Below are positions 1 to 64,000 of a DNA stretch of 64,000 nt, piece after piece. The position numbers and the translations under genes were made by a program. The first letter of the stretch is position 1; each line of letters opens with the position of its first letter. The stretch lies in NCBI GenBank assembly GCA_001295905.1, contig LJHT01000009.1, positions 1-64,000 on the forward strand, in the 5' to 3' direction. Under the pieces are notes generated by a model. The model worked only from the letters and a program-made list of their open reading frames with translations. It was not told the origin of the DNA and ran no database searches. The stretch is from a beta proteobacterium AAP51. GTDB taxonomy: Bacteria > Pseudomonadota > Gammaproteobacteria > Burkholderiales > Burkholderiaceae_C.

Positions 1-40
1 ATCCGGCCTGACCAGCGAGCGCCGGTGGGCGCAAGGGCGT

Positions 41-52
41 GGTCAATTGACC
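41..52. promoter_or_regulatory. 12-bp perfect palindrome, possible operator
   Basis: GGTCAATTGACC reads the same on both strands. It lies 64 bp before the ATG of the broken gene at 116, so it could be an operator for that gene. No convincing -10 or -35 hexamer was seen beside it, and a 12-bp palindrome can arise by chance. The assignment is inference only. Confidence 0.25.
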
Positions 53-115
53 GCTTACGTTGCTTCCCTGGAACATCGGTCTGGCGCCCATCCAGGCAAG
101 CAGGAAGAAGGCTGC

Positions 116-631
116 ATGAACGCGCCAGGCATCGACGCGCGGCTGCTGGAGTTGCTGCAGCAAGCCAGCAACCTGCAGCTATTTCAGCTGAACTCCGTCA
201 TCGAGCGCATGCTGGCCGATCCACGACGCATCGTGCAGGTGCGCAAGGAACTGCACATGGGCTAGACCGTGCGCTTCATGGACTAGCGTGACGGCCAGAT
301 GCGCGTGGGCACGGTCGTGGCGATGAAGGACACCCAGCTCACGATCCAGGAGCAGGCCACGCGCAGCGCGTGGACGGTGCCCTACACGGCGGTGGAGCCC
401 CCGGCAGCTGCTGCGCCGGGACCGGCGCACGAGCCTGCACAGCCGCCGGCGCCACGGGCCGGCCGCAACGACTTCCGGTGCGGGGAGAAAGTGGCCTTCG
501 AGGACAAGCACCTGAACACTGTCTTGGGCACCATCGTGCGCATCAACCAGCGCATCGCCAGCATCGATCCTGGCGACGGCACGACCTGGCGAGTGGGCTT
601 CGCGCTGCTGCGACACGTGGTCGACATCTGA
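116..631 (+). pseudogene. Small two-repeat protein gene interrupted by two in-frame TAG codons
   Basis: The frame from ATG 116 stays the same through two amber codons (263-265 and 281-283) to the stop at 629-631. If both ambers are ignored it gives one coherent protein of about 171 residues. The first part (about 49 residues) is a Leu/Gln-rich helix. It is followed by two similar beta-rich units of about 40-45 residues, one starting TVRFMD and one starting KVAFED, each ending in a Trp-containing strand (SAWTVPY, TTWRVGF), with a Pro/Ala linker between them. This looks like tandem small barrels of SH3/KOW type, but the family was not recognised. A CAG (Gln) to TAG change would explain both stops, so decay by two C-to-T transitions is the simplest reading. 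Amber suppression or reinitiation at ATG 299 are alternatives. The function is unknown. Confidence 0.6.
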
Positions 632-849
632 TCGCCGCGGGCGGTCAAGACGGCCATGAGGCCACGCTTACGATTGTTGGGGCTCATGACCGGGCAGGAT
701 TGGATGTGCTAACGCTCGGGTGTCACATCAGAACCAGCGGCGGCAGCAAGGGCCGAGCCACCTTCGTGCGGATGCCCCATCACTCGCCGCGCGTAAGGAC
801 ATCGTTTGATCTCGACGGGCGCACCAAGCAATCTCCACCTGGTGGGACG

Positions 850-2268
850 TCATAGATGTTTGGGCAAGCTGTGTCGACGCACACCAGCGCGAGTGTGCTG
901 CTCGGTTCCGTGCCGGATCACAACGCCCTGGTAGTCGAATCCGCTGGGGTGCTTCGTGCCAGCAGACAAGCAGCCGGCGCCGCTCAGCAGCTCCACGAAG
1001 TGAGGTCGCCCCCAGCATCCAGCTTGGCAAGGCGCGGAATGTCCGGCGCCAAGATCTGGTCGCACCGAGCGCACTCTAGTCTTACCGCTGATCGTGTCCA
1101 CGCCGAAGCGCTCGCGAATACATTCTCGGATCAGGAGGGCGAGGAACCGATTTAGACCGTACGCCATGGAGAAGTGGGTGCAGGGATGCACTAGCAGGAT
1201 CCTCTCCGGATTGCGACCGTTCGCTAGACCGCAGACGGTAGACACCACGTCACGCCAATCGGCGGCGAATGAGCTCTGAAGCCCTTTGATCAGCGCCAGA
1301 TGCTTGTCATGCAGATTCTGGAGCGCCGCATGGTCGTCTGCACCATCCGCGCTCCAAAGCTGCATCCGGTGTGCCTGGTCCTCCGCCTCCGCCAGCTCCC
1401 ATCGCAGGCGCTCCAACAGACCCGGTCCGCTGGGCAGCGCGGAAACGATTGTCGTCAGCAACTGCAGCGCTGACTTGGTCCCTGTCGTCAGACGGATGTA
1501 GTCCTGCAAGGCGCCATCACCACCACCTGACACGAGGACCCGGTGATCAGGAGCGGCTAAGCCGAGCGTCGGCGACTGAAACTGATCGGTTTGCCAAAAC
1601 TTTACACTTGAGAAGACCCCTGCTTTCGGATTGTCTTGGTCCAACGGGACAGTCACCCTCTCCCGCGCGACACCTCGCGCGAGTACAACCAAATCGAAGT
1701 TCTCGGTGTAGTCGCCATGGACCGGATGCGAGAACTCTGCAGTTAGCGGCCCCGCCGGCGATGAGGGCGCGCGAACGGGGTAACGCTTGAGGGTCGTCTC
1801 GAATCGCACGTCCAAGTTGGGACGCATGAACGTTTCATCGGAGAGGACATCCGACCAATTCTCAGCAATGACGTTTGCAAAGTCCGCCGCGAACGTCATC
1901 GGCACGTCTGGGGGCGGACCAGATAGGGGCCAGCGGCCGCGATCCGCATGCTGGGCTGGCCAGTCGTATTGCACTGGATCGATCCACCGCGTCGTGCAGG
2001 ACTTTTGGAGCGCGAAGGGCCCGACACCGGCGTCAATGACGATTACGTCAATATCGTTACGGGCGGCGAGTATGCCAACTGTTGCGCCGGCCGCGCCTGC
2101 GCCCACTACCAAGAGCCTAGAGCCAGCGGACAGATCCGAGCTCTTGAGCAATCTTTCGACGAGAATTTGCGCCCGAACCAGCTGATCCCGAATGCTGACA
2201 GGAACACGTCCGGCGAGGTTGTAGACCGACGGGCGTGCGCGGTGAGCCCGAATAAACGGATCCAACAT
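850..2268 (-). CDS. Rossmann-type FAD/NAD(P)-binding protein of unknown role
   Basis: The protein is about 472 residues from ATG 2268; a TTG directly after the upstream stop would add five. Near the N-terminus is a dinucleotide-binding motif (VVGAGAAGATVG) followed by the strand-ending acidic residue VIVIDA, as in FAD or NAD(P) flavoproteins. A second Gly-rich stretch (LVSGGGDGALQD) in the middle may contact the same cofactor. Two other motifs are DPVQYDWP, about 40 residues after the first glycine motif, and a C-terminal Cys-rich part ending in VVIRHG. No membrane segment or signal peptide is visible. It follows the small gene at 2284-2745 with a 15-nt gap, so the two are probably one operon. 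Base composition is clearly lower in GC than the chromosome further right, which suggests acquisition by transfer. The substrate is unknown. It resembles accessory oxidoreductases of mobile or defence islands only by context. Confidence 0.6.
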   Translation of the reverse strand: MLDPFIRAHRARPSVYNLAGRVPVSIRDQLVRAQILVERLLKSSDLSAGSRLLVVGAGAAGATVGILAARNDIDVIVIDAGVGPFALQKSCTTRWIDPVQYDWPAQHADRGRWPLSGPPPDVPMTFAADFANVIAENWSDVLSDETFMRPNLDVRFETTLKRYPVRAPSSPAGPLTAEFSHPVHGDYTENFDLVVLARGVARERVTVPLDQDNPKAGVFSSVKFWQTDQFQSPTLGLAAPDHRVLVSGGGDGALQDYIRLTTGTKSALQLLTTIVSALPSGPGLLERLRWELAEAEDQAHRMQLWSADGADDHAALQNLHDKHLALIKGLQSSFAADWRDVVSTVCGLANGRNPERILLVHPCTHFSMAYGLNRFLALLIRECIRERFGVDTISGKTRVRSVRPDLGAGHSAPCQAGCWGRPHFVELLSGAGCLSAGTKHPSGFDYQGVVIRHGTEQHTRAGVRRHSLPKHL

Positions 2269-2283
2269 GAGACGACCTGGCAA

Positions 2284-2745
2284 TCAGGTCAAGTCGTCAA
2301 TGGCATTGTCAGGGTCGTTGATCGCTTCCAACTGCTCTTCTTCGGAAGCGTCAACCAACACCTCGAGGGCGTCGGCATTGGTGGCATCGTGGGCTACTGC
2401 CCTGGACTCTACGGATCGGGCGTACCGGTTTGGCGTTGTGTTCTCTCGAAGTCTCGCTATTCTTGATGCGAGGTAGTTCGCAACGGCTTGCGACTCCTGA
2501 CCTGCCACGCTGGTGGGCACATGCACGACCCGAAGTCCTGCGCGCTCCAGGCTCTGCAACTCCTGCAATTCGAGACGCTCGCGTGGCCCTATCGCAAAGA
2601 AGCCGATCTGGCGACGACGCACAGGATGCTTCATGAACACCTCGCGCGAGGAAAACTCCATTGCGGCCCTCTTGGCGGTTGTCCGCCAGCTCAGGAACAC
2701 GTCGTTGGGGGTCACCTTCGTGCGAAGGGATGAACCTCTACCCAT
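2284..2745 (-). CDS. Unknown small protein, first gene of the flavoprotein pair
   Basis: From ATG 2745 this is a protein of about 153 residues that I do not recognise. The start is uncertain: ATG 2745 has GAGGAG very close to it, while ATG 2781 has a purine-rich tract at a more usual distance and would add 12 residues. The N-terminal half is basic (RRRQIGFFAIGPRERLE) and includes a possible beta-alpha-beta core (LRVVHVPTS). The C-terminal third is very acidic (EEEQLEAINDPDNAIDD). No signal peptide, membrane helix or known catalytic motif is visible. The stop lies 15 nt before the flavoprotein start, which suggests co-transcription and a shared job. The promoter side carries the palindrome at 2969-2986 and the repeats at 2863-2915, so expression is probably controlled. 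Confidence 0.5.
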   Translation of the reverse strand: MGRGSSLRTKVTPNDVFLSWRTTAKRAAMEFSSREVFMKHPVRRRQIGFFAIGPRERLELQELQSLERAGLRVVHVPTSVAGQESQAVANYLASRIARLRENTTPNRYARSVESRAVAHDATNADALEVLVDASEEEQLEAINDPDNAIDDLT

Positions 2746-2862
2746 GGGCTCCTCGCGGACCCGCGTCCATCCCTGCTGCATTCCCACCCCCCTCATCTGA
2801 TCGGCTGCCGTCGGACAGTAATGGAGGCTGCTGCATTGCACAAGACCCTGGACAGATAGTAA

Positions 2863-2915
2863 ACAGGACAAACTCCTCCCTTTTTCGGATGCTCCGATCC
2901 CCTTACACAGGACAA
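2863..2915. repeat. Two direct repeats ACAGGACAA, 44 bp apart
   Basis: ACAGGACAA occurs at 2863-2871 and 2907-2915, with similar A/T-rich flanks on the first side. The 44-bp distance is close to four helical turns, which would place both copies on the same face of the DNA. They lie just upstream of the minus-strand pair 2745-850. Regulatory use is inferred. Confidence 0.3.
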
Positions 2916-2968
2916 TTTGCGAGCAATCCTCCCGGTTGCCCGCCTGACTGCAGGCTCAACGCACCGGT

Positions 2969-2986
2969 TGTTGCAAAATTGCAACA
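2969..2986. promoter_or_regulatory. Perfect 8-bp inverted repeat, operator candidate
   Basis: The sequence is TGTTGCAA-AA-TTGCAACA: two 8-bp arms with a 2-bp centre and no mismatch. It sits 188-224 bp before the possible starts of the minus-strand gene pair. A/T-rich symmetric sites of this kind are typical dimer-binding operators. No regulator gene is seen next to it, and no good -10/-35 pair could be fixed with confidence. Confidence 0.45.
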
Positions 2987-3419
2987 TGAGGTCAGCGGTT
3001 AAGGTCTGTTGGGCACATGGTGCTCCCGGGAGCGCGTGTTCGCTGAGGTCCTCCCTAGCGCCAAAGGTTCGGCCCTTGGACTGACGTTTGCATTTGGAAA
3101 CGATTCGCACTCCAGTCTGCAGGGGGATGCCCTACACGCGGCGCATCCATCGGTGCGCAGTCGGCCCTCCGGGCTCCACCCTCCGCGGCTTGCCGCGCAC
3201 CTGTGGACCTACACCACGTCCTGGGACATCAACTAAGGAAAATGCGCTCGGCTCGTTGACGACTTGATACCCCATTCTGGGGAGCCGGCAGTTCGGTCAG
3301 TCAGCAGTAGACCAGGAGCAGACGCTCAGGTCCACAGGCCCATCGACGGCATCAGACTGACTTGAGTCAGTCAAGTAGCGTGTGCGGATGACGCGTATCG
3401 CGCGATACAGTCATTCAGC
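2987..3419. other. Gene-free stretch with interleaved inverted repeats
   Basis: No open frame here looks like a gene. Visible structure is a small hairpin CCCCA-TTC-TGGGG near 3270 and, at 3356-3375, two interleaved inverted repeats: ACTGAC(3356-3361)/GTCAGT(3366-3371) and CTTGA(3361-3365)/TCAAG(3371-3375). The last pair lies about 45 bp before the point where recognisable HsdR coding sequence begins (about 3420), so it may be linked to the event that cut off that gene. That link is speculative. Confidence 0.3.
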
Positions 3420-4421
3420 TTTGCCGGGCGGTACCAGGACAACCTGAACGCCCTGATCTACGAACCCAGCTTCCGCACGGGCGTGGGCGACGCGCTGTTC
3501 ACCAAGGCCCGGCTGATCAAGGACCTGGGCAACCAGGCGGTGCACAGCACCAAGAAGGTGGCCGCGACCGACGCGCTGGCGGCCACGCGGGAGTTGTTCC
3601 ATTTCGGCTATTGGCTGGCCCGCACCTACGGCCGCGGTGCACGCCCCGAGCCGGGCTTGAGCTTCAAGACCGAGCTGCTGCCCAAGCCCGCTGCGCCTGC
3701 CATGCCGCAAACGGCTGAGCAACTGCAGAAGCTGGCTGCGCAGTTGCAGGAGAAGGATCAGAAACTGGCTGACGTGCTGGCCAGCAAGGCGGCGCTGGAC
3801 GCCGAGCTGCAGAAGCTGCGCGAAGAAGTCGCCACCGCCAAGAAGGCGAACAGCGCGCAGCCCGACACGCACGACTACTCCGAAGCCGAGACGCGCAAGG
3901 CCTTCATCGACCTGTTGCTGAAAGAGGCTGGCTGGACGCTGAACCCGGCGAAGAACTTCGAGGTCGAGGTGGTCGGCATGCCGAACGCCGAGAACAAGGG
4001 CTTCGTCGACTACGTGCTGTGGGGCGACGACGGAAACCAGCCTCTGACTGCCGCTGATCTGGTTGAACTGGAACGGATGCTGGTCGAGGCCGGTGGCACC
4101 AAGGCCCTGATCGATGAGGCCAAGGAGAAGAGCCAGGGCCTCGGGCTCTTCATCCGCTCCCTGGTCGGCCTGGACCGCGAGGCTGCGATGCAGGCGTTCA
4201 GTGAGTTCTTGAAGGGATCGACGGCGACGCCGGACCAGATCGAGTTCATTGAGCTGGTGGTGCAGGAACTGACTTTGAACGGGGTGATGGAGGCCGATCG
4301 GCTGTTTCAGTCGCCGTTCACGGATCTCAGTGCACAGGGGCCGCTGGGGGTCTTCCCGGCGGCGAGCGTGTCAACCTTGGTCGATGTGCTGCAAGACATC
4401 CGGGCTCGAGCTGTAGCTTGA
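3420..4421 (+). pseudogene. hsdR: Type I restriction subunit R (HsdR) remnant lacking start and helicase
   Basis: HsdR subunits cut DNA after ATP-driven translocation and are usually around 800-1,100 residues. Here about 333 codons remain. The start of the frame (YQDNLNALIYEPSF, then KARLIKDLGNQAVH) matches the DUF4145-like helical N-terminal region, but about 60 usual residues before it are missing and no ATG precedes it; the first in-frame GTG is 3483. A coiled-coil stretch (about 3710-3860) leads into the HsdR nuclease domain (SEAETRKAFIDLLLKEAGW). The nuclease sequence stops after DYVLWGDDG, before the ExK part of the active site, and jumps in frame to the C-terminal helical domain (LTAADLVELERML). 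The whole DEAD-type helicase is therefore deleted. No hsdM or hsdS is in the window. Cleavage activity is very unlikely. Confidence 0.8.
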
Positions 4422-5078
4422 TGTGAGCGCCCGCTTCAACGTTTTGCCTTGCTGGTCCAGCTGACGAGGCTAGTGCGGTGAACGATCACGCGCGCCGTCG
4501 ATCTAGATGCGCGCGGCAAGGCGTTGCCGACTCGATTTGGGTCGCGGGGTCGGCCGCAGCGATGAAGGGTCATGCTGACTGTGTTGGACCTGCTCGCGGC
4601 GCGGGCAACTTAGCCTTGCCCAAGGGCATTCGGCGGCTGCGGCCGGCGGATGCGCTGGCTGTGCCGCGAAGCCTGCCTCATCGCCGATTTCCTGAGAAAA
4701 ATGCCGTGAAATCAGAGATTTACGCGTTGTTCAGGCGGTGGCTAGAGTTCAGGATTGAGCGGAGAAAGTTCAGAGATCAATGAATTTCGACAGCTGATTG
4801 GGCGATTTTCGCGGTAATTGGCGTTGAGTCGCCGCAATTGGTGCGACACGCCCACTTGTGCTGCATTCTTCCATGCCGAGATTGCATAACCCCGCCCGGC
4901 CCTGGAGTTACGAAGCGATTACATCGGCGCCACAATCAGCGCCCCCGCCTGGGAAGCGGGGGCGAAGGGCTCAGGCGTTCAAGGCATGAGCGGCCTTCGG
5001 CGAACCCCGCCACGGGGCCTTCAGCGGCCAGCGGTGTTCCCCCAAGTCCGTTTTTACATTGCCATGATTGGAGACCCC
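4422..5078. other. Intergenic region before pckG
   Basis: The 657-bp stretch holds no supported gene. An open frame at 4478-4783 has no recognisable motif. Around 4690-4860 base composition is lower in GC than its surroundings, which may mark the edge of the accessory segment. Near pckG are a strong hairpin (4941-4963) and a smaller one, CCCCG-CCA-CGGGG at about 5003-5015. Confidence 0.4.
4941..4963. terminator. Perfect 8-bp GC hairpin upstream of pckG
   Basis: GCCCCCGC(4941-4948) and GCGGGGGC(4956-4963) pair perfectly around a 7-nt loop. No T-run follows on either strand, so it is not a classical intrinsic terminator. It could end transcripts from the left, or form part of a structured pckG leader if that promoter lies further upstream. 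Confidence 0.35.
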
Positions 5079-6983
5079 GTGAACCGTCCCGTGATGGAAG
5101 GCCTGCGCCTGAACGTGCCCGCGTATGTGAAACATGCGCGCCTGATCGAATGGGTGGCGCAGACCGCCGCGCTCACCGAAGCCGCCGATGTGTACTGGTG
5201 CGACGGCAGCGAGGCCGAGTACCAGCGCCTGTGCCAGCAGCTGGTGGATGCCGGCACGCTGATGAAGCTGAACCCCGAGCTGCGCCCCAACAGCTTCCTG
5301 GCCCGCAGCGACCCCTCCGACGTGGCGCGCGTGGAAGACCGCACCTTCATCTGTAGCGAGAAGAAGGAAGACGCCGGCCCCACCAACCACTGGATGGCCC
5401 CGGCCGAGATGCGCGCCTTGCTGCAGACGGGCCGCGCCGACGGCACCCCCGCGCTGTTCAAGGGCGCGATGAAGGGCCGCACGATGTACGTGGTGCCTTT
5501 CAGCATGGGCCCGCTGGGCAGCCACATCTCGCACATCGGCGTCGAGCTCAGCGACAGCCCTTATGTGGCCGTGAGCATGCGCACCATGACGCGCATGGGC
5601 AAGGGCGCGCTGGACGTGCTGGGTGACGACGGTGATTTCGTGCCCTGCGTGCACACCGTGGGCGCGCCGCTGCAGGCTGGCCAGAAAGACGTGGCCTGGC
5701 CCTGCAACCCCACCAAGTACATCGTGCACTACCCCGAAACGCGCGAGATCTGGAGCTACGGCTCGGGCTACGGCGGCAATGCGCTGCTGGGCAAGAAGTG
5801 CTTCGCGCTGCGCATCGCCAGCACCATGGGCCGCGACCAGGGCTGGCTGGCCGAGCACATGCTCATCCTGGGCGTGACCAACCCCCAGGGCCGGAAGTAC
5901 CACGTGGCCGCCGCCTTCCCCAGCGCCTGCGGCAAGACCAACTTCAGCATGCTGGTGCCGCCCGCCGGCTACCAGGGCTGGAAGGTCACCACCATCGGCG
6001 ACGACATCGCCTGGATCAAGCCCGGTGCCGACGGCCGCCTCTACGCCATCAACCCCGAAGCGGGCTACTTCGGCGTCGCCCCGGGCACCAACGAGCTCAC
6101 CAACCCGAACTGCCTGGCTTCCCTGAAGCGCGACGCCATCTTCACCAACGTGGCGCTCACCGATGACGGTGACGTGTGGTGGGAAGGCCTGACCGAAACG
6201 CCCCCCGCGCACCTGATCGACTGGCAGGGCCGCGACTGGACGCCGGCCATCGCCCAGGCCAAGGGCACGAACGGCAAGCCCAGCCCCGCGGCCCACCCCA
6301 ACGCCCGCTTCACCGTGGCCGCCACCAACAACCCGGTGCTCGACCCCGAGTGGGACAACCCCACCGGCGTGCCCATCGACGCCTTCATCTTCGGCGGCCG
6401 CCGCAGCACCACGGTGCCGCTGGTCACCGAAGCCCGCACCTGGGCCGAAGGCGTGTACATGGCCGCCACGATGGGCAGCGAAACCACCGCCGCCGCCGCC
6501 GGCCAACAGGGCGTGGTGCGCCGCGACCCCTTCGCCATGCTGCCCTTCATGGGCTACAACATGAGCGACTACTTCCAGCACTGGCTGAACCTCGGCGAGC
6601 GTGTGGCGGCCGATGCCGCGAAGGCCGGCGCGCGCCTGCCGCGCATCTATTGCGTGAACTGGTTCCGCAAGGGCGCCGACGGCAAGTTCGTCTGGCCGGG
6701 CTATGGCGAGAACATGCGCGTGCTGGAATGGATGCTGGGCCGGCTGGAAGGCCAGGCCGGCGGTGCCGACAACGTCTTCGGCACCAGCCCGCGCTACGAA
6801 GACCTGCGCTGGGACGGCCTGGCCTTCACGGCCGAGCAGTTCAACAGCGTCATCGGCATCGACAAGGCTGCCTGGCAGCAAGAACTGCAGCTGCACGCCG
6901 AACTCTTCCAGCAGCTGGCCTACCACCTGCCGGCCGAGCTGCCCGCCACGAAGGCGCAGATCGAGGCGCGTCTGGCCGCATGA
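5079..6983 (+). CDS. pckG: Phosphoenolpyruvate carboxykinase (GTP)
   Basis: This cytoplasmic enzyme converts oxaloacetate and GTP to phosphoenolpyruvate, CO2 and GDP, the first step of gluconeogenesis. The protein is 634 residues, close to the usual 600-640 of the GTP family. It has the kinase/P-loop signature FPSACGKTN with the reactive Cys at 284 and Lys at 286, and the guanine/metal-side motifs [12 protein letters not shown] and [15 protein letters not shown] 5079 is chosen because GGAG stands at a good distance before it and the N-terminus ([11 protein letters not shown]) fits the family; ATG 5064 in the same frame has no such site. Gluconeogenesis fits an organism that grows on rhamnose and uronic acids, whose breakdown yields C3 compounds. 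It appears to be a single-gene unit, with the phosphoesterase gene 43 nt downstream. Confidence 0.97.
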
Positions 6984-7026
6984 GGGCGCGCAGGCCGGGC
7001 GCCTGCTGCGGCATCATCGCGCGCAG

Positions 7027-7803
7027 ATGAAGCTGCAGCTGCTGTCCGACCTGCACCTCGAAACCGAGACCTTCAGCCCCCGGCCTGCGCCCGGGGCCGA
7101 ACTGCTGGTACTGGCCGGCGACATCGACAGCACCTGGGCCGGCTACGAACGTTTCGCAGGCTGGCCCGTGCCCGTGCTGGTGGTGGCGGGCAACCATGAA
7201 TTCGACGGGCGCGATGTCGATGCCGGCCTAGCCGGCCTGCGCGCGTTGTGCCAGCGCCTGGGCTTCATCTTCCTGGAGCGTGAAGAACACCTCTTCACCG
7301 CCGCCAGCGGCCAGCGCGTGCGCGTGCTCGGCACCACGCGCTGGAGCGATTTCGACCTGCTGGGCCCCACGCAGCGCCCGCGCGCCGAGCGCGCCGCCGG
7401 GTACTTCCTGCGCCTGATGGGCAGCACGCGCGGCGGCCGGCCTTTCGACGCCGCCGCCGTGCGCCAGGAAGCCCTGGCCTGCCGCGCCTGGCTGGAGCAG
7501 GCGCTGGCCGTGCCGGCCCGCAGCCGCTGGGAACACACGCTGGTGGTGACGCACTTCGCCCCCAGCCTGCGCAGCGCAGACCCGCGCTACGGCCGTCAGC
7601 CCGGCACCGCCAGCTTCTGCAACGACGACGAAGCGCTGCTGCCGCGCGCCGATCTCTGGCTGCACGGCCACCTGCACTGCCGGCACGACTACAGCGTGGC
7701 GCGCCCCGGCCAGCGGCCGGTGCGCGTGGTGTGCAACCCGCGAGGCCTGGCTGCCAAGGGCGAGGACGAAGGCCACGATCCCTTGCTCACGCTCGCGCTC
7801 TGA
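7027..7803 (+). CDS. Calcineurin-like metallophosphoesterase
   Basis: The 258-residue cytoplasmic protein carries the full metallophosphatase pattern: DLH near residue 8, GD near 39, GNHEF near 60, VVTHFAPS around 175-185 and HGHLH around 217. These residues bind two metal ions and hydrolyse phosphoester bonds. The substrate cannot be told from sequence; relatives act on nucleotides, cyclic nucleotides or phosphoproteins. It starts 43 nt after pckG, so readthrough from pckG is possible. No signal peptide is visible. Confidence 0.85.
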   Translation: MKLQLLSDLHLETETFSPRPAPGAELLVLAGDIDSTWAGYERFAGWPVPVLVVAGNHEFDGRDVDAGLAGLRALCQRLGFIFLEREEHLFTAASGQRVRVLGTTRWSDFDLLGPTQRPRAERAAGYFLRLMGSTRGGRPFDAAAVRQEALACRAWLEQALAVPARSRWEHTLVVTHFAPSLRSADPRYGRQPGTASFCNDDEALLPRADLWLHGHLHCRHDYSVARPGQRPVRVVCNPRGLAAKGEDEGHDPLLTLAL

Positions 7804-7874
7804 GCTTCATCAAGAGCCGAGGCCGGGGCTGGTGCCACACTCAGCACTCCACCTCAAGAAGTCAGGAGTTCCTC

Positions 7875-8297
7875 ATGAAGATACTCGCGGCCGTCGACGG
7901 CAGCCCTTTCACCCGCCGCATGCTGGCCTACCTGGCGGCCCATGACGAATGGATGGGCCCGCAGCACGAATACACCATGCTCACCGTCGTGACCGCCGTG
8001 CCCCCGCGCGCGGCAGCCGTGCTCGACAAGGCCACGCTCAAGAGCTATTACGACGACACGGCGGAAAAGATCTTCAAGCCGCTGCGCACCTTCACCGGCA
8101 AGCAGGGCCTGCAGGCCAGCTACGTGGCCAAGGTGGGCCACGCCGCGGAAGTGATTTCCGAGGCGGCACGCAAGGGCAAGTACGACCTCGTGGTGATGGG
8201 TTCGCACGGCCACGGCACGCTCACCAACCTGGTGATGGGCTCGGTGGCCACCAAGGTGCTGGCCAACTGCAGCACGCCGGTGCTGCTGATACGCTGA
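7875..8297 (+). CDS. Universal stress protein, UspA family
   Basis: This is a 140-residue single-domain Usp of normal size. The N-terminus KILAAVDGS is the usual first strand, and the C-terminal GSHGHGTLTNLVMGS fits the ATP-binding pattern G-x2-G-x9-G-S of the UspFG/MJ0577 type. Such proteins support survival under starvation and stress, but the precise role is not known for most. ATG 7875 is preceded by AGGAGTTCCTC, a clear ribosome binding site. It converges with the TetR gene, with a hairpin between them. Confidence 0.93.
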   Translation: MKILAAVDGSPFTRRMLAYLAAHDEWMGPQHEYTMLTVVTAVPPRAAAVLDKATLKSYYDDTAEKIFKPLRTFTGKQGLQASYVAKVGHAAEVISEAARKGKYDLVVMGSHGHGTLTNLVMGSVATKVLANCSTPVLLIR

Positions 8298-8307
8298 GGG
8301 GCGCGAT

Positions 8308-8339
8308 GGCGGGGCGGCTGGCTCGCGGCCAGCCCCGCC
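8308..8339. terminator. Hairpin between convergent usp and tetR genes
   Basis: GGCTGGC(8316-8322) and GCCAGCC(8328-8334) pair perfectly around the loop TCGCG. The outer GGCGG/CCGCC arms extend it after a 3-nt bulge. Its position between two converging genes fits a two-way terminator, although no T-run is present. Confidence 0.5.
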
Positions 8340-8389
8340 AGCCGGCTTCTGGGGCTGGCTATCAGGGGCCCGCTGTCAGGGGCTTAAGC

Positions 8390-9001
8390 TCAGGCGCCTG
8401 GCCGCAGCCCGCGCAGGCAGATGGCCATCACCCAATTGACGATCTGCTCGTCGGTGAAATTGCCGCTGCCTTTCAGGAAGGCCGGCACCGGGTCGCAGCC
8501 GCGCGCGAAGATGGTGAAGAGCACCACCTCGGGCGGCAGGGTGGGGTCGATGTGCTGGTCGGCCTGGGCTTGTTCGATCCAGCCACCCAGGCGCTCGCTC
8601 ACCTGCATCAGCAGTTCGAGATAAGTCTTGTTGGCCATCAGCTCGGCGCGCAGCGTCGAGTTCTGTGAAGGCACGGTGGGCATCTCGCCGGCCAGTTGCA
8701 GTTCCACCGCCCAGCGGATCACGGCTTCCAGGCGCTGGAAGGCAGTGGCTTCGCTGCGCCCGGCCTGCTGGTCCAGGAACGCGAGCGTGCGTTCCAGCAG
8801 GCGCACCATGGCCGCGGCGGCCAGGGCCTCTTTCGAGGCGAAGTGCTTGTAGAGGCTGGCCTTGGCAATGCCCACGTCGGCAGCCACTTCGTCCACTGTC
8901 ATCAGGTCGAAACCCTTGTCGGCCAGCAGGCGGTTGACGGAGGACACGATGGCGTCTTCACGGACGCGCAGCACTTGTTCGCGGAAAGACAGGCGGCTCA
9001 T
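8390..9001 (-). CDS. TetR/AcrR family transcriptional regulator
   Basis: The protein has 203 residues, the usual TetR length. Residues of about 10-60 form the DNA-binding domain: GFDLMTVDEVAADVGIAKASLYKHFASKEAL is the typical helix-turn-helix with the LYKHF recognition end. The rest is an alpha-helical ligand domain, resembling the C-terminal domains of regulators of hydrolase or efflux genes, but its ligand cannot be read from sequence. TetR proteins usually repress their own or a neighbouring gene. The closest same-strand partner is the small gene 9292-9083 upstream; no efflux pump is adjacent. Confidence 0.9.
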   Translation of the reverse strand: MSRLSFREQVLRVREDAIVSSVNRLLADKGFDLMTVDEVAADVGIAKASLYKHFASKEALAAAAMVRLLERTLAFLDQQAGRSEATAFQRLEAVIRWAVELQLAGEMPTVPSQNSTLRAELMANKTYLELLMQVSERLGGWIEQAQADQHIDPTLPPEVVLFTIFARGCDPVPAFLKGSGNFTDEQIVNWVMAICLRGLRPGA

Positions 9002-9082
9002 GGCACGATTTTAGCCTTCGGCGTCGCTCGGTGAACGAACGCGTCTCTGGGCTGACAGTGCGGTTTTTCTCTGGTCGCGCAG

Positions 9083-9292
9083 TTATGACGTGCCGCGACG
9101 CCTTTCGGCCAGGCGCTGCACCCAGCCCGGGCGGCGTTCGGCCGGTGTGGCGGGCAGGGCGGCGGGCTCGCTGAGACTGAGGTCCAGGCCGAAGGCGGTG
9201 CCCAGGTCGGCGGGGTCGGTGTCGGGGGCCGGCCGTGGCGTCGAGCGCCAGCTGTGGAACCAGCGCTGGGGTTGGGCGGCCTTGTTCGTCAT
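9083..9292 (-). CDS. Hypothetical 69-residue protein
   Basis: This short frame starts at ATG 9292 behind a GGGGACT purine tract; ATG 9304 is a second option. The product is Pro/Arg-rich with a Trp-containing start (QRWFHSW) and a basic end. No domain, signal peptide or membrane helix is visible. It stands upstream of the tetR gene on the same strand (81-nt gap) and is divergent from the Hsp70-like gene. It may be a real lineage-specific gene, but composition alone could also create such a frame. Confidence 0.4.
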   Translation of the reverse strand: MTNKAAQPQRWFHSWRSTPRPAPDTDPADLGTAFGLDLSLSEPAALPATPAERRPGWVQRLAERRRGTS

Positions 9293-9520
9293 CGGAGTCC
9301 CCATCGCGTTTGGTTTGTGAAGCTTGGTAAGCAGTGTCACGGCTGGCGGCTGGCGCTGCACAGCGAACAACGGGGTCTGCGTGTGCCAATTCACGGCGCC
9401 TGATGGTGGTTGAAGGGGGCTGACGGCGGCTTGCAACGACCGCCCTGCGTTGCGCCGTCGATAGAATCTTTCGCCCCGCCCGCCCGGGCGCTCGCCCGGG
9501 CTTCGGGCCCGTTCCCCCGC

Positions 9521-10855
9521 ATGCGCACCTCCACCGGCACTGCCGAAGCCGCCCCGGGTTTCGTGGCCATCGACTTCGGCACCTCCAACTCGGCGGTGGC
9601 CCTGCCGGCCGGGCCGCAGGGCGTGCGCCTGGTGGCGCTGGAGCCCGGCCACCCCACCATGCCCACGGCGGTGTTCTACCGGGCCGACACGCCCGCCCAC
9701 CTGCCCGAGGCCGAGCGCCTGTACGGCCGCGCCGCCGTGGCGGCCTATGTGGAAGGCGTGGACGGCCGGCTCATGCGTTCGATGAAAAGCGTGCTGGGCT
9801 CTTCGCTGTTGGACCAAAGCACCGACATCGGTGCCGGGCGCCGTGTGCGCTACCGCGATGTCGTCACCGGCTACCTGCGCCGGCTGAAGGCGCAGGCCGA
9901 GGCCGAAGCCGGCCAGGCGCTGCAACGCCTGGTGCTGGGCCGGCCGGTGTTTTTCGTCGATGACGACCCGGCCCGTGACGCCCAGGCCGCCGCCGCGCTG
10001 GAAGCCGCCGCGCGCGAGGTGGGTTTTGCCGAGGTGCAGTTCCAGTACGAGCCCATCGCTGCCGCGCTGGACTACGAAAGCCACATCGAGCGAGAGCAAC
10101 TCGTGCTGGTGGCCGACATCGGCGGCGGCACTTCCGACTTCTCGCTCGTGCGCGTGGGTCCGGAACGCGCTCGGCGCAGCCAGGGCCGGGCCGAGCGCCG
10201 CGACGACATCCTGGCCAGCCACGGCGTGCACTTGGCCGGCACCGACTTCGACCGCCATGTCGAGCTGGCCGCCATCCTGCCGCTGCTGGGCTATGGCGCC
10301 CTGCGGCCGGCGCGACCGGGCGAAGCGCCGCGCGAGGTGCCCAACGCCGTCTACTTCGACCTGGCCACCTGGCACCTCATCAACACCGTCTACGCACCGG
10401 CCCGGGTGGCCGAGTTGCGCAGCATGAAGAGCTGGTACGCCGAGCCGCGCCACCACGCGCGCCTGCTGAACGCCGTCACCGAACGCCTGGGCCATGCGCT
10501 GGCGGCCGCCGCCGAGCAGGCGAAGATCGACGTGGCCCTCAACGGCACGGCGCACATCGACCTGGGCGAACTGGAAGGCGGCCTGGCCGCCGCGTTGCAG
10601 GAAGACCGTGCGGCGGCGGCCATCGAGGCCGACCTGCAGCGCATCGTGCAGGCCGCAGCCGAAACCGCGCGCATGGCCGGCGTGCCACCTGGCGCGGTGA
10701 ACGTGGTCTATTTCACTGGCGGCAGCACAGGCCTGCGGCCGCTGGTGAACCGCATCGCCGCCGGTTTTCCTTCAGCCGCCGTGGTGCGCGGCGACCGTTT
10801 CGCCAGCGTGGCCCAGGGCCTGGGCCTGCACGCGCGCGTCGTCTTCGGCGCCTGA
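9521..10855 (+). CDS. Hsp70-like ATPase, YegD type
   Basis: The 444-residue protein has the actin/Hsp70 ATPase fold without the long substrate-binding part of DnaK. Phosphate-1 (AIDFGTSNSAVA, about residues 15-26), phosphate-2 (VADIGGGTSDFSLV, about 198-211) and the adenosine motif (YFTGGSTGLRPLV, about 397-410) are all present. YegD-like proteins are presumed chaperone-type ATPases, but their clients are unknown. ATG 9521 begins just before the conserved region. A good -10 box (TAGAAT at 9462-9467) lies about 55 bp upstream, without a clear -35. It is divergent from the small gene at 9083-9292. Confidence 0.88.
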   Translation: MRTSTGTAEAAPGFVAIDFGTSNSAVALPAGPQGVRLVALEPGHPTMPTAVFYRADTPAHLPEAERLYGRAAVAAYVEGVDGRLMRSMKSVLGSSLLDQSTDIGAGRRVRYRDVVTGYLRRLKAQAEAEAGQALQRLVLGRPVFFVDDDPARDAQAAAALEAAAREVGFAEVQFQYEPIAAALDYESHIEREQLVLVADIGGGTSDFSLVRVGPERARRSQGRAERRDDILASHGVHLAGTDFDRHVELAAILPLLGYGALRPARPGEAPREVPNAVYFDLATWHLINTVYAPARVAELRSMKSWYAEPRHHARLLNAVTERLGHALAAAAEQAKIDVALNGTAHIDLGELEGGLAAALQEDRAAAAIEADLQRIVQAAAETARMAGVPPGAVNVVYFTGGSTGLRPLVNRIAAGFPSAAVVRGDRFASVAQGLGLHARVVFGA

Positions 10856-10883
10856 GCGCCTGAGCGCCGTAGGGCCGCTTCGT

Positions 10884-11369
10884 TCAGGGCTTGCCGGTGG
10901 CCTTGAATCGGGCGATGGCCTGCTTCAGGTCGTCCAGCGGCTCGCAGGGCGTGCTGCACAGCCTGGCCAGAGCCGCCAGCCGGGCCTCGGCCGTGGGCAG
11001 GTCGTTCTTCATCAGCGCCAGTTCGCCGGCGTACTCCAGCGCGCCCAGGTGGGCGGGGTTGATGCGCAGCGCGGCGTCGTAGTGGCGCTGCGCGCCTTCC
11101 AGGTCGGGCTTGGCCTGCTTGCGCAAGGCGTAGCCCATCAGGTTGTTCCAGTCGGCGTCGCCGCTGGCGTTGACCTTCTTCAGTTCGGTGATGGCCGCCT
11201 GCCAGCGTTGGGCCGCCAGGTGGGCGCGTGCGGCGGCCAGAGGCTCGGCCGCCGCAGGGCGGGCTGCGGGGGGTGCGGGCTCGGGGGTGTCGGCGGCCTG
11301 GGCCGTGGCCCAGAGGCCGGCGGCCAGGGCGGCGGCGAGGCAGGCGCGCAAGGGGTGTGAACGGTACAT
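10884..11369 (-). CDS. Exported TPR-containing protein
   Basis: The product has 161 residues and an N-terminal Sec signal peptide (LRACLAAALAAGLWATAQAA, about residues 7-26). The mature part holds TPR-like helix pairs: one in AARAHLAAQRWQAAITEL, one in NLMGYALRKQAKPDLEGA and one in YDAALRINPAHLGALEYAG. Such repeats mediate protein-protein contacts. The start ATG 11369 has GGAG six bases upstream. It probably acts in the periplasm as an adaptor; the partner is unknown. It converges with the Hsp70-like gene. Confidence 0.8.
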   Translation of the reverse strand: MYRSHPLRACLAAALAAGLWATAQAADTPEPAPPAARPAAAEPLAAARAHLAAQRWQAAITELKKVNASGDADWNNLMGYALRKQAKPDLEGAQRHYDAALRINPAHLGALEYAGELALMKNDLPTAEARLAALARLCSTPCEPLDDLKQAIARFKATGKP

Positions 11370-11481
11370 GGGGTTCTCCGGCGGTGGGGCGCAGGCTAGC
11401 CGAATCACGCCCGCGCTGCATGCGGGCTTGCGGGCAACCGGTGGCGGGCCTTCAGCGACCTTCAGCGACCTTCAGCGGCGC

Positions 11482-12150
11482 TCAGCGGCCGCGTGGTCCG
11501 CCGCCGAGCCGGCGCGGGGGCCCGCGCCGGGGGGCCGGGCGTTGCGCCAGGCGGGGCGCTGGAGCGCGCGGGCGCGTCACGTCGGCCATCAGCATCAAGG
11601 CACGCACCAGGTCTTGCACGGCCTCGGGCAGGTCGGCGGGCGGCTCCAGCGTTTCGATGACCTCCAGCAGCGCGTCGGCATCTTCCAGGTCTTCGGGCGG
11701 GAAGTGCATGTAGACCAGCGCCAGGGGCTCGACGAGTTCGGGCGCGTCCAGGTCCATCAGCGCCGGGAAGTGGTCCATGGCGGCGGCGAAGCCCGCCACC
11801 CAGGGCAGCAGGCTTTCGCTGGGGTCGTCGGCATCGTCCAGCTGGTAGACCCAGGGGTCGAACCAGGCGCGCTGCGCGATGGCGGCGTCGATTTCGGCAT
11901 GGCGGCGCAGCACCAGCGCCTGCAACTCGTTCAGTGCAGGCCCGCCGGGCGCTGGCTGGCCGTCGACATCGACCACGAAGCGCTGCCACTTTTCGGCCGC
12001 CACGCGCCGGGGCTGCAGCAGCACGCCGCACAGGTAACCGTCGAGCGCGCTGATGTCCAGCGGCTGCAAGGGCTCGGGCAGGGCGTCGAGCTGCGACTCC
12101 AGCTGTTGGATGTCGGCGTCGGAAAGCGGCGTCAAACTAGGGGGAGCCAC
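11482..12150 (-). CDS. UPF0149/YecA-family protein
   Basis: The core SALDGYLCGVLLQP near residues 30-45 and the later WVAGFAAAMDHFPAL are typical of the UPF0149 (YecA/YgfB) family, whose function is poorly known. The protein is about 222 residues from GTG 12150, which has AGGGAA at a good distance. The C-terminus is Pro/Arg-rich and lacks the SEC-C-type zinc motif seen in some relatives. An upstream in-frame ATG (12225) would overlap the small-RNA candidate and is less likely. The gene is alone and divergent from that RNA. Confidence 0.75.
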   Translation of the reverse strand: MAPPSLTPLSDADIQQLESQLDALPEPLQPLDISALDGYLCGVLLQPRRVAAEKWQRFVVDVDGQPAPGGPALNELQALVLRRHAEIDAAIAQRAWFDPWVYQLDDADDPSESLLPWVAGFAAAMDHFPALMDLDAPELVEPLALVYMHFPPEDLEDADALLEVIETLEPPADLPEAVQDLVRALMLMADVTRPRAPAPRLAQRPAPRRGPPRRLGGGPRGR

Positions 12151-12221
12151 GGGATTCCCTTCGCTTAGGGATGGGGCGCCGCAGCGCCGAGGGCTAGATT
12201 GTGTGCGGAGGCTGATGCATT

Positions 12222-12320
12222 GCACGGTGTTTGTCGTGCGGCGCGTCGGTCACCGGTCCCAACGACGTCCTCTTCGGAGGACTTGCAACAACCCGCTGCG
12301 CAAGCAGCGGGTTCTTTTTT
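12222..12320 (+). ncRNA. Candidate small RNA with three hairpins and own terminator
   Basis: Three consecutive perfect hairpins lie in a gap with no plus-strand gene upstream. They are GCACG/CGTGC (12222-12239), GTCCTC-TTCG-GAGGAC (12267-12282) with the extra-stable UUCG tetraloop, and a 10-bp terminator (12290-12313) followed by CTTTTTT. The nearest plus-strand gene to the left ends at 10855, with two minus-strand genes in between, so the terminator most likely ends a short local transcript. The 5' end is not fixed: no strong promoter was identified, and TAGATT at about 12195 is only a weak -10. The RNA class is unknown. Confidence 0.55.
12290..12320 (+). terminator. Strong intrinsic terminator
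   Basis: AACCCGCTGC(12290-12299) and GCAGCGGGTT(12304-12313) form a perfect 10-bp stem with a GCAA loop. TTTTTT follows at 12315-12320. It works only in the plus direction, since no T-run is present on the other side. Confidence 0.9.
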
Positions 12321-12495
12321 GTCCGCTCGCTGCGAAGGCATCGGGTTCTCCATTTGCCCGCGCGCTGCGAAAGAAGTGCACCCCGTTGCAGCTTTTTCCT
12401 CTTTCTGTCCATCCGCCCACGGGGTGAGCACGGGGCCCTGTGCAGACTGGCTGATGGTTAGACTGATTCGCTTTCACTTCGCCTGAAGCACCGAC

Positions 12496-13941
12496 ATGCA
12501 GCGCCGCCCCTTGCTGGCCGCCGGCTTGCTGGCCGCCCCTTTGGCCTGGGCCCAGCCCGAGGCCGCCGGCACCCCGCCCCTGGCTTTCCGCCCCGAAGAC
12601 CTGGCCCACGCCGCGCGTCTGCGCGATGCCGGGCTGGCCGACGGCGAAGCCTGGCGGCTGGTGCAGCAGCTGTGCAACGACGTGGGCCCGCGCGCTGCCG
12701 GCTCGCCAGGCGACCCCCGGGCCGTGGCCTGGGCGCTGAAGTCGCTGCGCGGCTTGCAACTCGAGCAGGTGCGTGCCGACCCCATCGAAGTGCGCGTCTG
12801 GCAGCGGGGCCCGGCCAGCGCCCGCCTGGTGGCGCCGGTGGCCGAAACCCTGGTGATGGCGGCCCTGGGCAACAGCGTGGCCGCGCCCGAAGGCGGCATC
12901 GAAGGCGAAGTGGCCGTCTACCCCGATTTCGCCGCGCTCAAGGCCGACACGCTGGAGCCCGGGAAGAGCCGCGCCCACGGCCGCATCGTCTTCATCGACC
13001 AGCGAACCGAGCGCACGCGCGACGGCCGCGGTTACGGTGCCGCCGTGCCCGCGCGCAGCCAGGGTGCGATAGAGGCTGCCAAGCGCGGCGCGCTGGCGCT
13101 GGCCATCCGCAGCATCGGCACGAACCACGAGCGCATCGCGCACACCGGCGCCATGCGCTACGAACTGGGGCAGCCGCAGATTCCGGCCTTTGCCGTCTCG
13201 GGGCCCGACGCCGACCGCATGGCCAGCCTGCATGCGGGCGGTGCCCGGCTGCGCATGCAGTTCACGCTGAACGCGCGCAGCGGCGTGGAAGTGGTCACTC
13301 ACAACGTCATCGCCGAACTGCCCGGCACCGACCTGGCTGATGAGATCGTGCTGCTCAGCGCCCACCTCGACAGCTGGGACCTGGGCGTGGGCGCGCTGGA
13401 CGACGGCGCCGGCGTGGCCATCGTCAGCGCCGCCGCGGGCCTGATGCAGCGCCTGGCCGCGCAGACCGGGCAGCGCCCGCGGCGCACCGTGCGCGTGGTG
13501 CTGTTCGCCAACGAAGAAAACGGCTTCGATGGCGCGCTCGACTACAGCCGCCGCTACCAGCACCAGCCGCACCAGCTGGTGAGCGAAAGCGATTTCGGCG
13601 CCGGCAAGGTGTGGGCGCTGCGCAGCCGCGTGCAGCCGCAGGCGCTGCCACTGATGGGGGCCATCGCGCAGGTGCTGGCGCCGCTGGGCGTGGGCTGGCC
13701 CGAAGCCGGCCGCAACGAAGGCACCCCCGGACCCGACGCCGCCTTGCTGATGCGCCGCCACCGCTGGCCGGCGCTGCAGCTGGCGCAGAACGGCACGAAC
13801 TACTTCGATGTGCACCACACCGTGCACGACACGTTGGACCGCATCGTGCCCGCCGAGCTGGCCCAGAACGTGGCCTGCTGGGCCGCGACGGCGTGGCTGG
13901 TGGCGCAGTCGCCGCTGCGCCTGACGGCGCCGCCGGCCTGA
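12496..13941 (+). CDS. Secreted M28-family metallopeptidase
   Basis: The 481-residue protein starts with a short signal peptide (LLAAGLLAAPLAWAQ). It belongs to the M28 di-zinc aminopeptidase/carboxypeptidase group. Visible metal and catalytic motifs are SAHLDSWD (His and Asp), GALDDGAGVA (bridging Asp), FANEENGFDG (catalytic Glu-Glu) and HHTVHDTLD near the C-terminus (last His). A protease-associated-like segment precedes the catalytic part. It should cleave terminal residues from peptides in the periplasm or outside the cell. The nearest downstream gene, the diguanylate cyclase, is 61 nt away on the same strand, without a clear functional link. Confidence 0.9.
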   Translation: MQRRPLLAAGLLAAPLAWAQPEAAGTPPLAFRPEDLAHAARLRDAGLADGEAWRLVQQLCNDVGPRAAGSPGDPRAVAWALKSLRGLQLEQVRADPIEVRVWQRGPASARLVAPVAETLVMAALGNSVAAPEGGIEGEVAVYPDFAALKADTLEPGKSRAHGRIVFIDQRTERTRDGRGYGAAVPARSQGAIEAAKRGALALAIRSIGTNHERIAHTGAMRYELGQPQIPAFAVSGPDADRMASLHAGGARLRMQFTLNARSGVEVVTHNVIAELPGTDLADEIVLLSAHLDSWDLGVGALDDGAGVAIVSAAAGLMQRLAAQTGQRPRRTVRVVLFANEENGFDGALDYSRRYQHQPHQLVSESDFGAGKVWALRSRVQPQALPLMGAIAQVLAPLGVGWPEAGRNEGTPGPDAALLMRRHRWPALQLAQNGTNYFDVHHTVHDTLDRIVPAELAQNVACWAATAWLVAQSPLRLTAPPA

Positions 13942-14002
13942 CATCAGGCCGGCTCGCACGCCCCACCCTGTGCCCATGCGCCCGACCGGCCGATAACCGA
14001 CC

Positions 14003-15697
14003 ATGCGGTCGCCTGCTCTCCCTGCTGACCTTGCTGCAGACCTGACTTCGGCCCCCAGCCTGGCCGAGCTGCAGGCCTGCCTGGCGCTGGCCGAGCCCTC
14101 GGCCGGCACCCATGCGGCCGAGGCCGAGGCCGCAGCCCGCCGCGCCATCGAACTGGCCGCGCCACGGGCCGAGGCCCGGCTCGAGCACGGCCGCGCCTGG
14201 GTGTGGCGCTGCGTGCACCTGCTGCGCCTGGGGCGCAACGAAGAACTGCTGCAGGCCAGCCGGCAGGCCTTGCCGCTGGTGCAGGCCCCGGCCCTGCGCG
14301 CCGAGCGGCGCGAACTCCTGCGCATCACGGCGCTGGCCGGCAGCGAACTTGGCGACTTCGAGACAGCGCTCATGGCCGCCCAGGAATTGGTGCGCTGCAG
14401 CGCCAGCGAGCCCGGCGACGGCGCGGCCTTGCTGGCCGCCATCAGCCTGGGGGTGTGCTTCGAACGCATGGGCGATTCCTGGCAGGCCCTGCGCATCCTG
14501 GAACAGTCGCTGAGCGACCACCGCGCCGCCGCTGGCGAGACCCACAGCCCCGACACCGTGCTGCCGCTGCTGATGACGAACAACGGCATCTGCGCCATCG
14601 CCCTGGGCATCGTGCACCGGCTGCTGGAACTGGATGCGTCCGACGATCTGCGCGACGTGCTGCAGCGGGCGCGGCACGCGGCCGAGCAGGCCCAGGCGCT
14701 GCTGGAGCACCACCCTGACGCCAACTACGCCGTGGCCGTGCCCGGCAACCTTGGCGAGGTCTTGCTCTACCAAGGCGAACTTGCGCGCGCTGCCCCGCTG
14801 CTGCAGCACGCCCACGCCCAGGCCGTGGTGCAGGGCCTGCGCGCCTATGAATGGCGCATTCGCGCCACGCTGGGTGCCTGGCAGGTGGCGGCGGGCGAAC
14901 CCGGCGCCGCGCGCGAGGCCATGCGCGCCTTGCTGGCCGAAGCCGGCGGCGAGGCGCCCCCGCTCACGGTGGAGCGCGCCCACACCGTGGCCTACCGCGC
15001 CTGCCGCGCCTTGGGCCTTTTCGAAGAGGCCTTGCGCCACTTCGAGGCCGCCGAGCGCCTGGAGCGCCACCGCACCATCGCCCAGCTGCGCGCGCAGTCG
15101 CAGCTCTTCGTCACGCGCAGTGAAGCGCAGCAGGCGCAGTGGCAGGCCGAGCAGGCGCGGCGCGAAGCCCAGCAGCACCGCGAGCGCGCCGCCGAGGCCA
15201 CCGTGCACGCCGAGCGCGACCCCCTCACCGGCCTGGGCAACCGGCGCTTCCTGCACCTGCGCTGCGCCGAGCTGCTGCCCAGCGCTGAACACCTGGGCCG
15301 GCCGGTGGCGCTGGCCCAGCTGGACCTCGACCACTTCAAGACCGTGAACGACCGCCACGGCCACGGCGTGGGCGACAAGGTGCTGGTGGCGGTGGCGCAG
15401 CTGCTGCGCGAGAACATGCGCACCGACGACGTGCTGGTGCGCCACGGCGGCGAGGAATTCGTGGTCGTGCTGCCCGGCCTGACGCTGGCCGCCGCGGCCG
15501 AGGTGTGCGAACGCCTGCGCCTGCGCCTGGCCCGCTACCCCTGGCTGAGTGCCTGCGGCACCACGGTGCCCGTCACCGTGAGCATCGGCCTGGCCGCCGC
15601 ACCGCCCTACCAGCTGGAAACGCTGCTGCAGCGCGCCGACGAGGCGCTGTACCGGGCCAAGGGGCAAGGGCGCAACCTGCTGGTGCTGGCGCCCTGA
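14003..15697 (+). CDS. TPR-GGDEF diguanylate cyclase
   Basis: The 564-residue protein makes cyclic di-GMP from two GTP. The C-terminal GGDEF domain (about residues 400-562) has an intact active site GGEEF at 482-486 and the RxxD inhibitory site at 473-476, so it is probably active and product-inhibited. The N-terminal 360 or so residues are helical repeats of TPR type, followed by a coiled coil rich in Gln/Glu/Arg (about 365-400). There is no signal peptide or membrane helix, so it appears cytoplasmic and is likely switched by a protein partner or oligomerisation. It converges on the PhoX-type gene with only 24 nt between. Confidence 0.92.
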   Translation: MRSPALPADLAADLTSAPSLAELQACLALAEPSAGTHAAEAEAAARRAIELAAPRAEARLEHGRAWVWRCVHLLRLGRNEELLQASRQALPLVQAPALRAERRELLRITALAGSELGDFETALMAAQELVRCSASEPGDGAALLAAISLGVCFERMGDSWQALRILEQSLSDHRAAAGETHSPDTVLPLLMTNNGICAIALGIVHRLLELDASDDLRDVLQRARHAAEQAQALLEHHPDANYAVAVPGNLGEVLLYQGELARAAPLLQHAHAQAVVQGLRAYEWRIRATLGAWQVAAGEPGAAREAMRALLAEAGGEAPPLTVERAHTVAYRACRALGLFEEALRHFEAAERLERHRTIAQLRAQSQLFVTRSEAQQAQWQAEQARREAQQHRERAAEATVHAERDPLTGLGNRRFLHLRCAELLPSAEHLGRPVALAQLDLDHFKTVNDRHGHGVGDKVLVAVAQLLRENMRTDDVLVRHGGEEFVVVLPGLTLAAAAEVCERLRLRLARYPWLSACGTTVPVTVSIGLAAAPPYQLETLLQRADEALYRAKGQGRNLLVLAP

Positions 15698-15721
15698 GAC
15701 GGACGCAGCCCGTCACGCCCC

Positions 15722-17668
15722 TCACGCCCCGATCACCCCCCCGTCCAGCCGCCGCACCACCACCGTGGCCGAGCGCGGCCGGCCCGTGGGGTTGAAGTCG
15801 GGCCAGTTCGAGAACTGGCGCGGGTTGCTGCCGTCGCGCGGCGAACCCGAACCGGGGTGCTGGATGTTGATGAACATCGTGCGGCCGTCGGGCGTCCAGG
15901 TGGCGCCGGTGATCTCGGCGCGCGAGGGGCCCACCAGGAAGCGCCGCACCTCGCCGCTGACGGGGTTGCAGGCCAGCAGCTGGTTGTGGCCCATGCGCGC
16001 GAACTCGCCTTGCGAGGTGGCGCTGAAGTCGGTGCCGATCCAGAGCACGCCGCGCTGGTCGAAGGCGATGGTGTCGGGGCCGGCGAAGATGTCGCCCTTG
16101 ATGTTGCCGCGCGCCTCGGGCCTTTCGTTGGCCGGGTCGCCGGCCAGCAGCAGGTGGTTCCAGACGAACTCCAGCCCGGAGAAATCGCCCGCTTCCTTCC
16201 AGCGGATGATCTGCCCCATCGTGTTCTGCGCCCGCGGGTTGGCCGCGTCCACGCCCGGTCGGCCGGGCGCGCCGCGCTGGCTGTTGTTGGTAAGCGTGCA
16301 GTAGACCCAGCCGCTGGTCGGGTCGACGGTCACCCACTCGGGGCGGTCCATCTTCGTGGCGCCCAGCAGGTCCGAGGCCTGGCGCGCCTTGATGAGCACC
16401 TCGCCCTGGTCGGCAAAGCCGTTGGCCGCCGTCAGCGGGCCCTGGCCGTGCACCAAGGGCAGCCAGCGCCCGGTGCCGTCGGCATCGAAGCGCGCCACGT
16501 AGAGCGTGCCGTGGTCCAGCAGCGTGGCATTGGCCTGCGCGGCGGTCTGCCCCTTGCCGGCGGGCCGGATGGCGTCGCGGCTGACGAACTTGTAGATGTA
16601 TTCGAACACCGCGTCTTCGCCCGAATACACCACCGCGCGCTGGTCCTTCGTCACCGCTACCCAGGCGCCTTCGTGCGCCGCGCGGCCGAGCGCGGTGCGC
16701 TTGACGGGCACGCTGTCCGGGTCCATCGGGTCGACCTCCACCACCCAGCCGAAGCGGTTGGGCTCGTTCGGGTTGCGCACGGTGTCGAAGCGCGGGTCGA
16801 ACTCGGGCCAGCGGTACCAGGTGGCCTTGCGTATGCCCCAGCGGCGTTCGTGCGCGGTGGGCACGTCGGCGGCGGTGAAATAGTTGGCCCAGTTCTCTTC
16901 GCCCGAGAGGTAGGTGCCCCAGGGCGTCATGCCGCTGGCGCAGTTGCTGAGGGTGCCCAGCACGGTTTCGCCGGCGGGGTCGGCGTTGGTGCGCATCAGC
17001 ACGTGGCCGGCCGCCGGCCCGCCGATGCGGAAGGGCGTGGTGGCCGTGATGCGCCGGGCGTAGCGCGAGGGCCGCACCATCTGCCAGCCGTCGGGGCGCT
17101 GTTCGATCTCGATCACGGTGATGCCGTGCGCAGCCTGCGACTTGCGCACCTTCTCCAGCGTCCAGGTGGCCTGGCCGTCAGGGTGCAGCAGGTGTTCGTC
17201 GGTGTATTCCTGGTTCAGGCACAGCAGCCCGCGCCGCGAGCCGTCGAGCGGGTAGTAGTGGATGCCGTCGTGGTGCATGCCCATCTGCGCGGCCTGCTCT
17301 TCGGCGGTGTTGCTGCCGTCGAACTTGAAGGCGGGCATGGCGCCGGCCAGGCCCACGGGCTCGCCCCAGGGCGCGAGCACGCGCACGGTGTAGCCCTCGG
17401 GCACCAGCACGCGGTCGGCCACCGAAGGGCGCAGTGGCGCAAAGCCCAGCGCCGGCCCCGGGCCGCCGGCAGCGCTGCCGCTGGCACAGCCGCCCAGGCC
17501 CCCGATTGCGCCGATGGCGCCGATGGCCCCGGCCGAGCCCAGCAGCCCACCCAGCGACAGCCCCAGCCCGCCGCGCAGCCACAGCCGGCGTTCGGGGTCC
17601 GACACCTCGTGGATGCTGGGGTTGGAGGAGCGGTTGCTGTCCTCCATCTCGCTGAAGTCCTTGGCCAT
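15722..17668 (-). CDS. PhoX-type (DUF839) alkaline phosphatase, Tat-exported
   Basis: This 648-residue protein belongs to the PhoX/DUF839 family, Ca2+/Fe-dependent phosphatases that release phosphate from organic esters in the periplasm. The N-terminus has the twin-arginine pattern ERRLWLRGG followed by a Gly/Ala/Leu-rich hydrophobic stretch and a Cys, so it is exported folded and could be a lipoprotein. Family motifs include GMTPWGTYLSGEENW, RFGWVVEVDP, GRAAHEGAWV and the C-terminal TWTPDGRTMFINIQHPG. Length is normal for the group. It is divergent from the SDR gene with a 116-bp gap. A pho box was not identified. Confidence 0.9.
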   Translation of the reverse strand: MAKDFSEMEDSNRSSNPSIHEVSDPERRLWLRGGLGLSLGGLLGSAGAIGAIGAIGGLGGCASGSAAGGPGPALGFAPLRPSVADRVLVPEGYTVRVLAPWGEPVGLAGAMPAFKFDGSNTAEEQAAQMGMHHDGIHYYPLDGSRRGLLCLNQEYTDEHLLHPDGQATWTLEKVRKSQAAHGITVIEIEQRPDGWQMVRPSRYARRITATTPFRIGGPAAGHVLMRTNADPAGETVLGTLSNCASGMTPWGTYLSGEENWANYFTAADVPTAHERRWGIRKATWYRWPEFDPRFDTVRNPNEPNRFGWVVEVDPMDPDSVPVKRTALGRAAHEGAWVAVTKDQRAVVYSGEDAVFEYIYKFVSRDAIRPAGKGQTAAQANATLLDHGTLYVARFDADGTGRWLPLVHGQGPLTAANGFADQGEVLIKARQASDLLGATKMDRPEWVTVDPTSGWVYCTLTNNSQRGAPGRPGVDAANPRAQNTMGQIIRWKEAGDFSGLEFVWNHLLLAGDPANERPEARGNIKGDIFAGPDTIAFDQRGVLWIGTDFSATSQGEFARMGHNQLLACNPVSGEVRRFLVGPSRAEITGATWTPDGRTMFINIQHPGSGSPRDGSNPRQFSNWPDFNPTGRPRSATVVVRRLDGGVIGA

Positions 17669-17784
17669 GTTTGCAGGCGCGCGGCGCCACGTGAAAACTC
17701 GGTGCTCATTCTGACCCGCCCCGCATCAGCCCACCGGGGCCGTGGGAGACCCGCCCGCGCAGGCGGGACGTTCACAATGCACCG

Positions 17785-18549
17785 ATGGACCCCAAGCCCT
17801 TGTTGCTGGTGACGGGCGGCAGCCGCGGCATCGGCGCCGCCACCGCCCGCCTGGCCGCCGCCCAGGGCTGGGACCTGGCCATCAACTACGCCCGCGACGA
17901 AGCCGCCGCCGAGGCCGTGGCCGACGAAGTGCGCACGCTGGGCCGACGGGCGCTGACGCTGTGCGCCGACGTGGCCGACGAAGGCCAGGTGCGCGCGATG
18001 TTCGCCACGCTCGACCGCCAGCTGCAGGATGGCGGCGGCTTGCTCGCCGGCCTGGTGAACAACGCCGGCGTGGTGGACGTAGCCGCGCGCGTGGACGAGA
18101 TGAGCGGCGCGCGGCTGCAGCGCATGTTCGCCATCAACGTGTTCGGCACCATGCTGTGTGCCCGCGAGGCGGTGCGCCGCATGAGCCAGCGGCACGGCGG
18201 GGCCGGTGGCGCCATCGTCAACCTGTCTTCGGTGGCCTCGACGCTGGGCTCGCCGGGGCAGTATGTCGACTACGCCGCCGCCAAGGGCGCGGTGGACGTG
18301 TTCACCGTGGGCCTGGCGCGCGAGGTGGCGGCCGAAGGCGTGCGCGTGAACGCGGTGCGGCCGGGGGTGATAGACACCGAGATCCACGCCAGCGGCGGCC
18401 AGCCCGGGCGCGCCTTCCGGCTGGCGCCCACGCTGCCCATGCAGCGCCCGGGCCGTGCCGACGAGGTGGCGCAGGCCATCGTCTGGCTGCTGTCGCCAGC
18501 CGCCAGCTACACCACCGGGGCGGTGCTCGACGTGAGCGGCGGGCGCTGA
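17785..18549 (+). CDS. Short-chain dehydrogenase/reductase
   Basis: The 254-residue protein is a classical SDR. It has the cofactor motif TGGSRGIGAAT (about residues 9-19), NNAGV in the middle (about 92-96), the catalytic YAAAK pair (in VDYAAAKGAV, about 165) and the PG motif in VRPGVIDTEIH. It oxidises or reduces a hydroxyl/keto group with NAD(P)H; the substrate cannot be inferred. It most resembles glucose/3-oxoacyl-type reductases. It converges on the CHAT-protein gene, 28 nt apart. Confidence 0.9.
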   Translation: MDPKPLLLVTGGSRGIGAATARLAAAQGWDLAINYARDEAAAEAVADEVRTLGRRALTLCADVADEGQVRAMFATLDRQLQDGGGLLAGLVNNAGVVDVAARVDEMSGARLQRMFAINVFGTMLCAREAVRRMSQRHGGAGGAIVNLSSVASTLGSPGQYVDYAAAKGAVDVFTVGLAREVAAEGVRVNAVRPGVIDTEIHASGGQPGRAFRLAPTLPMQRPGRADEVAQAIVWLLSPAASYTTGAVLDVSGGR

Positions 18550-18577
18550 GGCGGCCGGTGCTGAAGCGGCCCGTTCC

Positions 18578-21500
18578 TCAAGCGGGCGCTGCCGCGCCGG
18601 CTTTCGCAAAGCCCTGCAGCAGCGTGCGCAGCGCCGCCGCCGCCTGCGCCTCGGCCGGGCCACCCAGGCGGGGCGCGCGCGGGCTCAGCAGCAGCTCGGC
18701 CTGGTCGGCCACCGAAGACCAGTCGCGGTGCGCGCTGTGCAGCCCCTGCAGTTCGGTGAAGGCATGCACCAGGCTGGCCCGCTCTGCCGCCAGCCGGCCC
18801 TGGCTGGCGGCCTTCAGCAGCTGGAACTCCACCAGGCCCACGCGGCTCCAGAAATCGGGGCTCTGCGCGTCCTTAGCCTTCAGCGCGGCGTGCAGCGCTT
18901 CCTGTTCGGCCTCGGGGAAGGCGTCCACCACGCCGGGCAAGCACAGGCTCAGCGCCCACACATTGGCCAGCGGGTAGGCGCGCTCGGCCTGGCTGACGGC
19001 AGCGGCGCAGGCGTCGGCCTTCAGGTAGGCGCCCCAGCACGCTTGCAGGGCGCGGGCTTCGTCGAGGAGATGGGTCTCGTGGGCGGGGTTGCCCTGGCCC
19101 TGCCCCTGGGCCTCGGCCAGCGCGGCGGCTTCGCGCTCCAGCAACGCCAGCCGCTTCCACGCCGAGCCCAGCAGGCTCCAGCGTTCCGCGGTGGGGCGGC
19201 GCTGCGTCAGGTTCTCGAGATCGCTCTTCACGCGCTCCACCAGGCCGCGCCGGGCCTCGGGGTCGGCCTGCGCGGCCTGCACCTCGGCCCAGGCCTGGCG
19301 CGCCTGCAGGTTGAGCAGCTGCTCCTCGGCCTTGAAGGAGGCGCTGCCGTCAGGGGCCGAGACGGCGATGTCGAACCACTCGATGGCCTTGGCGCGGTCG
19401 CCCACGTTCTGCCAGGCCAGCCCCCAGGCTTCGGCCACCGCCCCGATGCCGCCCCAGCGCGACCCGAAGCGTTGTTTCAGCGTTTCCAGGATCTGCGCGG
19501 TGCGGGGCTTGTCGCCGCCCATGAAGCGCACGTTGACGGCCAGGGTTTCCAGCGCCAGCGCCAGCGCTGGGGCCGAGGCGATGTCTTCGAATTCGTCGCG
19601 CGGCGCGGTGGGCGCCTGGGCGTCGCCGGGGCCGCTGCGGAAGACCCAGTTCGGGTCGCCGTAGCACTGGTAGGCCGCCCAGCTCTTGCCCTGGGGCATG
19701 GCCTTCCAGCAGGCGTGGCGGCCGGCGGCTACGGCGTCGATGAAGCGCGCGCCATCGAGCAGACGGCTGTAGAAGACGCGCGCGAAGTCGGCCGCCGGGC
19801 CGTCGTTCACGGGCCAGCCGCAGGCGATGACACAGCGCACGCCCTTGGCGATCAGCGCATCGGCCACCACGGCAGCGAAGGCGCTGGGGTCGAAGCCGGC
19901 GCGCAGCGCCTGGCCGCTGTCGAACTGCGACAGGCTGCAGCAGTTCACGAACACCAACTCGGGCACCACGCGCATGGCGGCAATTTCGGTGGGCCCCAGG
20001 TGGTGCTGGCCCGAGAGCACCACGCCGCCATCGTGGCCACCCGGGGGCAGGCTGCCGTCGGGCGCGCGCGGCGTGGGTTCTTCGCCATGGCCGCTGATGT
20101 GCACGATGCGCCAGGGCCGCGAGAGCAGCGTGCCGATGACGGTCTGCGCGTCGGGCTTGTCCACCAGCGCCACCACCTTCTCGGGCGGCAGGCGGCCGTC
20201 CTGGATGAGCGCGGCTTCCACCGCCAGCGCCTCGGCGCGCGCGCCGGGCAGTTCGCTCCAGTGCACGCGCACGTCGGGGCCTTGCGGCACTTCGGGCTCG
20301 CCGATGATGAGCACGTCGTGCTCGGCGGTGGCGTCGCGCGGCTTGCCCGGTTGCGCGGCCTTCTGCAGCCGGCGCAGCAGCTGCGCGCGCAGCGCCCAGG
20401 GGCGGTCGTCGTCGCCGGCCCCGGCGCCGGTGTCCATCAGCTCCCAGGGCAGTGCGGCGGTGCCGGCGTCCAGCTCCAGCACCATGCGGTCGGTGCTGCC
20501 CAGGAAGGGCTCTATCTCGGTGGGCACCAGCAGCTGGAACAGGGTGCGGCCGAGGCGGGGGTCGTCGTTGCGGTGGGTGGCCGCGGCCTTCACCATCTCG
20601 CGCAGCAGCGGCGTCTGGGCGCGCTGCGAGCGCACCTCGGTGCGCGCACGGCGCGTGTCGAGCACGAATTCGATGCAGCCCTCGCGCGGGGTGGTGGCGC
20701 GGATGAGGTCGTACTGCGCGCCGCGGTAGCCGTTGTCGGGCTGGCGCCGCAGCGGGCCGGTGCCGGTGGAGATTTCCGGCTCCAGCGTGAACTGGTCGCC
20801 GTGCATCTCGGCCAGCAGACGCAGGCCGCTCCAGGCGTCGGTGGCGCGGTCGAGGTAGAGCTCCACCAGCGTCAGGCGCTGCACGGTGGGCCAGCCCGCG
20901 GCCTCGGCGCGCTGGTTGGCGTCGGCCACGCCGCGTGCGATGGCGCGTGCCGCTGCCGCGGGGCTGATGCCCAGGCCGCCGCTGCCCAGCAGCGTGGCGG
21001 CCAGCGCGGAAGAGGCACCCTGCCTGGCGCTTCTTTCCGCCTGGCGCTGCGCCCACGACAGTACGCCCTGGCGCACCGTGAGCGACAGCCCCGCCTCGCG
21101 CAGCTCGCCCTCTTCGCCCAGGCCCACCACCAGCACGCTGTGCGGGCGCGGTTCGGCCCAGGCGTTGTTGCGGTCGACGCGGGTGTTGGTGAAGACCTGG
21201 TGCGTGCCCACCTCCGACGGGTACAGCCCGGCCCCCAGCGCCGCCTTCAGCGTGCCGCCCACCATGCCGTCGACCGCGGCCTCGGTGCCCGTCAGCTCGC
21301 TGGACGGGTAGTGGCCCACGATCAGCGGCTCGGCCACGAAGCCCAGGTTGCCATTGAGCACGCGCAGCCGCAGCGCGGGCTGCCGGTTGCGCGCCCTGCC
21401 GCCAGCGGCCGCCGGCAGCAGGGCGCCGAAGACCGCCGCCGCCGTGCCGGCCGGCCGCGCCGAATGGCGTTGCCGCGAAGGCCGGCTGGTGGGCAGCTGC

Positions 21501-24253
21501 TGCTTCGTCGCCACCCCGCGCGTGGCTTCTGCCGCGCCGGCAGGCAGCGCCAGCGGCGCGAGTTCGCTCGTCTCGCCCGTGGTCAGCAGTTCGACGAAGG
21601 CGCCGAAGGCCGAGGTCTCGCTGGGCAGGCTGCCGTGTTCGCAGCCCAGCTGCCAGGTTCTCACGCCCGGCAGCAGCGCCGAATCCAGCGGCACGCGGCC
21701 GTCGCCATCGGGGGCGTTGAGGTAGACGAAGCCCTGTTCGCCCACCTCGAAGCCCACCGGCGTGGCCGCGGCCCGGCCCACCACCAGCCGCAGCTTGTGG
21801 GCCCAGGCGGGCAGCTCCTCGTCGCGCTGGCGGTCCAGGCGCACGCGCAGAGCGCGGGCGGCGTCCAGCACGGCCTGCGAGGGCACGCCCCAGTGGTAGG
21901 CGGCCTGCATGGCCTCGCCGGCATAGCGGTGCCACCAGTTGGCCTGCTGCAGGCGTTCGTAGTCTTCGCGGTAGAGCCGGGCCCAGGTGTCGTGCTGGTC
22001 GAGCTTCAGTGCCGGGTCCAGCAGGCCCGCCTGCAGCTGCAGGAAGCCGGGCATGGCGGCCATGATCTCGCGCGCCTGGCGGTCGGCCAGCGGCGAGCCG
22101 AAGGCGGCCAGCGCGTTGCCGAAGGTGTCGTCGCCCGACAGCACCTGCATCGGCGCCCACGAGCCGCCATTGGGCGTGCCCAGCATCAGCAGCCGGGCGT
22201 CGGCGTGCGCCATCAGGCGCTGCCAGACCTCGGGCGCTTCCAACGCCATGCAGCGTGCCAGCACGCCGCCCATCGAATGCGCCAGCACCCGCACCGGGGT
22301 GCCGGTGGCGGCGCGGTCGTCCAGCGCCTGCGTCACGCGGGCGGCCAGGCGCCGCGCTTCCTGCTCGATGGGCAGGCGCCAGTCGAAGGCGAACTCGATG
22401 ACCTCGTGCGTGGCCCCGAGGTGGGCGATGAGCGCGTCGTACACCAGCGCGATGGCGCCGTCGGGCTGCACCTTGGTCTGCGGGCCGGGCTCGTAGGCCA
22501 GCTGCCCCAGGCCGCCCACCAGGCCCAGGCCCAGCCAGATGCGGCGGCCATCGGCCGCGAGGTTGCTGCCCAGGATGCCGGGCAGCACGAAGACGGCGGG
22601 CTTGGCGGGGTCGGGCGCGCCGCCGCGCAGGCCGGTGGCGCTTTCGCCCGCCCAGGACAGCGGGCCGATGGGCGCAAAGCCTGCCGGCGGATGCGCCTGC
22701 ACCAGCGCCTCGACCACGGCCTCGGCGGTGCGCGGGTTCACGAAGTAGGCGAAGTGCGTGGTCTTCGCGCCCTGGTCGAGCAGGAAGGTCGCGCCGCCGG
22801 CGCGCGGCGCGCCGGCGTACATCGAGCTGGTCTGCACGACGATGTCGTTGTCGGTCCAGTAGTAGGCGTCGGTGAGCAGGGTCTTGAGCCAGCTGCCCAG
22901 CGAATCGCCTTCCATGTCGCCGGCCACCACGCGCAGTTCGCCGGCGATGGCCAAGGGCGCGGCGTTCAGCCAGTTCAGCAGCGGCGTGCCGGGCATCATG
23001 GCGTGCAGGCCGGGCAGGCTTTCGGGGCGGGCGCGGCGGCGCGCCACCTCGGCCAGGAAATCAAGCACCGCCGGCAGCAGCGGCACGCCGGTGGCTTCCA
23101 GCGTCCAGCGCAGCACCGAGAGGTAGGCGTCCAGCCGGCGGCTGGCCAGCAACGTGCCGCGTGCTGGGCAGGCCACGCGCACCACGCGCTCGACGCGCAC
23201 GTTCAGCTGCTTCATCTCGCGCGCCAGCTGCCGCAGCTGTTCGGCGTAGACCTCGCCGCCGCCTTCGAAGAAGGCCTCGTCGGCGGCGCCGAATTCGAGC
23301 TGGTGGGCCATGCGCGCCAGCACCTCGGCCACGAGGCCGCCGCGCGAGTGCGTGGCCAGGTGCAGCCGCGCACCCGGGGGCAGGGCGCGCACGAGTTCCA
23401 GCGCGTTTTCAACGGGGCTCTTGTCCAGCGTGGGGTGTTCGAGCGCGTAGACGCGGTTGCCGTAGTGCTTGAAGAGCTGGCGCACGCGCTGCGGGTGCTC
23501 TTGCCACAGCTTGCCGAAGGTGCTGGTGGTTTCGACGAAGGTGCCGTGGATGAGCACCAGCATCGGCTCGGTGCTGGCCGGCACCTGGTGGAGTCGGCGG
23601 CCGCTGCCCTTCAGCTTGTGCAGGCTGTCGGGGGCGAGCGCGTAGACGCCGGTTTCCACCTGCCCGTCCACCCGCGCCACCACCTGGCTCTGCGCGAAAT
23701 CGACGGCTTCGTCCTTGCGCAGGCCGGTGAGCACTTCCACCGCCTTCAGCACCACGTGTCCGAGCAGGCCGCGCGTGGGCGTGCTGGCTTCCAGGCCCTG
23801 CCACTGCAGGGCGGCGTTGACGGTGACGGTGTCGGGCGTGGCCAGCGCCTCGGCCTCCAGCCCGCCGCGCGTGGGGGGCGGCGTGATGCCGCTTTGCGCC
23901 AGCAGCAGGTCGCGCGCGTTGGCCGGGTGCAGCAGCAGCACCGGGCCGCCGGCGATGTGCAGCGCCACCAGGTCTTCGTCGGGCACGGCCACCAGCGTTT
24001 GCGGCGCGCCGTGGCTGCGCAGGGCGCCCAGCTGCACGGCGCCTTTCACGCGGAAATTCGCGCGGCCCGGCAGGTCGTGGGCGGGCGCGGCGGTGCCTGG
24101 GGCCGAACCCGCGGCGCCACTGCGCGTGCCGCCTGCGGGCAGCACGCCCTGGGGCAGGGGCTGGCCCTGCACGATGAAGCTGATGGGGCCTTGGTGGCTG
24201 GGCGGGCCGGGCTCGGCACCGGGGGGGAAGGGCGCTGCTTGCGCTGGGCTCAT
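18578..24253 (-). CDS. Giant CHAT-protease protein with two alpha/beta-hydrolase domains
   Basis: From ATG 24253 (preceded by AGGAAA) the protein has 1,891 residues. First hydrolase domain: strand LVLIHGTF and nucleophile elbow THSRGG with Ser303. Second hydrolase domain, LCAT/PGAP1-like: VLPGILGSN and AHSMGG with Ser660. A beta-rich region of unknown type (about 1000-1300) follows. Then comes a CHAT (caspase-like) domain with HISGHG (His1389) and VNCCS (Cys1438/1439), both catalytic residues intact. The last 350 or so residues form helical repeats of TPR/TRAF type. No signal peptide was seen, so it is probably cytoplasmic. CHAT domains are proteases often found in bacterial immunity and cell-death modules; lipase-like domains could attack membranes. 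The combination suggests a regulated effector. It is the third gene of a cluster behind rlpA and a dead caspase-fold gene. Confidence 0.85.
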   Translation of the reverse strand: MSPAQAAPFPPGAEPGPPSHQGPISFIVQGQPLPQGVLPAGGTRSGAAGSAPGTAAPAHDLPGRANFRVKGAVQLGALRSHGAPQTLVAVPDEDLVALHIAGGPVLLLHPANARDLLLAQSGITPPPTRGGLEAEALATPDTVTVNAALQWQGLEASTPTRGLLGHVVLKAVEVLTGLRKDEAVDFAQSQVVARVDGQVETGVYALAPDSLHKLKGSGRRLHQVPASTEPMLVLIHGTFVETTSTFGKLWQEHPQRVRQLFKHYGNRVYALEHPTLDKSPVENALELVRALPPGARLHLATHSRGGLVAEVLARMAHQLEFGAADEAFFEGGGEVYAEQLRQLAREMKQLNVRVERVVRVACPARGTLLASRRLDAYLSVLRWTLEATGVPLLPAVLDFLAEVARRRARPESLPGLHAMMPGTPLLNWLNAAPLAIAGELRVVAGDMEGDSLGSWLKTLLTDAYYWTDNDIVVQTSSMYAGAPRAGGATFLLDQGAKTTHFAYFVNPRTAEAVVEALVQAHPPAGFAPIGPLSWAGESATGLRGGAPDPAKPAVFVLPGILGSNLAADGRRIWLGLGLVGGLGQLAYEPGPQTKVQPDGAIALVYDALIAHLGATHEVIEFAFDWRLPIEQEARRLAARVTQALDDRAATGTPVRVLAHSMGGVLARCMALEAPEVWQRLMAHADARLLMLGTPNGGSWAPMQVLSGDDTFGNALAAFGSPLADRQAREIMAAMPGFLQLQAGLLDPALKLDQHDTWARLYREDYERLQQANWWHRYAGEAMQAAYHWGVPSQAVLDAARALRVRLDRQRDEELPAWAHKLRLVVGRAAATPVGFEVGEQGFVYLNAPDGDGRVPLDSALLPGVRTWQLGCEHGSLPSETSAFGAFVELLTTGETSELAPLALPAGAAEATRGVATKQQLPTSRPSRQRHSARPAGTAAAVFGALLPAAAGGRARNRQPALRLRVLNGNLGFVAEPLIVGHYPSSELTGTEAAVDGMVGGTLKAALGAGLYPSEVGTHQVFTNTRVDRNNAWAEPRPHSVLVVGLGEEGELREAGLSLTVRQGVLSWAQRQAERSARQGASSALAATLLGSGGLGISPAAAARAIARGVADANQRAEAAGWPTVQRLTLVELYLDRATDAWSGLRLLAEMHGDQFTLEPEISTGTGPLRRQPDNGYRGAQYDLIRATTPREGCIEFVLDTRRARTEVRSQRAQTPLLREMVKAAATHRNDDPRLGRTLFQLLVPTEIEPFLGSTDRMVLELDAGTAALPWELMDTGAGAGDDDRPWALRAQLLRRLQKAAQPGKPRDATAEHDVLIIGEPEVPQGPDVRVHWSELPGARAEALAVEAALIQDGRLPPEKVVALVDKPDAQTVIGTLLSRPWRIVHISGHGEEPTPRAPDGSLPPGGHDGGVVLSGQHHLGPTEIAAMRVVPELVFVNCCSLSQFDSGQALRAGFDPSAFAAVVADALIAKGVRCVIACGWPVNDGPAADFARVFYSRLLDGARFIDAVAAGRHACWKAMPQGKSWAAYQCYGDPNWVFRSGPGDAQAPTAPRDEFEDIASAPALALALETLAVNVRFMGGDKPRTAQILETLKQRFGSRWGGIGAVAEAWGLAWQNVGDRAKAIEWFDIAVSAPDGSASFKAEEQLLNLQARQAWAEVQAAQADPEARRGLVERVKSDLENLTQRRPTAERWSLLGSAWKRLALLEREAAALAEAQGQGQGNPAHETHLLDEARALQACWGAYLKADACAAAVSQAERAYPLANVWALSLCLPGVVDAFPEAEQEALHAALKAKDAQSPDFWSRVGLVEFQLLKAASQGRLAAERASLVHAFTELQGLHSAHRDWSSVADQAELLLSPRAPRLGGPAEAQAAAALRTLLQGFAKAGAAAPA

Positions 24254-24331
24254 GCGTTTTCCTGGCTGGCAGTGACAGCGGCCGAGCATCGGCGCAAAGC
24301 TGGGGCCCGGCAAGCCGGCGCAACTACCGAG

Positions 24332-25219
24332 CTAGGGAGTGCGTTCCAGCACCAGCGCACCGCGGCCGGTGTGGCGGCGCAGGCGTTCGGCGGCCTGCTG
24401 GGCCTGCGCGCGCGTGGCGTAGGGGCCGGCCTGCACGCGGAAGAGGCCCTGTTCCTCGAACACCGCCACGGCGTCGATGTCGGCTTCGGGCGTGGCCAGC
24501 ACCTGCTGCTGCAGCAGCACCGCGCCGTCGCGCTGGCGGAAGGCGCCCAGCTGCAGCCAGAAGCCGGCGCCGGGGCTGGCGTCACCGGGCAGGCCGTCGG
24601 CGGGGGCGTGGGCCGTGGGGGTGTCGAGGCTCCCCTCGCGCGGCCCCGGGCTGCCCGTTTCGCGACCCGCTTCGCGCCAACGGCCGCGGCGGATGTCATC
24701 GAAAGTCAGCCGCTCCACCTGCACCGGCGCCACGCCCCCCAGCACGCCCAGCTTCAGCGCGGCGGTGTAGCTGAGGTCGATGACGCGCCCCTCGGCAAAG
24801 GGCCCGCGGTCGTTCACGCGCACGATGACCTCGCGGCCGTTGGCCGGGTTGCGCACTCGCGCATAACTCGGCAAGGGCATGGTCTTGTGCGCGGCCGTCA
24901 TCGCGTACATGTCGTAGGTTTCGCCGTTCGCGGTGGGCTGGCCGTGGAACTTGCGGCCGTACCACGAAGCCAGGCCGCTTTCCTTCAGCGGCAGGTCTTC
25001 GGTGAGCGGCGTGTAGCTGCGCCCCAGCACGCGGTAGGGCTTGTTGGGCCCGCCCACACGCAGCGGCTCGATGCGCGGCACGGCATCGGGCACGCGTTCC
25101 AGGCCGGCGGGCGGGCGCGCCTCGGGGCCGTCCTTCATGCCGCCGGGGCCGCTGGCGCAGCCCGCCAGCAGCGTTGCGGCGCACAGGCTGGCCCAGCTGC
25201 CGGCAGCGCGCCACCTCAT
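24332..25219 (-). CDS. rlpA: RlpA-like septal ring lytic transglycosylase lipoprotein
   Basis: The 295-residue protein is an outer-membrane lipoprotein: its signal peptide ends in the lipobox LLAG-C (Cys21). Residues of about 82-172 form the double-psi beta-barrel (ASWYG, FHG, TANGE, VRVNDRGPF and RVIDLS motifs), which cuts peptidoglycan glycan strands lacking stem peptides. A SPOR domain (about 215-293, FWLQLGAFRQ, FRVQAGPY) targets the division site. The ATG overlaps the stop of the upstream caspase-fold gene by 4 nt (ATGA), so the two are translationally coupled. The CHAT gene starts 78 nt downstream. Such linkage to protease-like genes is unusual for rlpA. Confidence 0.92.
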   Translation of the reverse strand: MRWRAAGSWASLCAATLLAGCASGPGGMKDGPEARPPAGLERVPDAVPRIEPLRVGGPNKPYRVLGRSYTPLTEDLPLKESGLASWYGRKFHGQPTANGETYDMYAMTAAHKTMPLPSYARVRNPANGREVIVRVNDRGPFAEGRVIDLSYTAALKLGVLGGVAPVQVERLTFDDIRRGRWREAGRETGSPGPREGSLDTPTAHAPADGLPGDASPGAGFWLQLGAFRQRDGAVLLQQQVLATPEADIDAVAVFEEQGLFRVQAGPYATRAQAQQAAERLRRHTGRGALVLERTP

Positions 25220-27549
25220 GGGGGCGTGGCGCGCGCCTGTTGCGCGTGCAGCAGTTCGATGCGTTCGCGCCGCAGCGGGCGGCCCAGGGCGTCGGCGTCG
25301 CGCACGTCGATGGCCACCGGGTGCTGCAGCTGGGGCGAGTAGTAGACCGTGCGCGACCACTGCCCGGTGCTGCGCGTGCCGTTGGCCAGGGTCTCGGTCC
25401 AGGTGCCGGTGGTCTCGATGGGCAGCACCTCGAAGCGGCCCGCCGGCGTGGTGATCTGCGTGGCGCGCGCCACGAGGCTGCCGCCCCGCCATTCGGTCTG
25501 GCCGCGCACCTGATCGGCGCGCTGGAACTTCTCGATGAAGCGCACCGCGCGGCGCTCGCCGCGCTCGGGCTTGGCCCACCACAGGTCCTGGTGGGGCTCG
25601 AAGGTCGAGACGCTGCCATCGGGCCGGGCCAGCCGCGTGGGCCGGCCTTGCGGGTCCATCTGCAGCTGCTGGCCGTTGGCGCGCAGCTGGCCGTCGCCCA
25701 GCACCTCGTCGATGGCAGTGGTGTACTCGCCCACTACCTCGTTGGCCCAGGTGTCCACCACCTGGTAGCTGAAGCGGTCGCCCTCGGTGTAGCCGAACGG
25801 GTTGCGGCGGGGCAGCGCGGGCAGCGCAGCAGGCGCCGGCGCGGCAGCGGTGGCCGGTGCGGCGGCGGGTGCGGCCGCTGTTGCAGGGCCAGGGCCAGGG
25901 CCAGGGCCCGGTGCACCCGCAGCCGGTGCGCCCGCCGGCAGCGCGGCGGGGCCGGGGGGTGCTTCGGCATTGGAGGGGCCGGCTGCTTGGGCAGCCGCGG
26001 CCGTAGCCAGTGCCGGCACCCCGGGCGCGGCCCCGGCCACGCCCGGGGGGGCCGCCGCGGCTGCCGTGGCCACCACCGCGCTGCTGCTGGACGACGAACC
26101 GCCCGCCCGCGCCGCCAGCGCCACCGCCGTGCTGCCCAAGGCGCTGGCGGTGTTGCTGGCTACGTTGGCAGCCGTCGTGGCCGCAGTCACGGTGGCACCC
26201 ACCGTGGCAGCGGTCTGCGCCACCTGCAGCGTGGCAGCCGCGCCGGCCACCGTGGTGGCCACGCCCACCGCCGTGCCCGCCACGCTGGCTGCCTGGCCGA
26301 GCGCGTTGCCCAGGCCTGGGCTGGGCGATTCAGGCGTGCTGGATGCCGGGGTCGGGGCCGGCGGCGGTGCCGCCGCCGGGGTGGCTGCAGGCGCGGGTGC
26401 CGGCGCGGTCTGGGCCAGCACCTCGGCCACGGTCTGCTCGCCGGCCGCGCGGCGCGTGAAGGCGCGTGCGCCCTGCCGCACCGCTTCTCGCGCCACTTCT
26501 TCCGGCGAGCTGGGGACCAGCCCGTCCAGCAGCGTGGCCTCGGCCAGTTCTTCCCGGTCGTCGGTGTCGCCGCCCAGCCAGGGGCTGTTCTGGCCCAGCG
26601 TGGTTTCGGCCAGCACGCGCCGGGTCTTGCGCAGGGCTTCGGGCCCGCTGATGCGCGGCGTGAGCAGCACCGTCACCAGCGTGCGCACGAAGGGCGTGGC
26701 GGCCAGCTCGGCGGGCGCCGTGGGCAAGGGCAGCGGCAGCGGGGCCACGGCAGGCACCTCCTGCACACGGCCGGGCACCTGGCTCAGCAGCGCCATCGTG
26801 CCCTGGCCCAGGCGCGGCGCGGCCAGGCCGGCCTGCGGCAGGGTGGCCAGCGCCGGGTGCTGCCAGGCGGCGTCCACCACCAGCAGGCGCAGGTTGTCGG
26901 GCGGGCCGATGAGCGCATCGCTCAGCTCTTCCAGGGGCACGGCGCTCTGGCGCAGCCGCTGGGCCAGCGCGCCGGCTTCGCCTTCCAGCATGGCGTCGCG
27001 CGGCAGCAGCAGGTTACGGCCTTCCACCTGCGCACCCAGGCCGGTGACGTAGACGAAACCGACGGTGCCGGGCTGCAGCCGTTCGCGGAACTCCTGCAAG
27101 GCGCTGCGCAGGTCGGCGGCGCTCGGGTCTTCGCGCAGCATCACCAGGAAGCCGCCGCTGCGCAAGGCTGCGGCCACGGCCTGCGTGTTGCGTGCGGCGC
27201 TGTCCACCACCGTCCGGCGCCCCACCTGGCCCAGCCCCAGCACCAGCGCCAGCCGCGGCCGCCCCAGGCCCATGACGGCCTGCGCGGCGCGCACCGGGCG
27301 CGGTACGGCGACCGTGAGCTCGCGTACATCGGGCAGCTTCAGCTCAGGCAGCTTCAGTTCGGGCAGCTGGGCCGGCACCTGCAGCGGCGGGGCCGAGCCT
27401 TCGCTGGTCTGGGCCTGCACCGGGCTGTGTGTGGCCGGTGCCGCCGGCGTGCCGGCAGTGGCCGCGAAGGTGGCCCCCAGGCCAGCGGCCGCCAGGGTGG
27501 CCGCAGCGGCGGGCAGGCGCGCGGCGGCGAGGGAAAAGCGCAAGGGCAT
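25216..27549 (-). CDS. Exported caspase-fold (C14-like) pseudoprotease with DUF3108-like tail
   Basis: The 777-residue protein starts at ATG 27549 with a signal peptide-like Ala/Leu stretch. Residues of about 97-330 resemble the caspase p20 domain: RLALVLGLGQ, NTQAVAAALRSGGF, QEFRERLQPGTVGFVYVTG, QVEGRNLLLPRDA. The expected catalytic His in the GHG motif is Leu171 (TGLGAQ), and the expected Cys after DA is Ala228 (VVDAAWQ). Both catalytic residues are therefore missing and protease activity is not expected. A long Ala/Pro/Gly-rich low-complexity part (about 420-610) links to a C-terminal beta-rich domain resembling DUF3108 (about 612-770). It is the first gene of the rlpA-CHAT cluster and overlaps rlpA by 4 nt. 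It may bind peptides or partners as a scaffold. Confidence 0.75.
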   Translation of the reverse strand: MPLRFSLAAARLPAAAATLAAAGLGATFAATAGTPAAPATHSPVQAQTSEGSAPPLQVPAQLPELKLPELKLPDVRELTVAVPRPVRAAQAVMGLGRPRLALVLGLGQVGRRTVVDSAARNTQAVAAALRSGGFLVMLREDPSAADLRSALQEFRERLQPGTVGFVYVTGLGAQVEGRNLLLPRDAMLEGEAGALAQRLRQSAVPLEELSDALIGPPDNLRLLVVDAAWQHPALATLPQAGLAAPRLGQGTMALLSQVPGRVQEVPAVAPLPLPLPTAPAELAATPFVRTLVTVLLTPRISGPEALRKTRRVLAETTLGQNSPWLGGDTDDREELAEATLLDGLVPSSPEEVAREAVRQGARAFTRRAAGEQTVAEVLAQTAPAPAPAATPAAAPPPAPTPASSTPESPSPGLGNALGQAASVAGTAVGVATTVAGAAATLQVAQTAATVGATVTAATTAANVASNTASALGSTAVALAARAGGSSSSSSAVVATAAAAAPPGVAGAAPGVPALATAAAAQAAGPSNAEAPPGPAALPAGAPAAGAPGPGPGPGPATAAAPAAAPATAAAPAPAALPALPRRNPFGYTEGDRFSYQVVDTWANEVVGEYTTAIDEVLGDGQLRANGQQLQMDPQGRPTRLARPDGSVSTFEPHQDLWWAKPERGERRAVRFIEKFQRADQVRGQTEWRGGSLVARATQITTPAGRFEVLPIETTGTWTETLANGTRSTGQWSRTVYYSPQLQHPVAIDVRDADALGRPLRRERIELLHAQQARATPP
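25884..25907 (+). repeat. Four tandem CAGGGC hexamers
   Basis: Four exact copies of CAGGGC run in the low-complexity part of the caspase-fold gene. On the coding (minus) strand they encode the Pro-Gly repeat of the linker. They could change copy number by slippage without breaking the frame. Confidence 0.6.
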
Positions 27550-27830
27550 GGTGGGCGGGCGAGCGTGGTCTGGTCGAAAGCGCGGGCGGCGCCCGGGCCA
27601 CAGAGGCCCAGATGCGAGCGCCCCGGAGTGTAGGCAGCGCTGTGACAGATGGTGACATCCGCGGGCGCTTCGCACATCCCCCGGCCTGCGGCGGCCCGTC
27701 ACGCCCGCAGGCGCACCGCGGCCTTGCGGCAACCCGTTATCCTGCGGCCCGCCTGGGCCCAGCCAGAGCCCCGCCGCCGGCAGGGCCGGCTTGCGCCACC
27801 GCCCTTCGTTCGTTTTCCTGTCGCCCATCG
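27550..27830. promoter_or_regulatory. Divergent promoter region, caspase-fold operon versus lysR
   Basis: This 281-bp gap separates two divergent starts and must carry both promoters. A tandem GTGACA pair (in GTGACAGATGGTGACAT, about 27641-27657) is the only clear repeat. No reliable -10/-35 pairs could be assigned. Confidence 0.35.
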
Positions 27831-28784
27831 ATGCGCAACCTCACGCTGCGCGGCCTGCGTGTTTTCGAGGCCGCTGCCACCACCGGCAGTTTTTCTCGCG
27901 CCGGCGAGCTGATGGGCATGACGCAGAGCGCGGTGTCGCAGCAGATCCGCCAGCTGGAAGACGAACTCGGCACGCGGCTCTTCGACACCCAGGCGCGCCC
28001 CATCCGCCTGAGCGACGCCGGTGCCGAACTGCTGCGCCACAGCCGCGTCATCCTGGCGCAGGTGAGCGTGGCCGAAGACGCCTTGAGCACGCTGCAGGGC
28101 CAGTTCCGCGGCCAGCTGCACGTGGGCGTGGTGTCGCCGGGCCAGTACTTCGTGCCGCGGCTGCTGGCGGCCTTCCGCGCCCAGCACCCCGAGCTGCGCC
28201 TGAAGCTCAGCCAGGGCCGGCGCGACCATCTGCTGGTGCTGCTGGCCGAGCGCCAGCTCGACCTGCTGATCGGCGGCTACCCGCCGGCCGAGGCCGAGGT
28301 GGAAGCCGAGGTCTTTGCGCGCCACCCGCACTGCGTGATTGCCGCGCCCGACCACCGCCTCGCCGGCCAGCACGCGCTGCCCTGGGCGGCGCTGCGCGAC
28401 GACACCTTCATCCTGCGCGAGGCCGGCTCGGCCACGCGCGCCTTTCTCGAACACCTGCTGCAGATGCAGCGCCTGCAGGTGCGCGCCGATGTCGAGCTGC
28501 AAGGCCCCGAGGCCATCAAGGCCGCGGTGATGGCCGGCATGGGCATCAGCTTCGCATCGGCCCACACCTTCCAGAGCGAGCTCGCCGCCGGCCGCCTGGT
28601 GGTGCTGGACGTGCTGGAAACGCCCAAGCAGCTGGACTGGTGCGTGCTTACGCGGCGCGACACACCGCTCTCGGCCACGCAGCGCCTGCTGCGCGACCAC
28701 ATCCTGGCCCACGGCACGCAGGCCGCCGCCTGCCGGCTGGGGCCCTTCACGCCGATCATGCCCGTAACGCCTATAACGCCCTGA
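27831..28784 (+). CDS. LysR-family transcriptional regulator
   Basis: The 317-residue protein has the N-terminal winged helix of LysR regulators (LRGLRVFEAAATTGSFSRAGELMGMTQSAVSQQ split over helices at residues about 5-40, then QLEDELGTRLFD) and a periplasmic-binding-like effector domain (about 95-300). It usually activates a divergent or nearby gene in response to a small molecule. Candidates are the VOC gene 65 nt downstream and the divergent caspase-fold operon. It could also act at a distance, for example at the T-N11-A palindrome before rhaD. Which one is right cannot be told from sequence. Confidence 0.93.
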   Translation: MRNLTLRGLRVFEAAATTGSFSRAGELMGMTQSAVSQQIRQLEDELGTRLFDTQARPIRLSDAGAELLRHSRVILAQVSVAEDALSTLQGQFRGQLHVGVVSPGQYFVPRLLAAFRAQHPELRLKLSQGRRDHLLVLLAERQLDLLIGGYPPAEAEVEAEVFARHPHCVIAAPDHRLAGQHALPWAALRDDTFILREAGSATRAFLEHLLQMQRLQVRADVELQGPEAIKAAVMAGMGISFASAHTFQSELAAGRLVVLDVLETPKQLDWCVLTRRDTPLSATQRLLRDHILAHGTQAAACRLGPFTPIMPVTPITP

Positions 28785-28849
28785 GGGCCGGCCCGATTGC
28801 ATTTCCCCACCCCGGCGCTGCCCGCGCCTCTCAACGGAGACCTGACCCG

Positions 28850-29233
28850 ATGTTTTCGCACCTGATGATCGGCACCAACGACCTGAACCGTTCCAAGGCC
28901 TTCTACGACGCCCTGCTGGCCACGCTGAGCGTGAAGCCGGGCCTGGTGGACCGCTACCGCGTGTTCTGGCGCTCGCCCGGCGGCTTGTTCTGCGTCACGC
29001 AGCCCATCAACGGTGAGCCGGCCACGGTGGGCAACGGCAGCACCGTGGGTTTTGCCGCGCAGTCCGAGGCCGAGGTGCTGGCCTGGCACGCCGCCGGCCT
29101 GGCCGCCGGTGGCACCGATTGCGAAGACCCGCCCGGCGTGCGTGAAGGCGCTGCCGGCAAGCTCTTCCTGGCCTACCTGCGCGACCCCGACGGCCACAAG
29201 CTCTGCGCGATGTACCGCCTGCCCAAGGCCTGA
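28850..29233 (+). CDS. VOC (glyoxalase/dioxygenase fold) protein
   Basis: The 127-residue protein has the paired beta-alpha-beta-beta-beta modules of the VOC superfamily: HLMIGTNDLNRSKAFYDALL at the start and AYLRDPDGHKLCAMY at the end, with a metal-ligand-like His near position 4 and a Glu-poor C-terminus. VOC proteins act as lyases, dioxygenases or resistance proteins; the substrate is unknown. It follows the LysR gene by 65 nt on the same strand and may be its target. The ATG is preceded by GGAGACCTGACCCG. Confidence 0.88.
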   Translation: MFSHLMIGTNDLNRSKAFYDALLATLSVKPGLVDRYRVFWRSPGGLFCVTQPINGEPATVGNGSTVGFAAQSEAEVLAWHAAGLAAGGTDCEDPPGVREGAAGKLFLAYLRDPDGHKLCAMYRLPKA

Positions 29234-29370
29234 GGCAGTCGCTCCGAGACCGGCGCTCCGAGACCAGCGCTTTGAGGCGGCCGTGCACGGCGGGCCGCCC
29301 GCCGAAGGCCCGCGTGGGAGCGCCCGTGTGCCCACGCTGCGCGAGGCCCCTGCCTGGCCCGCCGGCCGAA

Positions 29371-30810
29371 TCAGGGCACCGGCCGCAGCGTGCGCGCCAG
29401 GAAGTCCTGCGTGGCGGCCCAGGCGCGCGCCTGGGTGCGTGCGTTGGCGGCCGGCGTGCCGCCGCTCTTCGAGGGCCCGGCGTTGTATTGCGTGGTGGGG
29501 CCCCAGCCGGTGCCGCCGAGGAAATGGCCGGCCTCGCGTTCGATCACCGCCTCGGTGGGCCGGCCGGCCGCGGCGCGGGCCTTGACGATGGCCTCGGCCA
29601 TGCCGCCGCTGTCCCAGACCTGGTCGTCGTGGCCGCCGATCACCAGCACCGGCGCGGCGATCTTCTCCACCGCGATGCGCGCGGCCGGCACACGTTCGGG
29701 ATTGGCGGCACGGCCGGCGTCCTGCGGGCGGCGGATGCGCACCTCCGCACCCGTCTGGAAGCCGGCCAGCTCTTTCTCGAAATCTTTGTAGGGCACAAAA
29801 GGCAGCGGCTCGCCCTTCCAGCTGAAGCTGCTGCGTTGGCCGCTGGCCACGCCGGGGCCCCAGCCTTCCCAGACCACGTCGGTGGGCACCACGGCCACGA
29901 TGGCGCTGATCCACGGCATCTTGGTGCCGGCCAGCAGCGCGAACTCGGCGCCCTTGCTGGTGCCCATCACGCCGATGCGCGTGGCGTCCACTTCCGGCTG
30001 CGTGGCCAGCCAGGCGCGCACCTGCTCGAGCCGGTCAACAGGGATGTCGGCGAAGGCCGCGGGCAGCGCCGGCAGTACGGCCAGCATGGGGCCGTTGGCG
30101 CCCCAGCCCGGCGGCGAGTAGTAGGGCAGCGCCAGCACGGCGTAGCCGCGTGAGGCCCAGTCGGGGCCGGCGCGTGTGACCAGGCTGCCGCCTTCGCTTC
30201 CGCCCAGCAGGATGAGCGCCGGGCGCCTGGCCGCACCCGGCCGATGGAAGAAGCGGGCGCCCGGGAAGGGTGTGGCATCACGCGCCTGCACGTCGGGCAG
30301 GGCGCTGCGCAGGCGCAGGCGCTGCTGCACCGGCGCGGCGGTGCTGCCTTCGAGCTGGGCTTCGAGCTGCACCTCGCCTTCGCCCAGCGCGGGTGCGGGG
30401 GCGGAGGCGGAGGCGGGCGCAGCGCTGCTGTTGCTGCCGCTGCCAGGCACCATGCTCCAGAACAGGCCGCGCAGGTCGGCGCCTTCGTAACTGCTGCCGG
30501 GCAGGGGCACCGCGGTGGCCAGGTCCACGCGGCCTTGGGCATCGGCGCGGAAGCGTGCTTCGGCCGTGTAAGGCCGGCGGCCGCCGTTCCATTCCGTGAC
30601 GTTGCGCTGCGCGCGCAGGCGCAGCTCGGTCCCGGGGGCCAGGCCCTCGACGGCGATGCGCACCGGCTCGCCGGTCAGGAACTCGGGCCCGGGGGTGACG
30701 ACAAAACGCTGCGCCCAGGCCGGTGCCGCCGCCCAGCAGGCGGCGGCAAGGGCCCAAGCAGGGGCCAGGTAGAACAGCGCGCGGAGGGGAAGGCGGGTGG
30801 GTGTGTTCAT
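29371..30810 (-). CDS. Exported BAAT-type acyl-CoA thioester hydrolase/carboxylesterase
   Basis: The 479-residue protein has an N-terminal signal peptide (about 30 residues, ending AWAQ). It has two parts: an N-terminal Ig-like beta domain (about 35-180) and a C-terminal alpha/beta-hydrolase of the BAAT type (about 195-475). Motifs are ILLGGSEGG, the nucleophile elbow GTSKGAEFALL, the acid in VIGGHDDQVWDS and the His in EREAGHFLG. The nucleophile is Ser, where mammalian transferases have Cys, so a hydrolase is expected. Signal peptide plus esterase fold suggest action on ester substrates in the periplasm, which could include plant-derived acyl groups, but there is no direct link to the pectin locus. 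Confidence 0.82.
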   Translation of the reverse strand: MNTPTRLPLRALFYLAPAWALAAACWAAAPAWAQRFVVTPGPEFLTGEPVRIAVEGLAPGTELRLRAQRNVTEWNGGRRPYTAEARFRADAQGRVDLATAVPLPGSSYEGADLRGLFWSMVPGSGSNSSAAPASASAPAPALGEGEVQLEAQLEGSTAAPVQQRLRLRSALPDVQARDATPFPGARFFHRPGAARRPALILLGGSEGGSLVTRAGPDWASRGYAVLALPYYSPPGWGANGPMLAVLPALPAAFADIPVDRLEQVRAWLATQPEVDATRIGVMGTSKGAEFALLAGTKMPWISAIVAVVPTDVVWEGWGPGVASGQRSSFSWKGEPLPFVPYKDFEKELAGFQTGAEVRIRRPQDAGRAANPERVPAARIAVEKIAAPVLVIGGHDDQVWDSGGMAEAIVKARAAAGRPTEAVIEREAGHFLGGTGWGPTTQYNAGPSKSGGTPAANARTQARAWAATQDFLARTLRPVP

Positions 30811-30949
30811 GGCGCCATGCTGCGCGGGCCGGGCGGCGGCGGCGGCCGGCTGGCGACGAAATGCAAGCCGGTGCGATGGATCAACAGCAGCGCGCGCTGC
30901 GGCGTCACTTGCGGCCTACGCACGGCCCACGCGCGGCTCAGACCGCAGA

Positions 30950-32464
30950 TCAGGTGCCGCAGAAGGTCTGGTAGGCCGCGGTCTCGGCCGCGGGCGCGGG
31001 CACGGCATAGGCCGCGAGGGCCGGGTCGCTGTCGAAAGGCCGCTGCAGCGCGGCCAGCAGCGCGTGGAAGGGCGCCAGGTCGCCGGCGGTCGCGGCGGCC
31101 AGCGCTGTTTCCACCTGGTGGTTGCGCGGGATGACCCAGGGGCTCACACGGCGCATCGCGGCGGCGCGTTCGGCGGGCTTCATGGGCGCGGCCGCGTCGT
31201 CTTGCGCCACCCGGGCCTGCCAGTGCTGCAGCCAGGCATCGAGCGCGGCGCGGTCGCGGAACTGGTCGCGCAAGGGCTCGGGCCGGCCCTCGGCGGCATC
31301 GGCCAGCAGGCGCCAGGCCAGCGTGAAATCCACCGCCTGCGTGTGCAGCAGCGCCAGCCAGGCGTCGACGAGGCGGCCGTCCTCTTCGTCATCCGCCGTG
31401 GCCTGCAAGCCCAGCTTGGCGCGCTGGCCTTGCAGCAGCGCCTGTGCGCACCACAGCGGAAAGCCGTCGATCACCGCCGTGGCCTCGGCCACCACGCGCT
31501 GCACCGCGGCTTCGTCGTTTTCATCGGCCACCAGCGGCAGCAGGGTCTCGGCCAGGCGCGCGAGGTTCCAGCGCGCGATGCCGGGCTGGTTGCCGTAGGC
31601 GTAGCGGCCGCCGTGGTCGATGCTGCTGAAGACGGTGGCGGGGTCGTAGGCCTCCATGAAGGCGCAGGGGCCGTAGTCGATGGTCTCGCCCGAGATCGTC
31701 ATGTTGTCGGTGTTCATCACGCCGTGGATGAAGCCCACGTTCATCCATTGCGCGATCAAGCGCGCCTGGCGCTGCGCCACGGCGCGCAGGAAAGCCATCT
31801 CGCGGCCTGTCTCGCCATCAGACCTGCCGATCAGCGCCGGGTCGTGGCGGGCGATGGCGTAGTCGAGCAGCTGGCGCAGCTTGGGCAGGTCGCCTTCGGC
31901 CAGGAAGAACTGGAAGGTGCCCACGCGCAGGTGGCTGGCGGCCACGCGCGTGAGCACGGCGCCGGGCAGCGGCTGTTCGCGCCGCACGCGTTCGCCGGTG
32001 GCGGCCACCGCCAGCGCGCGTGTGGTGGGGATGCCCAGGGCATGCATGGCCTCGCCGATGAGCACCTCGCGCAGCATGGGGCCCACCGCGGCCTTGCCGT
32101 CGCCGCCGCGTGAATAGGGCGTGCGGCCCGAGCCCTTGAAGGCGATGTCGCGGCGGCGGCCCTGGGTGTCGACCACCTCGCCCAGCAGCAGCGCGCGCCC
32201 GTCGCCCAGGCGCGGCGAGAAGCCGCCGAACTGGTGGCCGGCGTAGACCTGCGCGATGGGCTCGGCGCCCTCGGGCAGTACGTTGCCGGCGAACAGCTGC
32301 GCACCGGCCGCGCCTTGCAGCTCGGCGCCAGCCAGCCCCAGTTCTTCGGCCAAGGCCTCGTTGAAGTACAGCAGCTGCGGCGCGGGCACCTGGGCCGGCG
32401 GCCAGGGGGTGTAGAAGCCGCTCAGCTCGCGGGCGTAGGTGTTGTCGAAGCGGAAGGCGGGCAT
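30950..32464 (-). CDS. selO: SelO, protein adenylyltransferase
   Basis: The 504-residue protein is SelO/YdiU, a pseudokinase-fold enzyme that transfers AMP from ATP to Ser/Thr/Tyr of proteins in redox stress. Characteristic blocks are GGFSPRLGDGRALLLGE, AFKGSGRTPYSRGGDGK with the ATP-binding Lys, GFIHGVMNTDNM with the catalytic/metal residues, and IDYGPCAFM. A Cys stands three residues from the C-terminus (FCGT), at the place of the redox-active residue of the family. ATG 32464 matches the usual start MPAFRFDNTYA. It lies 59 nt downstream of the last gene of the rhamnose operon and could be read through from it, but its role is probably independent. Confidence 0.96.
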   Translation of the reverse strand: MPAFRFDNTYARELSGFYTPWPPAQVPAPQLLYFNEALAEELGLAGAELQGAAGAQLFAGNVLPEGAEPIAQVYAGHQFGGFSPRLGDGRALLLGEVVDTQGRRRDIAFKGSGRTPYSRGGDGKAAVGPMLREVLIGEAMHALGIPTTRALAVAATGERVRREQPLPGAVLTRVAASHLRVGTFQFFLAEGDLPKLRQLLDYAIARHDPALIGRSDGETGREMAFLRAVAQRQARLIAQWMNVGFIHGVMNTDNMTISGETIDYGPCAFMEAYDPATVFSSIDHGGRYAYGNQPGIARWNLARLAETLLPLVADENDEAAVQRVVAEATAVIDGFPLWCAQALLQGQRAKLGLQATADDEEDGRLVDAWLALLHTQAVDFTLAWRLLADAAEGRPEPLRDQFRDRAALDAWLQHWQARVAQDDAAAPMKPAERAAAMRRVSPWVIPRNHQVETALAAATAGDLAPFHALLAALQRPFDSDPALAAYAVPAPAAETAAYQTFCGT

Positions 32465-32523
32465 GGGGCAGGGCCAGGTGGGCACAAGCCCGGCAGTGTG
32501 CCCGCATTGGTTGCTGCAGGGGT

Positions 32524-33777
32524 TCAGTAGGTCACGGCGTAGTCGCGCGGGAAGGCCTGGCCCGAAAATGCCTTCTGCTGCGTCCACGGCAGGGCGGGCG
32601 CGGTCCAGAAGGTGTCGGCCGCGGGCAGGCCCAGGGCCAGCAGGCTGGCCGAGGTGATGTACAGGCTGCCGGTGTTGGTGTAGCGGTCGGCCAGTTCGGG
32701 TTGGTGGCTGGTGAAGCCCAGCGTGAGATGGCCCTCGCGCGTGAAGTTCGAGGGGTGGTCGAACACCGCGCGGTGCACGGCGGTGAGCGCCGCGCGCACC
32801 TGCCCTTCCGGCAGCGATGCGGGCAGTGCCTTGCGCCAGGCCATCAGCGCCAGCGGCTGGAAGCCGGCGGTGCGGTAGGTGATGGAGCGGCCCACCGGCG
32901 GGAAGGTGCCCGTGGGCGAGACCATGCGCTCCAGGTGTTCGCCGAAGCGCTGCATGCGCCGGCGCCACAGGGGCAGTTCCACGTCGAGCTTGATGTTGTT
33001 GAAGTGCGGCCGCAGGCGCGCCAGCACTTCCAGCATCTCCACCAGCATGGGGTAGATGACGAAGCCGTTGTAGTAGTCGAAATGGAAGACCGGGCCGTCG
33101 CTCACCCAGCCATCGCCGGCGTACCACTCCTGCAGCTTGCGGATGGTCACGCCCACGCGCATGGGGTCCCAGTCTTCGCCCACCATCAGCAGGAAGACCT
33201 CGTTCATGGCCGCGAACAGCAGCCAGTTCGTGTAGGGCGGCGAAACGCGGCGCAGCTGCTTGATCTCGGTGACGATGCGCGCCTTGGTGGTGGCGTCCAG
33301 CGGCTCCCACAGCGCCTGCGGCGCGCGCAGCAGGGCCTGCGTGAAGTAGGCCGAATCGACCAGCGGCTGACTGTTCGTGCGCCACAGCAGGTAGTCGGGG
33401 CTTTGCGGGTCCACGGCGTGCGTGTAGGACTGCAGGGTCTGCTGGCGCAGCCGGCGGCGCAGCTGGCCCTCGGGGGTGTCGTCGTCGGGCAAGGCCAGCC
33501 ATGGGGCCACGCCGGCAATCAGCCGTGCAAAACACTCCATGTAGGCCACGGCGCGCGGCCGGCCGTCCCAGGTGGGGCCCACCTCCAGCGGCAAACGCGC
33601 CTTGAGCTGCCCCTGGGCCATGGCCGAGAGCACCGGCTCGGCCATCCTCTGCAGCAGGCCCAGCGTGTAGGCACGGTCGTCGGCGCCACTGAAGGCGTTG
33701 CCGGCTGCCGCCGGCGAGACGGCCGCACCGGCCGCGGTAGCGCCGGCCGTGGCCAGCAGGAGTTGGCGTCTTTGCAT
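32524..33777 (-). CDS. Exported DUF2264 protein, probable glycoside hydrolase
   Basis: The 417-residue protein has a twin-arginine-like start (MQRRQLLLATAG) and an Ala-rich signal. The rest is an alpha-helical (alpha/alpha)-barrel-type protein of the DUF2264 family: WDGRPRAVAYMECFARLIAG, NWLLFAAMNEVFLLMVGEDWD, WYAGDGWVSDGPVFHFDYYNGF. Members are often found in polysaccharide loci, and some are classed as GH154 with glucuronidase-like roles. Here it follows the GH105-DUF4861 gene by 25 nt in the rhamnose operon. A role in trimming glucuronate or unsaturated uronate from rhamnogalacturonan fragments is inferred, not shown. Confidence 0.8.
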   Translation of the reverse strand: MQRRQLLLATAGATAAGAAVSPAAAGNAFSGADDRAYTLGLLQRMAEPVLSAMAQGQLKARLPLEVGPTWDGRPRAVAYMECFARLIAGVAPWLALPDDDTPEGQLRRRLRQQTLQSYTHAVDPQSPDYLLWRTNSQPLVDSAYFTQALLRAPQALWEPLDATTKARIVTEIKQLRRVSPPYTNWLLFAAMNEVFLLMVGEDWDPMRVGVTIRKLQEWYAGDGWVSDGPVFHFDYYNGFVIYPMLVEMLEVLARLRPHFNNIKLDVELPLWRRRMQRFGEHLERMVSPTGTFPPVGRSITYRTAGFQPLALMAWRKALPASLPEGQVRAALTAVHRAVFDHPSNFTREGHLTLGFTSHQPELADRYTNTGSLYITSASLLALGLPAADTFWTAPALPWTQQKAFSGQAFPRDYAVTY

Positions 33778-33802
33778 GGAGGTGTCTCGCAGGGGCGCCG
33801 GC

Positions 33803-35896
33803 TCAGCGCGTCAGTCCGGCCTGGCGGGCCTGGGTCTGTATCCAAGCCTTGAAGTCTTCCAGCGTCTTCACGCCTTGCTGGTCTTGCGCCCAGGCGGCGC
33901 CGAAGGCGTAGTCCATGGCCTGCGGGTCGGCAAAGCGCACGAAGAGCGTGTTGCCGTCGTCCTGCACCCCGCCCTGCACGGCAGCGGGCCTGTAGAAGAG
34001 CACCATGCCCAGCGCGTCCTTGGCCAGCGACTGCACGCCCCAGGTGGCGATGTAGGCCCAGCCCCGAGGCGCGTTCGCCGCCGCGCCAGCGCCCTGCACC
34101 GGCCCTTGCAGCACCGTCACGCCGGGGTGCTTGACCAGCCCCGTCACCAGCGGCGTGGCCACACCCTGGGCGCGGGCCTGGGCGCGTGTGAGGGCAGAGC
34201 CCAGGCGCAGTTCCAGCCGCGTGGTGAGGCTGGAGGCCGGGCCGTCGAAGCCGCTGCTGCCCACCTCGACCACGGCCGCCTGCGGGCCGCTTTCCAGCAC
34301 CTTCGCGGTGAGCGTGCTCTTGCCCGGCTGCCGCGCCCGGCCGCCGCGCAGCAGCCCGATGCCGCCGATGCCGATGCTGTCGCCCACCTGCAGGATGTCC
34401 TGGCCCCAGGCTGCGGCGGCGTGGTAGTCGTCCAGACCCTGGCCGATGGTGTGCAGCACGGGTTGCGGGCGCTTCTTGCCGAAGATGTCAATGGCCAGGC
34501 GCTCGTCCAGGTACAGGCGGTAGGCCACCAGGTCGGACTCCCAGCCAATGCCTTCGAAGGCCAGCAGACCGTCGCCAACGTAGTGCGAGGCCGGCACGGC
34601 ATAGCTCTGCCGCAGGTGGAACACGCCGCCCTGCAGCACGCGGTTGACCACGGTGCCGCCGTCCTGCACGTTCAGCACGGCCTGCACGGGCACGGGCTCG
34701 CGCTGCACGGTGAGGTCGGGGCCCGGGGCCAGGTTCAGATCGGCCACGGCCGTGGCGGCCAGCAGGAAGGCGCCCACGCCGTAGAACTGCGTGTCTTCGA
34801 AGGCCACATTCTCGGGCCGGTCTGAAACGGGCTGCACCCAGCCCAGGCGGCCGTTCGGGTGCACGGCCCGCACCAGCGCCGTCCAGCCCTTGCGCACGCT
34901 GGGCTCGTACTCGGCGGCCGGCAGCAGGCCGGCCTTGATGCCCCAGGCCAGCCCGTAGGTGAAGAAGCCGGTGCCGCTGGATTCGGGCAGGGTCTGGGCC
35001 GGGTCGGCCAGCAGCGAGGGCGACCAGTAGCCATCGGGCTTCTGGATGACCTTCAGCTTGGCCGCCATCTCCTTGAACACCTGCTCCATGCGCTGGCGCA
35101 CGGGGTCGCCTGCGGGCAGCAGCGGAATCATGAGCGGCAGGCCGGCGAAGACCCAGCCGTTGCCACGGCTCCAGAACACCTTCTCGCCGCGCGGGCCGCG
35201 GCGGTCGAAGAAGCGCGAGTCGCGGAAGTACAGCCGTTCCTGCGGGTCGTAGAGGTACTCGGTGGTGGCCAGGAATTCCTTCTTGGCGTACTCGGCGTAC
35301 CTCGGGTCGCCCGTCACGCGCGACAGCTCCAGCCACGCCGGCGGCGCCATGAACAGCGCGTCAGACCAGCACCAGCGGTCGTCGCAGTCCACGCCGCGCG
35401 GGTCGGTGTACTCGCGGTGTTTCAGGCCCACCTCGGGCGGGAAGGCCAGGATCATGTCGAAGCGCTGCTTCAGGTGCGTCAGCGCCTCGGGCGGTGCGCC
35501 GTTGCGGGCGGCCCAGAGATAGGTCTGCCCGATGACGTGGTCGTCGGCGTGGTAGCGCATGGGGCCCAGCTGCCACTTGTTGGCCTCGCCGCGCGCCAGG
35601 ATGGTCTGCTTGTAGATGGCGTTGGGTGAACGCTCGGCCATCGCTGTCAGACCCACGAACAGCGCGCCCTGCACCCAGCCGGTCTTGTGCGGCGTGTCGG
35701 GCGAGGCCTTGGCCGGTATGGCCCCGCCGGCCAGCATGGCCAGCTGGTGCATGCCCACCTTCTCGGCCAGCTGCATCACCTCTGCGCTGCGGTAGGGAAT
35801 GGGCGCAGGGGCCGCACTCTGCGCCTGCCCCGGCAGGGCGGTGGTGGCCAGGCACAGGGCCCAGCACGCAGTCAAGACTGGTCGCCACATGAACAT
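33803..35896 (-). CDS. Exported GH105-DUF4861 fusion, unsaturated rhamnogalacturonyl hydrolase
   Basis: The 697-residue protein has a signal peptide (about residues 5-26). Residues of about 35-390 form the (alpha/alpha)6 barrel of GH105/GH88 enzymes, which hydrate the 4,5-double bond of lyase products and so release the terminal uronate. Family motifs are KTGWVQGALFVGL, HADDHVIGQTYL, CWSDALFMAPPAW with the catalytic Asp, FWSRGNGWVFAGL and SSGTGFFTYGLAWGI. Residues of about 400-690 match DUF4861, a beta-sandwich domain frequent in plant-polysaccharide loci. The fusion is longer than single-domain GH105 proteins (about 370 residues). It lies 24 nt behind rhaB, so hydrolysis in the periplasm is coupled genetically to rhamnose use. 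Confidence 0.9.
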   Translation of the reverse strand: MFMWRPVLTACWALCLATTALPGQAQSAAPAPIPYRSAEVMQLAEKVGMHQLAMLAGGAIPAKASPDTPHKTGWVQGALFVGLTAMAERSPNAIYKQTILARGEANKWQLGPMRYHADDHVIGQTYLWAARNGAPPEALTHLKQRFDMILAFPPEVGLKHREYTDPRGVDCDDRWCWSDALFMAPPAWLELSRVTGDPRYAEYAKKEFLATTEYLYDPQERLYFRDSRFFDRRGPRGEKVFWSRGNGWVFAGLPLMIPLLPAGDPVRQRMEQVFKEMAAKLKVIQKPDGYWSPSLLADPAQTLPESSGTGFFTYGLAWGIKAGLLPAAEYEPSVRKGWTALVRAVHPNGRLGWVQPVSDRPENVAFEDTQFYGVGAFLLAATAVADLNLAPGPDLTVQREPVPVQAVLNVQDGGTVVNRVLQGGVFHLRQSYAVPASHYVGDGLLAFEGIGWESDLVAYRLYLDERLAIDIFGKKRPQPVLHTIGQGLDDYHAAAAWGQDILQVGDSIGIGGIGLLRGGRARQPGKSTLTAKVLESGPQAAVVEVGSSGFDGPASSLTTRLELRLGSALTRAQARAQGVATPLVTGLVKHPGVTVLQGPVQGAGAAANAPRGWAYIATWGVQSLAKDALGMVLFYRPAAVQGGVQDDGNTLFVRFADPQAMDYAFGAAWAQDQQGVKTLEDFKAWIQTQARQAGLTR

Positions 35897-35920
35897 CGTT
35901 TCCTTGCTGAAGAACGTGCA

Positions 35921-37363
35921 TCAACCTGCCAGGCCGAGGCTCAGCTCGGCGGCACGCTCCTGCGCCAGCGCGCACCAGCGCGCATGCAGGGCCACCAGGG
36001 CCGCCCCGCCCAGCGCCGTTGCCGGCACGGTGGCCGGGCTGCTGATGCCGGGTTCGGTCCAGTGCGCCAGCATCCAGGCGCCCCGGGCCGTGCCTTCCAG
36101 GGGGTCGGCACTGACCCGCAGTGTTTCGCGCGGCAGCAGCGTGGCCAGCACGCCGTTGTAGACAGGGTTGCGGGAGAACGGGCCTTCCACGATGGTGGGG
36201 CCCAGGCCACCCAGGCGTTCGATGATCCAGGCCGTGACCTGCGCGGCGTACATCGCGGCCAGCGTGGCGCGTTCGGCCGGGCCCAGGCTGGCGAGCGCGA
36301 CCTCGCCCTGTGCCTCCACCACCAGGCCGGCCTGCTGGCGGAAAGGGCCGCCCTGGGTTTCAAAGCCAGGCAGCGCCATCACGCCGCGTTGCAGCAGGCG
36401 CTGCAGGTCGGCCTCGTTGGCCAGGTCGGGCTCGGCCCCGGCGCACAGGTGCTGAAGTTCACGCCCGCCCATGAAGCGGCCGGTGGGCACACGTTCCTGG
36501 CGCACCGAGACATTGCCCAGCAGGTCGAGATCGGCATCCAGCCGGCGCTCGGGCGCGCCCGGGGCCATCACCACGATCCAGGTGCCGGTGGTCACCAGCG
36601 TCATGCGCGGGTGGCTGCGCAGGTAGCGCGCCAGGCAGGCGTTGCTGTCGTGCGCGCCGGTGTGCACGCGCAGGCCGGGCGGCAGGCCCAGGCTGCGTGC
36701 CAGCGCCGGGCGCACGAGGCCCAGGCTCTCCCAGGCGCGGCGTACCGGGGCCAGCCGCGCCGCCCAGCCGCGGCGCTGCGCCAGGTTCGAAGGCGCGCCT
36801 GCCGTGGGGTTCCACAGGTGGGTGTGACAGCCGAGGGACGTGACTTCGCTGGCGGCCACGCCGCACAGCCACCAGGCCCAGTACTGCGCGTAGGGCAGCA
36901 GCTCGCCGCGCGCGAAGCTGCCGGGCGCATGGCGTTCCAGCCAGTCGAACTGCGTGGCGGCGTTCAGGCCGCGCGGCAGGTCGGGGCTTTGGGTTTCGGC
37001 AAAGGCGCCGAGTTGCGCTGCCCAGTCGGCCGGGCGCTCGTCGAAGTCTTCGAATTCGTAGTCGGGCACGGGCCAGCACAGGCCTTGTTCATCCACCGCC
37101 GCGAAGGCCGCGCCATGCGCCGTGGGCACGGCACGGGCCAGCCGCTGGCGCAGCGGGCCCAGGCCGGCCAGCGCCTCCATCAACCAGGCTTCGATGCCGG
37201 CGGTGTCGAGCGCGCCCCAGGGAACGGCCGCGGTGGCGGGCAGCGCGCCGCTGGCGTGGTCGGCCTGCGCCACCACGTGGCCGCCACGGTCCAGCACCAG
37301 CAGCTTGCTGCGGGTCTTGCCGATGTCGAGCACGAGGTCCAGCGGACCCTGGCCCGCACCCAT
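35921..37363 (-). CDS. rhaB: FGGY-family rhamnulokinase
   Basis: The 480-residue protein phosphorylates L-rhamnulose to L-rhamnulose 1-phosphate. It has the two ATPase lobes of FGGY kinases: phosphate-1 LVLDIGKTRSKLLVLD at the N-terminus, TGAHDSNACLARYL and VTTGTWIVVM in the middle, and EGPFSRNPVYNGVLATLL near the C-terminus. It differs from the E. coli enzyme but resembles the kinases encoded with RhaI-type isomerases in other proteobacteria. The start ATG 37363 lies 13 nt after the rhaI stop. Substrate assignment rests on the rhaD-rhaI neighbours. Confidence 0.88.
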   Translation of the reverse strand: MGAGQGPLDLVLDIGKTRSKLLVLDRGGHVVAQADHASGALPATAAVPWGALDTAGIEAWLMEALAGLGPLRQRLARAVPTAHGAAFAAVDEQGLCWPVPDYEFEDFDERPADWAAQLGAFAETQSPDLPRGLNAATQFDWLERHAPGSFARGELLPYAQYWAWWLCGVAASEVTSLGCHTHLWNPTAGAPSNLAQRRGWAARLAPVRRAWESLGLVRPALARSLGLPPGLRVHTGAHDSNACLARYLRSHPRMTLVTTGTWIVVMAPGAPERRLDADLDLLGNVSVRQERVPTGRFMGGRELQHLCAGAEPDLANEADLQRLLQRGVMALPGFETQGGPFRQQAGLVVEAQGEVALASLGPAERATLAAMYAAQVTAWIIERLGGLGPTIVEGPFSRNPVYNGVLATLLPRETLRVSADPLEGTARGAWMLAHWTEPGISSPATVPATALGGAALVALHARWCALAQERAAELSLGLAG

Positions 37364-37376
37364 GCCGGCCGCCTGT

Positions 37377-38675
37377 CTAGACAATGCCGCCCCCGCCGCC
37401 GGCGCGCGCCGGACGCGCCGCACCCATGCGGGCGCGGTAGCCGCTGGCACGGTAGGTGGCGATGGGGTCCACCGCCGCGCCGGCGCGCAGGCGCACCTGC
37501 TGCAGGATGGGCTGCACATCGGTCTGGAAGGCGCGCTTGAGCAGCTTGGTGGCAGCCAATGCGTCGTTGGCCTGCTGCGCGGCATCCAGCGCGGCGCGGT
37601 CCACCAGCAAGGCCTGCGCGTAGGTGCGCTGCACCTGTTCTGCGCTGTCGATCAGGCTCTCGATGGGGTCGGTGACGTTGTGGCTCTGGTCCAGCATGTA
37701 GGCCGGGTTGAAGCCGGCCACGCCTTCGTGCGCCGCGGCCACGAGCTCGTTGAACACGAGGAAGAGGCGGTAGGGGCTGACGCTGCCGGCGTCCAGGTCG
37801 TCATCGCCGTACTTGCTGTCGTTGAAGTGGAAGCCGGCGAGCTTGTTGGCCGCGATCAGCCGCGCCACGATGAGCTCGATGTTGACGTTGGGCGCGTGGT
37901 GGCCCAGGTCCACCAGGCACTGCACCTGCGGGCCCAAGGCCGTGGCGGCCAGGTAGCTGCTGCCCCAGTCTTGGATGACGGTGCTGTAGAAGGCCGGCTC
38001 GCAAATCTTGTGTTCCAGGAACATGCGCCAGTCGCCCGGCAGCGCGGCCACGATCTGGCGTGTGCTGTCGAGATATCGGTCGAAAGCGCGGCGGAAGTGC
38101 TGCTGGCCAGGGAAGTTGCTGCCGTCGCCCACCCACACCGTCAGCGCCTGGCTGCCCAAGGCCTTGCCGATTTCGATGCACTCGATGTTGTGCGCCACCG
38201 CCTGCGCACGCGTGCCGGCATCGGTGTGCGTGAGGCTGCCGAACTTGTAGCTGTGCGGCTGGCCCGGCTGGTCGCTGAAGGTGTTGCTGTTCATCGCGTC
38301 GAAGCCCAGGCCGTAGGCCTGCGCCTGGCCGCGCAGCTCGGCGTAGTCGCTGCACTTGTCCCAGGGGATGTGCAGGCTGACGGTGGGCGTGGCGCGGCCC
38401 AGCTGGTGGATGACGGCGCAGTCTTGCAGCTTGTCGAATACATCGCGCGGCTCGCCCGCGCCAGGAAAGCGCGCGAAGCGCGTGCCGCCCGTGCCCACGC
38501 CCCAGCTGGGGATGGCCACACCGAAGGCCGCCACCTGCGCGGCCACGCGCTCGATGTCGATGTCGCGCCGGGCGAGTTGCTCGCCCAGGTGCTCGTAGTC
38601 GTTGCGCACATGGCGTTCCAGGCGCGCGTTCTGGTCCGCAATCAGCTGCGGGGCGATGGGCAGTGAGGTGGTCAT
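37377..38675 (-). CDS. rhaI: L-rhamnose isomerase, RhaI type
   Basis: The 432-residue cytoplasmic enzyme converts L-rhamnose to L-rhamnulose. It has the xylose-isomerase-like TIM barrel of the Pseudomonas-type RhaI, not the E. coli RhaA family. Metal and substrate motifs are FLEHKICEPAFY (Glu ligand), CLVDLGHHAPNVNIE (Asp and His) and AGFHFNDSKYGDDDLDAG (His, Asp). The start ATG 38675 lies 4 nt behind the rhaD stop, which shows a tight operon. Length is normal. Confidence 0.95.
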   Translation of the reverse strand: MTTSLPIAPQLIADQNARLERHVRNDYEHLGEQLARRDIDIERVAAQVAAFGVAIPSWGVGTGGTRFARFPGAGEPRDVFDKLQDCAVIHQLGRATPTVSLHIPWDKCSDYAELRGQAQAYGLGFDAMNSNTFSDQPGQPHSYKFGSLTHTDAGTRAQAVAHNIECIEIGKALGSQALTVWVGDGSNFPGQQHFRRAFDRYLDSTRQIVAALPGDWRMFLEHKICEPAFYSTVIQDWGSSYLAATALGPQVQCLVDLGHHAPNVNIELIVARLIAANKLAGFHFNDSKYGDDDLDAGSVSPYRLFLVFNELVAAAHEGVAGFNPAYMLDQSHNVTDPIESLIDSAEQVQRTYAQALLVDRAALDAAQQANDALAATKLLKRAFQTDVQPILQQVRLRAGAAVDPIATYRASGYRARMGAARPARAGGGGGIV

Positions 38676-38679
38676 GGGC

Positions 38680-40779
38680 TTACCTCGTGAACGCGGGCAG
38701 GTTGCCGGCATCGACGTTGAGGATGTTGCCGGTGCACTTGCCCGACAACTGCTCGGCGGCGAAGAAGTACACGGCTTCTGCGATGTCTTCCGGGTAGACG
38801 CTGCGCTTGAGCATGCTGCGCTCGCGGTAGAAGGTCTCCAGGTCACCTTCGTCGATCTTGTTGGCCGCGGCGCGCTCGGCGCTCCACTGCCCCGTCCAGA
38901 TCTTGCTGCCGCGGATGACGGCGTCGGGGTTCACCACGTTGCTGCGGATGCCCAGCGGCGCGCCCTCCAGCGCGAAGCTGCGGCTGAGTTGGATCTCGGC
39001 CGCCTTGGCCGCGCAGTAGGCCGTGGCCTGGTTGCTGGCCACCATGCCGTTCTTGCTGGCCACGACGATGATGTTGCCGCCGGTGCGCTGGCGCTTCATC
39101 ACGCGGAAGGCCTCGCGGCCCACGAGGAAGTAGCCCGTGGCCAGGATGCTCTGGTTGCGGTTCCACAGCGCCAGGCTCGTGTCTTCCAGCGGCGCAGCAC
39201 TGGCTATGCCGGCGTTGCTGACGAGGATGTCGACGCCGCCGAATTCCAGGCTGGTGGTGTCGAAGGCGGTAATGACGCTGGCCTCGTCGGTCACGTCGCA
39301 CTTCACGCCACGCACGTGGTCTTTGCCGTGCGCCTTGGCGAGCTCGGCGCTCACGCTGGCCAGGGCTTCGGTGTCGATGTCGGCCAGCACCACGCAGGCA
39401 CCTTCGGCCAGCATGCGGCGCGCAATGGCCTGGCCGATGCCGCCGGCACCGCCCGTCACCAGCGCCACCTTGCCCACCAGCGGCTTCGGCTTCGGCATGC
39501 GCTGCAGCTTGGCTTCTTCGAGCAGCCAGTACTCGATGTCGAAGGCTTCCTGTTCGGGCAGGCCCACGTATTGATCGACGGCGTTGGCCTCGCGCATCAC
39601 GTTGATGGCGTTGACGTAGAACTCGCCAGCGATGCGCGCCGTGGCCTTGTCGGCCGCCACCGTCACCATGCCGATGCGCGGCAGCAGCAGCACCACCGGG
39701 TTGGGGTCGCGCAGCGCGGGGCTGTTGGCGCGCTTGCAGCGCTCGTAGTAGGCGGCGTAGTCGGCGCGGTAGGCGGCCAGCAGCTCGTCGAGCTGGGCCT
39801 TCAGCGCGTCGCCGTCCAGGCGCCAGACGTCTTCGTGGATGACCAGCGGGCGGATCTTGGTGCGCAGGAAGTGGTCGGGGCAGCTCGTGCCCAGGGCGGC
39901 CAGCGGCTCCAGGTCGGCCGAGTTCACGAACTCCATCACCTCCGGCGACGTGTTGACGTGCAGCAGCTTCGGTTTGCCGGCCGAAGCCACACCGCGGATG
40001 ACCGGCAGCACACGCGCCAGCACGCTGAGGCGTTCTTCATCGGCCAAGGTCTCGAAACGAGAGCCGCCGAACACCACCGCCTTCTTCGCCGCGCGCTCTT
40101 GCGCCAGCCAGGCCTGCGCACGCTCGATCAGCGCCACGGTGTTTTCGTAGCAGCTCTGCGAGGTGTCGCCCCAGCTGAAGAGGCCGTGCCCGCCCAGCAC
40201 GATGCCGCGCAGCCCGGGGTGGGCTTCGTTGTAGGCCTTGAGGCGGCAGCCCAGCTCGTAGCCGGGGCGCATCCAGGGCATCCAGCCCACCGTGCCCTCG
40301 AAGATCTTTTTCGTGATCTCCTCGGAGTTGGCCATGGCGGCAATGGCAATCACCGCATCGGGGTGCATGTGGTCCACGTGCGCATAGGGCAGCTGCGAGT
40401 GCAGCGGCGTGTCGATGCTGGCGGCGCGCGGGTTCAGGTTGAAGGTGCAGTGCGGCAGGTAGCCCACCATCTCGTCTTCGTGCGCCAGGCCGCGGTACAG
40501 GCCCTGTAACGCGTGCAGCTTGTCGAGATAGAGCGTGGAGAAGCCGTCGCGCTTCATCGAGCCGATGTCGCCGCCCGAACCCTTGACCCACAGCACGTCC
40601 ACCATCTGCCCGGTGAGCGGGTCTTGCTGTTTCACCTTGGCCGAGGTGTTGCCGCCGCCGTAGTTCGTGATGCGCAGGTCGGAGCCCAGCAGGTTGCTGC
40701 GGTAGAGCAGCAGTCCGGGTTCGTCGAGCCCGGCGGCGTGCTCGGCGTTCCAGAGAGGGAAGGGGCGGTGGTCGGTCAT
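38680..40779 (-). CDS. rhaD: Bifunctional rhamnulose-1-phosphate aldolase/lactaldehyde dehydrogenase
   Basis: The 699-residue protein joins two enzymes. Residues of about 1-420 are a class II aldolase (zinc site in AHVDHMHPDA and GGHGLFSWGD) that splits L-rhamnulose 1-phosphate into dihydroxyacetone phosphate and L-lactaldehyde. Residues of about 435-699 are an SDR (TGGAGGIGQAIA, SNAGIASA, YCAAKAAE) that oxidises or reduces lactaldehyde. The fusion RhaD is common in bacteria with RhaI-type isomerases. It is the first gene of the minus-strand operon. A predicted promoter lies at 40896-40924 and leaves a leader of about 110 nt. Confidence 0.96.
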   Translation of the reverse strand: MTDHRPFPLWNAEHAAGLDEPGLLLYRSNLLGSDLRITNYGGGNTSAKVKQQDPLTGQMVDVLWVKGSGGDIGSMKRDGFSTLYLDKLHALQGLYRGLAHEDEMVGYLPHCTFNLNPRAASIDTPLHSQLPYAHVDHMHPDAVIAIAAMANSEEITKKIFEGTVGWMPWMRPGYELGCRLKAYNEAHPGLRGIVLGGHGLFSWGDTSQSCYENTVALIERAQAWLAQERAAKKAVVFGGSRFETLADEERLSVLARVLPVIRGVASAGKPKLLHVNTSPEVMEFVNSADLEPLAALGTSCPDHFLRTKIRPLVIHEDVWRLDGDALKAQLDELLAAYRADYAAYYERCKRANSPALRDPNPVVLLLPRIGMVTVAADKATARIAGEFYVNAINVMREANAVDQYVGLPEQEAFDIEYWLLEEAKLQRMPKPKPLVGKVALVTGGAGGIGQAIARRMLAEGACVVLADIDTEALASVSAELAKAHGKDHVRGVKCDVTDEASVITAFDTTSLEFGGVDILVSNAGIASAAPLEDTSLALWNRNQSILATGYFLVGREAFRVMKRQRTGGNIIVVASKNGMVASNQATAYCAAKAAEIQLSRSFALEGAPLGIRSNVVNPDAVIRGSKIWTGQWSAERAAANKIDEGDLETFYRERSMLKRSVYPEDIAEAVYFFAAEQLSGKCTGNILNVDAGNLPAFTR

Positions 40780-40895
40780 GGGCGGCGTCGGGCGAAGGGT
40801 GCGTGCTGCTGGCGGGTTCTGTTCACCCGGGCTGCAACGGGGCAGCCCGGCCACGGCGTGCAGAGACCGGGCTCGGGGTGGGTGTTACCGAGGTG

Positions 40896-40924
40896 ACTGT
40901 AGGCATGCGACCCCATCGCGACAA
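40896..40924 (-). promoter_or_regulatory. Predicted sigma-70 promoter of rhaD operon
   Basis: On the minus strand TTGTCG (40924-40919) and TACAGT (40901-40896) match the -35 and -10 hexamers at 4 of 6 positions each, with an ideal 17-bp spacer. Transcription would start near 40889. Confidence 0.5.
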
Positions 40925-40944
40925 TGCATGCAGGCTTCTTTTCG

Positions 40945-40963
40945 GGATAAGCAATGCTTATCC
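40945..40963. promoter_or_regulatory. Perfect palindromic operator before rhaD
   Basis: GGATAAGC-AAT-GCTTATCC has two perfect 8-bp arms. Its centre lies about 65 bp upstream of the predicted rhaD start point, the usual place for a LysR-type or class I activator site, and it contains a T-N11-A core (ATAAGCAATGCTTAT). It is unusually A/T-rich for the region. Confidence 0.6.
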
Positions 40964-40977
40964 GAGGCCCGCCTCGG
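40962..40977. repeat. GC-rich inverted repeat overlapping the palindrome
   Basis: CCGAGGC(40962-40968) and GCCTCGG(40971-40977) pair perfectly across 2 nt and share two bases with the palindrome before it. It could be a second binding site or a hairpin in a transcript. Confidence 0.4.
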
Positions 40978-41309
40978 CAAGGCTGAAGGCACGCCGCCGC
41001 GAGGGCCGGGCCGGGTGCGGCACGGGTGTGGAGGCAGGCCGGGGCACCCCGCGCACTTGCAGGCAAACCCCTAGGCCGCAGGCCTGCCTTTGTGCCGCGC
41101 CAGGGCCTGCCCGGGTGGGGTGAACCACGGGCATGTCCGCTTCGCGCATCGGCAGTGTGTGAACGAACATTTCCGGGCGACGAAATGGGTGGCGCCGAAC
41201 CGCGGTGAACACCTCCCCGACACGGACGCCGCGGCCTGACGCCGCGCCGGCGGGCGACCCTTCCACCACCGGCGGAACCCACCGCCGTGAATGCCTCGGA
41301 GACAACTTC

Positions 41310-44300
41310 ATGCGACACCCTGCCTGCGCTGCGCGCATCCTTCGGCCGCACCCCATCGCCCTGGCGGTGAGTGGCCTGCTCTTCACCGGTGCGGCCTTCG
41401 CCCAGACCGCTGCCCCGGCCGCGCCCGCCGCCGCTGCCAGCGCCCCGGCGCGCCCCGCCGCCCCAGCCGCTGCCGCGCGACCCGCGACCCAGACCGACGA
41501 CAAGCAGGTCATCATCGTTCAAGGCACGCGGGCTTCGATCGAAGACGCCATCTCGCGCAAGCGCCGCGGCGCCACCGTCAGCGACCACATCGTGGCCGAA
41601 GACGTGAACCAGTTCCCCGACAAGACCATCGGCGATGCCATGGCGCGCATCACCGGCGTGCAGCTGGGCCGCGATGGCGACTCTGGCGAAGGCAGCGGCG
41701 TGTCCATCCGCGGCATGGATGCCACATGGACGCGCGTTGAAGTCGACGGCATGACGCAGCTGGGTGCCAGCATCAACAACAGCAGCAACGCCGGCGACCT
41801 GCGCGAGATCTCGGCCGAGCTGGTGAAGTCCATCGAAGTGGTGAAGGGCACCTTGCCCAACATCCGCGAAGGTGGCATCGGCGGCAGCGTGCGCGTGGAA
41901 AAGCGCAAGCCCTTTGATTTCAAGGAGCGCTTCGTGCAGCTCTCGGCGGCGGCCCAGCACGTCACCAATATCGGCACCACCACGCCGCGCCTGGCCTTCA
42001 TTGCCACCGACAAGTTCCTCAACAACCGGCTGGGCGTGATGTTCAACATCACCTACGACGACGTTGATGTGCGCGGCGACGCCGCCACCAGCGGCGGCGG
42101 CGGTGCCGGGGCCGGGGCCAACTTCAACCTGCAACGCGACTGGAACTTCACCGACCCCAACCAGGCCAAGACCTTCGTGTCAGCCAACGCGCAGTCGGCG
42201 GCCGTCACGGCCAAAGCCGGTTGCGCCGCGCTGGTGTCGAGCAACACAGCCGCCATCACCACGGCCAACCTGATCGCCGACTGCAACCGCCAGTTCAACG
42301 ACTACGCGCCGACCGTGCCGCGTTTCAACATCCGCGAACGTGATGTGAAGCGCGTGTCGGCCGATCTCACGCTGCAGTTCAGGATCAACGACAAGCTCAG
42401 CACCTGGCTCACGCACCAGCCCAACCAGCAGAAGTTCAAGTTCCGCAACTTCGACTATGGCTTCACGCTGGTGGCCGATGACCTGGGCAGCGCCCTGGGC
42501 GCGATGTACAACCGCTTCGCGCCGGCCGCTGGCGGCCGCGCGCCGGTCTACAACACCGATGGTTCACAGCGCACGGTGGGCACCTGCGGCCCGGTGCCCA
42601 CGGCCACGACCAACATCCCGGTCACGCTGAACGCCGCCAACCTGGTCACCGGTCTCACGCTGGGTGACTGCAACTTCGTGCGCAACCTGGGCGGCAACAA
42701 CGTGCTGAGCAGCTCCACGCGCGAGCAGGACATCAACATCAAGTCCGAGTACAACCAGCTCGGCTGGGCTTACCGGGGCGACCTCTGGCGCATCGACGGC
42801 TTCATCGGCGCCTCGCGCCAGGGTTATGTGGAAAGCAATTTCGTCTCGGGCCTGGGCATCAACGCGCCAGGCCTGCAGCTGCAGCCCACCGCCCAGAACA
42901 TCTCGACCATCGTCCTGCCCGCCAATTTCGATTGGTACAACCCGAACAACTACTCCAGCGCCACGCTGAACTACGCCGCCAACCTGCAGCTGCGCAAGGA
43001 AAAGACGGGCCAGCTCGACTTCACGCGGGCACTGGACGTCGGCCCGCTCAACCGCCTGCTTTTCGGCGGCAGCCTCACCAACCAGAGCAGCGTGCGCTAC
43101 TCCAGCAACACCAGCTCGCAGTACGGCACCAACGTCACCACCCAGGGTTCCGAAGTCAACACCACGCTGATCTTCGACTCGCTCAACCCGTTCAACGTGG
43201 TGCCGGCTTCCACGCAGCTGTGGCGGCCCACGGGCGGCGCTGCAGGCGCAACGCCGAACCTGTTCGTCTCGCGCGTGAACATGGAGCGCAACATCACGCG
43301 CCCGCAGATGCAGCAGTACCTGCAGGCCGTGCTGCAGATGACGCCGGGCACCTTCATGGCCGACTCGGCGCTGGCCGGTTCGGTGCCGGCCTCTTGGATG
43401 GCCCCGAGCCGGGATGCCGCGCTGGCCAGCGGGCTGTTCGACGGCCCCAACACCACCGCCCTGATGAACACCGGCAGGCTCACACAGTCGCTGGGCAGTG
43501 ACGGCCGCACCTATCCGCAGCAGCCCACCTTCGACGTGAAGCAGCGCGTGGAGGCCGCCTACGTGCGCCTGGATTGGGACCTGCCCGAGTTCAAGGGCCT
43601 CGTGCTGGACGGCAACTTCGGCGTGCGCTACACGCGCACCACGGTCGATTCGGCCGGCTTCCTGCAGGTGCCCGGCGCCCCGGTGCCGGGTTCGACCGCC
43701 GTGCCCCCCCCGTTGCGTTCGCTGGTGGTCGTGAAGCACCAGTACAACGACGTGCTGCCTTCCTTCAACCTCGCGGCCAATGCCCTGGGCGGCAAGTTCA
43801 CCACCCGCCTCGGCTGGGGCAAGGTGCTGACGCGCCCCAACCTCGACAGCCTGCGCCCGAACATCGTCTGCACGGCCGACGACCCCACCAACCCGGCCAG
43901 CGACGGCATCGACAACTGCACGGGCGGCAGCCCGGTGCTCAAGCCCTTCCGCGGCACCAAGACCGACCTGAGCTTCGAGTTCTACCCGGTGCGGGGCTCG
44001 CAGATCAACCTGGCCTTCTACCAGGTGGACATCAAGGTCGACTCGCCCGGATCGGCGCGCCGCTTCCTGGGCGAGATCGACCTCGGTGACGGCATCCTGC
44101 GCTCGGTGACGGTGCCCACCAACAACGAGCCCGGCCCGACGACTAGCGGTGTCGAATTCGGTGTGCGTACGGCCTTCAACTACCTGCCGGGCTTCTGGCG
44201 CCACTTCGGCGCCGACTTCAACATCACGCGCAACCGTGCCAAGTACGCGCCGGGCGCCGAGCAATTCATCAACATCGCCGGCTCGTACAACGTGCTGGCG

Positions 44301-44621
44301 CCGCGTCCGGGCATGTCGGCCACCACCACGAACTACAGCCTCTGGTACGACAACGGCAAGCTCAGCGGCCGCGTGGCGGTGTCTGCGCGCGATGAGTTCT
44401 ACCGCGGCCTGGACCGTCGCAACTACCCCTGGTTCCAGATCAAGTCGACCTTCGTCGACGCCAAGGTCTCGTACAAGTTCACCGACAACCTGACGGTGGC
44501 CGTCGAGGGCAAGAACCTGGGCCGCCAGGAGAGCACGCAGTACATGCTGCGCACCGACCTGCCGCGCGACTACACCTGGAACGGCCGTCGCTTCTTCCTG
44601 ACGGGCACGTACAAGTTCTGA
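41310..44621 (+). CDS. TonB-dependent receptor, Caulobacter type
   Basis: The 1,103-residue outer-membrane protein likely imports pectin oligosaccharides. It has a signal peptide ending AAFAQ, a Pro/Ala-rich spacer (about 32-66), then the TonB box region KQVIIVQGTR and the plug (AISRKRRGATVSDHIVAEDV, FPDKTIGDAMARITGVQLGRD, VSIRGMD, VEVDGM). The remaining 850 residues are the beta-barrel, ending in the aromatic residue of GTYKF. Start ATG 41310 has GGAGA nine bases before it; an in-frame GTG at 41205 would not begin with a signal peptide. It is the first gene of the plus-strand operon, with PL11 only 7 nt behind. No SusD partner is present, as usual in proteobacteria. Confidence 0.93.
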   Translation: MRHPACAARILRPHPIALAVSGLLFTGAAFAQTAAPAAPAAAASAPARPAAPAAAARPATQTDDKQVIIVQGTRASIEDAISRKRRGATVSDHIVAEDVNQFPDKTIGDAMARITGVQLGRDGDSGEGSGVSIRGMDATWTRVEVDGMTQLGASINNSSNAGDLREISAELVKSIEVVKGTLPNIREGGIGGSVRVEKRKPFDFKERFVQLSAAAQHVTNIGTTTPRLAFIATDKFLNNRLGVMFNITYDDVDVRGDAATSGGGGAGAGANFNLQRDWNFTDPNQAKTFVSANAQSAAVTAKAGCAALVSSNTAAITTANLIADCNRQFNDYAPTVPRFNIRERDVKRVSADLTLQFRINDKLSTWLTHQPNQQKFKFRNFDYGFTLVADDLGSALGAMYNRFAPAAGGRAPVYNTDGSQRTVGTCGPVPTATTNIPVTLNAANLVTGLTLGDCNFVRNLGGNNVLSSSTREQDINIKSEYNQLGWAYRGDLWRIDGFIGASRQGYVESNFVSGLGINAPGLQLQPTAQNISTIVLPANFDWYNPNNYSSATLNYAANLQLRKEKTGQLDFTRALDVGPLNRLLFGGSLTNQSSVRYSSNTSSQYGTNVTTQGSEVNTTLIFDSLNPFNVVPASTQLWRPTGGAAGATPNLFVSRVNMERNITRPQMQQYLQAVLQMTPGTFMADSALAGSVPASWMAPSRDAALASGLFDGPNTTALMNTGRLTQSLGSDGRTYPQQPTFDVKQRVEAAYVRLDWDLPEFKGLVLDGNFGVRYTRTTVDSAGFLQVPGAPVPGSTAVPPPLRSLVVVKHQYNDVLPSFNLAANALGGKFTTRLGWGKVLTRPNLDSLRPNIVCTADDPTNPASDGIDNCTGGSPVLKPFRGTKTDLSFEFYPVRGSQINLAFYQVDIKVDSPGSARRFLGEIDLGDGILRSVTVPTNNEPGPTTSGVEFGVRTAFNYLPGFWRHFGADFNITRNRAKYAPGAEQFINIAGSYNVLAPRPGMSATTTNYSLWYDNGKLSGRVAVSARDEFYRGLDRRNYPWFQIKSTFVDAKVSYKFTDNLTVAVEGKNLGRQESTQYMLRTDLPRDYTWNGRRFFLTGTYKF

Positions 44622-44628
44622 GCTGCTG

Positions 44629-46527
44629 ATGGCCCTGCGCGCTGCTCCGCACTTCCAGCGGCATCGGCATCCGCTGCTGGCGGCCGTGCTGGCCCTTGGG
44701 GCCTGCACGCTGCCGCAGCAAGAGCGGCAGGGTGCGTCGAGCACCGAGCTGCCCACCGCAGCCCTGGCGCCCGTGTTGGAGAAGCTGGGTCGCGGCGCCG
44801 TGGCCGTGCCTTCTGCCGCAGGCGCGCTGGTGAGCTGGCGCCTGCTGGCCACCGACCCCGCCGGCCTGCAGTTCAAGCTGTACCGCGACGGCCAGGCGCT
44901 GACGCCGCAGCCCCAGGCGCTGACGCAGTTCCTTGATGCGGCCGGCCAGCCCGGCAGCCGCTACGAACTGCGCACCGTGCAGGGGGGTGCCGAAACTCTG
45001 GCCGCCCGCACCGAGGCTTGGGCGGCGCCTTTCCGCACCGTGCCGCTGCGCAAGCCGGCTGGCGGTGTCACGCCCGACGGCGTGGCCTACACCTACGCCG
45101 TGAACGACGGCTCGGCCGCCGATCTGGACGGCGACGGCGATTACGAACTCGTCATCAAGTGGCAGCCCACGAACGCGAAAGACAACTCGCAGCGCGGCCA
45201 CACCGGCAACACCTACATCGACGCCTACAAGCTCGACGGCCGCTTCCTGTGGCGCGTGGACCTCGGCCGCAACATCCGCGCCGGGGCCCACTACACCAGC
45301 TTCCTGGTGTTTGATTTCGATGGCGACGGCCGCGCCGAGCTGATGGCCAAGACGGCTGACGGCACCGTCGATGGCCAGGGCCAGACCCTGGGCGACGCCA
45401 GCGCCGACCACCGCAATGCGGGCGGCTATGTGCTGGCCGGCCCGGAGTGGCTGACGGTCTTCAGTGGCCAGACCGGCGCGGCCCTGGCCAGCACCGACTA
45501 CCTGCCTGGCCGCGGCGACGTTGGCGCCTGGGGCGACACCTACGGCAACCGCGTCGACCGCTTCCTGGCCGGCGTGGCCTACCTCGACGGCCGCCTGCCC
45601 AGCGCCGTGTTCGCGCGGGGCTACTACACCCGGGCCGCCCTGGTGGCCTGGGACTGGCGTGACGGCCGCCTGAGCCGGCGCTGGGTGTTCGACACCGACG
45701 TGGCCGATGCCGAGGTGCGCGGCCAGGGCGCGCACTGGTTCTCGGTGGCCGATGTCGATGGCGATGGCCGGCAAGACATCGTCTACGGCGCCGCCACCAT
45801 CGGCAGCGAAGGCCGCATGCGCTACAGCACCGGCCTGTGCCACGGCGATGCGCTGCACGTGGGCCGGCACGACCCCAGCCAGCCCGGGCAGCAGGTCTTC
45901 ATGGTGCACGAGAGCCCGCGCTGTTATGGCGAGCACGGCGTGCAGGTGCACGACGCCGCCACCGGCCGCCTGCTCTGGAGCCACGACGGCGGCCGGCAGG
46001 ACGTGGGCCGCGGCGTGTGCATGGACATCGACGCCGCGCACTGGGGCAACGAATGCTGGGCCTCGGTGGGCGGCCTGTACAACGCGCAGGGCCAGCTCAT
46101 CAGCCGTGAACGCCCGCGCAAGGTGAACTTCGGCCTGTGGTGGGATGGCGACCTGCTGCGGGAATCGCTGGACGGCGTGGCCATCGAGAAGTGGAACTCC
46201 GCCACCGCGCAGCTGGAGCCGCTGCTCTCGGGCGCGCCGCACCAGGCGCAATCGAACAACGGCACCAAGGCCACGCCGGTGCTGTCGGCCGACCTCTTCG
46301 GCGACTGGCGCGAAGAAGTCGTCTGGCGCCGCGCCGACAACGAAGCCTTGCTCGTCTTCAGCACCGCCCTGCCCACCGCGCACCGCCAAGTGACGCTGAT
46401 GCACGACCTGCAGTACCGCGTGCAGGTGGCCGCGCAGAACGCGGGCTACAACCAGCCGCCGCACCCCTCTTTCTTTCTGGGTGCCGCAAGACCGGCACCT
46501 TCGGTTTCCTCTGCTTCAAGACCGTGA
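44629..46527 (+). CDS. Rhamnogalacturonan lyase, PL11 family
   Basis: The 632-residue protein cuts the rhamnosyl-(1,4)-galacturonosyl bond of RG-I by beta-elimination. The signal peptide ends in a lipobox-like LALGAC, so it is probably a surface or periplasmic lipoprotein. The N-terminal beta domain (about 35-140) precedes the eight-bladed propeller with Ca2+-binding Asp motifs: DLDGDGDYELVIKWQP, FDFDGDGRAELMAKTADG and DVDGDGRQDIVYG. Other PL11 blocks are RGHTGNTYIDAY and YGEHGVQVHD. Size and motifs fit YesW/YesX-type enzymes. The stop overlaps the start of the next gene by one base (TGATG), so translation is coupled. Confidence 0.95.
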   Translation: MALRAAPHFQRHRHPLLAAVLALGACTLPQQERQGASSTELPTAALAPVLEKLGRGAVAVPSAAGALVSWRLLATDPAGLQFKLYRDGQALTPQPQALTQFLDAAGQPGSRYELRTVQGGAETLAARTEAWAAPFRTVPLRKPAGGVTPDGVAYTYAVNDGSAADLDGDGDYELVIKWQPTNAKDNSQRGHTGNTYIDAYKLDGRFLWRVDLGRNIRAGAHYTSFLVFDFDGDGRAELMAKTADGTVDGQGQTLGDASADHRNAGGYVLAGPEWLTVFSGQTGAALASTDYLPGRGDVGAWGDTYGNRVDRFLAGVAYLDGRLPSAVFARGYYTRAALVAWDWRDGRLSRRWVFDTDVADAEVRGQGAHWFSVADVDGDGRQDIVYGAATIGSEGRMRYSTGLCHGDALHVGRHDPSQPGQQVFMVHESPRCYGEHGVQVHDAATGRLLWSHDGGRQDVGRGVCMDIDAAHWGNECWASVGGLYNAQGQLISRERPRKVNFGLWWDGDLLRESLDGVAIEKWNSATAQLEPLLSGAPHQAQSNNGTKATPVLSADLFGDWREEVVWRRADNEALLVFSTALPTAHRQVTLMHDLQYRVQVAAQNAGYNQPPHPSFFLGAARPAPSVSSASRP

Positions 46528-49500
46528 TGTACAAACCCTCCAGCCGCCTCTGGCGCCGCGTGTTCAGCGCCTCCGTCATCTCCCAGATCGGCCTCTTCGG
46601 CATCGCGCTGGGCCTGGTGCTCACGCTGGCCGCGGTGACGGTGCTGGCGCAAGACCTGCCCGGCCAGACCAGCGCCCACGGCGCACTGGTGGCGGCCCCG
46701 GCGCCCGTGCAGGCGGTGCCGCGCGTGGCCGGCCCGGCGCCGGGCAAGACCTTTCTCATCTCGGCCTTCAACGCCACCTCGCAAGGCCAGCTGAGCCTCT
46801 TCACCTCGAAGGACGGCAGCACCTACACCTCGCTGCATTCCGAGGTCTGGCAGCCGCCCAAGGGCTTGCTGCGCGACCCCAGCATCATCCGCACGGCCGA
46901 TGGCTGCTGGGCCATCGTCTACACCACCGACTGGAACAGCAGCACCTTCGGCGTGGCGCGCGCGTGCAGGCTGAACCAGTGGCAGCACGTGGCCGACGTG
47001 CCCGTGGCCTTGCCGGGCAGCGAGAAGGTGACCAACGTCTGGGCACCCGAGTGGTTCCGCGATGAAGACGGCAGCCTGAGCGTGGTGGTCTCGCTGTCCA
47101 CGAAAGGCACGGGCGGCCCCTTCGCGGCCTGGCGCCTGCAGCCCACCCGGCCCGACTTCACGGCCTTCGGCGCGCCGCAGCTGCTGCGCGGCCTGGAAAC
47201 GCGCAACCCCATCGACACCTTCATCGTGCGCGAGGGTGGGCGCTATGTCGCCTTCACGAAGAACGAAAGCACGAAGTTCATCGAGCGCGCCACGGCCACC
47301 AGCCTGGATGGCCCGTGGACCTACGACCGCACCGGCGACTGGGCCGGCTTCGGCGGCCCGCTGGAAGGCCAGGCGCTGGTGCGCATCGTCGACAGCAAGG
47401 GCCAGCCCGGCTGGCGCCTGCATGCCGACAGCTACGTCGACAAGCGCTACTACTTCAGCGACAGCTTCGACGGCCTGAACACCTGGACACCGCGGCGCGA
47501 GATCATCGGCGCCTCGGGCTCGGCGCGGCACTTCACGGTGCTTGCCGAAGACAGCGCGCACCTGGCCCAGGTCACCGCGCCCACCGGCACGCCGCGCAAG
47601 ATCACCTGGGACCAGTACTCGCTGATGATCGACGGCGAGCGCAAGATGATCTGGGCCGCCGAGTTCCAGGTCTTCCGCCTGCCCAGCCCCAGCCTGTGGC
47701 GCGACGTGCTGCAGAAGTACAAGGCCATCGGTCTGAACGGCATCTCGCTGTACTTCAACTGGGGCTACCACTCGCCCCACCCCGGCCATTACGACTTCAC
47801 CGGCGTGCGCAACCTCGAGCGCGCACTGCAGATCGCCAAGGAAGAAGGCCTGTACGTGATGGTGCGCAACGGCCCTTACGTGAACGCCGAACTCAGCATG
47901 GGCGGCTACCCGGGCTGGGTGACGCGCCAGCGCGCCGAGGCGCGCACCGACGCGGCCGAGTACCAGAACGCCACCGCCGAATGGCTGACGCAGGTGAACG
48001 CCATCATCTCGCGCTTCCAGATCACCAACGGCGGCGGCACCGTCATTGCGTACCAGCTGGAAAACGAGCAGTTCTCGGTGCAGCCCAAGAACGCCCGCCA
48101 CATGCAGTTCCTGGCGGACAAGGCGCGCGCCGACGGCATCACCGTGCCCCTCTTCCACAACGCCGCTTCGCGACTGCCCGACTGGACACCGCGCAACAGC
48201 ACCGCGCCCTTTGCCAACCCCGGCCCCACCGACCTGTATGCCTTCGACGGCTACCCCGGTGGCGTGTGCGACGTGCACGGCCAGCCCGGCATTCCCTCGG
48301 TGGCGCCCGACTGGGGCATCTACGGCAAGAACATCCCGCGCGTGGGCTCGCTGGCTTCGCCGCACACGCCGGGCTTCGGCGCGGAAATCGGTGCCGGCTG
48401 GTTCGACTACTGGGGCAGCAACGGCACCTACCCCTGCACGGCCTTGCGCCAGGGCACGGGCTACCAGCGCGTGTTCTACGGCAGCAACCTCATCAACCGC
48501 ATCGTCATCCACAGCATCTACATGGGGTTCGGCGGCACCACCTGGGGCTGGCAGGCCGCGCCGGTGGTCTTCACCAGCTACGACTACGGCGCGCCCATCG
48601 ATGAAGCGCGCGGCCTGCGGCCCAAGGCCTACGGCCTGAAGGCCCTCGGCCGCTTCATCCAGGCCGCCGAGCCGGTGCTGGCGCAGATGGACATCGGCCC
48701 GGCCGTGACGCCGAGCAACCCGCGCATCAGGCTCTATCACAACGTCAACCCGACGCTGAAGAGCCACGTGTTCTTCGCCGTGCACAACCCGAGCTCGAAC
48801 ACCGGGCGTGAGAGCTTCAGTTTCGAGATCGACATCGCCGACGGCCGCTACCGCGTGCCCCAGGCCGGCACGCTGCAGATCAACGGGCAGGACGCCAAGT
48901 TCATGCTGGCCGGCGTGGAGCTGCAGCGCCAGCGCCTGGTCTACAGCACCTCGGAACTCTGGGCCCACACCCGCCACGGCACGCACGACCTGCTGCTGCT
49001 GCACGGCCGCAGCGCCGAAGACGGCGAAACCGTGCTGCGCTACAGCAGCCGCCCGCGCGTGCGCGTGCTGGCCGGCCAGGTGCAGCAGACCTGGGACGCC
49101 GCGCGCGGCGACCTGCGCCTGAACTACAGCCACCAGGGCCTGATCGAGCTGGAGATCGACGGCGGCGGCCGCGCACCGCTGCGCCTGCTGCTGGCCGACG
49201 AGCCCACCATCGCGCAGTTCTGGCAGCTGCAGGCCGGCGCCGACACCGTGCTGGTGCAAAGCACGGCCTTGCCGCGCCACGCGCGCCTGGAGGGCGCGCC
49301 TTCACCAACTTCAAGCCGCGATGGCACCACCCTGGCCCTGCAAGGCGACACCGAAGCCGACAGCGCCTTGCGCGTGTGGGCCGGTCCCGAGGTGAAGGCC
49401 CTGCGCTGGAACGGCCGCGCGCTGCCCACCGTGGCCGCCGCCAACGCCAGCCTGGCCGCCCGCACGCCGCTGCCCGGCCCGCTGCAGGCCGGCCGCGACT

Positions 49501-50570
49501 TCACGCTGCCCGACCTGGGCAGCCTGCCCTGGCTGCGCCGCACCGACAGCGCCGAAGCCGCCCCCGGTTTCGACGACAGCCGCTGGCGCGTGGCCGACGC
49601 GCCCAGCTCGGCCGCCCAGGTGTGGAGCGCCAGCGAGCGCGGCGCCCCCGTGCTGGCCATGAGCGACTACGCCTTCCACCGCGGCGACATCTGGTACCGC
49701 GGCCGCTTCAAGACCACCGCCGAGACCACGCCGGCGGGCACGCCGCTGGACCTGCAGCTCTATTACGGCGGCGGCGGTGCCGGCCTCATCCAGGTGTGGC
49801 TGAACGGCCAGTTCCTGGGCCAGCATGAACTCGACACCGGCCGCCCCTTCCCCGAAACCACCGACACCTTCCGCCTGCAGCTGCCCGCGCTGCCGCCGGG
49901 TGAACACGTGCTGGCGGTGAAGGTGCGCAACAACGGCCACAACTGGAACCTGTTCTCTGACGAAGCGCACAAGGAAGCGCGCGGCCTGATCGCGGCCTCG
50001 CTGGCCCCGCGTGCCGGCCGCCGCCACAGCCTGCCCATCAGCTGGCGCCTGCGCGGCGCACCCGAGGCCATTGCCGACCTCGCACGCGGGCCCTACAACA
50101 ACGGCGGCCTGGCGGGCGAAGCGCGCGGCTGGCACCTGCCCAGCGCGCCCGACCGCGACCTGCGCACCGGCTGGGACAGCGTCAGCCCCCAGGCTGCGCC
50201 GCCCGCGCCCGGCCCCTACTGGCTGCGCACCAACTTCACGCTGAACCTGCCTGAAGACCACGACGTGCAGCTGGGCCTGGCTTTCGGCGACACCAGCGTG
50301 CCGCGTTCGCCCACGGCGCAGTACCGCGTGCTGATCTTCGTGAACGGCTGGAACATGGGCCAGTTCATCGCCCACGTGGGGCCGCAGCGTGTGTTCGTGC
50401 TGCCGCCGGGCATCGTCAACCCGCGGGGTGAAAACACGCTGGCCCTGGTGGTCAGCAGCGACGGGCAGGCCGCCAACGCCCTGGAAAGCGTGAAGCTGGT
50501 GCCGCTGCGCAGCGCCCGCGGCGGCGTGCCGCTGACGGTGCTGCCGCCTTCGCGCTACCTGCAGCGGTGA
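46527..50570 (+). CDS. GH43-like/GH35 fusion glycosidase
   Basis: The 1,347-residue protein begins with a hydrophobic export/anchor segment (about residues 15-41). Residues of about 65-345 look like a GH43-type five-bladed propeller: LLRDPSII with Asp117, NPIDTF with Asp230 and PLEGQA with Glu280 are candidates for the catalytic triad (arabinanase/galactanase-type activity). Residues of about 365-700 are a GH35 beta-galactosidase barrel: NGISLYFNWGYHSP, YVMVRNGPYVNAE, acid/base Glu514 in YQLENEQF and nucleophile Glu620 in FGAEIGAGWFDYWG. Beta-sandwich modules with a GH2/GH35-type jelly roll (IWYRGRF, IQVWLNGQFLGQHE) fill the C-terminus. It probably strips galactan/arabinogalactan side chains of RG-I. 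The GH43 assignment is by motif; the GH35 one is firm. Confidence 0.85.
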   Translation: MYKPSSRLWRRVFSASVISQIGLFGIALGLVLTLAAVTVLAQDLPGQTSAHGALVAAPAPVQAVPRVAGPAPGKTFLISAFNATSQGQLSLFTSKDGSTYTSLHSEVWQPPKGLLRDPSIIRTADGCWAIVYTTDWNSSTFGVARACRLNQWQHVADVPVALPGSEKVTNVWAPEWFRDEDGSLSVVVSLSTKGTGGPFAAWRLQPTRPDFTAFGAPQLLRGLETRNPIDTFIVREGGRYVAFTKNESTKFIERATATSLDGPWTYDRTGDWAGFGGPLEGQALVRIVDSKGQPGWRLHADSYVDKRYYFSDSFDGLNTWTPRREIIGASGSARHFTVLAEDSAHLAQVTAPTGTPRKITWDQYSLMIDGERKMIWAAEFQVFRLPSPSLWRDVLQKYKAIGLNGISLYFNWGYHSPHPGHYDFTGVRNLERALQIAKEEGLYVMVRNGPYVNAELSMGGYPGWVTRQRAEARTDAAEYQNATAEWLTQVNAIISRFQITNGGGTVIAYQLENEQFSVQPKNARHMQFLADKARADGITVPLFHNAASRLPDWTPRNSTAPFANPGPTDLYAFDGYPGGVCDVHGQPGIPSVAPDWGIYGKNIPRVGSLASPHTPGFGAEIGAGWFDYWGSNGTYPCTALRQGTGYQRVFYGSNLINRIVIHSIYMGFGGTTWGWQAAPVVFTSYDYGAPIDEARGLRPKAYGLKALGRFIQAAEPVLAQMDIGPAVTPSNPRIRLYHNVNPTLKSHVFFAVHNPSSNTGRESFSFEIDIADGRYRVPQAGTLQINGQDAKFMLAGVELQRQRLVYSTSELWAHTRHGTHDLLLLHGRSAEDGETVLRYSSRPRVRVLAGQVQQTWDAARGDLRLNYSHQGLIELEIDGGGRAPLRLLLADEPTIAQFWQLQAGADTVLVQSTALPRHARLEGAPSPTSSRDGTTLALQGDTEADSALRVWAGPEVKALRWNGRALPTVAAANASLAARTPLPGPLQAGRDFTLPDLGSLPWLRRTDSAEAAPGFDDSRWRVADAPSSAAQVWSASERGAPVLAMSDYAFHRGDIWYRGRFKTTAETTPAGTPLDLQLYYGGGGAGLIQVWLNGQFLGQHELDTGRPFPETTDTFRLQLPALPPGEHVLAVKVRNNGHNWNLFSDEAHKEARGLIAASLAPRAGRRHSLPISWRLRGAPEAIADLARGPYNNGGLAGEARGWHLPSAPDRDLRTGWDSVSPQAAPPAPGPYWLRTNFTLNLPEDHDVQLGLAFGDTSVPRSPTAQYRVLIFVNGWNMGQFIAHVGPQRVFVLPPGIVNPRGENTLALVVSSDGQAANALESVKLVPLRSARGGVPLTVLPPSRYLQR

Positions 50571-50575
50571 GCGGC

Positions 50576-53092
50576 ATGCGCGCGGCACAACGGCCTTCCT
50601 TCCTGCCAGCCCTGGCCGCCTTCGGCCTGTGGGCAGCGCTGGTCAGCGCCGGGGCTGTGGCGGCGCCTGCAGCGGCTGTGCCCGCTGCTGCAGCTGCCCC
50701 ATCGTTCACCGGGCGCAGCGTGCAGCTGCTGGCCGAGGGTTGGCGCTTCCACAAGGGCGACCCCAGCACCGCCATGCAGCCGGCCCATGACGACAGCGCC
50801 TGGCGCGCCGTGCGTGTGCCGCACGACTGGAGCATGGACGAGCCCTTCCGCGCCGAATACGGCAGCGGCAACGGCTACGCGGCCGGCGGCGTGGGCTGGT
50901 ACCGCCACCGCTTCAGCCTGCCCGCGGCGCAGCAGGGCCGGCGCGTGCGTGTCGATTTCGACGGCGTCTACAGCCACGCGCAGGTGTGGATCAACGGCCA
51001 CCTGCTGGGCGGCCGGGCCAACGGCTACATCAGCTACGGCTTCGAGCTCACGCCTTACCTGTTCACCGACCGGCCCAACGTGCTGGCCGTGCGTGTGGAC
51101 CGCACCCGCCAGACCGATTCACGCTGGTTCACCGGCTCGGGCATCTACCGCGATGTGCGGCTGACCTATTCCGATCCCGTCCACATCGCCCCCTGGGGCG
51201 TGTTCGTGCAGACACCGCGCATCACGGCGGCGCAGGCCCAGGTGCAGGTCCAGGCCACCGTCCACAACAGCAGCGCCGCGCCGCAGGCCTACACGCTGCG
51301 CACCGAGCTGCTCGCTCCCGATGGCCGTGCCGTGCTGGCCCAGGCCGAACGCCAGGGGCGCCTGGCTGCAGGCGAGCACCTCTCGGTGCAGCAGACGCTG
51401 CAGCTCGCGAACCCGCAGCGCTGGGGTCCGGCAACGCCCGTGCTGTACACGCTGCGCAGCCGCGTGCTGCGGGCGGGCCGCGAAGCGGATGTCGTGGACA
51501 CGCCCTTCGGCGTGCGCGATTTCCGTTTCACGCCCGACCGCGGCTTCTTCCTCAACGGCCAGCCGCTGAAACTGCGCGGCGTGGCCCTGCACCACGACGC
51601 GGGCAGCCTGGGCGCTGCCGTGCCGGTTTCGCTGCTGGCGCAGCGCCTGCAGGCCTTGCAGGCCCTGGGCGTGAACGCCATCCGCACCAGCCACAACCCG
51701 ATGGCGCCCGAGTTCCTGCAACTCACCGACCGCCTGGGCCTCTTGGTGCAGGTGGAGGCTTTCGACGAGTTCACACCGGCCAAGAACAAGTGGGTGGAAG
51801 GCTGGAACGTGGGCCTGCCCAGCCGCCACGGCTACGCCGAAGACTTCCTGCGCGACAGCGTGCGCGACATCGAAGACCTGGTGCGCCGCGACCGCAACCA
51901 CGCCAGCGTGGTGATGTGGAGCATCGGCAACGAGGTCGACTACCCCAACGACCCTTTCTCGCACCCCGTGCTGGGAGCGCGCTACCGCCCGCAGAACCCG
52001 CCGGCCAGCGAGCTGACGCGTCTGGCGCGCCCGCTGGTGCAGGCCGTCAAGCGCCTGGACCCCACGCGGCCCGTGACGGCGGCGCTGGCCTCGCTGGAGA
52101 TGAGCGAAGCCGTGGGCCTGCCCGAACTGCTGGACGTGGTGGGCTACAACTACCAGGAACAGCGCTACGCGGCCGACCGTGCCCGCCACCCGCAGCGCGT
52201 GATCTACGGCAGCGAGAACCGGCACGACTACCGCGCCTGGGCCGTGGTGCGCGACCTGCCCTACATCAGCGCCCAATTCCTGTGGACCGGCCATGACTAC
52301 CTCGGCGAAGCCGGCCGTTTCCCGCTGCGCGCGGCCGACTTCGGCCTCTTCGACCTGGCCGGCTACCTGAAGCCGCGCGGCGCCTTCCGCGAGAGCCTGT
52401 GGAGCGCGCAGCCCGTGGTGCAGCTGGCAGCAGCGCCGGCCGACGCCGCCACCCATGCCTCTACCTCGGGGCAGGGCACGCCGCTGCTCGACCAGCAGCG
52501 CCGCGCCCGCGTGCAGCAGCACTGGAACTGGCCTGCCGGCAGCACCATCAACGTGGCGGCCTATGCCAACACCGAGGCCGTGCAGCTGTGGCTGAACGGC
52601 CGCCTGCTGGCCACACAAACGGCCGCCCAGGCCGTGGAAGGCGTGCTGAGCTTCACCGTGCCCTTCGAGGCCGGCGAGCTGCGCGCCGTGGGCTTGAAGG
52701 CCGGGCAGCCGGTGGCCAGCACCGTGCTGCGCACGGCCGGCCCGGCGGCACGCATCGAACTGCGCCCGCGCACGGTGGCCCCTGTGCCCGGCCTGCCGCT
52801 GCAGGACGGCGTGGTGCAGGTGGAATACACCGTCACCGACGCCCAGGGCGTGCGCGTGCCCGATGCCGAACAGCGCCTGCATTTCGAACTGCAGGGCGCG
52901 GTGGAAATACTGGGCATCGGCAACGGCCATCTCGGCGACATTGACGACCCGCGCGACGCCCACCACGCCGCCCACCAGGGCCGCGGCCTCGCGGTGTTGC
53001 GCCGCACCGGCGCCGTCGGCAGCCCGGCGGTCGAACCGGCCCGCCTGCGCGTCAGCGCGCCGGGCCTGGTGGCGGCCGAACTGCCGCTTTGA
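50576..53092 (+). CDS. Glycoside hydrolase family 2, probable beta-galactosidase
   Basis: The 838-residue protein has an Ala-rich signal peptide (about 1-41). It shows the GH2 order: jelly-roll sugar-binding domain (VGWYRHRF, VWINGHLLGG), Ig-like domain, TIM barrel (GVALHHDAG, GVNAIRTSHNPMAPE, MWSIGNEVD with acid/base Glu453, YGSEN with nucleophile Glu547), then further beta domains (VAAYANTEAVQLWLNG). This is the beta-galactosidase-like branch used on plant side chains. ATG 50576 lies 5 nt behind the previous stop; GTG 50567, overlapping that stop, is also possible. It should remove galactosyl or related residues from RG-I fragments in the periplasm. Confidence 0.93.
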   Translation: MRAAQRPSFLPALAAFGLWAALVSAGAVAAPAAAVPAAAAAPSFTGRSVQLLAEGWRFHKGDPSTAMQPAHDDSAWRAVRVPHDWSMDEPFRAEYGSGNGYAAGGVGWYRHRFSLPAAQQGRRVRVDFDGVYSHAQVWINGHLLGGRANGYISYGFELTPYLFTDRPNVLAVRVDRTRQTDSRWFTGSGIYRDVRLTYSDPVHIAPWGVFVQTPRITAAQAQVQVQATVHNSSAAPQAYTLRTELLAPDGRAVLAQAERQGRLAAGEHLSVQQTLQLANPQRWGPATPVLYTLRSRVLRAGREADVVDTPFGVRDFRFTPDRGFFLNGQPLKLRGVALHHDAGSLGAAVPVSLLAQRLQALQALGVNAIRTSHNPMAPEFLQLTDRLGLLVQVEAFDEFTPAKNKWVEGWNVGLPSRHGYAEDFLRDSVRDIEDLVRRDRNHASVVMWSIGNEVDYPNDPFSHPVLGARYRPQNPPASELTRLARPLVQAVKRLDPTRPVTAALASLEMSEAVGLPELLDVVGYNYQEQRYAADRARHPQRVIYGSENRHDYRAWAVVRDLPYISAQFLWTGHDYLGEAGRFPLRAADFGLFDLAGYLKPRGAFRESLWSAQPVVQLAAAPADAATHASTSGQGTPLLDQQRRARVQQHWNWPAGSTINVAAYANTEAVQLWLNGRLLATQTAAQAVEGVLSFTVPFEAGELRAVGLKAGQPVASTVLRTAGPAARIELRPRTVAPVPGLPLQDGVVQVEYTVTDAQGVRVPDAEQRLHFELQGAVEILGIGNGHLGDIDDPRDAHHAAHQGRGLAVLRRTGAVGSPAVEPARLRVSAPGLVAAELPL

Positions 53093-53117
53093 ACCTTTTT
53101 CTGCAGGTCCTCCAGCC

Positions 53118-54281
53118 ATGAACAACCAGGTTCTCATTCCCACCCACCCTGAACGCATCCACCCGCTGCTGGGCCACCACGTCGCCGGCCTGGGTGCCGA
53201 CCGCGCCGACTGGCAGGACACCATCCGCCGCGTCATCCACAACCTCGTCAACATAAAGGACGTGGACGGCAGCTTCCTGCTGAAGCTGGAGGACGGCCGC
53301 GTCATCGACACCAAGAGCTGGCACGGCTTCGAATGGACGCAGGGCATCGGCCTCTATGGCCTGTGGAAAGTGTGGCAGATGACGGGCGACGAAGCCGCCT
53401 GGAAGACCATGACGCAGTGGTTCGCCGACCGCTTCGCCGAAGGCTCGCCCTCGCGCAACATCAACACGGTGGCGCCGTTCCTGACGCTGGCCAACCTGTA
53501 CGAGCGCACCGGCACGCCCAGCTACCAGCCCTACCTGGACGTGTGGGCCGAGTGGGTGTTCAGGCAGATGCCGCGCACCGAGGAAGGCGGGCTGCAGCAC
53601 ATCGTCTACAACAGCGTGAACCACCAGCAGCTCTGGGACGACACGCTGATGATGAGCGTGCTGCCGCTGGCGCGCATCGGCCAGGTGCTCAAGCGCCCGC
53701 ACTACATCGAAGAAGCCAAGCGCCAGTTCATGGTGCACGTGAAGTACCTGGCCGACCCCGCCACCGGCCTGTGGTTCCACGGCTGGACCTTCGACGGCCG
53801 CCACCACTTTGCCAAGGCCCGCTGGGCGCGCGGCAACTCGTGGGTGACCATCGCCATCCCCGAATTCATCGAGATGCTGGCGCTGCCCGAGGGCGACGCC
53901 CTGCGGATGTTCCTCACCGAAACGCTGTCGGCGCAGGTGAAGGCGCTGGCGCCGCTGCAAACCGAAAGCGGCATGTTCCGCACGCTGCTGGACGACCCCA
54001 GCTCCTATGAAGAAGCTGCAGCCACGGCCGGCTTCGCCTACGGCATCTTGAAGGGCGTGCGCCTGGGCCTGCTGCCGGCCGAATTCGAGACCGTGGGCCG
54101 CCGTGCCGCGCTGGCCGTGCGCCGGCACATCAACGACGCAGGTGAACTCACGCAGGTGTCCTTCGGCACGCCGGTGTTCAACACGCTGCAGGAATACAAG
54201 GACATCCCGCTCACCAGCATGCCCTTCGGGCAGAGCATGGCGCTGCTGGCCCTCGTCGAATTCAACTACCGCTTCCTGTGA
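53118..54281 (+). CDS. GH105 unsaturated rhamnogalacturonyl hydrolase, cytoplasmic
   Basis: The 387-residue protein is close to YteR in length and layout. It is a single (alpha/alpha)6 barrel that hydrates unsaturated galacturonyl-rhamnose, giving rhamnose and a 5-keto-uronate. Motifs: SWHGFEWTQGIGLYG, INTVAPFLTLANLYE, LWDDTLMM with the probable catalytic Asp175, WFHGWTF and ARWARGNSWV. There is no signal peptide, so it acts in the cytoplasm after import, unlike the exported GH105-DUF4861 protein of the other operon. The symporter gene starts 2 nt downstream, in keeping with import followed by hydrolysis. Confidence 0.95.
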   Translation: MNNQVLIPTHPERIHPLLGHHVAGLGADRADWQDTIRRVIHNLVNIKDVDGSFLLKLEDGRVIDTKSWHGFEWTQGIGLYGLWKVWQMTGDEAAWKTMTQWFADRFAEGSPSRNINTVAPFLTLANLYERTGTPSYQPYLDVWAEWVFRQMPRTEEGGLQHIVYNSVNHQQLWDDTLMMSVLPLARIGQVLKRPHYIEEAKRQFMVHVKYLADPATGLWFHGWTFDGRHHFAKARWARGNSWVTIAIPEFIEMLALPEGDALRMFLTETLSAQVKALAPLQTESGMFRTLLDDPSSYEEAAATAGFAYGILKGVRLGLLPAEFETVGRRAALAVRRHINDAGELTQVSFGTPVFNTLQEYKDIPLTSMPFGQSMALLALVEFNYRFL

Positions 54282-54283
54282 CC

Positions 54284-55861
54284 ATGGGCGCCACTTCCCT
54301 GACCACCGCCCCCATGCGCCAGCCCACCTGGCGCAACTACTGGGGCTGGGGCTCCGGCGACATGCTGGGCGCCGGCGCGCAGGCCGTCATCACCGGCTGG
54401 CTGTTCTACTTCTTCGTCACCTTCTGCGGCCTCAGCGCCGTCGAGGCCGGGCTCATCCTGGGCCTGCCGCGGCTCATCGAAGCCATCAGCTGCCCGCTCA
54501 TCGGCTACATGTCCGACAACCTGCGCAACAGCCGCATCGGCCGGCGCATCGGGCGGCGCCGCATCTTCCTCATTGCGGTGCTGCCGCTTCTGCCCAGCTT
54601 CGCGCTGCTGTTCGTGACGGGGCAGACCTTCTGGTACTACCTGGCGGTCTTCATCTTCTTCGAGCTGCTCTACACGGCCTTCCTCATTCCCTGGGAAACC
54701 ATGGCCGCCGAGATGAGCAAGGACTACGCCGAGAAAGCCAAGTTCGCCGGTGCGCGCATGCTGGTGGCCCAGGGCTCGGCCATCCTGGCCAGCTTCCTGC
54801 CCACGCTGCTGATCGCGCAGTTCGGCGGCAAGGACACGGCCGAACCCTTTTTCTGGATGGCGGTGATCTTCGGCATCCTGTTCAGCCTGGTGGTGCTGAT
54901 CGTGCTGCTGTCTTCTTGGGAGCGGCCCTATACCGAAGAAGAGCTGCGCCAACCGGTGGCCACCTTGAGCTGGGCCGAAGCGGCGCAGATCCCGTTCAAG
55001 ATGTTCCGCGACCTGTTCTCCACGCTGCGCATCCGGGCCTTCCGCCAGCACCTGTCCATCTACCTGGGCGGCTACCTGTCGCAGGACATCTTCAACACCG
55101 CCTTCCCCATCTTCGTGGCCACGGTGCTGCTGGGTTCGATGGGGGCCACGCTGGCCATCAGCCAGCTGATGACGGTGATGTACATCGCGCAGTTCTTCAG
55201 CGTGATGATCGCCATCCGCGTGGTCATCAAGGTCGGGCCGGTGTTCGCCTACAAGGCGGCCATCACCTTGTTCATCACGGCCACGCTGCTGTACGGCTGG
55301 CTCTACCTGCAGCAGCGTGCTGTGGGGGCCGAGGCGCCTTCGCCGCTGTGGCTGTTCGGGCCCATCATCCTGGCCGGCCTGGGCCGCGGCACGCTGAACT
55401 TCGTGCCCTGGTCGGTCTACAACTATTTGCCTGATGTGGACGAGGCCGTCACCGGCCTGCGCCGCGAAGGCATCTTCGCCGGCGTGATGACCATGGTGCG
55501 CAAGGTCGCGCAAAGCGTGGCCATCGTCGCCACGGGCTGGCTCATCGGCCTGGGCGGTTACGTCTCGCCCAAGAGCGTGGCCGGCGGCGTGGTCACGCAG
55601 AGCGAGACCGCGGTGATGACGGTGACGCTGGTGATGGTGGTCGGCCCCATCCTGATGATGCTGCTGGGCCTGTGGGCGGCCTACAACTTCAACCTCACCG
55701 CCAAGACGCACCGCGTTCTGGTCGATGAAGTCGAGCGCTTGCGCGCGGGCGAAACCGAGCCTTCCAGCCCGGAAGCCCAGCGCATCGTCGAAGACCTGAC
55801 CGGCTGGCGCTACGAGACCCTGTGGGGCCGTGGCGACAAGAACCGCAAGCCGGCGGCCTGA
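54284..55861 (+). CDS. Sugar symporter, GPH/MelB-type MFS
   Basis: The 525-residue inner-membrane protein has about 12 hydrophobic helices. The first helix with GSGDMLGAGAQAVITGWLFYFF, the loop GLPRLIEAISCPLIGYMSD and the basic IGRRIGRRR loop are typical of the glycoside-pentoside-hexuronide:cation symporters. In similar loci such carriers import uronide-rhamnose disaccharides made by RG lyases. The start is 2 nt behind GH105, so expression is coupled. The last 60 residues form a polar cytoplasmic tail. The exact substrate is inferred from neighbours. Confidence 0.9.
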   Translation: MGATSLTTAPMRQPTWRNYWGWGSGDMLGAGAQAVITGWLFYFFVTFCGLSAVEAGLILGLPRLIEAISCPLIGYMSDNLRNSRIGRRIGRRRIFLIAVLPLLPSFALLFVTGQTFWYYLAVFIFFELLYTAFLIPWETMAAEMSKDYAEKAKFAGARMLVAQGSAILASFLPTLLIAQFGGKDTAEPFFWMAVIFGILFSLVVLIVLLSSWERPYTEEELRQPVATLSWAEAAQIPFKMFRDLFSTLRIRAFRQHLSIYLGGYLSQDIFNTAFPIFVATVLLGSMGATLAISQLMTVMYIAQFFSVMIAIRVVIKVGPVFAYKAAITLFITATLLYGWLYLQQRAVGAEAPSPLWLFGPIILAGLGRGTLNFVPWSVYNYLPDVDEAVTGLRREGIFAGVMTMVRKVAQSVAIVATGWLIGLGGYVSPKSVAGGVVTQSETAVMTVTLVMVVGPILMMLLGLWAAYNFNLTAKTHRVLVDEVERLRAGETEPSSPEAQRIVEDLTGWRYETLWGRGDKNRKPAA

Positions 55862-55959
55862 AGCCCCGTAGCTGCTGAGCCGCTGAGCCCCTGCGCACCC
55901 GAACCCCTGAACCCCGAACCCGCAGCACGGCCTGAAGGCAGCCCGCGCCCGCATCCATC

Positions 55960-58803
55960 ATGAGTGAACACAGCCCGCGCCTGAACCGGCGCCAGTTCGT
56001 CGGCGGCGGTGCCGTGCTGGGCGTGGCCTCGGCCAGCGGCCACGCGTTGGCTGCCGGCCCGGCCGCAGCGGCTTCAACCGTCGCTGCCGGCCCCACGCCC
56101 GGCGCCGGCAGCAGCGCGCCCGCCCGCCCGCAGGCGCTGCGCTGGCTGGATGGCCAGGCGCCCGCGCTGCATGCCGGCGTCACCTGGGGCCTGCCCTGGG
56201 CGCGAGGGCAGTGCCCGCGCGGCACCGCCTTCGTGCTGCGCGACCCGCAGGGCCAGCCGCAGCCGCTGCAGACCTGGCCGCTGGCCTGGTGGCCCGACGG
56301 CTCGCTGAAGTGGACGGGCCACGCCATCGCGCCCGGGGTGTCGGTGGGTGATGGATCAGGTGCCTCAGGCGCCGGCTGGCAAGTGCAGCCGCTGCCTGCG
56401 GGCCAGGCCGCGCCCTCCACGCCCAGCGTGGTGGTGACGGTGGAAGAAGGCGCCGAGGCCGTGACGGTGAACACCGGCACGGTGGTGTGCGTGGTGCCGC
56501 GCCGCGGGCCGGTGCTGGTGCGCAGCGTCACGCGCAGGGGCGTGGAGGTGATGCGCCAGGTGCAGCTGGTGGCGCAGAGCAGCGCCGACGCCAGCGGCAG
56601 CGGCGAGCTCACTGCCTTCGAAGGTGTGGTGGAGCAGCTCCACATCGAACAGCGCGGCCCGCAGCGCGCGGTGCTGCGCCTGCGCGGGCAGCACCGTGTG
56701 GCGCAGCCTGGCACCGCCGGGCCGCAGGCTCCGCGCGCCTGGCTGCCTTTCGACCTGCGCCTCTACTTCTACGCCGGCGGCGACGCGCTGCGCGTGATGC
56801 ACAGCTGGGTGTTCGACGGTGAACCGCAGCGCGACTTCATCCGCGGCCTGGGCCTGCGTTTCGACGTGCCGCTGCGCGACGCCCCGCACGACCGGCATGT
56901 GCGCTTTGCCGCTGAAGGCGAGGGCCCGAACGGCCAGGCCGCCTACGGCTTGTGGGCCGAAGCCGTGCGCGGCCTCACCGGCCTGCGCCGCGACCCCGGT
57001 GCCGCGGTGCGTGCCGCGCAGCTGGCCGGCCAGCGCTGCCCGCCGCCCGAGACCTGGCAGCACGCCTCGGTGCGGCGTTTCCTCGAACGCATTCCGGCCT
57101 GGGGCGATGTGAGCCTGTCGCAGCTGGGCCCCGACAGCTTCCAGATCAAGAAGCGCACGCGGGCCGGCCACACCTGGGTGCACAGCGCCTGGGGCGGCCG
57201 TGCCGCCGGCCTGGGCTATGTGGGCGACACGCAAGGCGGCGTGGCCTTCGGCCTGCGTGACTTCTGGCAACGCCACCCGGCGCAGCTGGACATCCGCAAC
57301 GCGCACACCGCCAGCGCGCAGGTGAGCTGCTGGTTCTGGGCGCCCGAGGCGCCCGCGATGGACCTGCGGCCCTACCACGATGGCCTGGGGCAAGACACTT
57401 TCGAGAAGCAGCTCGAAGGCCTGGAAGTCACCTACGAAGACTGGGAGCCCGGCTTCGACACCGCCGTGGGCGTGGGCCGCAGCCACGAGCTGACGCTGTT
57501 CGCCCTGCCCGCCACGCCCTCGCGCGAACGGCTGGTGCAGCTGGCGGGCCTGGTGCAGACGCCGCCGCTGCTGGTGGCCGCGCCGCAGCGCTACCTGGAC
57601 ACGCGCGTCTTCGGCACGCTGTGGACGCTGCCCGACCGCAGCACGCCGCAGAAGGCGGCCCTCGAAGACCGGCTCGATTTCGTCGTCAAGTTCTACCAGG
57701 ACCAGGCCGAACAGCGCCGCTGGACCGGCTTCTGGGACTACGGCGACGTGCACCACACCTTCGACGCCGACCGCCACGAGTGGCGCTACGACGTCGGCGG
57801 CTACGCCTGGGCCAACAGCGAGCTGTCGCCCGACCTCTGGCTGTGGAGCATGTTCTTGCGCAGCGGGCGTGCCGACATCTTCCGCTTCGCCGAAGCCATG
57901 GTGCGCCACACCACCGAGGTGGACACCTACCACCTCGGCCGCTTCAAGGGCCTGGGCACGCGGCACGGCGTGCTGCACTGGAGCGACAGCGCCAAGCAGT
58001 TGCGCATCAGCACCGGCGCCTACCGGCGCCAGTACTTCTACCTCACGGCCGACGAGCGCATCGGCGACGTGCTGGACATGCTGACCACGGCCGACCGCCA
58101 GCTCATCGCGCTGAACCCCACGCGCAAGATCAAGGACGCGCCCAAGCTGCCACCCGGCCAGGCCGTGATGGGCGTGGGCACCGACTGGGGCTCGATGCTG
58201 GCCAACTGGCTGACGGCCTGGGAACGCAGCGGCGACGCGCGCTGGCGCGATCGCATCGCGCGCGGCATGGCCTCGGTGGCGGCGATGCCGCGCGGCTTCT
58301 TCAGTGCGTCGGGCGCCGGCTACGACCCTGAGACCGGCGCGCTCAGCAACCTCATTGGCGAGCGCGCCAGCGCCAGCCACCTGAGCGCCGTCTTCGGCCT
58401 CGTGGAAATGCTGGCCGAGCTGGCCGAGCTGATCGAGGTGCCGGGCTTCGAAAAGGCCTGGCTGCAGTACTGCCGCCTCTACAACGCGCCGGTGGAAGAG
58501 CAGCGGCGTGAACTCGGCATGCCGCACGGCGGCACCAACGCGCTGACGGTGGGGCACTCGCGCCTGACCGCCTACGCCGCGATGCGCCTGAACGACCCCG
58601 CGCTGGCGCGCCGCGCCTGGGCCGAGATGCTGGGCGACCGGCGCTTCGGCAACCGCCCGCTGGCCACCACGCGCATCGAAGGCCCGGCCGTGCTGCGCCC
58701 GGTGGACGTGGCGCCCTGGGTCAGCACCAACGACGCCGCGCAGTGGAGCCTGGCGGCGATGCAGAACCTGGCCTGGGTGGGCGCGCACCTGCCGAAGGAC
58801 TGA
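55960..58803 (+). CDS. Exo-rhamnogalacturonan lyase family protein, PL26 (PcRGLX/YetA-like)
   Basis: The 947-residue protein begins with a twin-arginine signal (NRRQFVGGGAVLG). Three parts of the PcRGLX/YetA family can be followed: an N-terminal RIFT-barrel-type beta domain (about 60-330, WPLAWWPDGSLKWTG), a second beta domain (about 350-560, GFGLRDFWQRHP, CWFWAPEAPAMDLRPYHD), and an (alpha/alpha)-barrel C-terminal region (about 580-940, WTGFWDYGDVHHTFD, DVGGYAWANSE, HLGRFKGLGTRHGVLHW). PL26 enzymes release unsaturated disaccharides from RG-I chain ends. With PL11 and PL4 it gives the locus a third lyase type. It is 98 nt behind the symporter gene. Family by motif, activity inferred. Confidence 0.87.
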   Translation: MSEHSPRLNRRQFVGGGAVLGVASASGHALAAGPAAAASTVAAGPTPGAGSSAPARPQALRWLDGQAPALHAGVTWGLPWARGQCPRGTAFVLRDPQGQPQPLQTWPLAWWPDGSLKWTGHAIAPGVSVGDGSGASGAGWQVQPLPAGQAAPSTPSVVVTVEEGAEAVTVNTGTVVCVVPRRGPVLVRSVTRRGVEVMRQVQLVAQSSADASGSGELTAFEGVVEQLHIEQRGPQRAVLRLRGQHRVAQPGTAGPQAPRAWLPFDLRLYFYAGGDALRVMHSWVFDGEPQRDFIRGLGLRFDVPLRDAPHDRHVRFAAEGEGPNGQAAYGLWAEAVRGLTGLRRDPGAAVRAAQLAGQRCPPPETWQHASVRRFLERIPAWGDVSLSQLGPDSFQIKKRTRAGHTWVHSAWGGRAAGLGYVGDTQGGVAFGLRDFWQRHPAQLDIRNAHTASAQVSCWFWAPEAPAMDLRPYHDGLGQDTFEKQLEGLEVTYEDWEPGFDTAVGVGRSHELTLFALPATPSRERLVQLAGLVQTPPLLVAAPQRYLDTRVFGTLWTLPDRSTPQKAALEDRLDFVVKFYQDQAEQRRWTGFWDYGDVHHTFDADRHEWRYDVGGYAWANSELSPDLWLWSMFLRSGRADIFRFAEAMVRHTTEVDTYHLGRFKGLGTRHGVLHWSDSAKQLRISTGAYRRQYFYLTADERIGDVLDMLTTADRQLIALNPTRKIKDAPKLPPGQAVMGVGTDWGSMLANWLTAWERSGDARWRDRIARGMASVAAMPRGFFSASGAGYDPETGALSNLIGERASASHLSAVFGLVEMLAELAELIEVPGFEKAWLQYCRLYNAPVEEQRRELGMPHGGTNALTVGHSRLTAYAAMRLNDPALARRAWAEMLGDRRFGNRPLATTRIEGPAVLRPVDVAPWVSTNDAAQWSLAAMQNLAWVGAHLPKD

Positions 58804-58808
58804 GGGCG

Positions 58809-61355
58809 ATGCGGCGGCTCTTCACCACCACCACGCTGGCGCTGGCGGCCCTGGCGGCGCTGGTGCTCGGCGCCCCTTGCTGGGCTGCGGCGCCGCAGGC
58901 CGCGGTCGCGGCGCCAGCGCAGCCGGCGACGGTCGCGCAGCGCTTCCACTTCGGCAGCGGCCCGGCCCCGGCTGGCGCGGTGCGCGTGGCGGCCGACACG
59001 CCCTACAGCGCCGACCGCGGCCACGGCTACGAGCCCCTGGCCACCGGCAGCGCCGGCGCGCGCTACTTCTCGGTGGCCCTGCCCGAAGGCAGCTACCGCG
59101 TCACCGCCACGCTGGGCGGCATGGCCGAAGCCGGCCTCACGACCGTCAAGGCCGAGCTGCGCCGCCTCGTGCTGCAGAACCTGCCGACCTCGCCGCGCCG
59201 CACGGTGGACGCCAGCTTCACCGTGCACGTGCGCAACGCGCTCATCAGCGCCGGCCCGAACCGTGCCGCCGGCCAGGTGGCCTTGCGCGTGCCGCGCGAG
59301 AGCGTGGACGAAGCCTGGAACTGGGACGGCAAGCTCACGCTGGAGATCCACGGTGCGCCCACCGCGCTGCAGGCCCTGCGCATCGAGCCCGTGCAGGTGC
59401 CGCTGCTCTTCGTGCTGGGCGACAGCACCGTGGCCGACCAACCGCGCGAGCCCTATGCCAGCTGGGGCCAGATGCTGCCGCGCTGGTTCGGGCCCGGCGC
59501 CGCGGTGGTGAGCCTGGCGCAGAGCGGCGAGACCTTCCGCGACAGCCTGCAGCGCCGCCGCCTCGACAAGATCCTGGCGCTGGCGCGCCCCGGCGACACC
59601 GTGCTGATGCAGTACGGCCACAACGACCAGAAGCAGCTGCGCGACGGCAGCGGCAGCGTGGCCAGCTACCAGGCCGAGATCCGCCAGCACCTCGCCGCGC
59701 TGCAGGCCGCGCGCCTGCAGCCGGTGCTGGTGACGCCAGTGGAACGCCGCTTCTTCGAACCCGACGGCTCGCTGCGCAACACGCTGGCCGAGCACGTGGC
59801 CGCGATGCGCGCCGTGGCCGCCGAAGCGCAGGTGCCGCTGCTCGACCTCAACGCCGCCAGCCGCACGCTGTACGCCGCCTACGGCCCGGCCCAGGCGCCC
59901 GGGCTCTCCGCCACCGGCGCCGATGGCCGCGTGGACCCCACGCACCACAACAACCCCGGCGCCTGGCTGCTGGCGGGCCTGGTGGCGCAGGGCCTGCAAG
60001 AACTGAAGCTGCCCATTGCCGCGCAACTGCGGCGCGACGCGCCCGAGGTGAACGCCGCGAGGCCCCCGGCCCTGGCCGACATCACCATCGCCGCCAGCCC
60101 GCTCACCACGCAGCAGCGGCCCGCGGGCGACACCGACACCGCCACCAACACGGGCCCGCGGGCGCCCACCGGCGCGGGCGCCGCGCCGGTCTACCCCGAG
60201 CGCATGGCGCGCTTGCAGGCCGCGGTGCAGCGCGAGATCGACCAAGGCCGCCTGGCGGGCGCCGTCACCTACCTCGCGCGGCACGGCCAGCCGGTGTTTT
60301 TCCAGGCCCAGGGCCTGGCCCGTGTGGAAGAGCAGGAGGCCATGCGCCCCGACACGCTTTTCCGCCTGGCCAGCATGAGCAAGGCCGTCACCACGGTGGC
60401 GGCGATGATGCTCTACGAGGAAGGCCACTTCCTGCTGCGCGACCCCATCCACAAGTGGCTGCCGGCTTTTGCGAACGTGCAGGTGGCGGTGGCGCCGCCG
60501 GCGGGTTCACCCCCGGGCACGCCGCCGCGGCTGGAGAAGCCCAAGCGCGCCATCACCGTGCGCGACCTGCTGCTGCACACCGCGGGCATGACCTACGGCA
60601 GCGGCCCCGCGGCCGAAGAGTGGAAACGCGCCGGCTTCAACGACTGGTACCTGCTGCACCTGAACGAGACCATCGGCGAGTGGAGCGAGCGCCTGGCCAA
60701 GCTGCCGCTGCAGGGCCACCCCGGTGAAGCTTTCCAGTACGGCTATGCCACCGATGTGCTGGGCCGCCTGGTCGAGATCTGGTCGGGCCTGCCGCTGGAG
60801 CGTTTTGTCGAACAGCGCATCACGCAGCCGCTGCGCATGCCCGACACGCACTTCTTCCTGCCCCCGGAAAAGGCGCCGCGCCTGGCGCATGTGTACGCGC
60901 TGGAAGGCGGGCGCCTGGTGCTGAAGGAAACGCCGGCCAACAGCGACTTCCTGCGCGGCCCGCGCAAGCTGGCCTCGGGCGGCGCCGGCCTCGTCAGCAG
61001 CGCGCCCGACTACGCGCGTTTCCTGCAGATGCTGCTGAACGGCGGCGTGCTCGACGGAGTGCGCCTGCTGAACCCGGCCACCGTGGCGATGATGACGCGC
61101 GACCACCTGGGCGCGAAGTTCACCGGCGATGCCGAAGGCGCGGGCTTCGGCTTCTGGGTGGCCAGCAACCCCGGCACGCGCAGCGAACTCGCCAGCCCCG
61201 GCAGCTACGGCTGGGGCAGCGCCTACGTGCCGCAGTACATGGTCGACCCCGAGACCCAGAGCGTGTTCATCTTCCTGGCGCAGCTGCGCCCGGCGGCCGA
61301 CAGCACGATCAACCAGCGCGTGAAGGTCCTGGCCCGCCAGGCGCTGGCGGACTGA
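58809..61355 (+). CDS. CE12 rhamnogalacturonan acetylesterase fused to beta-lactamase-like serine hydrolase
   Basis: The 848-residue exported protein has two enzyme parts. After the signal peptide comes a small beta domain (about 40-190) and a CE12-type SGNH esterase: GDSTVADQP with Ser206, QYGHNDQ, and DPTHHN with Asp376 and His379. It should remove acetyl groups from RG-I galacturonate, which opens the backbone to the lyases. A linker of about 55 residues joins it to a class C beta-lactamase/EstB-like domain (about 470-848): SMSK with Ser522 and Lys525, Tyr644 in QYGYATDVLG, and GGAGLVSSAPDYARF. Most likely this is a second esterase for another ester type. The gene follows PL26 by 5 nt. Confidence 0.9.
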   Translation: MRRLFTTTTLALAALAALVLGAPCWAAAPQAAVAAPAQPATVAQRFHFGSGPAPAGAVRVAADTPYSADRGHGYEPLATGSAGARYFSVALPEGSYRVTATLGGMAEAGLTTVKAELRRLVLQNLPTSPRRTVDASFTVHVRNALISAGPNRAAGQVALRVPRESVDEAWNWDGKLTLEIHGAPTALQALRIEPVQVPLLFVLGDSTVADQPREPYASWGQMLPRWFGPGAAVVSLAQSGETFRDSLQRRRLDKILALARPGDTVLMQYGHNDQKQLRDGSGSVASYQAEIRQHLAALQAARLQPVLVTPVERRFFEPDGSLRNTLAEHVAAMRAVAAEAQVPLLDLNAASRTLYAAYGPAQAPGLSATGADGRVDPTHHNNPGAWLLAGLVAQGLQELKLPIAAQLRRDAPEVNAARPPALADITIAASPLTTQQRPAGDTDTATNTGPRAPTGAGAAPVYPERMARLQAAVQREIDQGRLAGAVTYLARHGQPVFFQAQGLARVEEQEAMRPDTLFRLASMSKAVTTVAAMMLYEEGHFLLRDPIHKWLPAFANVQVAVAPPAGSPPGTPPRLEKPKRAITVRDLLLHTAGMTYGSGPAAEEWKRAGFNDWYLLHLNETIGEWSERLAKLPLQGHPGEAFQYGYATDVLGRLVEIWSGLPLERFVEQRITQPLRMPDTHFFLPPEKAPRLAHVYALEGGRLVLKETPANSDFLRGPRKLASGGAGLVSSAPDYARFLQMLLNGGVLDGVRLLNPATVAMMTRDHLGAKFTGDAEGAGFGFWVASNPGTRSELASPGSYGWGSAYVPQYMVDPETQSVFIFLAQLRPAADSTINQRVKVLARQALAD

Positions 61356-61406
61356 CGCTGCGGGTTCCCAGCCTCACCCCCACCCCAAAAAGAGAACGGA
61401 GACACG

Positions 61407-63248
61407 ATGCAACCCTGGATTTCAAGCTTGGCCCTGCAACGCAGCGCCCGCGTGGCAGGCGCCGCCCTGCTGCTGGCCACACTCACCCCCGTGGCGCTGG
61501 CCGCCATCACCATCACCACGGTGTACGACGGCGGTAACCTGGCGCGGCCGCAGTACGTCATCAACACCGATTCGGGCCTCGTGTTCCGCGTGCGGGGCTA
61601 CGACAACGGCGCCAGCACCACCTCGGCCGGCGACATCTCCAGCATGGTCTTCAACGGCGTGGAGTACGCCGACGCGAACCGGGGCACGCACGTCAACTCG
61701 GGCGCCGACTTCATCTACAACGGCGTCTCCGGGCCCAACGCCGTGGCCGTGAAGGCCGAGCTGGTGGACGCCGAAGGCAACCTCACCCCGGCCTCCACGG
61801 CCCCCAATGGCGTGGTCTCGGGCGAGCACTACGCCCGCGTCACCGTCACCGTGCGCAGCACGCTGGGCGGCGTGTTCACGCACTACTACATGGCCCGCCG
61901 CGGTGAACACAACATCCACATGGGCACGCACTTCACCGAGCAGCCCACCACCGATGCGCAGGTGCGTTTCATCGCCCGCGTGCCCATCTCGCGCCTGCCC
62001 AACGGCGGCCCCGCGGGCACGCCCGGTGGCTTGAGCAGCCAGGGCACCTGGGCCGGCGACACACGCGGCACCAGCTTCGCGGTGGAGTCGTCCGACATCT
62101 TCGGCTTCCCGGCCACCAGCCCTTTCGCGGGCCAGACGCGCTCCAAGCACTACGCCAACATGCGCCTGAAGGACTGGCAGTACTTCGGCGGTACCGGCAA
62201 CAACGTCGGCATGTGGTTCTGGCGCGGCAACAACGAAGGCAATTCCGGCGGCCCGTTCTACCGCTGCCTGCTGCAGCAGATCACCACCACCTACAACGAA
62301 CTCACCTACATGGTGAATTACGGCCAGGCGCAGACCGAGCCCTACCGCCTGGGCGTGCTGAACCTGTACACGCTGATGTTCACCACCGGCGCGCCACCGA
62401 CTGCTGCGCCTGACACCCGCTGGCACCGCGTGATGGGCCTGGTGGGCTACGTACCGCCCGAAGGCCGCGGCGGCGTGGTGGTGGGCGGGCTCACCGGCCG
62501 CGTGCCGGGCGTGCCCTACACCGTGGGCCTGAGCAATGCGCAGGCGCAGTACTGGGCCGACCCCGACCCCGTTACCGGCGCCGTGAACCTGGAAGGCGCC
62601 ATTCCCGGCAACTACACGCTCACCGTCTTCAAGGACGAGCTGCCGGTGCAGACCCTGCCCGTCACGGTGACGGCCAACACCAGCTTCGCGCTGGACCACA
62701 TCGCCATCACCAACGACCCGGCCAGCACCCCGGCGCTGTGGCGCATCGGCGAGTGGAACGGCACGCCGAAGGAGTTCATCAACGGCGACAAGCTCACCGA
62801 CATGCACCCCAGCGACGTGCGCATGGCGCCGTGGACGGTGGGGCCCTTCGTCGTGGGCCAGAGCAACCCCGCCACCGACTGGCCGGCCTACCAGTGGCAG
62901 CGCGTGAACAACGGCCTCGTGGTGCGCTTCAACCTGCGCCGCGGCCAGAACACCGCGCCCCTGCGCCTGCGCATCGGCACCACCACGGCCTTCGCCGGCG
63001 GCCGGCCGGCGGTGGTGGTGAACAGCTGGAACTCCAGCTTCCCCTCGGCCACGCCCAACCTCACGCGCAACCTCACCACGGGCAGCTACCGCGGCATCAA
63101 CCGCCTCTACACCTGGGACATCCCCGCCAGCCAGCTGGTGGTGGGCACCAACACCCTGGTTATCAACACCATCAGCGGCACGGCCGGCGCGGGCTTCCTG
63201 AGCCCGTCCATCGCCTTCGACGCCATCGACCTGGTGCGCGTGCCCTGA
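61407..63248 (+). CDS. Rhamnogalacturonan lyase, PL4 family
   Basis: The 613-residue protein has a signal peptide (about 1-32). It shows the three-domain plan of PL4 rhamnogalacturonan lyases: N-terminal beta-sandwich catalytic domain (about 33-345), an fnIII-like middle domain (about 350-430, GRGGVVVGGLTGRVPG) and a C-terminal carbohydrate-binding-like beta domain (about 440-610). The junction WRIGEWNGTP, FINGDKLTDMHPSDVRM is the family hallmark. It cuts within the RG-I backbone. A good ribosome site (AACGGAGACACG) precedes the ATG. PL4 is better known from fungi and plants, so its bacterial presence with PL11 and PL26 is notable. Confidence 0.9.
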   Translation: MQPWISSLALQRSARVAGAALLLATLTPVALAAITITTVYDGGNLARPQYVINTDSGLVFRVRGYDNGASTTSAGDISSMVFNGVEYADANRGTHVNSGADFIYNGVSGPNAVAVKAELVDAEGNLTPASTAPNGVVSGEHYARVTVTVRSTLGGVFTHYYMARRGEHNIHMGTHFTEQPTTDAQVRFIARVPISRLPNGGPAGTPGGLSSQGTWAGDTRGTSFAVESSDIFGFPATSPFAGQTRSKHYANMRLKDWQYFGGTGNNVGMWFWRGNNEGNSGGPFYRCLLQQITTTYNELTYMVNYGQAQTEPYRLGVLNLYTLMFTTGAPPTAAPDTRWHRVMGLVGYVPPEGRGGVVVGGLTGRVPGVPYTVGLSNAQAQYWADPDPVTGAVNLEGAIPGNYTLTVFKDELPVQTLPVTVTANTSFALDHIAITNDPASTPALWRIGEWNGTPKEFINGDKLTDMHPSDVRMAPWTVGPFVVGQSNPATDWPAYQWQRVNNGLVVRFNLRRGQNTAPLRLRIGTTTAFAGGRPAVVVNSWNSSFPSATPNLTRNLTTGSYRGINRLYTWDIPASQLVVGTNTLVINTISGTAGAGFLSPSIAFDAIDLVRVP

Positions 63249-63279
63249 ACCTCTTCCACACCTGTTGACCAACACTCCG

Positions 63280-63954
63280 ATGAAAACCCCCATCCTTCTT
63301 CGCGCGGCCGTCGCGCTTGTCCTCGGCCCGCTGGGCGCTTTCGGCAGCAGCGCAGGTGTCGTGCAGACCCTGGGCGCCGGCTCGGCCGTGAGCTTCGTGC
63401 AGTTCAGTGCCGACTTCACCGCCAACACCACCTTGGCCAACAACTACAGCGAGGGCGGGCTGCTGTTCTCGCACACCGGCTTTGCCAACGACAACGGCGG
63501 CTGCGGTTATGCCGGCGTGAACTGCGAGGCCAACCCGGGCGATGGCTACAGCCAGGCCTTCAGCGGCAACTACTTCGCCACGGCGGGCACCAACGCCTAC
63601 ATCCGCATCAGCAGCGGCGTCACGCGGTTGACGGCCATCGAGTTCGCGGCCGACTCGGGCTACGGCAGCATCAACCTGCTCTGGGAAACCTGGCTCGACA
63701 ACACGCGCACCGGCAGCGGCCGCGTGGCGCTGGGTAGCGGCGGCGTGGGCGGCGTGATGGGCCTGCGCGACGAGGACGGCTTCAACGAGGTGCGCCTCTA
63801 CGCCTTCGACAGCCCCGCCGACAGCAGCGGCTACAGCGTGCCTGCCATCGACAGCGTGCGTGCCTTTTCGGTGCCGCTGCCGGGCACGCTGGCCCTGGCC
63901 CTGGGCGCCCTGGGTTTGATGGCCGGCCTGCACCGCCGCCGGCGCCTGGGCTGA
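63280..63954 (+). CDS. PEP-CTERM-like exported protein
   Basis: The 224-residue protein has a signal peptide (about 1-25). Its mature part is Gly/Ala/Asn-rich and beta-like, with a Cys pair in GGCGYAGVNCEANPG. The end is a sorting-signal-like tail: VPLPGT, then a hydrophobic helix (LALALGALGLMAGL) and the basic RRRR stretch, as in PEP-CTERM proteins processed by exosortase. The motif is VPLP, slightly different from VPEP. Such proteins are exported and associated with extracellular polysaccharide. It sits right behind PL4 (31 nt), so it may be co-expressed with the pectin enzymes. Function unknown. Confidence 0.75.
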   Translation: MKTPILLRAAVALVLGPLGAFGSSAGVVQTLGAGSAVSFVQFSADFTANTTLANNYSEGGLLFSHTGFANDNGGCGYAGVNCEANPGDGYSQAFSGNYFATAGTNAYIRISSGVTRLTAIEFAADSGYGSINLLWETWLDNTRTGSGRVALGSGGVGGVMGLRDEDGFNEVRLYAFDSPADSSGYSVPAIDSVRAFSVPLPGTLALALGALGLMAGLHRRRRLG

Positions 63955-63969
63955 GCGCAGGAACCCCGT

Positions 63970-64000
63970 ATGCGCAGAAGGCCGCTGCTGGCGCTGGGCG
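63970..64000 (+). CDS. Start of next gene, cut by window end
   Basis: ATG 63970 follows AGGAA at a good distance, 15 nt behind the PEP-CTERM-like gene. The first ten codons read MRRRPLLALG, which fits a signal peptide or twin-arginine start of another exported protein. It is cut off at the window end, so nothing more can be said. Confidence 0.55.
   Translation, partial: MRRRPLLALG

Follow-up and report, generated by a model that had tools for sequence, protein, structure and literature searches.

The two halves of the protein considered here each have described counterparts. HoAraf, a GH43_33 alpha-L-arabinofuranosidase of Halothermothrix orenii (4QQS), has catalytic roles assigned to D17, D126 and E195 in PMC9278983, and the same paper describes GH159 enzymes, the family of Ch_Gaf159A (7ZEI), as cleaving both galactofuranosides and arabinofuranosides. 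No description of a GH43-GH35 or GH35-GH43 fusion was found in the open-access literature, where most subscription papers are missing; within those bounds, this agrees with the initial annotation, which did not know the combination as a described architecture. The counterpart of the second half is beta-galactosidase A of Aspergillus niger (LacA; GH35; 5IFP/5IFT), whose residues 200 and 298 are catalytic.

The fusion protein is encoded in DNA of beta proteobacterium AAP51 (Burkholderiales; Burkholderiaceae_C), assembly GCA_001295905.1, contig LJHT01000009.1. The window, i.e., the whole stretch that was analysed, comprises 64,000 nt (positions 1 to 64,000, forward strand), and all features given below lie on its + strand. 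The protein is a new architecture built from known families, with predicted activity, and it is probably an exported enzyme whose two catalytic domains trim the side chains of rhamnogalacturonan I (RG-I).

Make-up of the fusion protein and its gene neighborhood

The fusion ORF (46527..50570) begins with ATG, remains open throughout and encodes 1347 aa, in which a likely signal peptide is followed by a GH43-type propeller and then by a LacA-type GH35 beta-galactosidase (residues 358-1347). The initial annotation had reported this two-domain ORF and five candidate catalytic residues; both observations are confirmed, with D117 in LLRDPSI, D230 in NPIDTF, E280 in LEGQA, E514 in ENE and E620 in GAEIG. 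Its claim of two catalytic domains, each with its residue set, is likewise upheld as a putative activity. A structural model of residues 70-980, covering two domains, reached a pLDDT of 80.7 and a pTM of 0.84, the pLDDT falling below 50 at places in the GH35 barrel.

The N-terminus is a hydrophobic stretch ending in VTVLA/QDLPGQ, and the likely signal peptide (aa 1-41; 46527..46649) would be cleaved between A41 and Q42. When the alignment was read by eye, the junction A-Q-[D/E]-L was found again in most Burkholderiales and Asticcacaulis relatives. Because this cleavage-like site recurs at the end of the hydrophobic stretch, the segment, first described as serving membrane insertion or export, is more likely an export signal, and a permanent membrane anchor is judged less likely. 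A twin-arginine signal, suggested by RRVF in the window protein, was dropped since relatives such as L003 lack that motif.

The GH35 half is readily recognized. Its catalytic barrel (aa 365-708; 47619..48650) matches PF01301 at 246 bits against a cut-off of 27 (E 9.1e-73), and it is followed by BetaGal_dom2 (aa 726-894; 48702..49208; PF10435, E 4e-22), BetaGal_dom3 (aa 906-975; 49242..49451; PF13363, E 8.2e-8) and BetaGal_ABD2 (the better of two stretches, aa 1198-1314; 50118..50468; PF13364, E 1.4e-39), all three above their Pfam cut-offs. E514 (48066..48068), the GH35 acid/base, and E620 (48384..48386), the nucleophile, align with E200 and E298 of LacA, and each is kept in 72/72 fused relatives.

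The surrounding genes have the form of an RG-I utilization locus, in which rhamnogalacturonan (RG) lyases adjoin an unsaturated uronyl hydrolase. The first + strand gene of this presumed locus encodes a TonB-dependent receptor (41205..44621; Plug PF07715) and is followed by a family 11 rhamnogalacturonan lyase (44629..46527; PF21348, E 3.1e-225). Downstream of the fusion gene lie a GH2 beta-galactosidase-like gene (50567..53092) with Pfam GH2 domains, GalA/GalB-like and under the NCBIfam cut-offs, and a GH88/GH105-type unsaturated uronyl hydrolase (52863..54281; PF07470, E 6.7e-94), whose true start is probably downstream, since the domain begins only at residue 131 of the ORF. These are followed by an MFS-type sugar transporter (54278..55861; PF13347), a PcRGLX-type exo-rhamnogalacturonan lyase (55960..58803; PF21346, PF21345, PF19501), which belongs to PL26, and a PL4 rhamnogalacturonan lyase (61407..63248; PF09284, PF14683, PF14686). 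In all, the locus holds three kinds of RG lyase, GH88/GH105-type genes and apparent rhamnose catabolism. The fusion gene overlaps the family 11 lyase gene by 1 base (TGATG, 46525-46529) and the GH2 gene by 4 bases (GTGA, 50567-50570), gene ends arranged as in an operon.

A similar setting is seen among relatives. GH88/GH105-type and MFS genes lie near 47 of the 50 relatives with intact propeller residues, unfused sphingomonad GH35s adjoin rhamnogalacturonan acetylesterase, L-rhamnose mutarotase and GH88 genes, and Bacteroidota relatives of the propeller, annotated as GH43, adjoin pectin-type genes. A GH53 gene was found near all five Azospirillaceae-type loci, and a search of the window's own genome for a GH53 gene found none. 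The initial annotation had proposed removal of arabinose and then galactose from arabinogalactan; the order of action is a fair inference, and the context favors RG-I side chains over arabinogalactan generally. Its further idea, that no intermediates escape between the two steps, found no support. Given the neighboring rhamnogalacturonan lyases and uronyl hydrolases, trimming arabinose and then galactose off RG-I side chains is the likeliest job.

The GH43-type propeller and its sugar

The propeller occupies about residues 74-345 (46746..47561), as placed through relatives and a fold model. On the window sequence alone, PF04616 reaches 17.1 bits when the full-length protein is scored and 22.4 bits with the domain by itself, both below the 32.2-bit cut-off. 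Through relatives, the profile similarity becomes evident: all 46 rows of alignment A1, the window's included, match PF04616 at E <= 0.01 (best 1.4e-17), and L094 (42.7 bits) and L021 (39.4 bits) exceed the cut-off. The predicted structure (pLDDT 93, pTM 0.89) superposes on GH43 enzymes with Z scores of 20-22 across 227-242 residues, consistent with the clan GH-F fold. The GH43 identity is thus weak from the window sequence alone and solid via relatives, predicted fold and residue alignment.

The Asp, Asp, Glu triad of clan GH-F is found by alignment with HoAraf: D117 (46875..46877), the putative catalytic base, falls on D17; D230 (47214..47216), the putative third catalytic Asp, on D126; and E280 (47364..47366), the putative general acid, on E195. 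H335 (47529..47531), a putative metal ligand, lies 55 residues from E280, vs 54 between E190 and H244 of Ch_Gaf159A (PMC9278983). Of the 72 fused relatives, 70 retain D117, 68 retain D230, 50 retain E280 and 51 retain H335; the full set is intact in 50. These counts were made separately from A1, which holds 46 of 73 rows after removal of 22 residue-loss rows and of L061, L063, L064, L069 and L070 (close to kept rows), so that invariance within A1 is partly by selection; of the other alignments, A2 comprised 17 rows picked by hand and A3 held 41 of 73 rows. The doubt raised at the outset, that the propeller might lack GH43 profile similarity or be catalytically empty, is answered by the similarity seen via relatives and by the candidate residues of the window protein.

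It is unlikely that the propeller is active on something other than arabinose, in which case the protein would be no arabinose-then-galactose enzyme; the candidates are beta-D-galactofuranose, a substrate of GH159, beta-xylose, and exo-beta-1,3-galactan, on which some GH43 members act. In a structure search (VIA) with the propeller model, 7zei of GH159 (Z 22.1) came first, level with 4qqs of GH43 (Z 21.8), and exo-beta-1,3-galactanases followed at Z 20.1-20.8. Moreover, the window clade has WRLHADSY where WRIYFDDY is otherwise common, and with these two aromatic residues gone the specificity of the propeller may differ there. Weighing for arabinose are the profile match, better for 4qqs (2.5e-8) than for 7zei (2.6e-6), the AbfB domain that follows the related propeller of Nonomuraea, the Bacteroidota GH43 relatives beside pectin-type genes, and the RG-I context. 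GH159 is left open as an alternative family for the propeller.

Recurrence of the fusion and decay of the propeller

The fusion is present at 72 of 77 assessable loci in Burkholderiales, Caulobacterales and Azospirillaceae, in a sample of 80 loci that favors fused proteins, since it was made up of the 80 highest-ranking among 247 relatives found with the full-length query. Of the 25 fused loci of Oxalobacteraceae, 22 have lost propeller catalytic residues, against none of the 47 from other groups. The GH35 pair is invariant, and one Oxalobacteraceae member is without the propeller altogether. Together with the absence of the domain at 5/77 loci, this loss in 22/72 fused relatives marks the propeller as dispensable.

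Could the propeller then be an idle binding or spacer domain, with the GH35 half alone at work? The residue-loss relatives do retain an open reading frame, and in each of six groups the propeller has diverged more quickly than the barrel, the ratio being 4.0 for Oxalobacteraceae and 1.7-2.3 for the other five. For the window protein, however, this is quite improbable: the D, D, E and H residues are intact in its clade and in all 47 fused loci outside Oxalobacteraceae, and propeller Ka/Ks is 0.05-0.34 in pairs with intact residues (21 pairs were hand-picked for Ka/Ks). Between the window and L001, Ka/Ks is 0.34 and 0.19 for the two halves; in the window clade, both are thus under constraint.

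A separate GH43 gene (PF04616, 229.6 bits; like the arabinofuranosidases 9nxj and 3akf) lies near 7 of the 22 residue-loss loci and near 0/50 intact and 0/5 unfused loci, in a search for homologues of one query within flanks of <=8 kb. Replacement of the lost activity by this neighbor was considered and set aside; the seven loci form one group of close relatives and possibly reflect a single event.

Within the window's genus, the fusion is patchy, found in 2 of 59 other genomes (G007 and G039, probably the records of L002 and L001 and thus not counted as added support). In a rooted tree of 42 of the 73 fused rows and 11 unfused proteins, the fused proteins group in a single clade that excludes the unfused GH35s. 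An accidental fusion or assembly artefact is refuted by recurrence of the same single open frame at those 72/77 loci in many species.

We tentatively propose, as a history that may well be wrong, that the fusion arose once in Pseudomonadota, when the propeller was set before a GH35 resident in an RG locus to give a single-chain, two-step RG-I debranching enzyme; that in Oxalobacteraceae, once the gene had parted from its GH88/GH105-MFS neighbors, the first site was lost, probably repeatedly; and that the propeller was finally removed in one lineage. If so, nature would offer a series running from a two-enzyme chain through an idle domain to a single enzyme, and the Oxalobacteraceae decay would be a catalytic domain fading in situ, ahead of an enzyme that is still constrained.

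Predicted action and comparison with known systems

In the predicted mechanism, the propeller would remove terminal alpha-L-arabinofuranose by inversion, with D117 as base, E280 as acid, D230 as helper and H335 probably as a metal site. The galactose thereby uncovered would be taken off the non-reducing end by the GH35 half, acting by retention through E514 and E620, and bare backbone pieces would pass to the RG lyases, unsaturated uronyl hydrolase and MFS carrier of the same cluster. Counting against this reading are the sub-threshold PF04616 score, the lost aromatics, the GH159 tie, the dispensable propeller, the patchy fusion and the missing GH53 gene. If both halves are active, the protein would be a compact tool for pectin side-chain trimming, and since intact, decayed and unfused relatives share the same GH35 half, they make a clean case for testing the gain of fusion over two separate enzymes.

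Among known systems, HoAraf aligns with the window propeller at an rmsd of 2.8 over 238 residues and matches its triad residue for residue; it differs in its 11% identity and in being a stand-alone chain of 315 residues. Ch_Gaf159A, the best structural match (rmsd 2.6 over 228 residues), has a like E-H spacing, but is 18% identical, weaker by profile and likewise stand-alone. Closer in sequence is a GH43 protein of Nonomuraea gerenzanensis (L094), with a propeller 45% identical to that of the window; there, the propeller precedes AbfB rather than GH35, and the organism's LacA-type GH35 match is far off in the record. In Bacteroides finegoldii, a GH43-GH28 protein (L096, WP_306561231.1) likewise places a related N-terminal propeller ahead of another pectin hydrolase, although its second half is GH28 and it is only 27% identical. 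Finally, LacA matches the GH35 half almost from end to end (E 3.8e-120, query residues 2-977 of 990), with its residues 200 and 298 under E514 and E620, but the alignment begins at LacA chain residue 46, leaving no space for a propeller ahead of its GH35.

A GH43-like propeller ahead of a LacA-type GH35

The fusion gene is a plus-strand ORF of 1347 aa with an ATG start (46527-50570), and the five residues named in the initial annotation (D117, D230, E280, E514 and E620) are all present at those numbers in its translation. The GH35 domain (aa 365-708; Pfam E 9.1e-73) is followed C-terminally by BetaGal_dom2, dom3 and ABD2, every one above its Pfam cut-off. A phmmer search against the PDB matched query residues 2-977 of 990 to A. 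niger beta-galactosidase A (5IFP; E 3.8e-120) and aligned residues 200 and 298 of that enzyme, which we take to be the LacA catalytic pair, under E514 and E620.

GTDB species genomes were searched, and the best 80 of 247 relatives were retained. The front part was assessable in 77 of these loci (L023, L065 and L079 are truncated by contig ends), with 72 fused and five unfused (L074, L076-L078, L080). E514 and E620 are kept in all 72 fused relatives, while D117, D230, E280 and the putative metal ligand H335 are jointly kept in 50 (intact loci) and not in 22 (lost-residue loci).

Pfam matches in relatives, fold matches and the alignment of its triad identify the front part as a propeller of clan GH-F, with GH43 its most probable family. 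In the window protein itself, the GH43 match (aa 113-189) scores 17.1 bits, under the Pfam cut-off of 32.2. The propeller alignment comprises 46 of 73 rows (the window and 45 relatives, lost-residue rows excluded), and all 46 match PF04616 (best 1.4e-17). An AlphaFold2 model of the propeller (pLDDT 93, pTM 0.89) was compared with solved structures by VIA-align, where 7zei (GH159; Z 22.1, rmsd 2.6, 228 aligned) and 4qqs (GH43_33; Z 21.8, rmsd 2.8, 238 aligned) tied at the top and a large number of GH43 enzymes came next (Z 20-21.6). Membership in GH159 instead is a lesser possibility; a profile from 17 diverse rows matched 4qqs at 2.5e-8 and 7zei at 2.6e-6. D117, D230 and E280 align to residues 17, 126 and 195 of 4qqs, and its catalytic residues are D17, D126 and E195 according to PMC9278983. 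The GH43-like character originally proposed for the front part is thus borne out. Residues 296-303 (47412-47435) read WRLHADSY in the window protein and in the two relatives closest to it, versus WRIYFDDY in most others, a possible change of specificity. A predicted two-domain model was of uneven quality and was set aside; that the fusion protein is exported, which sugars it acts on and in what order are inferences.

Gene surroundings and likely substrate

A gene for a TonB-dependent receptor lies 5' of the fusion gene, as does one for a family-11 rhamnogalacturonan lyase, the stop of that lyase gene overlapping the fusion start, and a GH2 gene follows with a four-base overlap. Further 3' are genes for a GH88/GH105-type protein, an MFS sugar carrier, a PcRGLX-type lyase, an 870-aa protein and a PL4 lyase. 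The 870-aa protein, a single ORF (58743-61355, plus strand), joins a GDSL acylhydrolase-like region (224-406) to a beta-lactamase-like serine hydrolase (492-853), and homologues spanning at least 40% of its length lie near 28 of the best 80 related loci (of 247). The minus strand carries a GH88-DUF4861 protein, an adjoining DUF2264 protein (32524-35896) in the pectin locus, and a kinase, isomerase-like and aldolase-dehydrogenase set presumably for L-rhamnose catabolism; rhamnose is named in none of the families that this set matched. A 229-aa protein (63265-63951, plus strand) ends in a PEP-CTERM motif. The pectin locus runs on past the window, with a separate GH43 gene (118.8 bits) just beyond its end (contig 63970-64962; L101:970-1962) and an adjoining GH28 gene.

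Within flanks of at most 8 kb, less where contigs end, GH88/GH105-type and MFS genes homologous to those of the window were found near 47 of the 50 intact loci, none of the 22 lost-residue loci and one of the five loci without a propeller (best 80 of 247). A GH53 gene is present at all five Azospirillaceae-type loci, and a search of the window's genome found none. Unfused sphingomonad GH35s adjoin rhamnogalacturonan acetylesterase, L-rhamnose mutarotase and GH88 genes. Taken together, the surroundings of the fusion gene in the window, of its relatives and of these unfused GH35s point to rhamnogalacturonan I with arabinose-capped galactan side chains as the most likely substrate.

Residue loss in Oxalobacteraceae

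All 22 lost-residue loci among the 72 fused relatives belong to Oxalobacteraceae, where only three of 25 fused loci are intact (L020, L021, L073). Across 24 Oxalobacteraceae rows, which take in L020 and L021 but not L073, mean identity is 46% in the propeller and 87% in the GH35 barrel, and the propeller/barrel divergence ratio is 4.0 versus 1.7-2.3 in the other five groups. Ka/Ks values from our own NG86 script were 0.28-0.58 (propeller) and 0.05-0.11 (barrel) for six close lost-residue pairs; propeller values for 15 intact pairs were 0.05-0.34, touching the lost-residue range. Judged from these comparisons of sequence, the Oxalobacteraceae propeller is relaxed, yet not free of constraint. 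In L074, an unfused locus within this group, the signal peptide and AQELGIPQASD are still present, and a short linker then leads directly into GH35.

The apparent number of residue-loss events depends on the tree used: the intact/lost label requires three changes on one tree and four on the rooted GH35 tree, with starred branches forcing two and three changes, respectively. The two trees conflict, placing Asticcacaulis within Oxalobacteraceae or vice versa. GH88/GH105 and MFS neighbours are absent from all 25 fused Oxalobacteraceae loci, and of the 50 intact loci only the three in this family lack them, which suggests that this neighbourhood was lost before the catalytic residues. A separate arabinofuranosidase-like GH43 gene (L029:4533-5570, in one relative, and homologues) lies near seven of the 22 lost-residue and none of the 50 intact loci among the best 80 of 247.

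Origin and novelty of the fusion

In a GH35 tree built by a quick method and rooted on three Actinomycete rows, one of them long, the fused group forms one clade (SH-aLRT 95) of 43 rows (27 intact, 15 lost-residue, one without a propeller), and seven sphingomonad rows fall outside it. The simplest reading of this topology would be a single gain of the fusion in Pseudomonadota. Its distribution in the window's own genus is patchy (two of 59 other genomes). Among the matches listed, LacA-type GH35s of Streptomyces and Nonomuraea start at query residue 338-359, without a propeller; in one compared sequence, L102, Pfam matched nothing in the open frame upstream of GH35.

Searches of the open-access literature returned no account of a GH43 and GH35 fusion in either order, and we class this one as a new architecture built from two known families. 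Related propellers occur in other settings. For example, a Nonomuraea propeller, 45% identical, is followed by an AbfB domain, and related stand-alone propellers lie beside pectin-type genes in Rufibacter and Bacteroides. Finally, a Bacteroides finegoldii protein annotated as GH28 (L096:4929-7193) has a related GH43 propeller as its N-terminal part, a like propeller to that of the window fusion but joined to another pectin hydrolase, GH28.
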